Source: an uncultured Clostridia bacterium (lineage in GTDB: Bacteria; Bacillota; Clostridia; UBA1381). Taken from it: a DNA stretch of 44,783 nucleotides. The notes beneath the pieces were generated by a model. The model was not told the DNA's origin. It searched no databases and worked only from the letters and a program-made list of their open reading frames with translations. Below, in pieces: positions 1 through 44,783 of the stretch (within the stretch, counting starts at the first letter, position 1; the number at the start of each line of letters is the position of its first letter). Location: NCBI GenBank assembly GCA_947626045.1, contig CANQQS010000007.1:1-44783 (forward strand). Reading direction: 5' to 3'. The position numbers and the translations under genes are program-made.

Positions 1-188
1 GCCAAACGGCGGTTGCCGATTACTACGTAATAATCGCCGTAATAATATCCCGTCGCCGGAACAACCGTTAAATTCTGCAGAACTCCGCTCGCCTTTATGC
101 TCTCCGCAAGCTCTGTGACGTCGCCCACGTCCCGCCGCGGATTGTCCGGATGCGGATGTAATTTCTCTATGCTTATATTTTCAATCAT
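1..188 (-). CDS. ParB/Spo0J N-terminal-like nuclease-domain protein (partial)
   Basis: Only the first 62 codons are in the window. The ATG at 188 follows an AAAGG ribosome site. The N-terminus has the ParB pattern: a short lead, then HPHPDNPR (the conserved NPR-type box), an ELAESI helix, SGVLQNLTV and finally VVIGNRR, which resembles the ParB GERR box. In phages such proteins are often ParB-like CTP-binding or nuclease domains fused to a methyltransferase or a DNA-binding tail, but the C-terminus that would decide this is missing. It is the last visible gene of a leftward run of small phage genes, 47 bp downstream of the 113-aa gene. The family is fairly sure; the function in this element is open. 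Confidence 0.75.
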   Translation of the reverse strand, partial: MIENISIEKLHPHPDNPRRDVGDVTELAESIKASGVLQNLTVVPATGYYYGDYYVVIGNRRL

Positions 189-235
189 TATGTATCATCC
201 TTTCACCAAATCCGTTAAACTGATCTGTGTTTTAT

Positions 236-577
236 TCATCTCTTTATCCCTATTTCCCAAACTTCAGCGGGGAACATCTTATCAAGCATATCAACAACCT
301 TATTCACTTTCGGATTGTGCTTTGCAATGCCGTCCGCAGCGTGCCGGAGCAGCATTATAACTATTGGCACAGTTGATGTGTGTGTAGGATTTATTGCCCT
401 GTTCAACTCGGTCGCATACATATTGACGATAGGAGAATATGCTTCTTTCACCTTTTGTGAGAATTTTGATATTGCCTTTTTGTCGTCGTTTTCATACGCT
501 ATTAGCAACATATCTATTGCGTCGCCCGCTTCATTACGAAATTGCTTTATCATTTTAATTTTTTCATCACGAGTCAT
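236..577 (-). CDS. Hypothetical phage protein, 113 aa
   Basis: I do not recognise a family. The product is 113 residues, charged and apparently mostly helical, with a lysine-rich N-terminus (MTRDEKIKMIKQF) and no signal peptide or membrane segment. It starts at an ATG with an AAAGGG ribosome site that lies in the end of the upstream small membrane-protein gene, 6 bp away, so the two are probably cotranscribed and coupled. It belongs to the leftward run of small phage genes that leads toward the ParB-like gene. Its reality is supported by tight packing and a good start; nothing indicates its role. Confidence 0.7.
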   Translation of the reverse strand: MTRDEKIKMIKQFRNEAGDAIDMLLIAYENDDKKAISKFSQKVKEAYSPIVNMYATELNRAINPTHTSTVPIVIMLLRHAADGIAKHNPKVNKVVDMLDKMFPAEVWEIGIKR

Positions 578-583
578 GTTTCG

Positions 584-736
584 TTACCCTTTCATCATAA
601 ACGTGACCGCTATATTCAGCACCGCCGCAGCCGCCCAGTACACAGCCTGTCCGATATTGCCCTTGACCGCATACGGTACCACTGAGGCGGCGTCGATGAT
701 TATTAAAATGATGGGTAAAATCTGCTCTATTTTCAT
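584..736 (-). CDS. Small membrane protein, 50 aa, two hydrophobic segments
   Basis: This 50-residue reading frame starts at the ATG at 736, which overlaps the TGA of the upstream gene (ATGA), and stops just before the 113-aa gene. The peptide has two hydrophobic stretches, about residues 5-23 (ILPIILIIIDAASVV) and 29-47 (IGQAVYWAAAAVLNIAV), joined by a short Lys/Gly turn, so it is predicted to be a two-pass helical-hairpin membrane protein. A longer 61-codon frame on the same strand (567-752) is basic, shows no domain and does not respect the gene junctions, so it was discarded. Size and topology resemble small phage holin-like or accessory membrane proteins, but this is not enough to name it. 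Confidence 0.7.
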   Translation of the reverse strand: MKIEQILPIILIIIDAASVVPYAVKGNIGQAVYWAAAAVLNIAVTFMMKG

Positions 737-918
737 GCCGCGTGTACCTCACCTATCGTTGCGCTACGTATATTCAGAGCGGTCACACGATAGTCGTCAC
801 CGGCGGCGACAAATTCTAATGTAACGCCTTCGACTTCTATTCCGTCAACCGTCAAACGAACACCCTCGTCATACGCCGAAAAGCTGTCCATAATTTTATA
901 TAAACTACTCGCTGTCAT
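733..918 (-). CDS. Hypothetical phage protein, 61 aa
   Basis: A small soluble protein of 61 residues with an acidic middle and alternating hydrophobic strands (VRLTVDGIEVEGVTLEFVAAGDDYRVTAL would form a beta-rich fold). Both ends are coupled to neighbours by ATGA overlaps, with the upstream zinc-ribbon gene at 915-918 and the downstream membrane peptide at 733-736, which strongly supports translation. The ribosome site is GGAG upstream of the ATG. No family was recognised. Confidence 0.7.
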   Translation of the reverse strand: MTASSLYKIMDSFSAYDEGVRLTVDGIEVEGVTLEFVAAGDDYRVTALNIRSATIGEVHAA

Positions 919-1190
919 TGTCCCGCTCCTTTCATAACGTCCTCAACTCTTATTTGCACCACTTTCGACGGCGGTGTCGGCTTCGGCGGCGGGGTTATTG
1001 CATTTTTACGGCAGTTGGGGCATACATACCCTTCGCTCGTCATCGCGCCCGGCGCGGTGATGCACCTCTCGTCCACCATGTAATCGCGCTTGCATTTTAC
1101 ACATTTATAGTCCAAAAACTTTATCGGTCGGCGCGGCGTCTGTGTATGCGCCGTGCCTTTTATCCGCCGTCTTGCGTCAAAATCGCTCAT
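915..1190 (-). CDS. Small zinc-ribbon protein, 91 aa
   Basis: The protein carries two cysteine pairs, CVKC at about residues 30-33 and CPNC at about residues 57-60, separated by about 23 residues. This is the signature of a zinc ribbon. A proline-rich linker (TPPPKPTPPSK) follows, then a short C-terminal tail. The N-terminus is basic, so nucleic-acid binding is plausible but inferred only. The gene overlaps the upstream membrane-protein gene by 14 bp and the downstream gene by the ATGA quartet, in keeping with a tightly packed phage operon. Confidence 0.7.
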   Translation of the reverse strand: MSDFDARRRIKGTAHTQTPRRPIKFLDYKCVKCKRDYMVDERCITAPGAMTSEGYVCPNCRKNAITPPPKPTPPSKVVQIRVEDVMKGAGQ

Positions 1191-1476
1191 TTAATTTCAG
1201 ATCCCTTCGTAATTGGTTTATAAATTCATCGTCTGACATCGAATTGCTGTCACCCTTGTAGATTGTATATCCGCGCCCGTTTTCTATCGCGCTCGCGTAC
1301 CGATCCAACGCCCGCGCCATGTCACGCACCGCCGCCGCCTGCCCGTCGCGCGATTTTATAAACGCTTGCCGCCGCTTACGCGTCCTGTTTTGCTGCCCGC
1401 GTATCAACGCCGCCGAAAATATCATACCCGCCGCAAACGCAATCGCGCATATAACCACCAATGACGCCATATCCAT
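1177..1476 (-). CDS. Single-pass membrane protein with charged cytoplasmic tail, 99 aa
   Basis: The start was set at the ATG at 1476 (MDMASLVVI) because AAGGAG lies 8 nt upstream of it. An in-frame ATG at 1494 overlaps the preceding stop codon but would place the ribosome site inside the coding region. Residues 4-25 form one hydrophobic segment followed by an arginine/lysine-rich stretch (QQNRTRKRRQAF), predicting an N-out single-pass protein with a helical cytoplasmic tail of about 70 residues. The size resembles phage accessory or Rz/spanin-like proteins, but no family was identified. It sits in the leftward phage gene run. Confidence 0.65.
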   Translation of the reverse strand: MDMASLVVICAIAFAAGMIFSAALIRGQQNRTRKRRQAFIKSRDGQAAAVRDMARALDRYASAIENGRGYTIYKGDSNSMSDDEFINQLRRDLKLNERF

Positions 1477-1490
1477 TTTTAACTCTCCTT

Positions 1491-1775
1491 TCATACCTGC
1501 GCCAGCCCTAAGCTTTTCAGCTTTTTTAACCGGCGCTCCAAATCCACAACATCAATACCCCACACGTCGTATGCAACCTCGGTGTTGACAGCGTCAATGT
1601 ACATTGTCTTAACGTCGCGGTTAATCTGCTCATCCTTTACCGCCTTTTTGTACCGCGCCGCCGTGCTGCTGCTAATGCTCCCAAAAAGCTCGCGCATTTG
1701 GTTGTTGTCAATTTCGGGGTATTGATAATAAATGCGTATCGCCGTCTCAATGTCCGCAATCTGCTTAAATTTCAT
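1491..1775 (-). CDS. Putative helix-turn-helix phage protein, 94 aa
   Basis: A 94-residue soluble protein. Residues of about 22-50 (NNQMRELFG, then SSSTAARYKKAV) read as a helix-turn-helix, and the C-terminal third is a charged helix (DLERRLKKLKSLGLA). The ATG at 1775 has an AGGTGATAGGAA ribosome site. It is the first gene of the leftward small-gene run after the Cro-like gene, a position where phages often encode an early DNA-binding regulator. The HTH call comes from reading the sequence and has not been modelled. Confidence 0.6.
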   Translation of the reverse strand: MKFKQIADIETAIRIYYQYPEIDNNQMRELFGSISSSTAARYKKAVKDEQINRDVKTMYIDAVNTEVAYDVWGIDVVDLERRLKKLKSLGLAQV

Positions 1776-1803
1776 TTCCTATCACCTGCCTTTAGATCGG
1801 CGC

Positions 1804-1841
1804 GTTGCGGGTTTTACAACGTCCATTGCGAAACCCGCAAC
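1804..1841. repeat. 11-bp perfect inverted repeat in the leader of the phage early genes
   Basis: GTTGCGGGTTT at 1804-1814 is mirrored exactly by AAACCCGCAAC at 1831-1841 with 16 nt between. It lies in the 93-bp gap between the Cro-like gene and the next gene of the leftward run. No U-tract follows on either strand, so it does not look like a simple intrinsic terminator. An antiterminator, RNA-processing hairpin or protein-binding site are alternatives. Confidence 0.5.
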
Positions 1842-1868
1842 ACCACAAAATATAAATAAGTTAGCTTG

Positions 1869-2075
1869 CTATGCCGCGTCTGTTGCGAATAAATAATCAA
1901 GAGTAAAGCCTTCAAAATCCGCATCTCTGATTTTCTTAGCCTCAGCAATAGTAATTGGTGTCTTTTCTGTTAATTTGTTTCGTGCTGTTTTTTCAGAGCA
2001 ATTTAAAATCGACATTATTCTGTCTTTCGGATCGACTCCTTTTCTTACATATTCGGCTTTGAGATTATTTAACAT
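1869..2075 (-). CDS. Cro-like phage regulator, 68 aa
   Basis: A 68-residue protein whose N-terminus (MLNNLKAEYVRKG) and central helix pair (RIMSILNCSEKTARNKL, then ITIAEAKKIRDA) match the short Cro/DUF739-like repressors that sit opposite CI in Firmicutes phages. It is read leftward from a promoter whose spacer is occupied by operator 2, back to back with the CI-like gene. By analogy with lambda-type switches it should repress the rightward repressor promoter and commit to lytic expression. The family call rests on size, HTH pattern and position. Confidence 0.7.
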   Translation of the reverse strand: MLNNLKAEYVRKGVDPKDRIMSILNCSEKTARNKLTEKTPITIAEAKKIRDADFEGFTLDYLFATDAA

Positions 2076-2094
2076 ATTTATTATCCCACCTTTC

Positions 2095-2181
2095 TACCGT
2101 TCACGGTTGATTTGTTAATATAATACTACCGTAGACGGTAAATGTCAATAGTTTTTTAGAAAAAAATTACCGTTGACGGTA
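2095..2181. promoter_or_regulatory. Three palindromic operators of the phage switch
   Basis: Three copies of the 14-bp palindrome TACCGT-N2-ACGGTA lie between the divergent regulators: 2095-2108 (TACCGTTCACGGTT, one mismatch), 2127-2140 (TACCGTAGACGGTA) and 2168-2181 (TACCGTTGACGGTA). Site 2 fills the spacer of the leftward promoter, site 3 lies just upstream of the rightward -35, and site 1 lies downstream of the leftward -10. Such a triple set is the expected binding array for CI/Cro-type proteins. Confidence 0.85.
2120..2148 (-). promoter_or_regulatory. Leftward early promoter of the phage switch
   Basis: On the minus strand TTGACA (2143-2148) and TATTAT (2120-2125) are separated by 17 nt. 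Operator 2 (2127-2140) lies entirely inside the spacer, so bound repressor should block RNA polymerase. It drives the Cro-like gene and the small phage genes beyond. Confidence 0.8.
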
Positions 2182-2190
2182 AAATAATTA

Positions 2191-2218
2191 TTGACATTAT
2201 TTTATTTTGTGTTATAAT
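2191..2218 (+). promoter_or_regulatory. Rightward promoter for the CI-like repressor
   Basis: TTGACA at 2191-2196 and TATAAT at 2213-2218 with a 16-nt spacer, 10 bp downstream of operator 3. The repressor start codon follows 25 bp after the -10, with AAGGGG as ribosome site. Confidence 0.8.
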
Positions 2219-2242
2219 CGAATTGTAAGGGGTTGGTGTATT

Positions 2243-2641
2243 ATGGATTACTCCATTGAAAATTTAAAAAAAAGAATAAAAATTTTGAAAAAAGAAAAAG
2301 ACATAAACTCGGAAATGCTGTCAGAATTGGCAGATGTTCCAATCGGAACGCTAAACAAATTGCTGGGGTCTGAAACGCGAGAGCCGAGCATTACTACTAT
2401 TATAAAAATAGCCCATGCGCTTGGAGTTACAGCTGATTACTTAATATTCGGTGAAGAAACAACTATTACCGCCGCCGAACACAAACTGTTATCAGCATAT
2501 AGGGCACACCCCGATATGCAACCGGCAATAAATAAAATGCTTGATATAGCTTCCATCGAGGGCGGCGATGTTACTGATGATATAGTCAGCGAGTTAAAGC
2601 AAGATACGCCGACCACTACAAAACAAAAATCAAATTTATAA
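2243..2641 (+). CDS. CI-like Xre-family phage repressor, 132 aa
   Basis: The start is the ATG at 2243 (MDYSIENLKK), preceded by AAGGGG; an upstream in-frame ATG at 2207 lies inside the promoter and was rejected. Residues of about 5-70 form an Xre helix-turn-helix domain (SEMLSELADVPIGTLNKLL as the HTH, then TTIIKIAHALGVTADYLI). The C-terminal half is a short helical tail with no S24 protease motif, so this repressor cannot be autocleaved in the LexA manner and would need another induction route. It faces the Cro-like gene and shares three operators with it. Confidence 0.85.
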   Translation: MDYSIENLKKRIKILKKEKDINSEMLSELADVPIGTLNKLLGSETREPSITTIIKIAHALGVTADYLIFGEETTITAAEHKLLSAYRAHPDMQPAINKMLDIASIEGGDVTDDIVSELKQDTPTTTKQKSNL

Positions 2642-2704
2642 TTCCGCATAACGGAATTGTGTATAAATTTATTATCTATTACACATAGGAAAGGGTTGTT
2701 TATA

Positions 2705-3403
2705 ATGAAATGTCCGCGTTGTGGCAGTGAGAATGTAAATGTGCAAATAGTGTCGGAAAATCAGTTAAAAACAAAGCACCACAGTATAATCTGGTGGTTG
2801 ATTATAGGTTGGTATTGGCTGCCGATTAAATGGCTTTTCCTGACCGTTCCCGCCATTATAGTTAAAATCTTTGCGCCGAAAAAATACAAAACAAAAACAA
2901 TACATAAATCTATGTGTGTATGTCAGGATTGCGGACATCATTATCTGCCAAACGCAGATGCGCATAAAACAACGAAAATTTCGCAGTTAAAGACATTTAT
3001 AAAATCAAACGGCTTTCGGAATGACGGGGTTTTTGAGTTTCCCTTGACTGACGGTCACGGTCATAAATTGCTTACGGTTTATGATATGAATGTAACAGGC
3101 GTAATGCGCGAACACGACGGAATAGACCCACAGACGATTATACCAAAATTATTTGAGGGCGACCGGCTGTTACTTGAGGCTGACCCTACAAATCCGTATG
3201 ACCCCAACGCAGTCAAAGTAAAGACTATGAACGGAATACAAATAGGTTGGCTGCCGCAAGGTGAAAATTTGCAGATTGATATTGCCAATCGTCTGAACAG
3301 CGGGCAAACGGTATACGCCCGCATAAAGAAAGGGTATCTGTTGGACAACTATCCGGGCAAGGTGGGTTTGGTTATTGATGTCGCGCGATACTCAAAAGGA
3401 TAA
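2705..3403 (+). CDS. Zinc-ribbon, membrane-segment and HIRAN-domain protein, 232 aa
   Basis: The start is the ATG at 2705 (MKCPRCG), with AGGAAAGG upstream. CPRC (residues 3-6) and CQDC (73-76) would form a zinc ribbon, but they are separated by a strongly hydrophobic stretch (about 28-54, WWLIIGWYWLP onward) that looks like one or two membrane segments. Residues of about 120-232 match a HIRAN domain: a beta-rich start (LTVYDMNVTGV), then DPTNPYDPNAVKV and IGWLP, the family's most recognisable parts. HIRAN domains elsewhere bind the 3' ends of DNA in SWI/SNF-type helicases. A membrane-attached form in a lysogeny region could be a defence or superinfection factor; that is inference. It lies 63 bp downstream of the repressor, probably in one transcript. 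Confidence 0.75.
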   Translation: MKCPRCGSENVNVQIVSENQLKTKHHSIIWWLIIGWYWLPIKWLFLTVPAIIVKIFAPKKYKTKTIHKSMCVCQDCGHHYLPNADAHKTTKISQLKTFIKSNGFRNDGVFEFPLTDGHGHKLLTVYDMNVTGVMREHDGIDPQTIIPKLFEGDRLLLEADPTNPYDPNAVKVKTMNGIQIGWLPQGENLQIDIANRLNSGQTVYARIKKGYLLDNYPGKVGLVIDVARYSKG

Positions 3404-3445
3404 AAAAATCCCCCGACCGCGCCAACGATCGAGGAATTGAGATAG
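3403..3445. repeat. 43-bp direct repeat, copy A
   Basis: This copy begins at the stop codon of the HIRAN gene with AAAAAATCCCCCGACCG and continues to 3445. It matches copy B (3684-3726) at 41 of 43 positions. The G in CGGTCG of copy B is an A here, which weakens the hairpin. Read on the minus strand, the GC stem is followed by a T-run. Confidence 0.8.
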
Positions 3446-3475
3446 ATTAATTATTTATTGAGAAAGGAGATTTAC

Positions 3476-3685
3476 ATGATTACAGCAAACAAGTACATAA
3501 AAATGCTCGGTATGAGCATTGATGATGTATGTAAAACCATTGATAAACTACCTGAAAAAGACGCAAAGGATTTTATGAAAATAGTTTTTATACAGCAAAA
3601 ATACAAAGTACCGTTTGAGGATATTCTCACGGAGTCGCCCAACAACAAGAACTTAGCGGAAACCATTTCGCAATATATTTCATAA
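3476..3685 (+). CDS. Hypothetical small protein, 69 aa
   Basis: The start is the ATG at 3476 (MITANKYIKML), chosen because AAAGGAG lies 7 nt upstream; the 75-codon version begins before the ribosome site. The product is soluble, with a helical N-terminus and a KDFMKIVFIQQKYKVPFEDIL middle. I recognise no family. It is bracketed by two copies of a 43-bp repeat, as if it were an inserted cassette, between the HIRAN gene and the integrase. Small genes between repressor and integrase are common in prophages and often affect immunity or excision. Confidence 0.65.
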   Translation: MITANKYIKMLGMSIDDVCKTIDKLPEKDAKDFMKIVFIQQKYKVPFEDILTESPNNKNLAETISQYIS

Positions 3686-3726
3686 AAAATCCCCCGACCG
3701 CGCCAACGGTCGAGGAATTGAAATAG
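3684..3726. repeat. 43-bp direct repeat, copy B
   Basis: Second copy of the repeat at 3403-3445. It again starts inside the stop codon of the preceding gene. The stem CCCCGACCG / CGGTCGAGG pairs with one mismatch around a short CGCCAA loop. The A-tract lies on the 5' side, so the intrinsic-terminator orientation is leftward, against the flanking genes. Confidence 0.8.
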
Positions 3727-3776
3727 AGTGTTATGGTATAACACACCTTAATCAAGTCAATTATACCATAGCACTC
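3726..3776. repeat. 16-bp inverted repeat upstream of the integrase gene
   Basis: GAGTGTTATGGTATAA (3726-3741) is mirrored by TTATACCATAGCACTC (3761-3776) with one mismatch and a 19-nt loop. The right arm ends 31 bp before the integrase ATG. It could be an operator, an RNA hairpin in the integrase leader or an arm site for recombination proteins. It has no terminator-like U-tract. Confidence 0.65.
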
Positions 3777-3807
3777 CGAAAAAATCAAGTAAAGGAGTGT
3801 TATTTTT

Positions 3808-5016
3808 ATGCCAATTTATAAAATGGACGGCAAGAGGGACGGATTGCAGAAATACCGCGTCCGCATAAACTACACGGATAACCTCGGCGTACAAAAGCAG
3901 CTTGATCGCGTAGCCTACGGCAAGGACGCGGCAAAAGAGCTTGAGAGCCGCCTCATGCGCGACTTAAAAGAGGAAACGGGAAACAAAATTACAGTCGCCG
4001 ACCTGTGCGACGAGTATATTCATGTTAAAAGGAACGAGATCCGCGAAAGTACATTGGACAAGCAGGTAAAACATCTGAATAAGTATGTTATTCCTTTTTT
4101 CAACGCGACGCGCCTGTCGAAGCTGACCGTGCCGCAGCTCCAACGGTGGAAAACATATATTGAGGAACTGCAAACCGCAAAACATGAGCCGCTGTCGTTA
4201 TCGTATAAGCAAAAACTGTTTTCGTCGTTTCGGTCTGTGTTAAACTACGCCGTAAAAATGGAGTACATCGACAAAAATCCACTTTCAAAGTTGGGGAATT
4301 TCAAGGATGCTAATGCCGTCAAGCATGATATGGATTTCTATACAGCAGACGAATTTTTGAAATTTATTGCCGCCGCGCGTGAGCAAGCCGAGCAGTCGGA
4401 ACAGGCATCCGGCAGTCTGTACGAGTGGAATTTCTATGTGTTTTTCAATATCGCGTTTTACACAGGTATGCGCAAGGGCGAAATACACGCGCTGAAATGG
4501 ACAGATATATCGGATAATACAATTCATGTAACGCGCAGCATTGCGCAAAAGCTAAAGGGCGGTGACCGCGAAACGCCGCCGAAAAATAAAAGCTCCGTTC
4601 GCGACATACAAATACCCCTGCCGCTGAAAAACGTGCTGACCGAGCATTATAATCGGCTGAAAATGCTTGACGGTTTTTCGGACGGCTGGCGGATATGCGG
4701 CGGTGTCAAATGCCTACGTGACAGCACGATTGAAAAACGCAACCAAAAATACGCATCGGCGGCAGGACTAAAGAAAATTCGTATACACGATTTCAGACAT
4801 AGCCACGCGTCGTATCTGGCGCATTTCGGCATCAATATACAGGAAATCGCTCGCCGCCTCGGACATTCCAAGGTTGAAATGACATGGAATACCTATTCAC
4901 ACTTATACCCGAAGGAAGAGGACAGAGCTGTTTCGGTACTAAATATGATAGGTAAAACCAAAAAAATATATAAATTACGTGTAAAAAACGTGTATACAGA
5001 AAAACAAACCGCATAG
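3808..5016 (+). CDS. int: Tyrosine recombinase (phage integrase), 402 aa
   Basis: A full-length tyrosine integrase. Residues 1-60 form an arm-binding-type N-terminal domain, about 63-170 a SAM-like core-binding domain (ITVADLCDEY onward), and 175-385 the catalytic domain. The catalytic set is visible: R222 in TGMRKGE, a lysine in the KNKSSVRD beta-hairpin, H327 and R330 in HDFRHSH, H353 in LGHSKVEMTW and the nucleophile Y363 in NTYSHLYP. Start at the ATG at 3808 with AAAGGAG upstream. The stop codon lies 21 bp before the 3' end of tRNA-Ala(CGC), inside a perfect palindrome, which marks the element boundary. It is expected to integrate and excise the element at that tRNA. Confidence 0.95.
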   Translation: MPIYKMDGKRDGLQKYRVRINYTDNLGVQKQLDRVAYGKDAAKELESRLMRDLKEETGNKITVADLCDEYIHVKRNEIRESTLDKQVKHLNKYVIPFFNATRLSKLTVPQLQRWKTYIEELQTAKHEPLSLSYKQKLFSSFRSVLNYAVKMEYIDKNPLSKLGNFKDANAVKHDMDFYTADEFLKFIAAAREQAEQSEQASGSLYEWNFYVFFNIAFYTGMRKGEIHALKWTDISDNTIHVTRSIAQKLKGGDRETPPKNKSSVRDIQIPLPLKNVLTEHYNRLKMLDGFSDGWRICGGVKCLRDSTIEKRNQKYASAAGLKKIRIHDFRHSHASYLAHFGINIQEIARRLGHSKVEMTWNTYSHLYPKEEDRAVSVLNMIGKTKKIYKLRVKNVYTEKQTA

Positions 5017-5030
5017 CTATGCGGTTTGTT
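5003..5030. terminator. 28-bp perfect palindrome acting as terminator at the element-tRNA junction
   Basis: Two 14-nt arms pair perfectly about the centre 5016/5017 (core AAACCGCATAGCTATGCGGTTT). Leftward, the stem is followed by TTTTTCTG-type sequence and would end the tRNA-Ala transcript. Rightward, it is followed by CTCGTTTT and may end the integrase transcript. The integrase TAG lies inside the left arm. Confidence 0.8.
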
Positions 5031-5037
5031 CTCGTTT

Positions 5038-5113
5038 TGGTGGAGATGAGGGGAATCGAACCCCTGACCTCTTACATGCGAAGCAAGCGCTCTCCCAGCT
5101 GAGCTACACCCCC
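5038..5113 (-). tRNA. tRNA-Ala(CGC)
   Basis: The minus strand folds as a 76-nt cloverleaf with encoded CCA (5038-5040): acceptor GGGGGTG / CATCTCC with two G-U pairs, D-arm GCTC...GAGC, anticodon stem CTTGC/GTAAG with loop TTCGCAT (anticodon CGC, codon GCG) and T-arm AGGGG-TTCGATT-CCCCT. It has its own promoter and a palindromic terminator. Its 3' end faces the integrase gene, so it is the probable integration site and remains intact. Confidence 0.93.
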
Positions 5114-5142
5114 GTATGTCCGCCCTACGGGCGAACATATAT

Positions 5143-5171
5143 ATAATACACTATTTTAATCGGTTTGTCAA
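5143..5171 (-). promoter_or_regulatory. Promoter of tRNA-Ala(CGC)
   Basis: Minus-strand TTGACA (5166-5171) and TATTAT (5143-5148), 17-nt spacer. It begins directly downstream of the GH30-GH43 stop codon, so the tRNA does not depend on that gene's transcript. Confidence 0.8.
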
Positions 5172-5178
5172 CGATTTT

Positions 5179-8100
5179 TTACGAATTGGGATATTTCGCG
5201 ATAAGCGCGTCATATTCCTCCTGCGTTATCGGCATAACCGTACCGTGGCGGTAGGTCGCGTCAAACTTGAAATCACTCGCCGATTTGAAATCGCCCTTTG
5301 TGATGTCGTCGGTCACAAACGGCTTGTAACCCTGGCTCTTTGAATAGTAGTCCAGAAGCAGCGTCCACTTGTCGGAGCCATTATCCTTATAGATAGTTGG
5401 GCCTTCGTAGCCCGTAACCGTGTTGCCCGCAGTGCCGTTTAACATATACGTGTCAACATCCTTCCACGGTCCGTCAAGGAAATTAGCCTTCATCATCGTC
5501 ACGGACGACTTGCTTTCATTCTTTGTGAAGCGGTAGTACACGCCCTTGTCCTCGACAATAGTGGTATCAATATTGCTTACCGTGCCGCCGTCGATATAGA
5601 TTTCCGGCTCGGTAAATGTTTTGAAATCAGACGTATAGCTTCTGTACATACGCTGTGTAGAGTAATTGTCAGTCGCCGTTTTTGACGCCCAGAAAACCAT
5701 ATATTGTCCCTTTTCGGGGTCGTAAATCGCCTCCGGAGCCCATGTGCAGCCTGCGTTGTCAACCGCTACCTTGACAAGTCTCGCCTCGCTCCAAGTAACA
5801 AGGTCGTCACTTTCCCAGACAACTATGCTCTTTGAGCCCGAGGTCTGACATGTACTCCAGCGGTTGCTGTCTGAGCGTCTGTTGTAGATGCTCAGATCCG
5901 TTGCGATAACAAAGAACTTGCCGTCCTCGCCGCGGAGAATATATGGATCTCTTACGCCCTTCTCGCCTACATCGCTCCTAAGCACAGGCTTGCCGCCGTT
6001 GATCGTCGTCCAGTTTGTACCGTCCTGCGATACGGAGAAATAAATCTGCTCATGGTCGGCGTTCGATTCGTTGCCTACGAAATGCGCGAACAGATACGCC
6101 GCCGGCGTAATTTCGTCCTTCACGATAACTGTCTTTACGACCTGTTTTGCAACCGCGCCGCTGTCGTCGGTAAGGCTGTATGATACCTTGTATGTACCGT
6201 TCTCACTCACTTCAAAGCTGCCGCTGCCTTCATTATCCTTCTGCTCGATAATTTGCGCTTCTGAATCTGCGCCCGAAAACGCAACTCTCAGTTTATACGG
6301 CTCGTTTTCACCGTACGAGCTTGTGTATTTAACTGTTTTACCCTCTGCGTACGCCGTGAACGTTTCAGCCGACGCGGCAAGTCCTATGACCGTTACGTCA
6401 AACACTCTCGTGATTTCCTCGCCGCCCTCTGTCGCATGTGCGGTCAGAGTTACCGTTGTTGTGTCAACGGGACGCGTTACGACACCCGTATTCGATATTA
6501 CATTGGGATTTGAGGATGTCCATGTAATACCGTCATTTGTCGGCAGCGTGAGATTACTCTTAACCGCCGACAAATCGCCCAAATCTATTTTGTCAAGCAC
6601 CGTCTGAACAGCGCCCTTCACGATTTTGAAGTCATCTATATAGCCTGCGGCAAATTCGCCGCTGCCCCAGTTGGCGCGTCCGATGTACGCTACGGGATTC
6701 GCGCCGAGCATATCGCTTATCACAAACGCCGAAGCATCGCTGTCCTTTTGCTTGCCGTCCACATACAGCGTTGTTTTTTCCTTCGCGAACGATATTACAA
6801 CATCGTGCCATGTATTGAGCGCGAACTCTCCGTCGTCTGTTGTGTCGCTTCTGCCGTTTTTATATCTTTCAACGCTCAGCGTTGTGCTGTTCGGCTTTGT
6901 AAACACACCGATGTAGTTTTCGGGGCTTGCCTGCGCGTTATCGTTCGGAGCGGAATAGAACCACCACGATGCCGCTGAGCCGGATGTTTGTTTAACCGAG
7001 AATGAAACCGTTATTTCCTCCTGTCCCGCCAAAAGTCCGTTGCCGTTCGCGTCAGTGAGCTTGATTGCGGTTGCGTTCGTATTGTCAAGCTGTAAAACTT
7101 TTTTATCGTCAACCGTCACAAACTTAGCCGTTCCTACAGCGGCAGCCATTCCGTATGTTGAGCCGCTGGTCAAATCTTCGTTGTCGAAGTTAAGGCTTAT
7201 GAGCGTTCCGTCCTCGGGAAGCTCCGGAGGGTCGGTAGGCTCGGGAGTCGGAGACGGCGAAGGCATAGGAGTCGGCTCGGCGAAGTCAGTATTGTAGGTG
7301 ATAACGTCGCCGTCGAGGTTATCATACGACACAACTCTGTCTCCCGCCGTGTTGCACGCTCCCGTAAGCTCTATCGACTTTATGCTTATAGGCTTGCCGA
7401 GAACACCTGAAGCGGAAATATCACCGGTACCGCCGTTAAACGAAGCCGTTACGCTTCCGCCGCCGTCGATAAGTATTTCAACCGTCTTGTTATAGCCCAT
7501 ATTGTTTCTGTACGGCTGCGACGCGTGTCCCCAGCCGTTTGCGCTCGTTCTGCCGGAAGTGTTGCTCTTGCACTGAGCGTTCGGCGTTCCGTCAAGCACG
7601 TTTATTCCGCCGACATTAAAGCTCGTCATAGAGCTTGAGCCGACGTTGATTGTAAACGAAACAATCTCGTTTCCGTCCGCGTCCTTTATGGCAAAGGTGT
7701 TGTCCTTGCCGCCGTCCTCCCAGCCGGAGAACATATTGAACTGCAGTCTGAACAGCTGATTCGGCTTTAACTCTATCGCCTCTTCAAGCTCCGTGACAGC
7801 CGTTGAATTTACCGGAACGAATACGTTTCCGAAACGCTCGAGTCCGCACTCGTATATTACATTGCCGTCCGCGAGAGCGCCTGCCGTTCCATTGAAGATG
7901 TTGCTCGCGCTGTTTTCAAAATCATCCGTGAACGCCGCTATATCGGTTACGACCGGATCGTCCGCCGGTGTATCGGTTGAAGTTTCGCCGCTCAGCTGAA
8001 ATTCCGCTATATTTGTCATTTCTGTCGGATTTGTGTATCTGTAATATCTGTAAGCCTTGTTATCGGCAAGCTCCGACGCGGCTATGGTTGTGTACTGATC

Positions 8101-10494
8101 CGCCGGTATAGCTGTCGCTATCGTGTATAAATCCGTCCATGTTACAGCGTCGTTTGAGCCTTGAACCTTTGCGCCTACCGTGCGCGCCGCCATGCCGTCG
8201 CCGCTTCTCGCCGCAAGCTTGACCTCGCTTATTTTATACGGCTCGCCGTAATCGTACATTACCCAGCCGTTTGCAACGCCGTCGAAATATGTCGATAAAT
8301 CGCCGTCAGCGGCTTTTCTGTAATCCGCGCTGTCAGCCGGCGCGCTCGACGCGCTGCCCCATGACGGAGTACCCGAAAGCTTGTACGACGGTATCAGGAA
8401 GCTCTTTTCAACCTTGTAACCGCCGACTTCGGCGTATACCGTAACACTTCCCGCAGCTTTAGCCGTAACGACAGCCGTCTTGCCGTCGGAAACAATATCC
8501 GCAAGCGCCGTATCGGAAACAGACCAGGTAACATCGCCCTCGATATTTGTTTTAAGCGTAAGCGCTGCCGACGCTCCCACGCCGATTTCGTTTCCGCCGC
8601 CGGAGATTATCGCGTAATCCATGGTGAAGTCATCGTCTACGCCGCCGCTTTCGGGATCATAAGTTATCGGCTCGCTTACAGGCTCTTGTTTATCCCATAT
8701 AAGAAGCTTATGGGTGCAGCTGGTAAAGTCGCCCTGAACGCTGTCCGAGGTCTTGTTCTTTGATACGTATACAAGCGCGTTGTCGGCGTTGTATGCCGCG
8801 AAATACGCATCGTATCCGCCCAGCGACAGCGGCAGGGCGTATTCGTATGAAAGTCCGTTTTCGTCCGCGGAGAAGGATTTTATGATATTATCCTGTGACG
8901 ATTCGCGCTCGATTATATACGTTGTAATCGTACCCGCCTTGGCGGTCGTTATAAGCTTCTTACCCTGAAGCTCCGCTTCGCCTCTTATCGGTTTCCAATG
9001 CTCCGCCGCCGAGCCGGTGAGATTGTTCGAGCGGATTTCCGTAACAACACTTCCTATACTCGTGAACGCCGACATATCGATTTCGTAAGGAATATCGCTC
9101 GCGCCCGAGTTGTTGACAACGACCTTGATCGCGCCGGTGTCCTTATTGTACGCCGCAAGCGTCTTGTTCGACGACGCAATAAGCGTATCGCCCGGATTTA
9201 TGTATTTTGTAAACTGACCGTAAGCGTAGTATTTGTTAGCCCACTCAACAGTTTCGGTATCATGGTTGCCCATGCCCACACCCCAGAGAGAACCTGTGAC
9301 GTTCAGCGAATTGTTGGCTTCGGTTTTATTGCCCGTTGTCGGATCGACGAAATTCGCGTCTCTGTGAGAGTCGATTATATCCCACATAACCCAAGCCGAA
9401 GCCTGCATACCGTTAAGGTCAGTAATAATTCTGTCAGCGAGACCAAAGCCGTTCCAGCCGCCGTCAACCTCGCTCATCCACAGATTCTTTTTCGCGTCGA
9501 TCGCAAGCTGCTTCACACCCGCGCGGTTCGAGCCGCCGTAGGTGTGCGTGTCAATTCTGTCGAGAGCCGCTTTACCCTCGTCGGTGAGCGCATTATACGA
9601 GCTAATCGTATAGCCGAGATCCGTTTCGTCGGGGCCTGCTACGAGCGTGTCGATACCCGCCGCCGTATACGCGTCCTTTAACGCCTTGATAATACCCGAC
9701 TGATTCGCGCCCGGCTCTACAAGGTTACCCTCCTGCTTGTTGCTGAGAGCGCGCCAGTAATTGCTCTTTGTGTTGGGCTCGTTCATCGGCGAGTAGCTGT
9801 CGAACGGCAGACCGATTTCTTTCATGTGTTTAGTGACTTCAACGAGGAAATCCGCAAACACGTCGTAATTTGACGGGTCGAGATTTTCAGCTGTGTCGTC
9901 GCCGCCCGATGAGCATTGGCTCTTTGTCATAAACCACGGGGGCGAGTTTGTGTAGCCCTCGATATGTACGTCGGGATTCTGCTCCTTTATACGCGTAAGA
10001 ACGTTGATCTGGTCGTGATCCGCATTCCAGTCCCAATCGTAAACAACATCGCCGTTTTCATCCTTTTTGAGGTTGGTGACGTCCGCGTTCTTCTCGCCCT
10101 CAGCCTGATACGTTCCGCCCTCGTACTGCGGAACGGCAAAGCACGGGAGCTTAGAGTCCGAGCGGTTTATGTGGTTGTGCGTCGGGTTGTCGCCGCCGCC
10201 GACGTTGTAGCGGACAATGTCAAGTCCGAGACCGTCCTCGGAATACAAATCCTCCGCCGCCTGCTGCGCCATCTTATCGCTGTGACCGATACGGTTGCCC
10301 CACCAGCCCATACTCGTACCCCAGCCCTCGAACTTACCGTCGTTAAACGGCGAAGCCTCGGACGGATCGAGACGGACGACCGTCGCCGAACCTGCAGCCG
10401 ACACAACGCCCGTCGAAACGGGCATTACGGTCTGACATACGCCGAGCGTCATGGTGAGTGCCGTCACGGCGCATATGAATTTACTACGCTTCAT
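5179..10494 (-). CDS. Secreted GH30-GH43 multimodular enzyme, probably acting on arabinogalactan, 1,771 aa
   Basis: A signal peptide (about 1-33) is followed by a GH30 catalytic domain (about 38-530) resembling the subfamily of endo-beta-1,6-galactanases. The acid/base is E239 in SPMNEPN and the nucleophile E342 in MSEVDGG. Next come a Big_2-like Ig domain (about 640-710), an F5/8-type/CBM32-like domain (about 715-850), a beta-sandwich module, a Pro/Thr linker, a LamG-like domain (about 1110-1290), bacterial Ig-like domains, and a C-terminal GH43 beta-propeller (about 1464-1771). The GH43 residues D1516 (GVRDP), E1588 (TWAPE) and E1697 (GYEGP) are visible. Such a pairing suits galactan side chains capped with arabinose or galactose, as in arabinogalactan-proteins; substrate is inferred. 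It has its own promoter, AAGGAG ribosome site and no SLH or dockerin anchor, so it is probably released. Confidence 0.88.
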   Translation of the reverse strand: MKRSKFICAVTALTMTLGVCQTVMPVSTGVVSAAGSATVVRLDPSEASPFNDGKFEGWGTSMGWWGNRIGHSDKMAQQAAEDLYSEDGLGLDIVRYNVGGGDNPTHNHINRSDSKLPCFAVPQYEGGTYQAEGEKNADVTNLKKDENGDVVYDWDWNADHDQINVLTRIKEQNPDVHIEGYTNSPPWFMTKSQCSSGGDDTAENLDPSNYDVFADFLVEVTKHMKEIGLPFDSYSPMNEPNTKSNYWRALSNKQEGNLVEPGANQSGIIKALKDAYTAAGIDTLVAGPDETDLGYTISSYNALTDEGKAALDRIDTHTYGGSNRAGVKQLAIDAKKNLWMSEVDGGWNGFGLADRIITDLNGMQASAWVMWDIIDSHRDANFVDPTTGNKTEANNSLNVTGSLWGVGMGNHDTETVEWANKYYAYGQFTKYINPGDTLIASSNKTLAAYNKDTGAIKVVVNNSGASDIPYEIDMSAFTSIGSVVTEIRSNNLTGSAAEHWKPIRGEAELQGKKLITTAKAGTITTYIIERESSQDNIIKSFSADENGLSYEYALPLSLGGYDAYFAAYNADNALVYVSKNKTSDSVQGDFTSCTHKLLIWDKQEPVSEPITYDPESGGVDDDFTMDYAIISGGGNEIGVGASAALTLKTNIEGDVTWSVSDTALADIVSDGKTAVVTAKAAGSVTVYAEVGGYKVEKSFLIPSYKLSGTPSWGSASSAPADSADYRKAADGDLSTYFDGVANGWVMYDYGEPYKISEVKLAARSGDGMAARTVGAKVQGSNDAVTWTDLYTIATAIPADQYTTIAASELADNKAYRYYRYTNPTEMTNIAEFQLSGETSTDTPADDPVVTDIAAFTDDFENSASNIFNGTAGALADGNVIYECGLERFGNVFVPVNSTAVTELEEAIELKPNQLFRLQFNMFSGWEDGGKDNTFAIKDADGNEIVSFTINVGSSSMTSFNVGGINVLDGTPNAQCKSNTSGRTSANGWGHASQPYRNNMGYNKTVEILIDGGGSVTASFNGGTGDISASGVLGKPISIKSIELTGACNTAGDRVVSYDNLDGDVITYNTDFAEPTPMPSPSPTPEPTDPPELPEDGTLISLNFDNEDLTSGSTYGMAAAVGTAKFVTVDDKKVLQLDNTNATAIKLTDANGNGLLAGQEEITVSFSVKQTSGSAASWWFYSAPNDNAQASPENYIGVFTKPNSTTLSVERYKNGRSDTTDDGEFALNTWHDVVISFAKEKTTLYVDGKQKDSDASAFVISDMLGANPVAYIGRANWGSGEFAAGYIDDFKIVKGAVQTVLDKIDLGDLSAVKSNLTLPTNDGITWTSSNPNVISNTGVVTRPVDTTTVTLTAHATEGGEEITRVFDVTVIGLAASAETFTAYAEGKTVKYTSSYGENEPYKLRVAFSGADSEAQIIEQKDNEGSGSFEVSENGTYKVSYSLTDDSGAVAKQVVKTVIVKDEITPAAYLFAHFVGNESNADHEQIYFSVSQDGTNWTTINGGKPVLRSDVGEKGVRDPYILRGEDGKFFVIATDLSIYNRRSDSNRWSTCQTSGSKSIVVWESDDLVTWSEARLVKVAVDNAGCTWAPEAIYDPEKGQYMVFWASKTATDNYSTQRMYRSYTSDFKTFTEPEIYIDGGTVSNIDTTIVEDKGVYYRFTKNESKSSVTMMKANFLDGPWKDVDTYMLNGTAGNTVTGYEGPTIYKDNGSDKWTLLLDYYSKSQGYKPFVTDDITKGDFKSASDFKFDATYRHGTVMPITQEEYDALIAKYPNS

Positions 10495-10542
10495 GATTAT
10501 GCTCCTTCCTGTTACGTGATTTACATAATTGATATTATTTCT

Positions 10543-10571
10543 ATTGTATCACATTCGGCGCAAATATGCAA
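10543..10571 (-). promoter_or_regulatory. Promoter of the GH30-GH43 gene
   Basis: Minus-strand TTGCAT (10566-10571), a 17-nt spacer ending in TGTGA (extended -10), then TACAAT (10543-10548). It lies in the 82-bp gap after the lipase-like gene, so the enzyme can be expressed independently. Confidence 0.7.
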
Positions 10572-10576
10572 GACAA

Positions 10577-11404
10577 TTATATACCGTTATCGACCGCGTT
10601 CGTAAATCCGCGCGTGTACACCGAAAGCTTGTCGGGCGCGCTTTTCACCATATTGCCGCTCTCGTCGTATATGATATATTTCGTGTCGTGCTTCATAACC
10701 TGACCGCCCGCGCCGCTCGCGCGCATATTGCGGTAATTCGTGCCGGGCAGCGGATTTAATATCGCCCCGACCCAGCTGTATTGGTAGTGGTCGATTTTAC
10801 CCGATTTTCTTTTAATATCGCTTTCGTGCGCTTCTATGTACTCGTCGCTGTAGCCCGGACCGTCAAGATTTAACACGCGGTCAATCTTCATATAAAAATT
10901 GTCGGGCGCGGTTATGGCGGCGTGTTCGGCGAGATTGCCGCCGAGCGAATGTCCCGTAAGCGAAAACGAATTGAATTTACCGCCGAATTTATCGTTTATG
11001 TACCTCACATACCTCTCACTTTCACGCTGCTGCGGCGTCTGCGTGGAATTTATCAGCGCCGCATCGGACAAAATCCAGTCGTTGAGTATCTGCCGCGAAT
11101 TAAAGCTCTCGCTGCCGCGGAACGCTATTATCGCGTCGCCGCCGCCCGTATCGATGCAGCACGCGACAAAACCGGTGCGCCTGTTGCGGTTCCTGTAATT
11201 TACCACCCTCCACGATTTGTACGCGCCGTTCATAATTTCATCGTACAATTCGGGATCGCGCTTTTGCCAATACTCGCCGAGGCTTTTGTTATGCCCGAAA
11301 TGCTCGGCTATAGTCCAATCGCGGCGAAGCATAACGTCAAGCTCGTTAAAATCCATGTACGCTACCTGCGTTGCCGCGCGTAAATCCTTATCGGAAAATT
11401 TCAT
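10577..11404 (-). CDS. Lipase-like alpha/beta hydrolase (DUF2974/Mbeg1-like), 275 aa
   Basis: Residues 149-156 hold the nucleophile elbow GHSLGG (Ser153), preceded by the core strand DAIIAFRGSES (about 90-100), which is typical of lipase class 3-like and DUF2974 hydrolases. The Asp in LNLDGPG (about 181) and a later His (MKHDT) could complete the triad. There is no signal peptide, so it is probably cytoplasmic. The ATG at 11404 was chosen because AGGAG lies 9 nt upstream; an in-frame TTG at 11413 touches the ribosome site. It lies between the anti-sigma terminator and the GH30-GH43 promoter. The substrate is unknown; a lipid or small ester is likely. Confidence 0.8.
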   Translation of the reverse strand: MKFSDKDLRAATQVAYMDFNELDVMLRRDWTIAEHFGHNKSLGEYWQKRDPELYDEIMNGAYKSWRVVNYRNRNRRTGFVACCIDTGGGDAIIAFRGSESFNSRQILNDWILSDAALINSTQTPQQRESERYVRYINDKFGGKFNSFSLTGHSLGGNLAEHAAITAPDNFYMKIDRVLNLDGPGYSDEYIEAHESDIKRKSGKIDHYQYSWVGAILNPLPGTNYRNMRASGAGGQVMKHDTKYIIYDESGNMVKSAPDKLSVYTRGFTNAVDNGI

Positions 11405-11451
11405 AATAAACAACTCCTTTTACCCTTTTGTTTATTATATTCGCGCGCATG

Positions 11452-11480
11452 AAAAAGCTCCCGCGCGGTGCGGGAGCTTC
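11452..11480 (-). terminator. Intrinsic terminator of the sigma/anti-sigma operon
   Basis: The 10-bp stem AAGCTCCCGC / GCGGGAGCTT with a 5-nt loop (11455-11479) is followed on the minus strand by TTTTTC. It lies 4 bp beyond the anti-sigma stop codon. Confidence 0.88.
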
Positions 11481-11483
11481 AAG

Positions 11484-12584
11484 TTAAAGCAAATCTTCGA
11501 TTTTTATTTCCCTGCCGTTCACGATAACGCCTTCAATATCGTCCGTATCGACTATATTGTTAAAGCGCATGTAATACCAGGATATCATGCAGTTTTCTCC
11601 CTCGGGAAAACCGCCCGTGCGGAACGGTTTCGCGTTCTGCCAGTCTATTACCGTGCCGTCCTTCATTTTCACGGATAAATTCGCCGCGGATATATAAGGT
11701 TCTATGCCGCTGAATATATCAAGGTTCGCCCGATCGTTCTCCTTGATGTTTACAGCCTCGTCCTCCGTCAGCTCGCACCGTACAACAAACTGTGCCGACA
11801 GCGGCGACAGTGTTATGTCGGTAACGGTTATATTACGCTCCTCACATTCCATAGGAATATTGACGCCAAGCTCCCGCATATCGGGATTTTTCTCGCTGCT
11901 GTAGTTCCACGTGAGCTGCCACTTACCCTCAATAATATTGTTCCATTCATGCTCCGGCTCATAGCTTACATGTTCGCTTATGTTTTCAAGCGTCAGCGAC
12001 CATTCGCAGTCGGGCAGCTCCGACGCGAAGCCTTCCGCCGTCGCTATGCACTTCATTCTGTTGCCGTCCGCTTCGACGACCGACACATCCATTGCAAACG
12101 AGCTGTATTTTTCCGGGTGATCCCAACTGTCCGAGGGTTCAAAATGATACCTTTCAAACTCGTACCACTGCTGCAGCTCCGTACCCTCCGGCGCGACTAC
12201 CTCAAACACAGCGTAGACCGTCCGCGAGTCGGCGAGCGTTTGCAGCACGTTCACCGTAACGCCGTTATCCGTAACGGAACATACCGGCGTGTCAACCGCG
12301 TTTTCTATTTCAGAAAAATTTTCCTCGGTAACGCCGAGCATATCGCCGAGCGGCTTTTCAAGCTCCAGATAGTACGCCGCAAGCGCGGTCGTAACGGCGA
12401 GCAGCGCGGTGACGCACGCAGCAATAAGCATGGTACGCATAACGTGACGTTTCCTTTTCCTCGGCGCGGCGCCCGTCTTTTTGCTTATCAGGTGAAGAAT
12501 ACGGTTGCGCTCCGCGTTTGTCAGCGGCTCGCAGCAGTCGTCTTCAATTTCAATGTTTTGCATAATTTCATCGATTCCACTCAT
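11484..12584 (-). CDS. DUF4179-type membrane anti-sigma factor, 366 aa
   Basis: A short cytoplasmic N-terminus (1-49, ending in a KRKRH stop-transfer-like basic patch) is followed by one membrane segment (about 50-72, MLIAACVTALLAVTTALAAYY) and a large extracellular beta-rich domain of about 290 residues. This is the layout of DUF4179 proteins, which are encoded with ECF sigma factors in clostridia and presumed to be their anti-sigma partners. The start overlaps the sigma stop by ATGA, so translation is coupled and stoichiometry fixed. A terminator follows directly. The sensed signal and the release mechanism cannot be read from the sequence. Confidence 0.85.
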   Translation of the reverse strand: MSGIDEIMQNIEIEDDCCEPLTNAERNRILHLISKKTGAAPRKRKRHVMRTMLIAACVTALLAVTTALAAYYLELEKPLGDMLGVTEENFSEIENAVDTPVCSVTDNGVTVNVLQTLADSRTVYAVFEVVAPEGTELQQWYEFERYHFEPSDSWDHPEKYSSFAMDVSVVEADGNRMKCIATAEGFASELPDCEWSLTLENISEHVSYEPEHEWNNIIEGKWQLTWNYSSEKNPDMRELGVNIPMECEERNITVTDITLSPLSAQFVVRCELTEDEAVNIKENDRANLDIFSGIEPYISAANLSVKMKDGTVIDWQNAKPFRTGGFPEGENCMISWYYMRFNNIVDTDDIEGVIVNGREIKIEDLL

Positions 12585-13132
12585 AAATTAACGCCTCCCT
12601 TTATCAATTCGGCTTTCAGCTTTTCCTTGTAGCGGTAAAGTATGTTTTCGACCTTCTTTTCATCGCAGCCCATATGCTCCGCGATTGACTTTACGCGCTC
12701 GTAGAGGTAGTACCGCCGCACAAATATTTCACGCTCGAACGGCGGCATATTGTCGATTGTCCTGCGTACTGTTTCAATATTTTCTCGCCGCGCGACCTCG
12801 TCCGTCATATCCGCGTCAATATCCTCGTCGAGCATAACGGGCGGCACAATCTTTTTAGCCGCCTTCAATTTGTCTATGGCGCTGTTGCGCGCGATACCGA
12901 TAATATATCCCTTTACCGATGCCGCGCCTGCGAGCCTGTCAAGCGACCGCCACAGACCTATAAAGCTGTCCGCAACGGCTTCCTCTATATCCTCGCGGCA
13001 AAATCCCGAAAGAGTGTTCGCGCAGACAGTTTTAACAACTCCGCCGTACCTTTCGACAAGCGACGCGAACGCGCGTTCCGGCTCGCTTTGCAGAAATGCG
13101 GCTAATTCCTCTCCGCTTATCTCACTGTCCAT
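12581..13132 (-). CDS. ECF-type RNA polymerase sigma factor, 183 aa
   Basis: A sigma-70 family protein of ECF size. Region 2 is at about residues 20-90 (CREDIEEAVADSFIGLWRSLDRL, then VKGYIIGIARNSAIDKL) and region 4 at about 120-178 (MPPFEREIFVRRYYLYERVKSIAEHMGCDEKKVENIL, the HTH). The partner anti-sigma gene overlaps it by 4 bp. These proteins direct polymerase to envelope- or stress-type promoters and usually autoregulate. No matching ECF promoter pair could be defined upstream, although a cre-like palindrome sits 26 bp before the start codon. Confidence 0.9.
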   Translation of the reverse strand: MDSEISGEELAAFLQSEPERAFASLVERYGGVVKTVCANTLSGFCREDIEEAVADSFIGLWRSLDRLAGAASVKGYIIGIARNSAIDKLKAAKKIVPPVMLDEDIDADMTDEVARRENIETVRRTIDNMPPFEREIFVRRYYLYERVKSIAEHMGCDEKKVENILYRYKEKLKAELIKGGVNL

Positions 13133-13157
13133 ATTTTACCCCCTCTTATCCTTCAAT

Positions 13158-13171
13158 TAAAAGCGCTTTCA
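13158..13171 (-). promoter_or_regulatory. Possible CcpA cre site upstream of the sigma gene
   Basis: The minus strand reads TGAAAGCGCTTTTA, which fits the cre consensus TGWAARCGYTWNCW at 13 of 14 positions. It lies 26 bp upstream of the ECF sigma start codon, where a bound CcpA would interfere with transcription. A single site of this length can occur by chance. Confidence 0.35.
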
Positions 13172-13238
13172 TATATACAGTCCGTCCGCTGCCGCGTTTT
13201 CACTCATATTTATGTAAAAAACAAAATATATTTTTCTA

Positions 13239-13266
13239 TTGACAAATATTATTTTTATGTTAAAAT
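13239..13266 (+). promoter_or_regulatory. Promoter of antisense RNA 1
   Basis: TTGACA (13239-13244) and TAAAAT (13261-13266) with a 16-nt spacer. No rightward coding region follows; the transcript runs into a strong terminator about 90 nt downstream. Confidence 0.7.
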
Positions 13267-13271
13267 AAAAG

Positions 13272-13359
13272 AAGAAAGAGGCTTACCGCTTTAAAGGCGG
13301 TTCGTCCTAAGAGCCGCTAAATAGCCGCTGCATTAGTCGTGGGGGCGGCTATTTTTTTT
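13272..13359 (+). ncRNA. Antisense RNA 1, candidate type I antitoxin, about 88 nt
   Basis: The predicted transcript starts near 13272-13274 from a good promoter and ends at the terminator at 13319-13359. It contains no reading frame with a ribosome site. It is complementary to the last 14 codons and the 3' untranslated region of the leftward small hydrophobic peptide gene. Its 5' part repeats the leader of that mRNA (GGCGGTTCGTC). This convergent overlap with the toxin 3' end is the layout known from TxpA/RatA and BsrG/SR4 in Bacillus. The role as antitoxin is inferred; existence of the RNA is supported by promoter plus terminator. Confidence 0.65.
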
Positions 13360-13427
13360 ATGTACTTAATCAATTCGATCAGTGCTATTATAATCAATAA
13401 TGTCACAATCATTTCGATAATTTCCAT
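13317..13427 (-). CDS. Small hydrophobic peptide 1, candidate type I toxin, 36 aa
   Basis: The ATG at 13427 has a strong ribosome site (AGGGGG, 7 nt upstream). The peptide begins MEIIEMIVTLLIIIALIEL, one uninterrupted membrane helix of about 19 residues, followed by a basic patch (IKYIKKIAA) and a short polar tail. Length, single helix and basic C-terminal side match type I toxins of Firmicutes (TxpA, BsrG, Fst class), although I see no sequence identity to a named family. A leftward promoter at 13494-13522 gives a 5' leader of about 60 nt. The stop codon lies in the antisense RNA's terminator stem. It is too short for ordinary gene calling. Confidence 0.65.
   Translation of the reverse strand: MEIIEMIVTLLIIIALIELIKYIKKIAAPTTNAAAI
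13319..13359 (+). terminator. Terminator of antisense RNA 1
   Basis: The 10-bp stem AAATAGCCGC / GCGGCTATTT (13319-13328, 13345-13354) with a 16-nt loop is followed by more T, giving an 8-T run at 13352-13359. It overlaps the 3' end of the toxin reading frame on the other strand. Confidence 0.85.
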
Positions 13428-13493
13428 AATATCACCCCCTTGTATAAGAGAGTGACGAACCGCCCTTAATAAGCCATCTTTCTTCCGTGTAAT

Positions 13494-13522
13494 ATTGTAT
13501 CATATTATGTCGTTTGATGCAA
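13494..13522 (-). promoter_or_regulatory. Promoter of toxin 1 mRNA
   Basis: Minus-strand TTGCAT (13517-13522), 17-nt spacer ending in ATGA, and TACAAT (13494-13499). Predicted start near 13487, about 60 nt upstream of the toxin ATG. Confidence 0.65.
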
Positions 13523-13535
13523 GATTGTATCCATA

Positions 13536-13563
13536 AAGAAAGCACACCCGCAAAGATGTGCTT
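13536..13563 (-). terminator. Probable 3' terminator of toxin 2 mRNA
   Basis: AAGCACA (13540-13546) pairs with TGTGCTT (13557-13563). On the minus strand the stem is followed by TCTTTAT. If used, the toxin 2 mRNA would extend beyond and fully cover antisense RNA 2. Confidence 0.5.
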
Positions 13564-13590
13564 GACATACATATTTTTTAATGATATAAT
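13562..13590 (+). promoter_or_regulatory. Promoter of antisense RNA 2
   Basis: Consensus TTGACA (13562-13567) and TATAAT (13585-13590) with a 17-nt spacer. It is the strongest-looking promoter in this intergenic region and no coding region lies downstream of it. Confidence 0.85.
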
Positions 13591-13596
13591 CAAGGT

Positions 13597-13705
13597 AAAG
13601 ATAGGAGCGGCAAAACGGTTGTTTCTATTTCAGTAGTATAATTAAAGTGTAGAAAAGATTATTCTACCCAGATAACCGCCTTACTGCAATAGGGCGGTTA
13701 TTTCT
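13597..13705 (+). ncRNA. Antisense RNA 2, candidate type I antitoxin, about 109 nt
   Basis: The transcript is predicted from a consensus promoter (start near 13597) to the terminator at 13672-13703. It contains no plausible coding region. Its 3' end overlaps the stop codon of the leftward 20-residue hydrophobic peptide, and its 5' part (13605-13625, GAGCGG...CGGTTGTTTC) repeats the leader of the peptide's mRNA (13794-13775 on the minus strand). The arrangement is the same as at locus 1, 325 bp away. Identification as an antitoxin RNA is inferred from this architecture. Confidence 0.68.
13672..13703 (+). terminator. Terminator of antisense RNA 2
   Basis: The 9-bp stem ATAACCGCC / GGCGGTTAT (13672-13680, 13693-13701) with a 12-nt loop is followed by TTCTTGATT. 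The toxin 2 stop codon (13698-13700) lies in the right arm. Confidence 0.75.
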
Positions 13706-13760
13706 TGATTATCCATACAATAAACAAAATTAAGATAAGATTTATCGTTATTTCGCTCAT
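13698..13760 (-). CDS. Small hydrophobic peptide 2, candidate type I toxin, 20 aa
   Basis: ATG at 13760 with AAAGGA 6 nt upstream. The 20-residue peptide is MSEITINLILILFIVWIIKK: two or three polar residues, a 14-residue hydrophobic helix and a terminal KK. It resembles peptide 1 in plan (acidic start, Ile/Leu helix, Lys-rich end) without clear homology. The mRNA leader of about 60 nt starts with a compact hairpin (AGCC-GAAA-GGCT) and contains CGGTTGTTTC just upstream of the ribosome site. Such short, membrane-spanning, antisense-paired peptides are typical of type I toxins. The peptide was read directly from the sequence; toxicity is an inference. Confidence 0.62.
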   Translation of the reverse strand: MSEITINLILILFIVWIIKK

Positions 13761-13826
13761 AATATTTCCTTTCCGAAACAACCGCCTACCGCTCGCTGTC
13801 AATACCCGAGCCTTTCGGCTTGTTTA

Positions 13827-13855
13827 ATTTTATCACATTCTGCCGTATATTGCAA
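13827..13855 (-). promoter_or_regulatory. Promoter of toxin 2 mRNA
   Basis: Minus-strand TTGCAA (13850-13855), 17-nt spacer ending in TGTGA (extended -10) and TAAAAT (13827-13832). Predicted start near 13820, followed by a GNRA-capped hairpin at the 5' end of the RNA. Confidence 0.65.
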
Positions 13856-13869
13856 TATTTCTTTCACGT

Positions 13870-13905
13870 AAAAAAATCCGTAAAGCATGGCTTTACGGAT
13901 TTTTT
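13870..13905. terminator. Terminator of the GT-C/GH26 operon, bidirectional
   Basis: A 15-bp perfect stem (13872-13886 and 13890-13904, core AATCCGTAAAGC / GCTTTACGGATT) with a 3-nt loop has A-tracts and T-tracts on both sides. It lies 6 bp beyond the GH26-like stop codon and isolates the toxin 2 promoter from read-through. Confidence 0.9.
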
Positions 13906-13910
13906 AAATC

Positions 13911-15653
13911 TTAATATTCTATTGTAACCGTTCGGCTGTCGCCGTCCCAGCCAACCACCGCATCGAACGCCTCCGCGACAGCCCGAGCGGGTACCATTGT
14001 GCGGTCGTTTACGAGCTGCGCAGGAACGTCAAGCTCGACTGCTTCTCCGTTTTTATAAAGCTTATTATCGCCTATGGTTATTTCTACCGTGACCCTGCCG
14101 CGTCTTGCCGTGGCGGTTTTTGTGTCCTGATCCCAGTCCACGGCGGCAGCCATAGCCTCAAAAATAGCGCGAAGCGGCACGAGAGTGCGTCCGTCCACAA
14201 TGACGGGCGGCTGGTCGAACGACAGCTCTTTCCCTTTCAGCACCACCGAAACTCCCGCGTCCTCAAAAACCGCAGCGGTATTATCGGACGGGGCCGGCAC
14301 ATCGGGAGCCTGTATTGCGGAAGGGTCGGGTTCTCTGCCGAAGCACATGGCGTTGCCGCGCTTGTACAGCTTATACTTCTTCGACTGACCCGCGGCTTCT
14401 ATTGTCAGCGTATGCTCGCCGTCCGTTATGCTGTTTATATCAAAATTGCATATATACGGTATGCTGTTTGCTTCATGGATCCACACGCCGTCAATTTTAT
14501 ACGTAACGGTAACATCGGGACGGTTCGCGAAATACGCAAGCGTGTATAGCTTCACAATCCCGTCATGCGCCGCAAGCGTCTCACCGTTATTCGCAGGACT
14601 GAAAACAAAATTAGGCGATGCGTCCGCACTCCTCAAATACGCTCCGTTTGCGGCAGCCTCATTGAAAATATCAACGGATGATTGATAGTCCGTAAAGTAA
14701 TAATGCTCGCCGAAATTTCCGTATGATCTGTTAAAATAATTAATCATTTTTACCTGCGGATATTTCATTATAATATTCCACAGCATATTCCTCATACGAG
14801 GCTCGTTCCAGCCGGTATAATCGTCACCGAAGCTGTTAAGTCTTGCGACACCGCCCTCACTTATCATAACCGGCTTTTGTATGCCGTAATCACTCAAAAA
14901 CTTCATAAACGGCTTTATTTTGTTTGTCGCCCACGCATAATCACCAGTCATAAAATACTGCGAGTCTACAAGCTTGGTATTCGGCTCGTTTGTAAAATAC
15001 TTGGTCATGTAGCAGCTTATGCCTACCCAGTCCACATATTCGTCTCCGGGATAATAATATTCAAACGGTCTGTCCAACGCGCCCATATCGTTCGGCGACC
15101 ACACAACCGCAAAATTCGGGTATTCGTGCACCATATTTGCCACATTTCTGAAAACCTGAACATACTTATCAGGGTCGTCACCGAGATTGGAGCAGTTCAT
15201 TTCATTCGCAAACCGTATAAACATAGGTTTGTTGTATTTGCTGAGCGTGTCCAGTCTCGCTCTTATAATATCATAGTTCACATTGTCCAGCGAATTTACC
15301 GTCCAACCCACCATAGTTACAACATTATCGTTTCTAATCATTGAGTTTGCGGGATAATACAAATCCGGCTGACCGAAATCCTGAACATAAGTAAGATATG
15401 AGCCGAGCGGCAGGAACGGCTCAGAATATTCGGCGATCATACCCAGATATGTACCCGCCCGAGGTTCGAGCTTCGCTCCGTAGTACGGCGCGCTTTCGGG
15501 GCTGCCCTCAACGTACAGCTCAAAATCGGTCGCTGTCTCCATCGTTTTTCTTTCACTTAGCAGCGCACCCCAATCCGGTTCGGGAAAATTGTACGCTCCC
15601 GCAGCCGCGCCGAATAATGTCAGCGCAAGTATTGCCGATATGATTTTCTTCAT
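13911..15653 (-). CDS. Secreted GH26-like glycosidase with copper-amine-oxidase-like stalk domain, 580 aa
   Basis: A signal peptide (1-20) precedes a GH26-type (beta/alpha)8 domain (about 60-345). Acid/base E151 lies in FIRFANEMN and nucleophile E266 in VMISEGGVA. The family-typical VVWSPN and YYPGDEYVDWVGI motifs are at about 183-188 and 201-212. A beta-sandwich region (about 350-430) and a short linker follow. Residues of about 465-580 form a copper amine oxidase N-terminal-like domain (VIVDGRTLVPLRAIFEAM...), a stalk module that clostridia attach to secreted proteins. GH26 enzymes are mostly beta-mannanases; the substrate here is inferred. AGGAG ribosome site; the upstream membrane-protein gene ends 13 bp before it, so the two form an operon. 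A decayed paralogue lies at 17741-18180. Confidence 0.82.
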   Translation of the reverse strand: MKKIISAILALTLFGAAAGAYNFPEPDWGALLSERKTMETATDFELYVEGSPESAPYYGAKLEPRAGTYLGMIAEYSEPFLPLGSYLTYVQDFGQPDLYYPANSMIRNDNVVTMVGWTVNSLDNVNYDIIRARLDTLSKYNKPMFIRFANEMNCSNLGDDPDKYVQVFRNVANMVHEYPNFAVVWSPNDMGALDRPFEYYYPGDEYVDWVGISCYMTKYFTNEPNTKLVDSQYFMTGDYAWATNKIKPFMKFLSDYGIQKPVMISEGGVARLNSFGDDYTGWNEPRMRNMLWNIIMKYPQVKMINYFNRSYGNFGEHYYFTDYQSSVDIFNEAAANGAYLRSADASPNFVFSPANNGETLAAHDGIVKLYTLAYFANRPDVTVTYKIDGVWIHEANSIPYICNFDINSITDGEHTLTIEAAGQSKKYKLYKRGNAMCFGREPDPSAIQAPDVPAPSDNTAAVFEDAGVSVVLKGKELSFDQPPVIVDGRTLVPLRAIFEAMAAAVDWDQDTKTATARRGRVTVEITIGDNKLYKNGEAVELDVPAQLVNDRTMVPARAVAEAFDAVVGWDGDSRTVTIEY

Positions 15654-15666
15654 AAATAAATCACTC

Positions 15667-17307
15667 CTATTCTAATTGAAATGTAGTTGTTTTATGGAAC
15701 TCATAAATTGTTCCGCCCTTTAACCCCCATGCAATCTCAAAATCAACGTCATGCTCGTTGAGCCAAATCTCATGACTCGGAAAGTCATTGATACAAAACA
15801 CCGCATGTTTGTGAGTTTGATTGATTTCATATATTTTCCACTTGAGGATTTTTGTCTGCCGATAAAAGCTGCGGCATACATAATAACCGTTAAAGGCGCT
15901 GTTAATCAGCATAAGCGCGCACATACCCACGGTAATAAGCGTGCTTCTGCCGACACATGAAAACGCTAAAACCATAAGACAAGGAATATAGTATATGTAT
16001 GGATGATACCGCGCCCACCAGCTTTCCGGGAAAAACAGAGCCAAAAGTGCAAATGCAATAATAGCCGGAACTGCCGCCGAAACATTCTTTGCTTTAAACA
16101 ATGCTATAATACCCAATATTATTGATAATATCAAAATACCGCTGAAAAGCACTCCAAATCCGCCGAGACGCGTATCGGGAACGCTTATTGCCCACAGCTC
16201 AGAATTGCGGTCTACGGTAAACGGGATTTTAAGCTGCGGCGTATCCTCAGGATTCGGTGTTGAGCGTGAGAACAATGAAACCAGCAAAGCTTCCGCCGTC
16301 GGCATATCCTTTATTCCTGTCGGCGCGTTCGTGTTCATTATATCATATTTCCCCTCTCCAAGTAAAGGGTATATCGGATTTTTCCCTTCCGTTAAATGTT
16401 TTATATACGGGTCGGCGCCCATTACGCATACGCCCATCACAGCCGAAAGCATTACAATGACGCATGGTTTCAGGATTTTTTTGCCGCGGTTTTTTATTGC
16501 TTTTGCAATACCGAACGAAATCAGCACCGCCCCGCAAAATACCGGCGCTGTAAACTTGATTGCGAATGACGATGAAAACGCCGCCGCAAGACATATATAG
16601 TCCAGATCGCCCGCCTTATCCGAGTAAATTTTCATTCCGTAAAAAGCGCAAACCATTATAACAGCCGCGCCCGGCAGATCATTCATAAAGGTAAAATACT
16701 GCGACGCGATAACAGGATTTGCCGTGAACATTGATGCGAGCAATAATGATACCCATATCTTTTTGCCGAACACCGAACGAATTGTGTCAAACGCGGTGAA
16801 AAAAAGCATCAGGACAAACAACATATTTGCTCCCTTCGCGTACTCTATTTTTCCGAATATGCTGTACACGCACGAATAAAGCGACCATACTCCCTTCGGA
16901 TAGTTGTCAAGCCACAGCGCGGTATCCTGCATACGTCCGAAGGAATTGAAGTACCAAAACGAAAGCCGCCATGGATTCCACCCGTTTGAAAACGCATAAA
17001 CAGCCTCCTTATGAAAGGACATTCCGTCATAGGAAACATCATATATATGTCCGGCGATTTTAATTGCTATCAGCAACAGCGCTACCGTTATCAAACATGA
17101 TATAAAAATTGATTTGTTGAATTTTATGCCGGCTGCAGCGACGGCAGCAATCGCGATAATAAGCGAGAACGTTATATTTGTGATGTTGAGCATAAAGCAT
17201 ACCGATGAAATCAGAACGGTTATCGCAAAAATCAATATTGGAGCGGCGGCAAATCCGCTTATATCGATATTATCCGCCGCATTCCTTATTATACGGGTCG
17301 CTTTCAT
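15667..17307 (-). CDS. Polytopic membrane protein, GT-C glycosyltransferase-like, 546 aa
   Basis: Start at the ATG at 17307, with GGGGGAA upstream; a TTG 15 bp earlier is unlikely. The protein has about 11-12 hydrophobic segments. A long first extracytoplasmic loop carries VSYDGMSFHKEAV and the aromatic stretch NGWNPWRLSFWYFNSFGRMQD, and a soluble C-terminal tail of about 70 residues follows. This is the plan of lipid-sugar-dependent GT-C transferases (ArnT/PMT-like), in which an acidic residue in the first loop is catalytic. No exact family could be fixed, and a flippase- or polymerase-like role is possible. It is the first gene of an operon with the GH26-like enzyme, which might trim or release the glycan made. 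Its promoter overlaps a 14-bp palindrome. Confidence 0.6.
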   Translation of the reverse strand: MKATRIIRNAADNIDISGFAAAPILIFAITVLISSVCFMLNITNITFSLIIAIAAVAAAGIKFNKSIFISCLITVALLLIAIKIAGHIYDVSYDGMSFHKEAVYAFSNGWNPWRLSFWYFNSFGRMQDTALWLDNYPKGVWSLYSCVYSIFGKIEYAKGANMLFVLMLFFTAFDTIRSVFGKKIWVSLLLASMFTANPVIASQYFTFMNDLPGAAVIMVCAFYGMKIYSDKAGDLDYICLAAAFSSSFAIKFTAPVFCGAVLISFGIAKAIKNRGKKILKPCVIVMLSAVMGVCVMGADPYIKHLTEGKNPIYPLLGEGKYDIMNTNAPTGIKDMPTAEALLVSLFSRSTPNPEDTPQLKIPFTVDRNSELWAISVPDTRLGGFGVLFSGILILSIILGIIALFKAKNVSAAVPAIIAFALLALFFPESWWARYHPYIYYIPCLMVLAFSCVGRSTLITVGMCALMLINSAFNGYYVCRSFYRQTKILKWKIYEINQTHKHAVFCINDFPSHEIWLNEHDVDFEIAWGLKGGTIYEFHKTTTFQLE

Positions 17308-17342
17308 AAGAATTTCCCCCAACCTTCCGCATATTTTTCTAA

Positions 17343-17371
17343 ATTATAGCACAGGATAATCAAAAAGTCAA
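17343..17371 (-). promoter_or_regulatory. Promoter of the GT-C/GH26 operon
   Basis: Minus-strand TTGACT (17366-17371), 17-nt spacer, TATAAT (17343-17348). The -35 overlaps the palindrome at 17370-17383. Confidence 0.8.
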
Positions 17372-17383
17372 CTGTATACAGTT
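17370..17383. promoter_or_regulatory. 14-bp palindromic operator between divergent promoters
   Basis: AACTGTATACAGTT is a perfect palindrome. It touches the -35 of the leftward operon and lies 6 bp upstream of the rightward -35 of the Xre gene. That placement suggests one regulator, plausibly the adjacent Xre protein, controls both directions. Confidence 0.65.
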
Positions 17384-17389
17384 AAACTT

Positions 17390-17417
17390 TTGACAGTTAA
17401 TTCGATAAAATTATAGA
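17390..17417 (+). promoter_or_regulatory. Promoter of the Xre regulator gene
   Basis: TTGACA (17390-17395) and TATAGA (17412-17417), 16-nt spacer. The start codon is 27 bp downstream with AGGAAAGGAAG as ribosome site. Confidence 0.65.
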
Positions 17418-17444
17418 TGACAAATAGGAAAGGAAGTGATTTTT

Positions 17445-17687
17445 ATGACGATGGTTGACGCAGTTGCAAAAAGGATTCTTGACTTGTGCGGCGAACGCGG
17501 CATTACGCCGAACAAGCTAAGCACAATATCCGGCATGACTCAATCCACAATAAACAACATCATAAATACCGGGAGCAAAAATCCTACTATTTCAACGATA
17601 AAAAAGATATGCGACGGCTTGGAAATCACATTGTCTGAATTTTTTGACGATGATATTTTTTTAAAGTTAGAACAGGAAGTAAAATAA
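17445..17687 (+). CDS. Xre-family helix-turn-helix regulator, 80 aa
   Basis: The start is the ATG at 17445, just after AGGAAAGGAAG; a GTG 9 bp earlier overlaps the ribosome site. Residues of about 8-70 form a single Xre/Cro-type HTH domain (PNKLSTISGMTQSTINNII as the recognition unit, then TISTIKKICDGLEITLSEFF), with almost no additional sequence. It is divergent from the GT-C/GH26 operon with a palindrome between the promoters, so control of that operon and of itself is likely. Its ligand or signal is unknown; Xre proteins of this size usually act as simple DNA-binding dimers. Confidence 0.85.
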   Translation: MTMVDAVAKRILDLCGERGITPNKLSTISGMTQSTINNIINTGSKNPTISTIKKICDGLEITLSEFFDDDIFLKLEQEVK

Positions 17688-17740
17688 TCGAATATAAAAA
17701 AAACGGGACGCGATATAAACGGAACGTCAAGAGCGGCCAT

Positions 17741-18180
17741 ATTGTTCGGCGGTCATACAACTGCCAAGAGATGAACAGTTTATTTCGTTTGCAAATCTGA
17801 CAAATATAGTCTTATTATACGAATTGAGCCTTTTAAGCGTTTTACGCATACTGTCATAATTTACAGTCCCGCCCTCCACTGTTACAACATCATCTGACCC
17901 GATTATTTTATCTGCAGGGGCATAAAAATCGTACTTATCAAATGATTAAATATACGTTAAATATGAGCCGAGCGGCTGAAAATGTGATACACTCCCGGCT
18001 TCGGCTCAAATTTTGCCCCGTATTAAGACGTGCTGTCCGCCGGACCTTCAACATAAAGGCTGTTACCATAGAACGTCTTTGGTTGAGCAGCATACCCCGG
18101 TCAGACTGCGGAAAGCTGTATGCTCCCGCCGCCGCTCCGAATAATACCGGAGACAGTATCGCCGATACAATTTTCTTCAT
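17741..18180 (-). pseudogene. Decayed copy of the GH26-like gene (N-terminal third)
   Basis: From the ATG at 18180 the minus strand reads MKKIVSAILSPVLFGAAAGAYSFPQ, nearly the signal peptide of the GH26-like protein at 13911-15653. Further fragments follow in other frames: YVEGPADSTS, a stop, then YGAKFEPKPGVY (compare YVEGSPESAP and YYGAKLEPRAGTY), later VVTVEGGTVNYDSMRKTLKRLNSY and FVRFANEINCSSLGS around the former acid/base Glu. Stops, frameshifts and deletions break it, and the catalytic C-terminal part and stalk domain are gone. The intact paralogue is 3 kb away, so this is a remnant of a local duplication. Confidence 0.85.
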
Positions 18181-18403
18181 AACAAATACCCTCCCATAAT
18201 TATAAAATCTATACTTTTTTACCACATCTATTCCGTTCAAGTAAAGAGTAAATTAAATTTTTTTACGCCCGACCGACATTTGAACGAAAAATCTATCGGC
18301 TGCGATGTCGGCGGTTACCGCCTCCCGCGCCGCGTATGATTACGATCGAAATCCGAGAAACGCTGAAAAGACAATACTTACAACCCAAAAAAAACACATC
18401 TTT

Positions 18404-18476
18404 ACTAATATTTTAGTGCAAATTAATTGTATAAGAATATTCTTAGTAAGCTAATAACTTTTACTAAAATTATAGT
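18404..18476. promoter_or_regulatory. Two ACTA-N6-TAGT operator-like sites upstream of the second Xre gene
   Basis: ACTAATATTTTAGT (18404-18417) and ACTAAAATTATAGT (18463-18476) share half-sites ACTA/TAGT with a 6-nt spacer; the second extends to TTTTACTA...TAGTAAAA. A related TTAGTAAGCTAA lies between them. The second site ends 31 bp before the start codon, so it overlaps the likely promoter, and autorepression by the Xre protein is the simplest reading. Confidence 0.6.
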
Positions 18477-18506
18477 AAAATAATCTAAAAAAGGGAGTAT
18501 ATTACT

Positions 18507-18782
18507 ATGAAGAACAGATTGAAGGACTTGCGCGAGGATAGGGATCTGAGACAAATTGACGTTGCCTGTGCAATCGGTATTGACCAAAAAACATTATCCA
18601 ATTATGAAACGGGCAAAACCAATCCGGATAGTTATGCTCTTGTGCGGCTTGCCGATTTTTTTAATGTCAGTATAGATTACTTAGTGGGCAGAGCGGATAT
18701 AAACATTTCGTCGAAGGACGATATATTGGATGAAATATCCAATATACAAGAGCGGCTGGAGGATATAAAAACACAGTTATAA
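18507..18782 (+). CDS. Xre-family helix-turn-helix regulator, 91 aa
   Basis: Residues of about 4-63 form a canonical Xre domain (LREDRDLRQIDVACAIGIDQKTLSNYETGKTNPDS as HTH, then LVRLADFFNVSIDYLVGRAD). A 20-residue helical tail (ILDEISNIQERLEDIKTQL) with heptad spacing may dimerise. The ribosome site is AAGGGAG. Two palindromic ACTA-N6-TAGT sites upstream suggest autoregulation. It stands alone between the GH26 pseudogene and the repeat/tRNA region; no target operon is obvious. The length fits small stand-alone Xre regulators rather than phage repressors. Confidence 0.85.
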   Translation: MKNRLKDLREDRDLRQIDVACAIGIDQKTLSNYETGKTNPDSYALVRLADFFNVSIDYLVGRADINISSKDDILDEISNIQERLEDIKTQL

Positions 18783-18811
18783 TATTCAGCGGCTTCGCCG
18801 CGAAAGCTGCT

Positions 18812-18867
18812 GCGCCGAAGGCGCAAACTCCTCAAAAATCCAAAGCAAGCGAAGGCGTTGCAAGCGC
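18812..18867. repeat. 56-bp direct repeat, copy A
   Basis: It starts GCGCCGAAGGCGC (itself a hairpin) and runs through CTCCTCAAAAATCC to CAAGCGC. The same 56 bp recurs at 18975-19030. A terminator-type hairpin follows each copy, so the unit is a duplicated cassette. Confidence 0.85.
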
Positions 18868-18931
18868 ATTTATAAGCGAGCAGCTGCAGTGCAGCGACGA
18901 TTTTTGAGGAAAAAGGAGCATCGTGCGGCAT

Positions 18932-18963
18932 AAAAAAGAATCCTTTGCCGAAGCAAAGGATTC
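18932..18963 (-). terminator. Second intrinsic terminator downstream of the tRNA pair
   Basis: The 11-bp stem GAATCCTTTGC / GCAAAGGATTC (18938-18963) is followed on the minus strand by a T6 run. It is the diverged partner of the hairpin at 19150-19181 and would catch read-through. Confidence 0.8.
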
Positions 18964-18974
18964 GTAAAACTGCC

Positions 18975-19030
18975 GCGCCGAAGGCGCAAACTCCTCAAAA
19001 ATCCAAAGCAAGCGAAGGCGTTGCAAGCGC
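18975..19030. repeat. 56-bp direct repeat, copy B
   Basis: Same sequence as 18812-18867, followed by extra short GC-rich hairpin motifs (CGCCCGTAAGGGCG and GCGCGCTTGCAAGCG). The whole 18.8-19.2 kb stretch has no gene; it holds only such repeats and terminators. Confidence 0.85.
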
Positions 19031-19149
19031 CCGTAAGGGCGCAAATCCGTACGAAGCCCAAAGCGACAGCGAGCCGTCGTGAGCGCGCTTGCAAGCGAAC
19101 AGGCGAGCCGAGCGACGGCTTCGGACGGCAAAGGAGCACCGTGCGGCAT

Positions 19150-19181
19150 AAAAAAGAAGTCTTTGCAATGCAAAGACTTCG
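19150..19181 (-). terminator. Intrinsic terminator of the tRNA-Trp/tRNA-Ala transcript
   Basis: The 12-bp stem GAAGTCTTTGCA / TGCAAAGACTTC (19156-19180) is followed on the minus strand by TTTTTT. It is nested in an outer 11-bp stem, GCACCGTGCGG (19136-19146) with CCGCACGGTGC (19190-19200), whose right arm ends 5 bp from the tRNA CCA end. Confidence 0.88.
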
Positions 19182-19204
19182 TAAAACTACCGCACGGTGC
19201 GACG

Positions 19205-19280
<76 letters not shown>

Positions 19281-19291
19281 AAATATAGTAA

Positions 19292-19313
19292 AGCCGCCGC
19301 GTCTGCGGCGGCT
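19292..19313 (-). other. Hairpin between tRNA-Trp and tRNA-Ala
   Basis: A 9-bp GC-rich stem, AGCCGCCGC / GCGGCGGCT, with a GTCT loop, fills most of the 34-bp spacer between the tRNAs. On the minus strand it is followed by TTTACTATATTT, so it may act as a weak terminator or a processing mark for the tRNA precursor. Confidence 0.6.
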
Positions 19314-19314
19314 A

Positions 19315-19390
19315 TGGCAGGGGCAGAAGGACTTGAACCCTCGGCACGCGGTTTTGGAGACCGCTGCTCTACCGACTGAGCTATACCCCT
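19315..19390 (-). tRNA. tRNA-Trp(CCA)
   Basis: A 76-nt cloverleaf with encoded CCA (19315-19317): acceptor AGGGGTA / TGCCCCT with one T-G pair, D-arm GCTC...GAGC, anticodon loop CTCCAAA (anticodon CCA) and T-arm with GTTCAAGTC. A consensus promoter lies directly upstream. Confidence 0.93.
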
Positions 19391-19408
19391 AAAATCAACT
19401 GCCTCACT

Positions 19409-19437
19409 ATTTTACTACATTCCTTTTAAAAAGTCAA
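19409..19437 (-). promoter_or_regulatory. Promoter of the tRNA-Trp/tRNA-Ala pair
   Basis: Minus-strand TTGACT (19432-19437), 17-nt spacer, TAAAAT (19409-19414). Confidence 0.8.
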
Positions 19438-19465
19438 GCATTTTCTTGCAAAAGTGCGCAATAAC

Positions 19466-19507
19466 CGCAAAAACGGTTCGGTTTTTTCAAACCGAACCGT
19501 TTTATTT
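19466..19507. terminator. Terminator of the giant surface-protein gene
   Basis: A 15-bp perfect stem, AAAACGGTTCGGTTT (19470-19484) with AAACCGAACCGTTTT (19489-19503), and a 4-nt loop. It lies 31 bp past the giant gene's stop codon and can work in both directions. Confidence 0.9.
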
Positions 19508-19534
19508 TGGTTTTATTCCGTCATTACGCCGTGA

Positions 19535-22500
19535 TTACTTATCCCACGTCACGCTTTGGTCAACCTTCGTCCATTTCTCGTACGTGTCATTCTTCTTCTC
19601 AGCATAGTGACCGTTTGTAGCCTCCTGTACCGCGAGATAGAACCATGCGGTGCTGTCCGAGTTATCCGACCATACTGTCATACCGTCGCTCAAATCGTCA
19701 ACGCTTTCGGGTATTCTGCCGAGAACCCTGTTAATCATCGTCATTGCCTCGGCTCTTGTTATGAACCTGTCGGGTCTGAATGTACCGTCCTCATAACCCG
19801 ATACCCAGCCGAGTGCCGCAGCGCGTTCAACCTCGGGCTTAGCCCAGTGACCGTCAATATCACTGAATCCGCTCGGCTCAACGTTTGCGCTGTCGTCGAA
19901 GCGTGCGCATATCGCGGCAAACTCCGCTCTCGTTATCGGCGCTTCGGGCGCGAACTCCGTATCGGAGCGTCCCGACACAATGCCGACATTCGCCATTGTC
20001 GAAACGGATACGTTGTACCAATTATCAGCGCTTACATCCTCAAACTTATTCGTTGACGACATATTGCTGTTACGCACGTCAGCCTTGAGCAAGCGATAGA
20101 ATATCGCAACCGTTTCGGCTCTCGTAATGTTGTTGTTCGGACGCACCGTGCTGTCCTCGTAACCCATTACATAAGCGAAATGGTCGTCGGTGTTGAGAAT
20201 ATCGGACGACGAAGAACCGCTGCCCGTTCCGCTCGGATCTTTTGTATCATCCGGCTTTTCCTCAACCCACTTTGCGTAAACCGTCGTATTCTTTGTCATC
20301 TTAATCTTTTCAGCTTTTTCTGTAAGACCCTTGTCGGAATACCAGCCGTCGAATACGTAGCCTTCACGTGTCGGCGTCTTGTCAAGCGTTACTTCCTTGC
20401 CGCTGCTGTAGCGTTCATCGGCAATTTCACTTCCGCCGTTTGTCTCATATTTCAGCGTGTACTGCGTGCTTCCGCCGCCGCTTCCGCCACTGCTTCCGCC
20501 GCTTCCGTGGCTTCCGCTGCCGCCCGACTTCTTCTCCCAGCTTGCGGTCAGCGTTACATTTGTATCCGGCATCACAAGGCTGTCTCCCGGCTCAAGCAGC
20601 TTGCTCGGATTAGCGGGATCGATCCAGCCCATGAAGTTGTAATTTACTCTTGTCGGCTTCTGGTCCGGCAGCGTTACCGACACACCCGGCTTCAATCCCT
20701 CTATTGACTGCGGGAGACTTCTTACGGGTGAAATGCCTGCATTGTAATCCGAATCGGTCTCCTTAACGCCGTCCGCGAACGACAGTGTTAGGTCGTAATA
20801 ATCGGGATTACCGTTGCCGTTTTCATCAACAGCCCACAGAGCGTACACATTCATCACCGTCGTGTTTTTGTCACGCTCGTACGGGATTTGCGCTCCCGCC
20901 TCATAGAATGTTATTGTCGGCTTTTCTGTCTGTACGGGATATGACTCGTGAAGCGTCCAGCCTATGAAAACGTGTCCTTCCATAGTAAGACCTTCACCGC
21001 CCGCAAGCGTTATATTAATGCCGTCCGCGTACCTATTGTCGTCAACGGGAGGCGTTCCCGCGCCGTTATTCGCGTGATACTTTACTGTATTGTCGGGCAG
21101 CCACTGCGCCGTGAGCGTAACCGTGCCGGTTATCGCCGAACTTTCGATTTTATCTCCCGGCTTATACGTTTTTCCGCTGCCGTCTGTCCAGCATTCAAAC
21201 GTGTAATGCGGTCTTGTCGGAATGTAATTCGGGATTGTGTAATCCTCGTTCGGGAGAACATCCTCATTCTCCGGCATATTCTTTATCTGCGGATTCTCGT
21301 AGTCCGCATCTCCCTCATTTACGCCGTTCTTATACTCAATCGCGTATTTACCTTCCGCATAATCGGCAACGCCGTCACCGTCGCTGTCAACCGCCCACAG
21401 AGCGTACAGATTCATAATCTTGCCGCCCTCTTCAGGCGCGTAAGCCAAATCAGTCGTCGCTTCGGTGTAATATGTCACCTTTGATTCTTCCTTATCGGGG
21501 TCAAGCGTAATCGGATCGAGCGGTGTGAGCGTCCAGCCCACAAATACCGCGTTATCCTTCTTAAGCGTTCCGGCATCCTTGACGTTGACGTTGTAATAAC
21601 GCGTTCCCGCATTCTCGCCGGAACTGATAAAGTAGAAATATTTTGTCAGTTCGGGTGTCTGCGTTGTTTCCTCAAGGATATATTCCGTATCGTCCGTGGG
21701 AACATCGCCGCTTGTCACATCGTTGGCGTTGTATTTTACTGTGTATCTGTCACCCTTTATCCACTGTGCCACAAACTCAACTTCTCTGTCGGGCATCGTG
21801 TATTTTCTGCCATCGTCGCCGGGCATATATACGGAGTCGTCGCCGTCAATATCCTTCCAGCCCTCGAATATTACTCCGTCTACCGTCGGAGGTGTCTGAA
21901 GGTCTACGAAGTCGCCCGGCTCGTGACCGCCCGTAACGTTATGCGCGTCTGTCGGCGCTTCGCCAGGTACGGGTACATCCTGATAAGCCGGATAGTATCC
22001 CAAATCATACGTAACCTTATGCTTGTTATAGTCGGGATTGCCGTTAGGCTTATCATACGTGCCGTCCTCATCGCCGTTGCCCCATTCGTCAACCGCGTAT
22101 ACCGCGTATACCGTAACAACGGTATCGGTACTCTTTATCACAAGACCGTTCTTAAGAAGATCCTCGGGTTCAGCCGTTGCCGCGGCTCTGTGTTCCGTCG
22201 GCGGAACCGTACTCGTCCAGCCTACAAATACCTCCTTATCCCCTCTTACAGGCTTGAAGGTTTCGTTAAGCGTAATCGTTCTGTCCTCCTCGCTCGCGTC
22301 AAGATAACGGTCAATCTCCTGTCTGCCGCTGAACGTACCGCCGTCAAAGTTATAGATAAGCTTTACCTTACCGTCCTGATAATCAGGCGCTCCGTCGCCT
22401 ATCGTGTCTATAGCCCACAGCGCGTATACCGTGACAATATTATCATCGGTGTTTTCCGTCGGAATTGTTACCTGCGTTATCAAATCATCATCGGTCGGCG

Positions 22501-25500
22501 CGGGATCGTTCTGCTCGAGAACGTTTCTCTTATCAATCGTCCAGCCCACAAAATGATACGAATTTTCGCCGGTTGACGGTTCGCGTATCGGCAGTATATC
22601 CGCATGGAGCGCGACTGTCGTTCCCGGCAGGTAATCCGCGCTGCTTGTTGTCTTTTCCTCATCGTTATACGTACCGCCGTTATGGTCATATACTATGTGC
22701 CAGAGCTCCTCCGTATAATCCGCCTTGCCGTTGCCGTTCGTGTCTGCCGCCCATACGGCGTACAGCGTCATTATGTTTCCGTCAACCTCGTCCGGCGCGA
22801 ACGTAGTCTCTTTCAGCGCCGCGATACCGCCGCCGTTTGCGCCGGTTGTACCGTCCGCGTTCAATATGCTGTTTTCAGCCGGAGTTTCCGTCAGCAGCGT
22901 GCTGCGCTTATCGTGCGACCAGCCGAGGAACACAGCCTTGTCACGGGTAATATCCGAAGCCTCCTTAACGGTAACAACATCGCCCGCGTCATAACTCGCG
23001 TTATCAATTGGAGCCGTACCCGTACCGCCGTTCAGGTTATATTTAACGTTTCCGGTCTTTTCCGTCCATTGTGCCGTAAGCGTTATATCCTGAGCGGGCA
23101 TCACGAAGCTGTCATTCGCTCTGTACTTGGTAGTATCCGACTCATCGCTGCTCTTCCAGCCGTCAAACGCGCTGTTCGCAAGCATCGGCTCGGTACCGTA
23201 TATTGTCACAATCTCGCCCGGTTCATACTTGTTGCTGTCAATCGGCGGCGGCACCGATATACCGCCGTTCAGCTCATACGTAACGGTATAGAAATCATAG
23301 TCCGGTTTACCGTGACCCGGCGTGCCGTTTTCATCCTCGTCAACCGCGTAAACCGCGTAAACGGTCACGTCTTCGGTTGTAAGGCTTACTTCCTTCTTGA
23401 GGTACGCGTCTATTTCAGACTTTCTGTTTTCCTCTCCGACCGTAATCGGGTCTTTATCTCTTGTCGGCTTAGTTATGCTCCAGCCTACAAATACTTCTCC
23501 GTCATTTCTCGAAAGCTCGCGCGACTCGTTCAGCGTCACTGTTCTCTCGTCAGCAGCGTCGTAGTATACGATTATGTCAGCTGCGCTCGCGTCAGCGCCC
23601 GTGCCGAATTTACCGCCGTTCGCGTTGTAAATCAGTCTTACCTTGCCTTCAAGATAATCAGCCACGCCGTTGCCGTCAACATCGAGCGCCCATACGGCGT
23701 AAACGGTTACTTTACCGTCCTTGTCTGCGTACTCGCTTTGCTGCGGCATGGTAACGTTCGTGATAAGCTCGGGCTGCTCCGCACTCGGAACATTCGACGG
23801 GAGTATGTTCTCCGTCTTTTTCAGCGTCCAGCCCACGAATACAACCGCAGTATCGCCCTGTTTCTCGTGCGTCGGCTTAACGGAGCCGTTAAGGAACGCG
23901 CGCACCGGTTCAATATCTGTGCTTGAATTGTATGTCTGCGCACTTACGGTATAGTCATTATGACCCTGACCCGCGTCAAACGTTCCGCCGTTGTGGTCGT
24001 ATACGATATGCCACTGCTCGTCATAATCCGGTACGTTATTGTTATTCGCGTCAGCCGTCCACAGCGCGTACAGATTCATAACCGTGCTGTTTTCCTCTAC
24101 CGCGAACGCTGTCGTTTCAGCCGTGCCCTTAAGCAGTATATCATCGCCGCTCGGCGCTGCCGTCAGCGGTTCATACTGCTTGTTCTTCGACCAGCCGAGG
24201 AATATATAGCCGGCTCTTGTCGGTATCGGATCAAACTTAACCGTTACATTTGCGCCAAGCTCATATTTGCTTTCGTCCGTCGGAACATCGCCCGTACCGC
24301 CGTTCGCGTGGTAAGCAATTCCGTAATCCGCGCCCCACTGAGCTACAAGCGTAATATCCGCGCCCATTTTATCCTTGGGAACGAACGCATTATCGCCGCC
24401 GTACTTATAGATTGTATCATCGCCGCCTTTAATCTTCCAGCCGAGGAACGTGTAACCCGCTCTTACAGGCTCGCGTCCGGGGATATTATAGTCAACGCCC
24501 TTGAGAACGGTTGCATTGGCGGGCATAGTGTCCGGCTGTACCTGTGTGCCTGCCGGCGCGCTGTCGTTCGCTTCAAATGTCACGCTGATATGCTGACCTT
24601 CCTCATAGTCCGCTGTGCCGTCACCGTTTTCATCAGCTGCCCAAACAGCGTAGAGGTTCATGATTACGCCGCCTGTTTCGGGTGCGTAGTCGATTGTATC
24701 TCCTGTTTTACTATAACCCGTATCCGCGTCTTTTGCCGTAACCAAAGCCTTCGGCTCATTTACCGACCAGCCGAGGAATACGGCATTGCCGCGCGACATT
24801 GTGCCTGCTGCCGCAAGTGTAACGGTCTTTGTTTCGGTAACGCTGTCATCCTCATTCACAAGATAATATACATTATCCTCACCCGACTTGGTGCTCTTAG
24901 CGTAGAGATTACTATTCTCGGGAACTGTTCCCGTACCGCCGTTCAAATGGTATCTTACCATGTAGCGGTCACTGTCAATCCACTGCGCCACAAACTTAAC
25001 ATCGCGTTCCGGCATGGTGTACTTGCTGTTATGCTCACTGTCCGGCATATATACCGAACCGTCACTGCCGTCTACTCCCGTATCCTTCCAGCCTACGAAG
25101 CTGAATCCCGTGTACTCGGGCGCGGGAGCCAAGTCAACCAAATCACCGGGCTCGTGACCGTCTGTGTGTATATCGGTCGGCGCAGTACCTGTTACCGCAG
25201 TACCGCCCGCCGTACCTAAATCATACGTAACCTTATGCTTATTATAGTCGGGAACGCCGTTCGGCTTATCATATGTGCCATCCGTATCGCCGTTGCCCCA
25301 CTCGTCCTTCGCGTATACCGCGTAAACGGTAAGCTCCGCCTGATTTGCGGTCACGTTTGCTATATTATCCTTACAGAATCCGGCTGTGTCGGTCGGATCT
25401 GTCGTCACCGCATTATTCGGGCTGCCTGTCGGCTTTATTGTAGTCCAGCCTACAAATACCTCTTTGTCGCCTCTCGTCGGCTTAAAGCTCTCATTAAGTG

Positions 25501-28500
25501 TAATCGTGCCGTTCTCTGTCGGTCTTTCAAGGTATCTTATAATATCGTCTTTACCGCCGCCAAATTCGCCGCCGTCAAGGTTATAGATAAGACGCATCTT
25601 GCCTTCCTGATAATCGGGAACGCCGTCATTGTCGTTATCTGTCGCCCAAACCGCGTAAACAGGATAGTAGCCGTTTTCATCTCCATGCTTATACTCGGCT
25701 TTATTCCAATCCGCCACCTTCGGCATTCTGACATAATCCACAAGCTTCTCTGCCAGCGTACTCTCTTCATCCGCACTGAGCGCCGCCTTAACAGGTGTCG
25801 CCGCAGTTCCTTCCGCGTATGATTTTTCAGTTGTCCAGCCCGCGAATGTTACGGGAACGCCGCCTATAGCTGTATGTGTCGGTTTAACGGCGTTGTTTAA
25901 GAATACCATGTCACCGTCACCCACGTTGGGACTTGATGGATACGTAAGCGCGCTTATTGTGTAATCTGTTCTTCCCTGATGAGCGTCGAACGTACCGCCG
26001 TTATGGTCATACAGAATATGCCACTGCTCGTCATAATCCGGCGTACCGTTCTTATTCGCGTCAACCGCCCATACCGCGTAGAATATCATATACGAGTCGT
26101 TATCAGGACTGAGCGCAAACGGAATCTTACTTCCGCCCGCAAGGATACTGCCGTTTAACTCCTCTTTCTTTTCTTTCGTCGTAACGGGATCCTGTGCCTC
26201 ATGCGCCGTCCAGCCGAGGAACGCATAACCGACTCTTGTCGGTATGGTATTATCAATAGTTACTTCATCGTTAATCTTGAATGTCTTGCTTTTATCAACC
26301 GCCAGAGCGCCCGTGCCGCCGTTCGCGTTATACGATACGTGATACGCCGCTTCCCACGTTGCCGTCAGCGTTATGTCCGCACTGACATTTTCGATTTTGT
26401 CGCCCGGATCATACGTATGTCCCGCGCCGTCACTCCAATTATCGAATGTGTAGCCCGTTCTCGACGGAGTTACATTCGGGATAGTGTAGTTTAATCCCTT
26501 AAGCACCTGAGCGGCGGGAGGCATATTTGCAACATCCTTAGAATCCGCCGCGTCTGTTTCAAGAACACCGTCCGCATACTTAATATTAAGCTTTGTTTCC
26601 TCATAATCCGGCTTACTGTCACCCGCGGACTCGTTTTCGTTTATCGCCCATACCGCATACAGGTTCATTATTCTGCCGTCTTTTTCGGGCTTAAACTCGG
26701 GGGCGTTGGCTGATGTGTAAACAATACCCTCTGCCGGCGCGCTTGTAAATACATCATGCGGCTCTATGCTCCAGCCGAGGAACACAGCATTTGTGCGCGT
26801 CGGTTTGCTTTCGGGAATTACGGCTTTATAATACGGGGCGCCGTCCTTCATAATATAATACTTATCTTCTACGCCTTCTTCCTTAACATACTTCTCGGAA
26901 TCCGCAATCGCACCCGTGCCGCCGTTAAGGTTGTATCTTACGATATATCCGTCGCTTTCGATCCACTGCGCCGTAAACGTAACATTGCGCTCCGGCATGG
27001 TGTACTTTCCGCTATGCGTACTATCCGGAACATATACCGAGCCGTCGCCGTCGTCCTTCCAACCGACAAATTCATAACCGTCTCTTGCGGGAGCCGTCTG
27101 CAGGTCAACCTCGTCACCCGGCTCATGGAAATCATGTTTATCCTTAATATCATCTCCGCTATAATCGGTGTAGTCGCCCAAATTATATGTAACCGTCCAT
27201 CTGTTATAGTCCGGCACACCGTTGCCCGCCGTATCTGTCTCGCCGTTCTTCATTTCATCAACCGCGTATACGGCATAAACGGTCACATCGGTTTTGTTAA
27301 GTTCAACACTCGTCTTAAGATAAGCGTCTATTTCTGATTTTGTACTTGTCGCCGGAATTGGATCTACATGACCGTCCTCACCCGGCTTTGTTATGCTCCA
27401 GCCGACGAATACCACATTATTACTGCCGCCTTTGCGTTCAGGTCTGCGCTCATTGTTAAGCTGAACCGTCCGTCCGCTTTCCACAGCATCATAGTAAACA
27501 ATAATATTTTCTTCGCTGTCGCCGAGCTTACCGCCGTTCAAGTCATAGATAAGGCGAACCTTGCCTTCCAGATAATCGGCAATATCATTATTGTCATTGT
27601 CCTGAGCGTATACCGCATAAACCGTCTTTGTTCCCGCCTCGTCGCTATCATCACCAAATGTTACCGTCTCGGTCAGAACGCTTGCATCGGGTTCTGTCGT
27701 GTATACTGCTTCGGGCTTTTTCTCCGACCAGCCGATAAACGTCATTCCCGGGGTTTTAACAGGCTTAACACTCCTAACAAGATATACCGTCGCGCCGGAT
27801 ATATAGCTCTGATCCTTAACTTCTTTTGTCTGCGGAGTACCATCCGTTTCACCGTTGATAGTATGATCTTCACCGGCATCGTAAACAAGCGTCCATGGAT
27901 CTTCCGAATAATCCGGCTTACCGTTCTTATTCACGTCAACCGCCCATACGGCGTAGAAAATCATATATGTGTCGTTATCGGGACTGAGCGTGAACGTCGG
28001 CTTTGTTTCGCTATCTCCGACCTTATACATCTTAATATCATTCGGGCCTGTTCCTTTGCCCTCAAGCAGTTTAGTTTCCGCTTCCTTAGTAGTTACGGGA
28101 TCAGCCGCATAATGCGCTGTCCAGCCGAGGAAGGTATATCCGTCACGTGAAAGTCCCGTCGGATCATCAAGCGTTACTGTTCCCTCTCCGTCCTTGGCAT
28201 AGCTGTCGCTATGTTCCGGCACCGTTCCCGTACCATAGTTTGCTCTGTAAACTACGCCGTACGCCGCTGCCCACTGGGCAACAAGCGTGACAGTCTCGCC
28301 CTTGTTTAGTTTACCTGCCGGTACAACGCTTGTTCCACCAGTATATCTATAGTTTGTTTCATCGCCGTCAATCTTCCAGCCGGTAAATCTATATCCCGTT
28401 CTTGACGGCTCGATATTAGATATGGTGTAATTCTCCGCAGGGTTCACCGAAACAGTCGGAGGCAGGTTGGTTACGCCGCTCGGATCCCCTTCAACACCGT

Positions 28501-31500
28501 CATCATAAACTATAGTGCAAAGTCCGTCTATATAATCAGCCTGATCGTTATTATCCGCGTCAAGCGCCCATACCGCGTAAAGCGTCATGGTATCAGTGCC
28601 AGTATTTACCGCAAACGGAGTTGTTTTACCTGCCGTTAATACGCTGCCTTCCGCAGGCGCACTTGTAAGCAGTGTGCGCTGATCATGCGACCAACCAAGG
28701 AATACCGCGCCTTCAACCGCTGTTTCCGAGTCTGCAGGCTTAGTATACGTCAGCTTGCCGTCACCCGCGATTGCTTCTATCGTCACCGTTTCGCCCGGAG
28801 CGTACTTCTTACTATCCGTCGGAAGTGTGCCGGTAATGCCTAAATCTGCGGTAAGTCCAAGAGCGGTATGGTTATTATCATAAACAACCGTTCCCTTCTT
28901 TTCCTCCCACTGCGCCGTAACCGTTACGTCCTCATCGGGCATAACAAACGTACCGCCCGGAAGGAGCAGAGCGCCGCTCTCATTCGTCGGGTCTTTCCAA
29001 CCCTTGAAACTGTAACCCTCGCGCTCGGGGGTCTTATCTTCAATAGTTATAACCTCACCCGGAGCAGCAAACGGTATATCGCTTGGCATAGGACTAAGCG
29101 ACGTGCCGCTGTCGCCGTCGTCAAACGTTACTTTGTGGTCGTCATAGTCCGGATTGCCGTTGCCTTTACCGTCACGGTTGGTAGGATCACCCTTTTCGTC
29201 CACGGCGTAAACCGCGTAAACGGTTACGTTTTCCTCCTGAATGTCAATCTTTTCAAGCAAATCAGTCGGTTTTGAAGAAACAGCATCTGCTTTTCTTTCC
29301 TTGCTCCAACCGATAAATACTTCTTGTTTTCCGCCGCGCGGCTCGGGGTGATAATTCGGGTTCGGAGTAATCTCGCCTCTTTTCTTGTCATAATAGGCAA
29401 CTCTTTCTATATCACCGCTATAGCTGCCATCACCTGCTTTTGTTCCGTTATTATAGTTATACGTCAGCTTTACCTTGCTTTCGAGATAATCCGCCTCGCC
29501 GTTACTGTTTTCATCCACAGCCCATACCGCGTAAACGTTATGTGATCTTGTGGTTTCATCATCATTTTTCGGCGGCTCATCGGGCATGGTTATTTTGTCC
29601 TCAATAAGTTCAGGCACAGTTGTCCCTTCCTTATCTATGATTGCGGGATTTTCGCTTGTTGTCCAACCGACAAATACAACCTTATGCGAATCGGAATCAT
29701 CATGCGTAAGCTTTTTCTTTTCTTCTTCAGTGCTATACTTAAGCTCCGCTGTTGTTTTTGCAAGATAGCCCTTATCGTCCGTGCCTTTGTCAAGAGGAAT
29801 TTCGCCGTCGGTATATGTGCCGCCGTTCAGATTGTACTTAACGAACCATGTTGTTTCCTCATAGTCGGGCGTGTCGTTCTTATTTACATCTTCCGCCCAA
29901 ACCGCGAAAATGTTAAGGACATTACCGTATATACTTCCGCTATATGTATCATATGTCAATGTACCCTCGCCAGTATCGGTGCCGGGTATAATCCCCGCCG
30001 CAGTTTCTGCTTCAGTGTTTTTAACCAAGTCAGTCAGATGTAAACTCCAACCGAGGAATATTGCGCCCTCGCGTTTGAGAGCTTTAGTGGAAGTATCGTG
30101 AACCATTCCATCTTTATTCGCCTGAACAGTTATTTCTTTTTCATCTTCCTGTACATACATCTCCGTATCGATCGGCACATTACCGCTTGTCGCGTCGTTC
30201 GGACGGTAGATAACCATAAAGTTGGTCTTTACCTCCGGCTTCCAAATCGCGTAGAGAACATCGGCGGTTGCGGATTTGTTGAAGCTTGCTTTGTCTGTAC
30301 CAAACTTATATAAACCGCTGTAATCGTAATCATCTCCTGATTTTTCCACTGTCACCTTGTTCAGGCTCCAGCCCATAAATTCATAACCCTCGCGTTCGGG
30401 GTCTGCGCTGCCTGCCTGTATTATAGAAACCGATGCGCCTGACTCATATGTGCCCGTATCAGTCGGCATATTTTTAACGTCCGCCTGACCGCCCGCGTTA
30501 GCGTCATAGATTACCTGCGAATAGTCGGGTGTACCGTCGCCGGGCTTGTCACTGCTCGTGCCGCCGAGCATATCCACAGCCCAAACGGCGTAGAGATCCA
30601 TAACACGGTCACCGTCTGCATCCTCAAATTTGAATGTTTCTGTTGTACCGTCTTTCTTGTACAATGGAGTAGGCACATCTGTCGTTTGTGTAATCAGACC
30701 TTTTTGTTCGGTCGTCCAGCCGAGGAATACCGCGTAATCGCGCGTGGGTTCATCGGCTGCAACCGTTATATCGTCTGTGGACACACTGCCGTCAGTGTTT
30801 GCGGCAACAGACTGATCCGCCGGTACAGTACCGCCGGTATTACCGTTGCCATGGTAAACAACGGCATAGCCCTCGGGCGTCCACTTTGCCACGAGTATAT
30901 CAAGCTTGTCGTTCTTTTTGAATGTTTGGTTGTCACCGTCCGACTTGTAAACATTTCCTGACGTATCGTCCTTCAGCGTCCAGCCGTCAAACTTCCAGCC
31001 TTTTCTTGTCGGCTCGCTCTCACCGTAATCGGTCGGCTTAACCTTTACGTCATCGCCCGCATTATAGGAACCATTGTCAACGGGTATATCTTTAGCGTCC
31101 GTCACGCCTTCGCCGGCTTCGTACTTCACCTGGAAATAATCCGGAATACCGTCGCCCGCGGGATCGTCACCGTTGCTGCCGGGGTACTCATCCGCCGCCC
31201 ATACGGCATACACCTTCGGATCGGTTCCTGTGGTGTCAACCGTTGTTTCAACTAGAGCGTCTACTGCCGCCTTTGTGGCTGCAGGAATTGTGCCTGTATT
31301 ATTTGGAGCTGTACTCCAGCCGACAAGCGTCGCGCCCTCTAATTTCGGGACATTATCATCCTTCGGCTCGGTATCTGCGATAGGCCAGTTTGTCGCCTTT
31401 TCAACATCGCTTGCAACATACTGTTCGTTGCTGTCCTTGTCTTTACCGCCGTTAAAATTGTATGTCAAATCAACCGTATTGACGCCGGTTATGCTCGTTT

Positions 31501-34500
31501 CGGGAATACCGTCGCCGTTCGCGTCCGCCGCCCATACGGCGTGGAAATGGAGATCTGTTTCACCCATTTCTGCGGTTGATGATGGATCCTCAAGCGATGC
31601 CAACACTATATCCGCCGGCATTTTTTCGGGTATGTAATGCGCGTCGTCTTTGAGGGTACTCAAATCAATCGTACCCTTTACATTTTCCGGAGTTTCCGTG
31701 CTGTCGCTCACGTACCAGCCCATGAACACGGCTTTGTCTTTTTTAAGGATATTGCCGGGTTTGCCGTTGCCGTTGTTCTCCTTTACGGGCACATTAAAGC
31801 CCTCGACATAGTAATGAGCATCGCCGTTACCGTCGTCCGCGCCGAGCTGCGGCGCAACGCCCGAATCCGCGTCATTGTCGTGGTAGTACGCGGTATGGAA
31901 GCAGTCAATCGGGATTTCAACGGCGTTTGTGCCGATGAGATGACCGTCAACGTCGCCGTAGCTGTACTCTATAACAAAGCTGCCGTTTCCTGTTATTCCC
32001 GTTACGTTTAACTCATAAGGCTGCGAACCGTCATATTTTCCGCTGCTCTGGAGCTGTGGCTTTGTCACTGTCACCGCAGCATTTTTAAAGTACTCATTCG
32101 ATTCGTTTTCCACTCCGCTCTTTGCGTTTATAATTGTAAACGCGGAATTTTCCATAATAAGCGCAAGATTAATTTGCGCCGTTCCGCCTTTAACCGTTAT
32201 AGGATCGCCACCGCCTCCGGGAGTTATTGCCGTTTCTTTCTTTTGGTCCGGCTTGCCCTCTATTGCAATTGTCGGATGATAATGGTCTGTATCCTCGGGG
32301 TCGGACAGCACAGGAATGTACGCGTCCTCGTATTCAACCGTTGACGCTTTTTCACTATCCTGTTTCGCTCCGAACGGTGCGTTGTTATACACCTCCGGCG
32401 CCGCCTGTCTGAACGTGTCCGTTCTTTCGGGATAACCCGCGTCTGTCTCAAGATACCTGTACTGCTGTATATGTATCGTGTCAATGTTCTCGTTGCCCGG
32501 TGATGTTTTTGTACCTGATGAGTTGCCGGAGAACACATCGTTCGGAATGTTTTCAACGTGTCTTGGGAAAACGACCGTTCCCTGTATATCGTTAAGCGGC
32601 ACATTGTTTTTGTCATCAGTACCGTAATTTCCGAACGCGTAGCTTCCCATTGTTTTGAGGTTTGCGGGAAGCGTAAGCTCTTTAAGTCCGCAGTTACTGA
32701 ACGCGCGGTATCTTATACTTTCAACGCTGTCGGGTATTTTGATCTTTCCGTCTTCTATAGTTGTTCTGTAAAAAACGGAATCGTTTATTCTAACAACGCC
32801 GTCGGGTATTGTGATATTTTTTATATGTACCCTGCCGTCATGATACGCATTAAACAATGGTCGATTCTCGTCATACTGACCCACGCCCGTTATTTTTATT
32901 TTCTCCGAATCTGTGCCGTCGCTCTTTTTATAGCTGAGCTCCGATGGTATTGTAATTTCTTTGCTGGCAATCTTTGTTTTATAGTTACTGTCTGTAACAT
33001 TTTCCTTATTATTAATGTCATATCCTATAACATCACCCGTAAGGCGGTTAAACGTCCATATTCCGTCTTCCTCCACCGACGTTACATTGGTCTTGTCAAA
33101 TGTACCGTCCTTATATTCTATATCCGCGTCATACGCGCCGAACGGCGCGGACGCCGCCGCCGGGTCATCGTCGTCCGACGTGCCCGTTACATATATTTTT
33201 TCGTCAGTGTCAATAAACTGACCTTTCATACTTATTTTTGTAAGTACTTTACACTTGGAAAAAGCGCCGCTGTGAATTTGCTTTATATCACATGTCTGCT
33301 CTTCGGCGGTTTTGCGGAGGATTACATAGTCGATCCATGCGCCTTGGTTATAACTGCCTCCATTCAACCATCCCGAAATGCCTATCTTTTCTTCGCTGTT
33401 TAATGTAAACTCTTTTATTATTTCACTGTTTGCACTGCTGCCGTCATTCTTCTTTATCAGCTTCAGCAGACAGTTGTCCGCGCTCTTGTCTGCGTCCTGT
33501 GTTGCTGTTCTTATCTCGACTCCTCTCTCATTCTTCGCTATATAATAAGCGGTCAGGCTGTATGTTCCCTTTGTATACTCATTTTCTCCGAGATATGTAA
33601 CCGAGTTTTGGGATTTCGTGGCTGAAAATTTGCCGCCGGAATATTTGCCCTTGTCAGCAGCTGCAACATCAGGCGCTGGCGTTTCTCCCGTGCCTTCTGT
33701 TTCATTCTTGGCATTATCCGCGCTTAACGTCTCCGCCTCCGCGAAGTATACTATTTCACTGTCGTATTCATAATCGGTTATTTCGCCCGTGTAATGACCG
33801 TTTCCGTCTCCATCGTCAGACCATTTGAGCGATACGGTAGGAGCGTATGTTGATCCGGAGTAAACATAATATCTTCCGTTAAGCTCCACTACCTTGCTTA
33901 GACTTACCTGTGCTTCAGCTTCGGGTACGGGGTCTGTCTCTGTCGGCTTATCAATCTCGCCCTGTATGTAACCGATTATCTCTTCACCCGCTTTTTGAGT
34001 GATTGTGTAATATGTGTTACCATCTTCAATAGGCGTAAGCGCGCCCGGCTCAGTCGGAGGTTCGTACGTCGGAGCGGGAGACGGTTCTGCCGCGTCACGC
34101 GTGTTGAATGTAACCGTCGTAAGAGCGTCACATTCTCTGAACGCCCACTGGTTTACTTCTTGTACTGTACTCGGAAGCTCGATCTTTCCAAGCGAGGTAC
34201 ATTTTCTGAAAGCGTAAGTTCCAACCGATGTGACACCCTCCGGTATATTTAATACATCCGTTAGATTTGTGGCATTCCAAAACGCGCCGTACGGAATTTT
34301 ATCCATACCGCCTTTGATGTTTGTAAAATCTATTTTTTTAATCGCCACGTTGCCCGGGCGGCTGCCGAACGCGCCCTCCGCTATACCCTTGACATCATAT
34401 TCCGTAGAGGTTTCCTCGTCAAAGGTATTTTCAGTCCATGTGCCGACCCTTATCTTTTCCGGCAATGTAATTTCCACAAGATTCACATCCGCCGGAGCGC

Positions 34501-35602
34501 CGTCCGGCTTTTTAGTATCATCCAAAATTGTAAATCCATCATACGGATTATTAAATGGGTCTCCGTTAAGTGTTTTATTGCTGTAATACCAGTAATTTAT
34601 ATTATCTGCTTTTGTTGTAGAGTCTATTGTGTACTTATGTTCGCTTGTGTCATATTTTGCCGAGCCTATTTTAAGACCGTAAATAAGGCCCGTATCTTTG
34701 TCAAATATGTACGGGGAGTTGTTGTCATATCCGTGATTTGTGCCCCAATATATAACCGCGTCAATGCCGCCCCATGGCGCGCCCGTAAGTTCAAATCCCT
34801 TTGTAACTTCGGAGCAGTCAACAAAGCAGCTTTTCGCCACATCGGAAAAAGCCTGACTGCCTATGCTTGTTATATCATTGGGAAGCTTTATATATTTCAG
34901 GGCTTTGCTGCCGTAAAAAGCCTGCATACCTATTGTTGATAATGCCGTAGCACTCATATCCAGCTCTTCGAGCGAAGTACAGTTCCTGAACGCGTTCGCG
35001 CCGATCGAAGTAAGCGACGTAAGCTCGTTAATATTTATGGTTTTCAGCGAGGAAGCTCCGCTGAACGCGCCGTCGCCGATTGTCGTGACTTCTTTGGGCA
35101 AAGTGATCGTGCTGAACAAATTTGAAGCAAACGCATTCGCGCCGATTGTTGTAATTTTGCACGGAGGCTCCTCATCGTCATCGCCTTCCAGTCCGCGGAA
35201 GCTCACCTCCGTCAGTCCGCAGCTTGCAAACGCGCTGTCATCTATCGCCGTCACATTATACGTCTTGCCGCCGTTCGACTCGGAAAGTGTTACATAAGAC
35301 GGAATTTTAATGCTTGTTTCCTTTGATTGGCGGTTAAATTCCTTGATCGAACACGTATCTGCGCCTGTTATCTGAATAGTGAAAAAGTGTGTAATAGACG
35401 CGCTTTTATCATTAACCGCGTTGGTTGTGTCCGCGCTTGTAAGCGTCACAACATCGCCCACCTGCGGTTCGCCCGCGCGCGGCGTTGCTTCGCCTGCCGT
35501 CTCGGTCGGTGCGGCGAAAGCCACACTCAAATTGGGCAATAAGCTTACACTCATTGCCGCAGCCAATAGCATTGCTGTAATTCTTCTCCTTCTCTGTTTC
35601 AT
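19535..35602 (-). CDS. Giant SLH-anchored surface protein with LRRs and InlB B-repeats, about 5,355 aa
   Basis: One uninterrupted 16-kb frame. The ATG at 35602 (MKQRRRRITAMLLAAAMS) was preferred over a GTG at 35611 on ribosome-site spacing (AAAGGGAAG). After a signal peptide come BspA-type leucine-rich repeats in three blocks (about 60-270, 390-520 and 780-1050), with a beta-sandwich-like insert between the second and third. About 36 InlB/Listeria-Bacteroides B-repeats of roughly 107 aa follow (about 1240-5110), each ending in AVFLGWS-type and YAVWA motifs. A Gly/Ser linker and three SLH motifs (TVRPNNNITRAE, EFAPEAPITRAE, TFRPDRFITRAE; about 5145-5330) end the protein. SLH domains bind pyruvylated secondary wall polymer, so the C-terminus is wall-bound and the N-terminal LRRs are projected outward. 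An adhesin or long stalk is likely; the ligand is unknown. It has its own promoter and terminator. Confidence 0.9.
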   Translation of the reverse strand: MKQRRRRITAMLLAAAMSVSLLPNLSVAFAAPTETAGEATPRAGEPQVGDVVTLTSADTTNAVNDKSASITHFFTIQITGADTCSIKEFNRQSKETSIKIPSYVTLSESNGGKTYNVTAIDDSAFASCGLTEVSFRGLEGDDDEEPPCKITTIGANAFASNLFSTITLPKEVTTIGDGAFSGASSLKTININELTSLTSIGANAFRNCTSLEELDMSATALSTIGMQAFYGSKALKYIKLPNDITSIGSQAFSDVAKSCFVDCSEVTKGFELTGAPWGGIDAVIYWGTNHGYDNNSPYIFDKDTGLIYGLKIGSAKYDTSEHKYTIDSTTKADNINYWYYSNKTLNGDPFNNPYDGFTILDDTKKPDGAPADVNLVEITLPEKIRVGTWTENTFDEETSTEYDVKGIAEGAFGSRPGNVAIKKIDFTNIKGGMDKIPYGAFWNATNLTDVLNIPEGVTSVGTYAFRKCTSLGKIELPSTVQEVNQWAFRECDALTTVTFNTRDAAEPSPAPTYEPPTEPGALTPIEDGNTYYTITQKAGEEIIGYIQGEIDKPTETDPVPEAEAQVSLSKVVELNGRYYVYSGSTYAPTVSLKWSDDGDGNGHYTGEITDYEYDSEIVYFAEAETLSADNAKNETEGTGETPAPDVAAADKGKYSGGKFSATKSQNSVTYLGENEYTKGTYSLTAYYIAKNERGVEIRTATQDADKSADNCLLKLIKKNDGSSANSEIIKEFTLNSEEKIGISGWLNGGSYNQGAWIDYVILRKTAEEQTCDIKQIHSGAFSKCKVLTKISMKGQFIDTDEKIYVTGTSDDDDPAAASAPFGAYDADIEYKDGTFDKTNVTSVEEDGIWTFNRLTGDVIGYDINNKENVTDSNYKTKIASKEITIPSELSYKKSDGTDSEKIKITGVGQYDENRPLFNAYHDGRVHIKNITIPDGVVRINDSVFYRTTIEDGKIKIPDSVESIRYRAFSNCGLKELTLPANLKTMGSYAFGNYGTDDKNNVPLNDIQGTVVFPRHVENIPNDVFSGNSSGTKTSPGNENIDTIHIQQYRYLETDAGYPERTDTFRQAAPEVYNNAPFGAKQDSEKASTVEYEDAYIPVLSDPEDTDHYHPTIAIEGKPDQKKETAITPGGGGDPITVKGGTAQINLALIMENSAFTIINAKSGVENESNEYFKNAAVTVTKPQLQSSGKYDGSQPYELNVTGITGNGSFVIEYSYGDVDGHLIGTNAVEIPIDCFHTAYYHDNDADSGVAPQLGADDGNGDAHYYVEGFNVPVKENNGNGKPGNILKKDKAVFMGWYVSDSTETPENVKGTIDLSTLKDDAHYIPEKMPADIVLASLEDPSSTAEMGETDLHFHAVWAADANGDGIPETSITGVNTVDLTYNFNGGKDKDSNEQYVASDVEKATNWPIADTEPKDDNVPKLEGATLVGWSTAPNNTGTIPAATKAAVDALVETTVDTTGTDPKVYAVWAADEYPGSNGDDPAGDGIPDYFQVKYEAGEGVTDAKDIPVDNGSYNAGDDVKVKPTDYGESEPTRKGWKFDGWTLKDDTSGNVYKSDGDNQTFKKNDKLDILVAKWTPEGYAVVYHGNGNTGGTVPADQSVAANTDGSVSTDDITVAADEPTRDYAVFLGWTTEQKGLITQTTDVPTPLYKKDGTTETFKFEDADGDRVMDLYAVWAVDMLGGTSSDKPGDGTPDYSQVIYDANAGGQADVKNMPTDTGTYESGASVSIIQAGSADPEREGYEFMGWSLNKVTVEKSGDDYDYSGLYKFGTDKASFNKSATADVLYAIWKPEVKTNFMVIYRPNDATSGNVPIDTEMYVQEDEKEITVQANKDGMVHDTSTKALKREGAIFLGWSLHLTDLVKNTEAETAAGIIPGTDTGEGTLTYDTYSGSIYGNVLNIFAVWAEDVNKNDTPDYEETTWFVKYNLNGGTYTDGEIPLDKGTDDKGYLAKTTAELKYSTEEEKKKLTHDDSDSHKVVFVGWTTSENPAIIDKEGTTVPELIEDKITMPDEPPKNDDETTRSHNVYAVWAVDENSNGEADYLESKVKLTYNYNNGTKAGDGSYSGDIERVAYYDKKRGEITPNPNYHPEPRGGKQEVFIGWSKERKADAVSSKPTDLLEKIDIQEENVTVYAVYAVDEKGDPTNRDGKGNGNPDYDDHKVTFDDGDSGTSLSPMPSDIPFAAPGEVITIEDKTPEREGYSFKGWKDPTNESGALLLPGGTFVMPDEDVTVTAQWEEKKGTVVYDNNHTALGLTADLGITGTLPTDSKKYAPGETVTIEAIAGDGKLTYTKPADSETAVEGAVFLGWSHDQRTLLTSAPAEGSVLTAGKTTPFAVNTGTDTMTLYAVWALDADNNDQADYIDGLCTIVYDDGVEGDPSGVTNLPPTVSVNPAENYTISNIEPSRTGYRFTGWKIDGDETNYRYTGGTSVVPAGKLNKGETVTLVAQWAAAYGVVYRANYGTGTVPEHSDSYAKDGEGTVTLDDPTGLSRDGYTFLGWTAHYAADPVTTKEAETKLLEGKGTGPNDIKMYKVGDSETKPTFTLSPDNDTYMIFYAVWAVDVNKNGKPDYSEDPWTLVYDAGEDHTINGETDGTPQTKEVKDQSYISGATVYLVRSVKPVKTPGMTFIGWSEKKPEAVYTTEPDASVLTETVTFGDDSDEAGTKTVYAVYAQDNDNNDIADYLEGKVRLIYDLNGGKLGDSEENIIVYYDAVESGRTVQLNNERRPERKGGSNNVVFVGWSITKPGEDGHVDPIPATSTKSEIDAYLKTSVELNKTDVTVYAVYAVDEMKNGETDTAGNGVPDYNRWTVTYNLGDYTDYSGDDIKDKHDFHEPGDEVDLQTAPARDGYEFVGWKDDGDGSVYVPDSTHSGKYTMPERNVTFTAQWIESDGYIVRYNLNGGTGAIADSEKYVKEEGVEDKYYIMKDGAPYYKAVIPESKPTRTNAVFLGWSIEPHDVFTSAPAEGIVYTSANAPEFKPEKDGRIMNLYAVWAINENESAGDSKPDYEETKLNIKYADGVLETDAADSKDVANMPPAAQVLKGLNYTIPNVTPSRTGYTFDNWSDGAGHTYDPGDKIENVSADITLTATWEAAYHVSYNANGGTGALAVDKSKTFKINDEVTIDNTIPTRVGYAFLGWTAHEAQDPVTTKEKKEELNGSILAGGSKIPFALSPDNDSYMIFYAVWAVDANKNGTPDYDEQWHILYDHNGGTFDAHQGRTDYTISALTYPSSPNVGDGDMVFLNNAVKPTHTAIGGVPVTFAGWTTEKSYAEGTAATPVKAALSADEESTLAEKLVDYVRMPKVADWNKAEYKHGDENGYYPVYAVWATDNDNDGVPDYQEGKMRLIYNLDGGEFGGGKDDIIRYLERPTENGTITLNESFKPTRGDKEVFVGWTTIKPTGSPNNAVTTDPTDTAGFCKDNIANVTANQAELTVYAVYAKDEWGNGDTDGTYDKPNGVPDYNKHKVTYDLGTAGGTAVTGTAPTDIHTDGHEPGDLVDLAPAPEYTGFSFVGWKDTGVDGSDGSVYMPDSEHNSKYTMPERDVKFVAQWIDSDRYMVRYHLNGGTGTVPENSNLYAKSTKSGEDNVYYLVNEDDSVTETKTVTLAAAGTMSRGNAVFLGWSVNEPKALVTAKDADTGYSKTGDTIDYAPETGGVIMNLYAVWAADENGDGTADYEEGQHISVTFEANDSAPAGTQVQPDTMPANATVLKGVDYNIPGREPVRAGYTFLGWKIKGGDDTIYKYGGDNAFVPKDKMGADITLVAQWGADYGIAYHANGGTGDVPTDESKYELGANVTVKFDPIPTRAGYIFLGWSKNKQYEPLTAAPSGDDILLKGTAETTAFAVEENSTVMNLYALWTADANNNNVPDYDEQWHIVYDHNGGTFDAGQGHNDYTVSAQTYNSSTDIEPVRAFLNGSVKPTHEKQGDTAVVFVGWTLKKTENILPSNVPSAEQPELITNVTMPQQSEYADKDGKVTVYAVWALDVDGNGVADYLEGKVRLIYNANGGKFGTGADASAADIIVYYDAADERTVTLNESRELSRNDGEVFVGWSITKPTRDKDPITVGEENRKSEIDAYLKKEVSLTTEDVTVYAVYAVDEDENGTPGHGKPDYDFYTVTYELNGGISVPPPIDSNKYEPGEIVTIYGTEPMLANSAFDGWKSSDESDTTKYRANDSFVMPAQDITLTAQWTEKTGNVKYNLNGGTGTAPIDNASYDAGDVVTVKEASDITRDKAVFLGWSHDKRSTLLTETPAENSILNADGTTGANGGGIAALKETTFAPDEVDGNIMTLYAVWAADTNGNGKADYTEELWHIVYDHNGGTYNDEEKTTSSADYLPGTTVALHADILPIREPSTGENSYHFVGWTIDKRNVLEQNDPAPTDDDLITQVTIPTENTDDNIVTVYALWAIDTIGDGAPDYQDGKVKLIYNFDGGTFSGRQEIDRYLDASEEDRTITLNETFKPVRGDKEVFVGWTSTVPPTEHRAAATAEPEDLLKNGLVIKSTDTVVTVYAVYAVDEWGNGDEDGTYDKPNGNPDYNKHKVTYDLGYYPAYQDVPVPGEAPTDAHNVTGGHEPGDFVDLQTPPTVDGVIFEGWKDIDGDDSVYMPGDDGRKYTMPDREVEFVAQWIKGDRYTVKYNANDVTSGDVPTDDTEYILEETTQTPELTKYFYFISSGENAGTRYYNVNVKDAGTLKKDNAVFVGWTLTPLDPITLDPDKEESKVTYYTEATTDLAYAPEEGGKIMNLYALWAVDSDGDGVADYAEGKYAIEYKNGVNEGDADYENPQIKNMPENEDVLPNEDYTIPNYIPTRPHYTFECWTDGSGKTYKPGDKIESSAITGTVTLTAQWLPDNTVKYHANNGAGTPPVDDNRYADGINITLAGGEGLTMEGHVFIGWTLHESYPVQTEKPTITFYEAGAQIPYERDKNTTVMNVYALWAVDENGNGNPDYYDLTLSFADGVKETDSDYNAGISPVRSLPQSIEGLKPGVSVTLPDQKPTRVNYNFMGWIDPANPSKLLEPGDSLVMPDTNVTLTASWEKKSGGSGSHGSGGSSGGSGGGSTQYTLKYETNGGSEIADERYSSGKEVTLDKTPTREGYVFDGWYSDKGLTEKAEKIKMTKNTTVYAKWVEEKPDDTKDPSGTGSGSSSSDILNTDDHFAYVMGYEDSTVRPNNNITRAETVAIFYRLLKADVRNSNMSSTNKFEDVSADNWYNVSVSTMANVGIVSGRSDTEFAPEAPITRAEFAAICARFDDSANVEPSGFSDIDGHWAKPEVERAAALGWVSGYEDGTFRPDRFITRAEAMTMINRVLGRIPESVDDLSDGMTVWSDNSDSTAWFYLAVQEATNGHYAEKKNDTYEKWTKVDQSVTWDK
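20270..31900 (-). repeat. InlB-type B-repeat array with six-module super-repeat
   Basis: Protein-level repeats of about 107 aa, encoded in about 11.6 kb. Most modules begin with a ...YNLNGG... strand, include AVFLGW or VFVGWT, and end in YAVWA. Two out of three junctions then carry an acidic D-x-N-x-NG-xxDY linker. Modules recur in a fixed order of six types, visible as anchors near 29870, 27910, 26030, 24030 and 22710 (minus strand, 5' to 3'). The spacing is about 1.9-2.0 kb, except for one cycle of about 1.3 kb. Confidence 0.85.
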
Positions 35603-35670
35603 GAACTCCACTTCCCTTTCTTGTTACATTTTACCGAAAATCACATAAAAATACTATTGTATAATATACT

Positions 35671-35699
35671 ATTTTACTATTCGAAAATTTCAAAGTCAA
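35671..35699 (-). promoter_or_regulatory. Promoter of the giant surface-protein gene
   Basis: Minus-strand TTGACT (35694-35699), 17-nt spacer, TAAAAT (35671-35676). This leaves an AT-rich leader of about 60 nt before the ATG at 35602. Confidence 0.75.
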
Positions 35700-35763
35700 T
35701 ATCTTTACACATGATTTTGTTCAAAAAACAGACTTATTTTTGTATCATATTGCCAAAACTGCA

Positions 35764-35773
35764 CCCCCCCCCC
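35764..35773. repeat. Homopolymer tract of ten C
   Basis: Ten consecutive C, followed by GA and a T-run, between the tail-fibre terminator and the giant-gene promoter, about 65 bp upstream of the -35. Long G/C homopolymers are slippage-prone. Its distance from the promoter makes a regulatory effect uncertain. Confidence 0.7.
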
Positions 35774-35844
35774 GATTTTTTTTGTGCATACTGCATAAAA
35801 ATCGCATTTGTTCCATAGCCTGTACGGGGCGGCGCGTTTTTGGC

Positions 35845-35880
35845 AAAAAAATACCCCGCGCATTTCCCGCGCAGGGTATT
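35845..35880 (-). terminator. Terminator of the tail-fibre operon
   Basis: AATACCC-C-GCGC (35850-35861) pairs with GCGC-A-GGGTATT (35869-35880) with one internal mismatch and is followed on the minus strand by T6. It lies 11 bp beyond the stop codon. Confidence 0.85.
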
Positions 35881-35891
35881 GACAAGCACGA

Positions 35892-37328
35892 TTACTTGAA
35901 CAGCACCTTTATATGCGTGTCGTCCAATCTTGCAATCACTCTGTAGCCGCTCTCGCTCGCAGTAGCCGTGCCGCCGTCACTTACGGTGCAATTACCATTC
36001 ACCTTGCACGTGCCGTCGTCGATTACAACAAGCTGACCCATCATTCCGACTATGCCCCATTCCTTGCGTTCCTCGCGAGGAATGTACTTCTCGTCGGGGT
36101 TATAGTCGGGGTTCACAATCGGCTCCACCGCGTCGCACGCGTCATGAATGAGATTGCCCTCATCGTCGTACTCTGCGTCGTGATGAACCGTGTGCGTAAG
36201 CACCCTGCCGAAAATATCCGTGAGCCACATTCCCTGCCATGTGTCGGCATGGTCATTGCCGATTACGCCCGGCGCTGCCGAAATTGCGCCGAGTATGTAA
36301 TCGTCGTCCGCGTTCGCAAGGCGTATCTTGTCGCCGTCGAGCGTCACGAACAAGCCTGTCCTGTCAACGCTGTCGGGGTTGCCATCGAGCCACTCAAAGA
36401 ACTCCGCATAATCCGCGCCGCTGGAGTGGAACGATTTCAAGCCGTACACGTCACCGGAATATGCCACACGAAAAGCATTGGATCTTTTTTCAGTACCGCT
36501 ACCGTTGCCGATAAAAAACGCGTCACCATCTGTACCGACCAATGCGTTACCTTTCGTTCCTTCTATCGCGTAATGACCGAATTTTGTCTGAGCTTCAAGC
36601 CCTATATTCTCATTGCCAAAAGTAAACGCCGCAACTTCTGATGCTTGACAGCCAATACCACCGGCAAATGACCGTGCGCCGGAAGCTTTGCAAACGTAAC
36701 CAAAAGCAAAAGAAGTAGCTCCGTCTGCTGTGCAACTATGACCGTTAGCGATAAACGACTCTGAACCTGTGCCGGCTTTACCGACTTTGCTGTTGAGCTG
36801 CATCTGCACATTGCTCGTGACGCCGTCGAGATAACCAAGTTCCGTCGAGGTGACGTCTGAAACAGCCACCTTACCGCTGCTGTTGGATATCAGCGCTCTA
36901 TTTGCGGTGAGGTTGCTGCTCGTTATCGTAGACGCCGCGCCGGTGATTGAAGCATTGTCGCCTTTTGCTCCTGCCGGACCTGTCGGACCTTGCGGACCTG
37001 TTGCACCCTGCGCGCCTTTTATGCAGCCCTTGTACGTCCACTGGGCGCTTGTGCCGCTGCCCGCGGTCGTACATTCGTAAACGTTGCCGTTTGACGTGTT
37101 TAAATATTTGTCGCCGAGCTTGACGAGCGGGCAGCCGCTGTAGCTGTACGCGCCCGACATGCCGCTTATCGACGTGCCTGTCAGCCACTGACTGCCGCTC
37201 ATGTTGACGTTTCCGCTGCCTGTGCCGACAAACAGCTCATGCGTGTCTGTCGTGTACGCCGGCTCGCCCTGTGTGAGTGTCGGGAGTTTTGATTTAATAC
37301 CACGTCTTAGCTGTATTCTGTTCGCCAT
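35892..37328 (-). CDS. Phage tail-fibre protein with collagen-like stretch and peptidase G2 autocleavage domain, 478 aa
   Basis: The N-terminus (MANRIQLRRGIKSKLPTLTQGEPAYTTDTHELFVGTG) matches the Mtd/tail-fibre N-terminal module that docks fibres to a baseplate. A collagen-like segment (GAQGATGPQGPTGPAGAKG, about 104-122), a trimer-prone helix and linker, and YadA-head-like repeats (SFAFGYVCKASGARSFAGG, about 205-245) follow. The region from about 295 to the end (SSGADYAEFFEWLDGNP, LFVTLDGDKIRLAN, DDYILGAISAAPGVIGN) fits the peptidase G2/IMC self-cleaving chaperone domain found at fibre C-termini. This module assembles the trimer and then cuts itself. GGAGGG ribosome site; 12 bp after the companion fibre gene. 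It lacks any neighbouring baseplate, tape or capsid genes. Confidence 0.85.
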   Translation of the reverse strand: MANRIQLRRGIKSKLPTLTQGEPAYTTDTHELFVGTGSGNVNMSGSQWLTGTSISGMSGAYSYSGCPLVKLGDKYLNTSNGNVYECTTAGSGTSAQWTYKGCIKGAQGATGPQGPTGPAGAKGDNASITGAASTITSSNLTANRALISNSSGKVAVSDVTSTELGYLDGVTSNVQMQLNSKVGKAGTGSESFIANGHSCTADGATSFAFGYVCKASGARSFAGGIGCQASEVAAFTFGNENIGLEAQTKFGHYAIEGTKGNALVGTDGDAFFIGNGSGTEKRSNAFRVAYSGDVYGLKSFHSSGADYAEFFEWLDGNPDSVDRTGLFVTLDGDKIRLANADDDYILGAISAAPGVIGNDHADTWQGMWLTDIFGRVLTHTVHHDAEYDDEGNLIHDACDAVEPIVNPDYNPDEKYIPREERKEWGIVGMMGQLVVIDDGTCKVNGNCTVSDGGTATASESGYRVIARLDDTHIKVLFK

Positions 37329-37340
37329 ATCAAACCCTCC

Positions 37341-37910
37341 TTAAAACGTGCCGCCGTCAAGCGTGCTGCTTGAGTCAAGCTTCGCGTTCCACGTTGACTT
37401 TTCCGTGTCGCTCACAAAGCGGTGCGTAGAGTCCTGCGTAATCATCGACGCCGCGTGGCTTGAAGGGTGTGTGTAGTTGTTCGCGTTCGCGGCGATACCC
37501 GCGAGTTTTGTCTTTTCGGTGTTCGTAAAGTCCGCCTCGGAAAGACCCTTGCCCGCCACCTTGTCAACCTTATTGCCGATTGCAGAGTTCAGCGTTTCCA
37601 CAACGCCCTCGTTCTTCTGCATCTCGTCGGCTATCTCTTTGAGCGTGTCGAGAGTGGTCGGCGCGCCGTTTATGAGTTCGGTGATTTTCGCCGCGATCTT
37701 TTCGTCGGCGTAACGGTTCGCCTGTGCGAGCGCGGACGCAGCCGCTGCGGCGACATCGGCTGTGACGAGTATTTTCGTTCCGTTCGCACCGCCTACATAG
37801 AGCTGCGCCGTGCTTTTGTCCTCGTTGTACGCGATTGCTGCCTCGCCTTCCGCAAGCGTGACGCTGCCGATGTTTGACGCAAGTCCTCTTTTAAGTAGTA
37901 TTTTTGCCAT
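37341..37910 (-). CDS. Phage tail-fibre-like protein, 189 aa
   Basis: Start at the ATG at 37910 (MAKILLKRG) with AAGGAGG upstream; the longer 205-codon form begins before the ribosome site. The N-terminal 45 residues (LLKRGLASNIGSVTLAEGEAAIAYNEDKSTAQLYVG) share the fibre docking pattern with the next gene. Residues of about 60-110 are an Ala-rich coiled-coil-like helix (AAAAASALAQANRYADEKIAAKITEL), followed by tail-fibre repeats with KVDKVAGKGLSEADFTNTEKTKLAGIA and THPSSH motifs. It is probably a trimeric fibre segment. It is the first gene from a promoter whose spacer contains an operator half of the divergent S24 repressor. Confidence 0.82.
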   Translation of the reverse strand: MAKILLKRGLASNIGSVTLAEGEAAIAYNEDKSTAQLYVGGANGTKILVTADVAAAAASALAQANRYADEKIAAKITELINGAPTTLDTLKEIADEMQKNEGVVETLNSAIGNKVDKVAGKGLSEADFTNTEKTKLAGIAANANNYTHPSSHAASMITQDSTHRFVSDTEKSTWNAKLDSSSTLDGGTF

Positions 37911-38005
37911 ATTATCCTCCTTGTTTACGTATGGCTCCCCATTCCATACATTACACATTTTTACCGGAAGATAGTCTGCAATACGAGTTTTTCGGATTGG
38001 TTTAT

Positions 38006-38034
38006 ATTATATACTATTTTCTCGAATTTGTCAA
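38006..38034 (-). promoter_or_regulatory. Promoter of the tail-fibre operon
   Basis: Minus-strand TTGACA (38029-38034), 17-nt spacer, TATAAT (38006-38011): full consensus. The spacer includes TTCTCGAATT (38019-38028), one arm of the inverted repeat. Confidence 0.88.
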
Positions 38035-38060
38035 GTGTTTTTTGAAAAATAATTCGAGAA
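38019..38060. promoter_or_regulatory. Operator inverted repeat between tail-fibre genes and repressor
   Basis: TTCTCGAATT (38019-38028) and AATTCGAGAA (38051-38060) are exact inverted copies 22 nt apart. Looser TTCGTA/TACGAA copies flank the rightward -35. Binding to the left arm would block the tail-fibre promoter; binding to the right arm would affect the repressor promoter. Confidence 0.7.
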
Positions 38061-38075
38061 ATTCGTATTTTATGT

Positions 38076-38104
38076 TTGACATTACGAAAAAAAGATGATA
38101 CTAT
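38076..38104 (+). promoter_or_regulatory. Promoter of the S24 repressor gene
   Basis: TTGACA (38076-38081), 17-nt spacer, TACTAT (38099-38104). The GTG start follows 23 bp later. Confidence 0.8.
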
Positions 38105-38126
38105 TATCACAAAGGGAGTGATTACT

Positions 38127-38858
38127 GTGGCTTTAAGAATACGCGAAGCGCGCGAGCGTCTGGGCATAACACAGAAGCTGCTCGCCGACAAGCTGAAAAT
38201 AAAGCAGACAACCTTTAACGGATACGAAACCGGCGCGCATGACCCCAAATCCGAAACGCTTGTTAAAATTGCGGAATATTGCGGCACAACGGTCGATTTT
38301 CTTGTGGGGCTTGCCGATAATCCCGAGAAAAGCGACGGCGAAAACGGCGTGCTGTCCGTCAAGGAGCGGGAGCATATCGAAACTTACAGACGGCTGGATG
38401 CGCACGGCAAAGAAATTGTGGATATAGTTATGCAAAAAGAAGCGCAGCGCATCGGCTCGGAAAAACGCGCCGAAATAATACCGATGTACCGCTTCCCGTT
38501 TTATGACATTCCCGCATCCGCCGGAACGGGCGAGCCTCTCGACATATCCGACGCCGAAACGGCAGCGCTGAGTGTTAAGCCGCCGCGCGGCACGGACTAT
38601 ATTCTGCGCATTTCCGGCGACAGTATGGAACCCGATTATAAAAGCGGCGATTATGTTTATGTCAAAAAAACCGAAGAACTTGAATATGATGAAACCGGCA
38701 TTTTTTTCGACGACGGCAATGTATATATGAAGAAGTACACTTCGGAGGGGCTTTTGTCGCTCAATACGAAATATAAAATTATTGAGAAAAATGACAATAT
38801 CCGTTGTCTCGGTAAAGTTATCGGTAAGGTTAAAGGCAAGGTTGAAATCGACGGATAG
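38127..38858 (+). CDS. Xre-S24 (LexA/CI-type) autocleaving repressor, 243 aa
   Basis: The start is the GTG at 38127 (ALRIREARERL), preceded by AAGGGAG; the ATG at 38076 lies in the -35 region. Residues 1-62 form an Xre HTH domain and about 118-243 an S24 peptidase domain. Cleavage site A132-G133 (SAGTGEP), catalytic S166 in SGDSMEP and a Lys at about 202-203 (NVYMKKY) are all visible, so RecA-stimulated self-cleavage is expected. The divergent genes encode tail fibres, and operator arms overlap both promoters. The simple model is a repressor that frees the fibre operon on DNA damage. It resembles phage CI/HdiR-type regulators more than housekeeping LexA, whose HTH is winged. Confidence 0.9.
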   Translation: MALRIREARERLGITQKLLADKLKIKQTTFNGYETGAHDPKSETLVKIAEYCGTTVDFLVGLADNPEKSDGENGVLSVKEREHIETYRRLDAHGKEIVDIVMQKEAQRIGSEKRAEIIPMYRFPFYDIPASAGTGEPLDISDAETAALSVKPPRGTDYILRISGDSMEPDYKSGDYVYVKKTEELEYDETGIFFDDGNVYMKKYTSEGLLSLNTKYKIIEKNDNIRCLGKVIGKVKGKVEIDG

Positions 38859-38885
38859 GTTAAGATTGATGCGCCTTATTTTGCC

Positions 38886-38914
38886 TTGAAGAATTTTAAT
38901 TTGCGCGGTATAAT
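38886..38914 (+). promoter_or_regulatory. Promoter of the two-component operon
   Basis: TTGAAG (38886-38891), 17-nt spacer, TATAAT (38909-38914), 30 bp before the response-regulator start, with GGCGGTG as ribosome site. Confidence 0.75.
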
Positions 38915-38943
38915 GGATTTATTACACAAAAGGCGGTGAAAAT

Positions 38944-39657
38944 ATGCGGATTGCAATATGTGACGACGATAAAAAGTGTATTGAAACAGCGTCTCGGTAT
39001 CTTGAACAAATTGGCGAAGCGGATTTTGAATACGACACATTTCCGTCCGGCGAGGATTTATTGAAGGTATATCGGAAAAGCGGCTGTGTTTTTGACGCGG
39101 TTTTTCTCGATATGGAAATGGACGGCGCAAACGGCATTAACGTTGCCAACGAGATACGCGGTACAGACAGGCACGTCATTATCGTGTTTGTTACAAGCCA
39201 CACAAAATATATGCAGGAGAGCTTTGTCTGCTCGCCGTTTCGGTTTCTTGTGAAGCCGGTGAGTTTCGAGGATTTCAAAAAGGTATTTTTTAAAATTCTT
39301 GACAGAATTGAGGAGGACAAGCTCACGCTGTCATTCAGCGAGGACAGAGTAAAGGTGCGCCTTTTGTATGAGGATATTCTGTTTCTGCAAAGCATAAATC
39401 ATCACACCTGCATACAGGCGCGGGACAAGCTGCACACGACATACACCGCTTTGTCGGAGCTTGCGGCGCAGCTTAACACGAATATTTTCGTTCAGGTACA
39501 CCGCTCATATATCATCAATATAAATTATATCCGAGCCGTATCGAAAAGCGAGCTGTTCGTCCGCGGATATAATCACCCCATACCTGTGAGCGATAAATAC
39601 AGAGACGAACTGGAACGCAAGGTGTTTCTGTTCGAGGAAAGGAAGCGGCTGATGTGA
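38944..39657 (+). CDS. LytTR-family response regulator (AgrA-like), 237 aa
   Basis: A receiver domain (1-120) with the acidic pair CDDD near residues 6-9, phospho-acceptor D56 in VFLDMEM, a Thr/Ser in VTSH (about 84-87) and K at about 108 in LVKPVS. A C-terminal LytTR DNA-binding domain follows (about 130-230, IFVQVHRSYIININYIRAV). It overlaps the first kinase gene by 4 bp, so the kinase starts at GTG 39654 in the GTGA quartet. LytTR regulators bind pairs of short direct repeats upstream of virulence, bacteriocin or surface genes. No target can be assigned in the window, and no AgrB/AgrD-like peptide system is present. Confidence 0.92.
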   Translation: MRIAICDDDKKCIETASRYLEQIGEADFEYDTFPSGEDLLKVYRKSGCVFDAVFLDMEMDGANGINVANEIRGTDRHVIIVFVTSHTKYMQESFVCSPFRFLVKPVSFEDFKKVFFKILDRIEEDKLTLSFSEDRVKVRLLYEDILFLQSINHHTCIQARDKLHTTYTALSELAAQLNTNIFVQVHRSYIININYIRAVSKSELFVRGYNHPIPVSDKYRDELERKVFLFEERKRLM

Positions 39658-40946
39658 TTATATACAAATTGGTTGATTTTTCAGCGGGATTTATTGAGAT
39701 TTACCTGTTTTTCCTGCTGTGCGAAACATTTATGGAACGCCGCGAAAACTGCCGTAAAATTATATACGTTGCAGGAGCGGTGCTGGCGGGAATACTTACG
39801 AATGTCAGCGCGGAACTTCTGCCGGTATCGCTGCTTAATCTTATTGTGATAATCGTTATTCAAATTGCGTATTCATTTTTGTACAAAGGCAGCATAAAGG
39901 CGCATATACTGCTTCCGATGCTGAGTAATACAATGGCTACGGCAACCGAAATATTTGTGCTTTTCGCGCTGTCAATTCTGTATAACGCGGATATATCCGC
40001 TCTTATCGCCGCCGGAACAATGAGAATGTCGGGCGTTATCTTATCAAAGTTCCTGTTATATATAGTCATAAAATACATCTGCTTCAGATTCAAGCGCGAG
40101 TCGGTGGGTGCCGATATAAGCTACTGGGTATTGTTTGCCGTTCTGTTCGGAATTACGATATTGACGCTGTACACGTTTTGCAAAATGCTTGAGGAAAATC
40201 CGAGCGCGTATATAAGAAATCTGACTATGATAAGTATTCTCGGACTGAGTGCAGCGAACGTGATTATTTTGTGGCTGTACGAGAACACCTTTAAGCAAAA
40301 ATCGCTGATCAATCAGAAGCAGTTGACCGAGGTGCAGTTAAAGGAGCAGATAAAGCATTACAACGACATAACCGCCGCTCAGGCGCAGACGAGAAAATTA
40401 AAGCACGATTTGTCGAATCATATCATCTCAATTAAATCATATGTTGAGGACGGTAAAAAGGACGAGTGCTTAAAATACCTCGACAGTCTGACGGATTACG
40501 CAAATATAAATTCCGATATTATTGACACGGGAAACTCTGTTATCGACGCGATCTTCACCGCGAAGCGAAATCTTGCGCGCGAAAGGAACATTGATTTTTC
40601 CGCCGATATACAGATACCGGCAGACTTAAAAATAAATTCCTCCGACTGCTGCGTGATTTTCGGCAACGCGCTCGATAACGCGATAGAAGCCTGTGATAAG
40701 GTTCAAGGTGATAAATATATCAAGGTGAGCCTTGTTTATCAAAACGGCTCGCTTATGTGCAAAATTGCAAACTCCATGAACGAAGCAAAAAATCCGCTGC
40801 TTAAAACAACAAAGGCGGATAAAATCAATCATGGGATTGGACTTAAAAATATTCGGGAAACACTGAATAAGTACAGCAGTATGCTACGCGTCGAGCAAAA
40901 CGCGGGCGAGTTTGTGCTTTCGTTTATTATTTATGAGGTGAAATGA
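39654..40946 (+). CDS. AgrC-like GHKL sensor histidine kinase 1, 430 aa
   Basis: GTG start overlapping the regulator stop, with GGAAAGGAAG upstream. Six or seven membrane segments occupy about 1-215. The cytoplasmic kinase carries a phospho-acceptor H251 in KLKHDLSNH, an N-box GNALDNAIEAC (about 340-350) and a G-box NHGIGLKNI. The layout is that of AgrC/BlpH-type peptide sensors. The last 201 residues are almost identical to those of the next kinase, but the membrane region is unrelated, so the two probably sense different signals through one LytTR regulator. No cognate peptide gene is visible. Confidence 0.92.
   Translation: MIIYKLVDFSAGFIEIYLFFLLCETFMERRENCRKIIYVAGAVLAGILTNVSAELLPVSLLNLIVIIVIQIAYSFLYKGSIKAHILLPMLSNTMATATEIFVLFALSILYNADISALIAAGTMRMSGVILSKFLLYIVIKYICFRFKRESVGADISYWVLFAVLFGITILTLYTFCKMLEENPSAYIRNLTMISILGLSAANVIILWLYENTFKQKSLINQKQLTEVQLKEQIKHYNDITAAQAQTRKLKHDLSNHIISIKSYVEDGKKDECLKYLDSLTDYANINSDIIDTGNSVIDAIFTAKRNLARERNIDFSADIQIPADLKINSSDCCVIFGNALDNAIEACDKVQGDKYIKVSLVYQNGSLMCKIANSMNEAKNPLLKTTKADKINHGIGLKNIRETLNKYSSMLRVEQNAGEFVLSFIIYEVK
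40341..40946 (+). repeat. 606-bp direct repeat, copy 1 (kinase catalytic half)
   Basis: This aligns without gaps to 41650-42255. The two copies differ at scattered positions, many silent, and encode the dimerisation/phospho-acceptor and ATPase parts of the two kinases. Identity begins sharply at the KEQIKHYND codons and ends at the stop codons. Confidence 0.9.
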
Positions 40947-40981
40947 GTGAGATCAGAGGAATTTTTAGGAGTATAAAATGA
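40943..40981 (+). CDS. 12-codon mini-ORF coupling the two kinase genes
   Basis: It starts in the ATGA formed with the kinase 1 stop and ends in the ATGA formed with the kinase 2 start, encoding MSEIRGIFRSIK. GAGGTG precedes the ATG closely, and the ribosome site of kinase 2 (TAGGAG) lies inside it. It could couple translation of the second kinase to the first, or be a coincidence; a functional peptide is unproven. Confidence 0.35.
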   Translation: MSEIRGIFRSIK

Positions 40982-42255
40982 CAGCAAACATATGTGAAAC
41001 GTGCGCGAGCATGGCGCAGGGCTTTTTGATGATATGGTTTATATCGAATTTTTGCGGATATAAATACAGCGGATTGAAAAAGACACTTGGGTTTATATCG
41101 GTATTGCTTTTTGATACCGCCGTAATCACGGTGATAAATCACTTTACCGATTACGACGGAATATTGTCGGTTATATCAATAGCCGATATGGTGATATACG
41201 CCCAAATATGCCTTAAGGGAAAGCTGACTGAGCATATATTCTCGGCGCTTTTCGCTATGGAGATAGTGTTTCTGATCGCGAGCCTTACGTCCCTTGTAAT
41301 ATCAAATATGCACGGCGAATCGGAATATAATCTGCTGGCGGGCTTTTCGGGCGCACGTCTGTTTATTTTATGCTTTTGCCGCGTGGCGGAGCTTGCCGTG
41401 TTTAAGACGGTGCTGTACGTCAGAGAACGCTGCAATCTTACGCTGAAAGAATGGATAATGTGTATCGCGGTATTATTTATAACATGGGTCGAGGTAATGC
41501 TGTTTACAAAAGCGTCGATGATGGCGGATAATATAAAGGGTTATATGCTCGGTGCGGCAGTCGCGGCGGTGGCTGTAAATTTTTTGATTTATTATTTCAT
41601 ACTGAGAACGAACAGAGCTATGGAGATAAAAACGGAGCTGGCTATCGTTAAGGAGCAGATAAAGCATTACAACGACATAACAGCCGCGCAGGCGCAGACG
41701 AGAAAATTAAAGCACGATTTGTCGAATCATATCATCTCAATTAAGTCATACGTTGAGGAAGGTAAAAAGGACGAGTGCTTAAAATACCTCGACAGTCTGA
41801 CGGATTACGCGGATATTAATTCCGATATTATTGACACAGGAAACTCTGTTATTGATGCAATCTTCACCGCGAAGCGAAATCTCGCGCGCGAAAGGAACAT
41901 TGATTTTTCCGCCGATATACAGATACCCGAAAATTTGAAAATAAATTCCTCCGACTGCTGCGTGATTTTCGGCAACGCGCTCGATAATGCGATAGAGGCG
42001 TGCGACAAGGTTAAAGGTGATAAATATATCAAGGTGAGTCTTGTTTATCGTGACGGCTCACTGATGTGCAAAATCGCAAATTCTATGAGCGAAGCAAAAA
42101 ATCCACTGCTTAAAACTACAAAGGCGGATAAGATAAATCACGGAATAGGCTTGAAAAACATTCGGGAAACGCTGAATAAGTACAGCAGTATGCTTCGAGT
42201 TGAGCAAAACTCGGGCGAGTTTGTGCTTTCGTTTATTATTTATGAGGTAAATTAA
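40978..42255 (+). CDS. AgrC-like GHKL sensor histidine kinase 2, 425 aa
   Basis: ATG at 40978 with TAGGAG 6 nt upstream. About six membrane segments occupy residues 12-210 (for example MIWFISNFCGYKY and AAVAAVAVNFLIYYFIL), with a sequence unrelated to kinase 1. From residue 225 on it matches kinase 1 nearly throughout: H246 in KLKHDLSNH, N-box GNALDNAIEAC, G-box NHGIGLKNI. Substitutions such as VKGDKY for VQGDKY and NSGEF for NAGEF mark mild divergence. It shares the operon promoter and ends in a strong terminator. Two sensors for one regulator imply integration of two inputs or competition for the regulator. Confidence 0.92.
   Translation: MTANICETCASMAQGFLMIWFISNFCGYKYSGLKKTLGFISVLLFDTAVITVINHFTDYDGILSVISIADMVIYAQICLKGKLTEHIFSALFAMEIVFLIASLTSLVISNMHGESEYNLLAGFSGARLFILCFCRVAELAVFKTVLYVRERCNLTLKEWIMCIAVLFITWVEVMLFTKASMMADNIKGYMLGAAVAAVAVNFLIYYFILRTNRAMEIKTELAIVKEQIKHYNDITAAQAQTRKLKHDLSNHIISIKSYVEEGKKDECLKYLDSLTDYADINSDIIDTGNSVIDAIFTAKRNLARERNIDFSADIQIPENLKINSSDCCVIFGNALDNAIEACDKVKGDKYIKVSLVYRDGSLMCKIANSMSEAKNPLLKTTKADKINHGIGLKNIRETLNKYSSMLRVEQNSGEFVLSFIIYEVN
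41650..42255 (+). repeat. 606-bp direct repeat, copy 2 (kinase catalytic half)
   Basis: Second copy of the segment at 40341-40946, offset by 1,309 bp. The sharp change from unrelated to near-identical sequence at its left edge indicates recombination or gene conversion rather than plain divergence of a full-length duplicate. Confidence 0.9.
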
Positions 42256-42263
42256 CTATTATG

Positions 42264-42288
42264 AAAGGGGCGTACAGCCCCTTTTTTT
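42264..42288 (+). terminator. Terminator of the two-component operon
   Basis: AAAGGGGC / GCCCCTTT stem with a 5-nt GTACA loop, followed by a T7 run, 8 bp beyond the second kinase stop codon. Confidence 0.93.
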
Positions 42289-42394
42289 GATTTCACGCTG
42301 CTTAATTGCCAATTCACGTTGCTTCGCGTGCGTAAATGAATTTTTGTGATAGAATAATTGACAAGCTCAATCAAAAAATATCGGAGGAAAAGTT

Positions 42395-44783
42395 ATGAAA
42401 AAACAAATCACAGCATTATTGACGGCAATTTCAATATCCCTGCCGTTCGGCGCCGCGTTTGTTGCGGAAAATATTTTCGTAACGGCAGCTTCAAGCGACG
42501 CGCGTCAAATGGAATATCTCGACCGCGGTACGGTCGCGGTCAAGGTAAACAACGGGGTGTATCTGTCGTGGCGGCTGCTCGGCACGGAAAACTATGATAC
42601 CGCGTTTGATGTGTACCGCGACGGCGAGCTTATACACACCGTTTCGGATTCAACCAATTATACGGACAGTGGCGGCACAAGCGCGAGTAAATATACCGTT
42701 GTTTCATCGGGTACGGATATTTCGTCGAGTGAGGCGGTAAGCGTATGGGGCAAGCAATATCTCGAGATCCCGCTCGACCGTCCGTCGGGCGGCGTGAGCA
42801 AGGACGGCGAGGAATACACCTATTCGCCCAACGACGCGTGCGCCGCAGATGTTGACGGCGACGGACAGTATGAAATAATATTGAAGTGGGAACCGTCCAA
42901 CTCATTCGACAGCGGCAAGGACGCGAAGCATAACGGAAACGTGTACGTTGACGCGTACTCGCTTGACGGAACACGCATATGGCGCATAGATATGGGCAAA
43001 AACATAAACGCCGGCGCGCACTTTACGCAGATCACCGCGTATGACCTCGACCTTGACGGACGCGCGGAAATCGCTATGAAAACGGCGCCCGGCACAAAGG
43101 ACGGCGGCGGCAGATATGTAAGCGAGGCGAGCCTTATCGACAGTATTAAATTGACCGATAACGAAGCGGATTACAGAGATTCGACCGCTCCCGACGGCAA
43201 ACCCACGGAGGGACGCGTGCTTGACGGACCGGAATTTTATACGGTATTCGACGGCGGCACGGGAGACGCGCTCGACACGATATATTATCCTCACCCGCGC
43301 GGTACGATAGTTGAGTGGGGCGATAACTGGGGCAACCGCTCGGAGCGTTATCTTACAGCGGTCGCATATCTTGACGGAACTCGTCCGTCAGTTATCGCGT
43401 GGCGCGGTTATTATGAGAAAACAACGGCAGCGGCTTTTGATTTGATAAATAAAAGGCTCGTTCAGATCGCCGATTTTGACACGTCAACGAGCGGCTTTGA
43501 GCGGTACGCGGGAAACGGAAATCATAATCTTACCGTCGGTGACGTGGATAACGACGGCAAGGACGAAATCATCTGCGGCTCGCTTGCGCTCGACGATGAT
43601 TTTTCGGTTCTTTGGTGCAGCGGTCGCGGTCACGGCGATGCGCTTCATTTGGCGGATTACGACCCGACGCACGACGGCATGGAATATATGAGCGTTCACG
43701 AGGAGTACAGCGGAAACGAAATATCGGGCAGCACCACGGGAAACGACGGCAAACAACGCTTGGGCGGCATGACTGTGTATAAAGCCGAAAACGGCGAGGA
43801 GCTTTTCCATAAGGACAGCGGTTCTGACACGGGACGCGGCATGATGGCGCGTATGTCTGACGACGGATATTTCGACGTGTGGGGTGAAGGAACGTATTAT
43901 ACTGTCGGCAGCGGCTTGTTCTATGAGCGCAAGAGCGGATACGATTCAACCAACTTCCGCGTTTTCTGGACGGATAACGTTTACGACGAGCTTCTTGACG
44001 GAACGGGCAGCGAGGGACGCTCGTTTAAAATCTCAAGCAAAGACAGCAGAGTGCAGACGCTCGACGGCACCGCTACAAACAACAGTACAAAATGCAATCC
44101 CTGTCTGACGGCGGATATTTTAGGCGACTGGCGCGAGGAAATACTTGTAAGAAGCGCGGACAATTTATCGCTGAGATTATATACGACTACGATCCAAACA
44201 CCGCACAAGCTCTACACGCTCATGCACGACAGTGCGTACCGTATGCAGACCGTATGCCAGAACGCGGGCTATAACCAGCCGCCGCATATCGGCTATTACA
44301 TAAACGAGGAAAATGACAAATACGATATGCGTAAATTCTCGTCGTATGTTAAAACCGTTCATAACGGCGAAACGGCGGTGAGAACGGAAAATCTGCCCGA
44401 TGACAAACCTATCGAAACTGTGCCGCCCGCGACGCCGATACCGACACCCGATCCCGAAACGTACTATAAAATTGATGAAAACGGAACTATAACAAAATAT
44501 TCGGGTTCGGAAACAATAGTGAATATCCCCGACACGATAAACGGTATAACGGTAACGGGAATAGGCAGTAAAGCATTTTACGGGAACATGACCGTAAGCT
44601 CTCTGAAAATGCCCGACACGGTAACGCATATAGATGAAATGGCGTTCTATTTCAGCTATATAGGCGATATTACTCTTTCTCCTAATCTCAAAAGCATAGG
44701 AGCAAGGGCGTTTACGCAGACCGAGCTTGCGGGAATAGATATTCCGGACGGAGTAACTGTAATTGAGGAAGAGACATTCTATA
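42395..44783 (+). CDS. Secreted PL11 rhamnogalacturonan lyase with C-terminal leucine-rich repeats (partial)
   Basis: The frame is open from the ATG at 42395 (GGAGG upstream) to the window end, 796 codons. After a signal peptide (about 1-31) comes a beta-sandwich N-domain (about 40-115), then the PL11 eight-bladed propeller (about 120-640). Calcium-loop motifs DVDGDGQYEI, DLDLDGRAEI and DVDNDGKDEI, and NWGNRSERYLTAVAYLDG, GRGHGDALHLADY and ILGDWREE, are diagnostic of YesW/YesX-type enzymes. PL11 cleaves the rhamnogalacturonan I backbone by beta-elimination. A Pro/Thr linker (PATPIPTPDP) leads into BspA-type leucine-rich repeats (GIGSKAFYGN, HIDEMAFYFS, SIGARAFTQT), which continue past the edge and may bind polymer or link to the surface. 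The anchor, if any, is not in view. Confidence 0.92.
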   Translation, partial: MKKQITALLTAISISLPFGAAFVAENIFVTAASSDARQMEYLDRGTVAVKVNNGVYLSWRLLGTENYDTAFDVYRDGELIHTVSDSTNYTDSGGTSASKYTVVSSGTDISSSEAVSVWGKQYLEIPLDRPSGGVSKDGEEYTYSPNDACAADVDGDGQYEIILKWEPSNSFDSGKDAKHNGNVYVDAYSLDGTRIWRIDMGKNINAGAHFTQITAYDLDLDGRAEIAMKTAPGTKDGGGRYVSEASLIDSIKLTDNEADYRDSTAPDGKPTEGRVLDGPEFYTVFDGGTGDALDTIYYPHPRGTIVEWGDNWGNRSERYLTAVAYLDGTRPSVIAWRGYYEKTTAAAFDLINKRLVQIADFDTSTSGFERYAGNGNHNLTVGDVDNDGKDEIICGSLALDDDFSVLWCSGRGHGDALHLADYDPTHDGMEYMSVHEEYSGNEISGSTTGNDGKQRLGGMTVYKAENGEELFHKDSGSDTGRGMMARMSDDGYFDVWGEGTYYTVGSGLFYERKSGYDSTNFRVFWTDNVYDELLDGTGSEGRSFKISSKDSRVQTLDGTATNNSTKCNPCLTADILGDWREEILVRSADNLSLRLYTTTIQTPHKLYTLMHDSAYRMQTVCQNAGYNQPPHIGYYINEENDKYDMRKFSSYVKTVHNGETAVRTENLPDDKPIETVPPATPIPTPDPETYYKIDENGTITKYSGSETIVNIPDTINGITVTGIGSKAFYGNMTVSSLKMPDTVTHIDEMAFYFSYIGDITLSPNLKSIGARAFTQTELAGIDIPDGVTVIEEETFY

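Follow-up and report, generated by a model that had tools for sequence, protein, structure and literature searches.

The question raised by this locus was what purpose is served by two tail-fibre genes that stand alone in the chromosome of a clostridial gut bacterium, opposite an S24 repressor gene. The window, which is the whole 44,783-nucleotide stretch of DNA that was analysed, had initially been annotated as carrying a self-contained, DNA-damage-inducible fibre cassette that could be a prophage remnant, a fibre-swap module for a tail particle whose genes lie elsewhere, or a domesticated decoy or adhesin. The genome of the window (G000) was compared with related genomes (G008 to G028 below), and 70 genomes were used for the wider searches.

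The fibre genes and their signals

Gene calls and domain searches agreed in placing two lone fibre genes, A and B, opposite an S24 repressor gene. The features of the locus were as follows.

35892-37328, minus strand: fibre B, 478 aa, with Mtd_N, a collagen-like part, a variable middle and a Peptidase_G2 autoprocessing C-terminus
37341-37910, minus strand: fibre A, 189 aa, a fibre-type protein with a C-terminal DGGTF
37908-37994, minus strand: conserved 5' leader of A, 87 nt, in which a AUUAUCUUCC-type element is predicted to pair with the Shine-Dalgarno sequence
38034-38006, minus strand: fibre promoter, TTGACA-17-TATAAT, consensus match 12/12
38018-38028 and 38051-38061, no strand assigned: arms of an 11-bp inverted repeat, a possible operator, with one arm in the spacer of the fibre promoter
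38076-38104, plus strand: repressor promoter, TTGACA-17-TACTAT
35880-35850, minus strand: terminator-like hairpin and T run, 13-bp stem, directly 3' of B
38127-38858, plus strand: S24 (CI/LexA-type) repressor, 243 aa, GTG start

The ORF list had placed the start of fibre A at an upstream ATG (37958); this start was rejected in favour of the ATG at 37910, because the latter is preceded by AAGGAGGATAAT. The C-terminal Peptidase_G2 domain of fibre B scored far above the Pfam cut-off (E = 3.2e-42; 144.9 bits compared to 25), and this region also matched structures of the phage phi29 pre-neck appendage, such as 3gqh. The predicted structure of fibre B was too low in confidence for use (mean pLDDT of 33.5). 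There was no apparent secretion or wall-anchoring domain in either A or B. The only Rfam match, to Leu_leader over the 3' end of B, was below threshold (20.9 bits compared to 50) and was read as chance.

The full-consensus fibre promoter of the initial annotation was confirmed. The operator arm that had been assigned to its spacer is present, but the inverted repeat to which it belongs was not above chance, since 48 of 500 shuffled sequences equalled or exceeded it. Consistent with the claim that the window holds no structural or lysis gene, there was none in the ten ORFs compared with PHROGs or the three right-flank ORFs compared with Pfam, a set that leaves out the very large surface proteins and minor overlapping ORFs. 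The description of both flanks as chromosomal in type needs one correction at the far left end, where a phage-type integrase gene (3808-5016) and a CI-like HTH gene lie beside a tRNA-Ala gene, approximately 31 kb from the cassette.

The local S24 repressor

The start of the repressor gene is the GTG at 38127, corrected from an earlier call. The product contains HTH_3 (5.9e-13) and Peptidase_S24 (2e-12) domains; as had been reported, an intact cleavage site (Ala-Gly in PASAGTG) and a Ser-Lys dyad (Ser in GDSM, Lys in VYMKKY) were read from the sequence by eye. The HTH, the S24 domain, the Ala-Gly site and the dyad, which are the sequence features of a self-cleaving repressor, were thus all present, and these motifs suggest that the cassette may be induced by DNA damage.

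The repressor is phage-like, with a match to phrog_4. At E <= 1e-18, it was matched in none of the other 15 genomes of the genus. Its relatives outside G000 (39-59% identity; 12 genomes) all belonged to one genus, g9. A tie between this repressor and fibres elsewhere was considered and dropped, since none of the 11 loci read placed a g9 relative next to a fibre gene. Viral contigs scanned with the repressor gave no match.

Solitary cassettes in related species

The same solitary A-B cassette was found in close relatives, at other chromosomal sites. The leader in the window was 77-86% identical to the leaders of three other solitary loci; leader and layout were common to G024, G026 and G028, and the distance between leader and promoter was also conserved. 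Prophage copies of the A and B fibres were without the leader. The other solitary loci had a strong promoter upstream and a similar hairpin after B, and those in G024, G026, G028 and G017 had no adjacent repressor. The term self-contained therefore fits the cassette in the window, where there is a local repressor, but not these loci; likewise, conservation in related genomes extended to A and B with the leader but not to the repressor. In G024, G026 and G028, as read by eye, genes for secreted copper-amine-oxidase-like proteins precede the solitary A-B loci.

A regulatory RNA role for the leader was rejected: only 2 of 17 pairs changed on both sides and z-scores were weak, and the element was therefore treated as a conserved leader only. 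A scan of a genome collection with fibre A gave 26 loci. Many were short partial matches, and only CANQIP010000001.1, the uncultured Clostridia bacterium record that matches G024, was used; the same scan of viral contigs kept 79 loci. In the tree of fibre A, which had weak support, solitary and prophage copies did not fall into clearly distinct groups. High synonymous divergence, together with the variable middle, suggests that strains swap A-B alleles as modules of specificity.

These comparisons bear on whether the locus is a deletion remnant, in which a prophage lost everything between a CI-type repressor with its early promoter and the fibres, and subsequently its lysis genes, leaving a lytic promoter fused to A by accident. 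One internal deletion would fit a repressor read one way and fibres read the other, the repressor is phage-like and private to G000, and prophages with A-B pairs exist in this genome. However, leader and promoter distance were kept in three other species that do not have this repressor, a terminator directly follows B, and solitary copies occur at several sites. The cassette genes were intact, with dN/dS values of 0.20-0.28 (0.20-0.25 for A compared to the solitary A genes of G024 and G026); the phage-type integrase gene lay 31 kb away and the layout was conserved. Given an intact, leader-conserved cassette at different sites in related species, the simple prophage remnant of the initial annotation is unlikely. 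Neither a complete prophage nor an empty site was seen in related genomes at the exact position of the cassette; in the empty-site comparison, the best genus match of the LytTR neighbour (G016, 63%) lay in unrelated surroundings.

A head-tail-lysis cluster without fibres

The G000 chromosome also carries a cluster that lacks fibres, a single-copy head-tail-lysis cluster of approximately 13 kb (12.8-14.5 kb across six loci). It comprises genes for an S24 repressor of its own, terminase, portal, capsid, major tail protein, a short tape measure, Dit, a tail endopeptidase, holin and amidase; the gene families were scanned in G026 and recognised by eye in other genomes. There was no integrase or replication gene among the cluster ORFs read in 11 loci (L305-L308, L310-L315 and L346). 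The cluster is too small for a phage genome, and packaging, head and tail genes lie together in it, as in a gene transfer agent (GTA).

No fibre gene was present in the cluster in 14 of 15 genus genomes, G000 included. Outside the genus, an ORF of the type of gene T (a related solitary fibre gene, described below) directly followed the endopeptidase gene in 10 of 14 loci. An M16 peptidase gene adjoined the cluster in 13 of 14 genus matches, with other neighbours in other genera, and the dS of the cluster was like that of the M16 gene. Within the genus only, the cluster is vertically inherited at a fixed site. Purifying selection was found on the cluster, T, A and B. No such remote fibre accompanied the fibre-less clusters of G015, G016, G020, G022, G025 and G027, with two further clusters not assessable. 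In the wider search, the cluster repressor was found in 33 of 70 genomes. The corresponding number for the tail endopeptidase was 31 of 70, in which prophage copies may be included.

Gene T and a shared promoter half-site

The promoter pattern of the relatives' solitary fibres occurred at nine sites in 70 genomes, every one before a solitary fibre gene; five of the nine were new, and the reversed-pattern control gave none. One site lies in G000 itself (contig C32), before gene T. In five species, G000 among them, T has the same metal-binding genes nearby. The predicted structure of T contained a helix of approximately 100 residues, with blocks at a pLDDT of 83-96 over most of the helix (pTM of 0.30).

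In the relatives, both the T promoters and the A-B promoters contain the half-site GTATCT, as does the promoter of the head-tail cluster. It occurred 27 times before the cluster repressor, compared to 1.32 expected, and all of the 12 cluster promoters had it in their spacer. In G008, another promoter type was common to the cluster and a remote fibre. A separate operator scan was hardly above its control (19 compared to 13). The half-site may reflect common control of the cluster and the remote loci in the relatives; it is absent from the A-B promoter of the window, so that in G000 the link between cassette and cluster rests on ancestry.

The ordinary prophages of G000 (contigs C30 and C118) carry A-B pairs of their own (60-67% identity for A and 77-79% for the first 90 residues of B), and the cassette might supply such complete prophages, rather than a fixed cluster, with alternative fibres in trans. 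This is less probable still than a remnant: in G026, solitary T, A and B occur without any further match to fibre A, so that no prophage with such a fibre need be resident, and the relatives' promoters match the cluster and not a prophage. Least probable is a domesticated adhesin or decoy acting alone, on the cell surface or in soluble form, since, although the genes are solitary, intact, under purifying selection and in three relatives placed after the secreted proteins noted above, A and B have no apparent export or anchoring domain and the half-site common to the T loci and the cluster points to a particle.

Proposed function of the cassette

Taken together, the leader-conserved solitary cassettes, the shared half-site and the fixed, fibre-less cluster make it most likely that the cassette encodes, at a distance, receptor-binding parts of a GTA-like (or PBSX-like) siphovirus-type particle whose cluster is fixed in the chromosome. 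This reading, held with moderate confidence, favours the module serving a particle encoded elsewhere over the other options first listed. Inactivation of the cleavable S24 repressor of the cluster, with the SOS response as the most likely trigger, would turn on head-tail genes and remote fibre genes together. T would then attach at the tip of the tail, with A and B supplying the receptor-binding fibre, and the particles would be released by holin and amidase. Particle assembly, DNA transfer and induction by damage are all predicted. In G000, the A-B promoter, without the shared operator and facing a private S24 repressor, appears to have been rewired, so fibre expression could be separate from that of the particle.

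More tentatively, and with somewhat less than an even chance in our estimate, a clostridial family may have its own siphovirus-type GTA, with receptor-binding parts that have left the cluster and form a dispersed, operator-matched regulon (T at one fixed site, A-B mobile and allele-swapping) and the G000 module under a second, private S24 repressor. On that same tentative reading, the choice of DNA-receiving cells would be controlled apart from particle production.

In short, the two lone fibre genes resemble a conserved, spare receptor-binding part for a phage-like particle with its head and tail genes at another place in the chromosome, and their local on/off switch is absent in relatives. 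The cluster keeps its place across a clostridial genus, and related clusters occur in further genera of this family. If the proposal is correct, a siphovirus-type cluster with detachable, separately regulated fibres would allow the target range of a particle to be tested gene by gene.

Comparison with known systems

To our knowledge, GTAs have hardly been described outside the Alphaproteobacteria. A GTA of a gut bacterium was not published until 2026, in a report that also describes GTA-like packaging in gut families beyond Faecalibacterium (PMC12946183). A literature search that excluded subscription papers and preprints found no paper on this element or on solitary fibre regulons.

Fibre B shares its C-terminal domain with the phi29 pre-neck appendage and other Peptidase_G2 proteins but differs in its Mtd_N and collagen-like N-terminus and its context; self-cleavage of B is predicted. 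PBSX of Bacillus subtilis resembles the cluster in being of defective-prophage type and chromosomally fixed, with a repressor opposite the structural operon. In contrast to the present cluster, PBSX has a contractile tail, is larger and has its fibre genes among the other structural genes. It packages 13.4-kb host fragments (PMC12946183).

RcGTA of Rhodobacter capsulatus likewise has a head-tail cluster with a distant tail fibre gene; the fibre Rcc00171 is far by gene number from the cluster (hub Rcc01696) (PMC7296036, PMC10218006). The title of a paper cited in this literature calls the RcGTA genome multilocus. RcGTA differs in phylum and in fibre family. Its regulation is through GafA/CtrA and not S24.

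FpGTA of Faecalibacterium also belongs to a gut Gram-positive bacterium. Its phage-type head genes form one operon, and a second operon, approximately 125 kb away in one strain, holds the genes for baseplate, tail fibre, receptor binding and lysis (PMC12946183). FpGTA is podovirus-like and its particles were shown to carry approximately 9 kb of DNA (PMC12946183), whereas the particle predicted here has a siphovirus-type tail; the lysis genes here stay in the main cluster and the fibres are split further.

The cassette in the window

The fibre genes A and B and the divergent S24 repressor gene were genuine and intact, as first described, and the full-consensus promoter ascribed to the fibres agreed with all 12 consensus positions. 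Two starts were corrected, that of A to an ATG at 37910 preceded by a perfect Shine-Dalgarno sequence, and that of the repressor to a GTG at 38127. A 13-bp hairpin and T run lay directly 3' of B.

Features of the window
2207-2641, CI-like HTH gene
3808-5016, phage-type integrase gene
5038-5113, tRNA-Ala
19535-35611, repeat-rich surface-type protein of 5358 aa, its many repeats similar to one another; start approximately 240 bp from the cassette end
35892-37328 (-), fibre gene B
37341-37910 (-), fibre gene A
38127-38858 (+), S24 repressor gene

The fibre genes had also been described as standing apart from capsid, tail and lysis genes, and the window neighbours of the cassette that were scanned included no gene for phage structure or lysis. 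The proposed operator arm was indeed present in the promoter spacer, as one arm of an 11-bp inverted repeat, but because 48 of 500 shuffles equalled or exceeded this repeat the candidate operator is only plausible. The window is the complete contig C7 of its genome, G000 (2.6 Mb in 182 contigs). Grouped at its far left (2207-5113), the integrase and CI-like genes near the tRNA-Ala are a mobile element that continues past the contig start.

Solitary fibre genes in related genomes

Fibre A had matches in 13 of 70 family genomes (E <= 1e-3) and fibre B in 19 (E <= 1e-10). Prophage copies were told apart from solitary copies by reading gene neighbourhoods.

Solitary fibre genes in relatives (T, fibre-related gene of approximately 245 aa)
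G026, contig C9: A-B
G024, contig C1: A-B, syntenic with G028, contig C13
G017, contig C351: T-A-B, single operon
G005, contig C6: single fibre, 800 aa

A-B thus recurred as a solitary pair. At E <= 1e-18 the window S24 gene was unmatched in all 15 other genomes of the genus. Upstream of A-B, the window, G024, G026 and G028 had in common a promoter of full consensus and a leader of 87 nt. The window leader was 86% identical to that of G026, 77% to G024 and 78% to G028, despite synonymous distances in fibre A of 0.88 (G026) and 1.06 (G024). Among the loci scanned, the leader was confined to solitary copies. Its AUUAUCUUCC element is predicted to be able to pair with the Shine-Dalgarno sequence; single-sequence folding was unremarkable (z -0.6 to -1.5), and the G026 leader favoured a different fold. 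One or two copies of secreted copper-amine-oxidase-like proteins (MKRFTLGFIIGG...) were encoded ahead of solitary A-B (L047:6761-8718, L048:10814-11599, L049:6898-8454); their relatives also adjoin fibres in prophages.

Two more A-B pairs were present in G000, both at contig ends (C118 and C30), and the 3' part of a B gene lay at the end of C5. C30 was a prophage of myovirus-like type, its fibre genes preceded by terminase, sheath-type, tape-measure and baseplate-type genes (functions by eye); ordinary prophages bearing A-B-type fibres therefore exist in G000. Three prophage contigs broke off within one stretch of fibre B, STGYFYECITAG (L016:1-276, L017:1-273, L019:18611-19903); these repeats are near-identical from prophage to prophage, perhaps through recent exchange.

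A shared promoter pattern

The pattern TTGACAAAAGATAYNNNNTGTGGTATAAT, built from A-B of G024, G026 and G028, T-A-B of G017 and a second G026 site, gave nine sites in six of 70 genomes; its reversed control gave none in the 70. Five sites lay ahead of solitary T (G000, G023, G024, G026 and G028), of which all but the previously known G026 site were new, and four ahead of A-B or T-A-B. The sites ahead of solitary fibre genes form a predicted regulon.

T was similar to the gene immediately upstream of A in prophages and had no match in Pfam or PHROG; its structure model is a helix of approximately 100 residues, a form that a fibre shaft would be expected to have. In all five genomes T had a common set of metal-binding genes nearby (DUF1858-type and HMA-type, by eye), a cation-transporter gene adjoined it in G024, G026 and G028, and a second amidase gene lay further on in G000, G023 and G026, the three loci covered that far. 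The T locus, which also carried a 767-aa protein without a Pfam match alongside the second Amidase_3 gene (L347:3855-6748; L350; L047), is perhaps a second lysis locus.

Fibre-side proteins (T, A and baseplate-type) carried a C-terminal DGG-x-F/Y (window 37341-37346; L347:3075; L017:1085-1597; others). This ending, possibly a docking tag, was found in 15 of 177 ORFs across 13 loci, one of the 15 being a non-tail protein. A GATAC-bearing consensus promoter resembling that of the predicted fibre regulon also stood before a gene of secreted type, both in G028 and in G024 (L266, L272).

A fibre-less head-tail-lysis cluster

The initial annotation had suggested looking for fibre-less tailocin or prophage clusters elsewhere in the genome, and a fibre-less cluster was found in G000, divided between contigs C105 and C67. 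The lead, another S24 gene pointing away from an operon of phage structural genes, came from an operator-like search too close to its control (19 forward versus 13 control matches) to count as a test. This repressor combined a P22-C2-type HTH with a LexA-type S24 domain; at E <= 1e-30 it had a match in 14 of the 16 genomes of the genus and in 33 of the 70 of the family. The operon encoded terminase, portal, head, major tail, short tape measure, Dit, tail endopeptidase, holin and amidase. None of its ORFs was an integrase or replication gene, and the cluster measured 12.8-14.5 kb in six loci.

An M16 peptidase gene adjoined the repressor in 13 of the 14 genus matches; the exception, in G017, was a different S24 gene. 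Cluster genes had dN/dS values of 0.00-0.23 and dS values of 0.04-0.57, which span those of M16 (0.15-0.35), as would be expected of vertical inheritance. No fibre gene followed the endopeptidase in 14 of the 15 genus genomes having one, the exception being a T-type gene in G014. Outside the genus, in a tally that leaves out the family matches G036 and G047, a T-type ORF followed it in 10 of 14 loci and was lacking in G004, G005, G007 and G008; two of the ten, G002 and G069, were without a repressor match and may be prophages.

Possible link between the cluster and remote fibres

The candidate operator half-site GTATCT/AGATAC occurred 27 times ahead of the cluster repressor (260 nt, 12 genus genomes), compared with 1.32 expected and a maximum of 6 over 500 shuffle sets, and lay within the spacer of 12 of 12 genus cluster promoters. 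Of the 83 distinct consensus promoters taken from the loci considered, 22 carried it (7 of solitary fibres, 14 of the cluster and 1 elsewhere), a tally biased by the many loci fetched with the pattern itself. Remote fibres with a matching promoter accompanied 6 of the 14 fibre-less genus clusters (G000, G017, G023, G024, G026 and G028) while another 6 showed none of this type; G018 and G021 were set aside because of contig ends.

In several other genera the cluster carried TTGACAAACGAAC...TGTGTGGTATAAT. The cluster of G008 was fibre-less, and the promoter of its remote fibre gene was near-identical to this type, an independent sign of a link between cluster and remote fibres. The other-genus cluster promoters contained CGAAC...TGTG, a motif close to the Gram-positive SOS box, as did that of the G008 remote fibre (L295, L294, L284, L292, L293, L297, L035:577).

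Divergence of the window copy

The exact half-site was absent from the window fibre promoter and from the G026 A-B promoter. Unlike window A-B, T on contig C32 of G000 retained the shared promoter. Since the window promoter lacks GTATCT, its S24 gene is unmatched in the genus and T keeps the shared promoter, the cassette may be read as rewired to a private S24 repressor. Compared with G024 and G026, window A and B had dS values of approximately 0.9-1.1, exceeding all cluster-gene values, with dN/dS of 0.20-0.28, and B was conserved at its ends and variable in its middle. Because of these features, fibre allele exchange would be the best account.

Comparison with known systems

Among viral contigs, capsid matches of at least 70% to the cluster were all 4-14 kb pieces; identity was at most 61% in other viral contigs and at most 59% in named phages. 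Short IMG/VR 'viral' contigs (L353-L358) had capsids 70-81% identical to that of the cluster, and the five whose genes were examined (L353-L356 and L358) look like fragments of the fixed cluster, not phages. The presence of capsid and terminase genes speaks for packaging of DNA by this putative gene transfer agent (GTA) cluster. Nearest to it among published systems are FpGTA (PMC12946183) and RcGTA (PMC7296036, PMC10218006).
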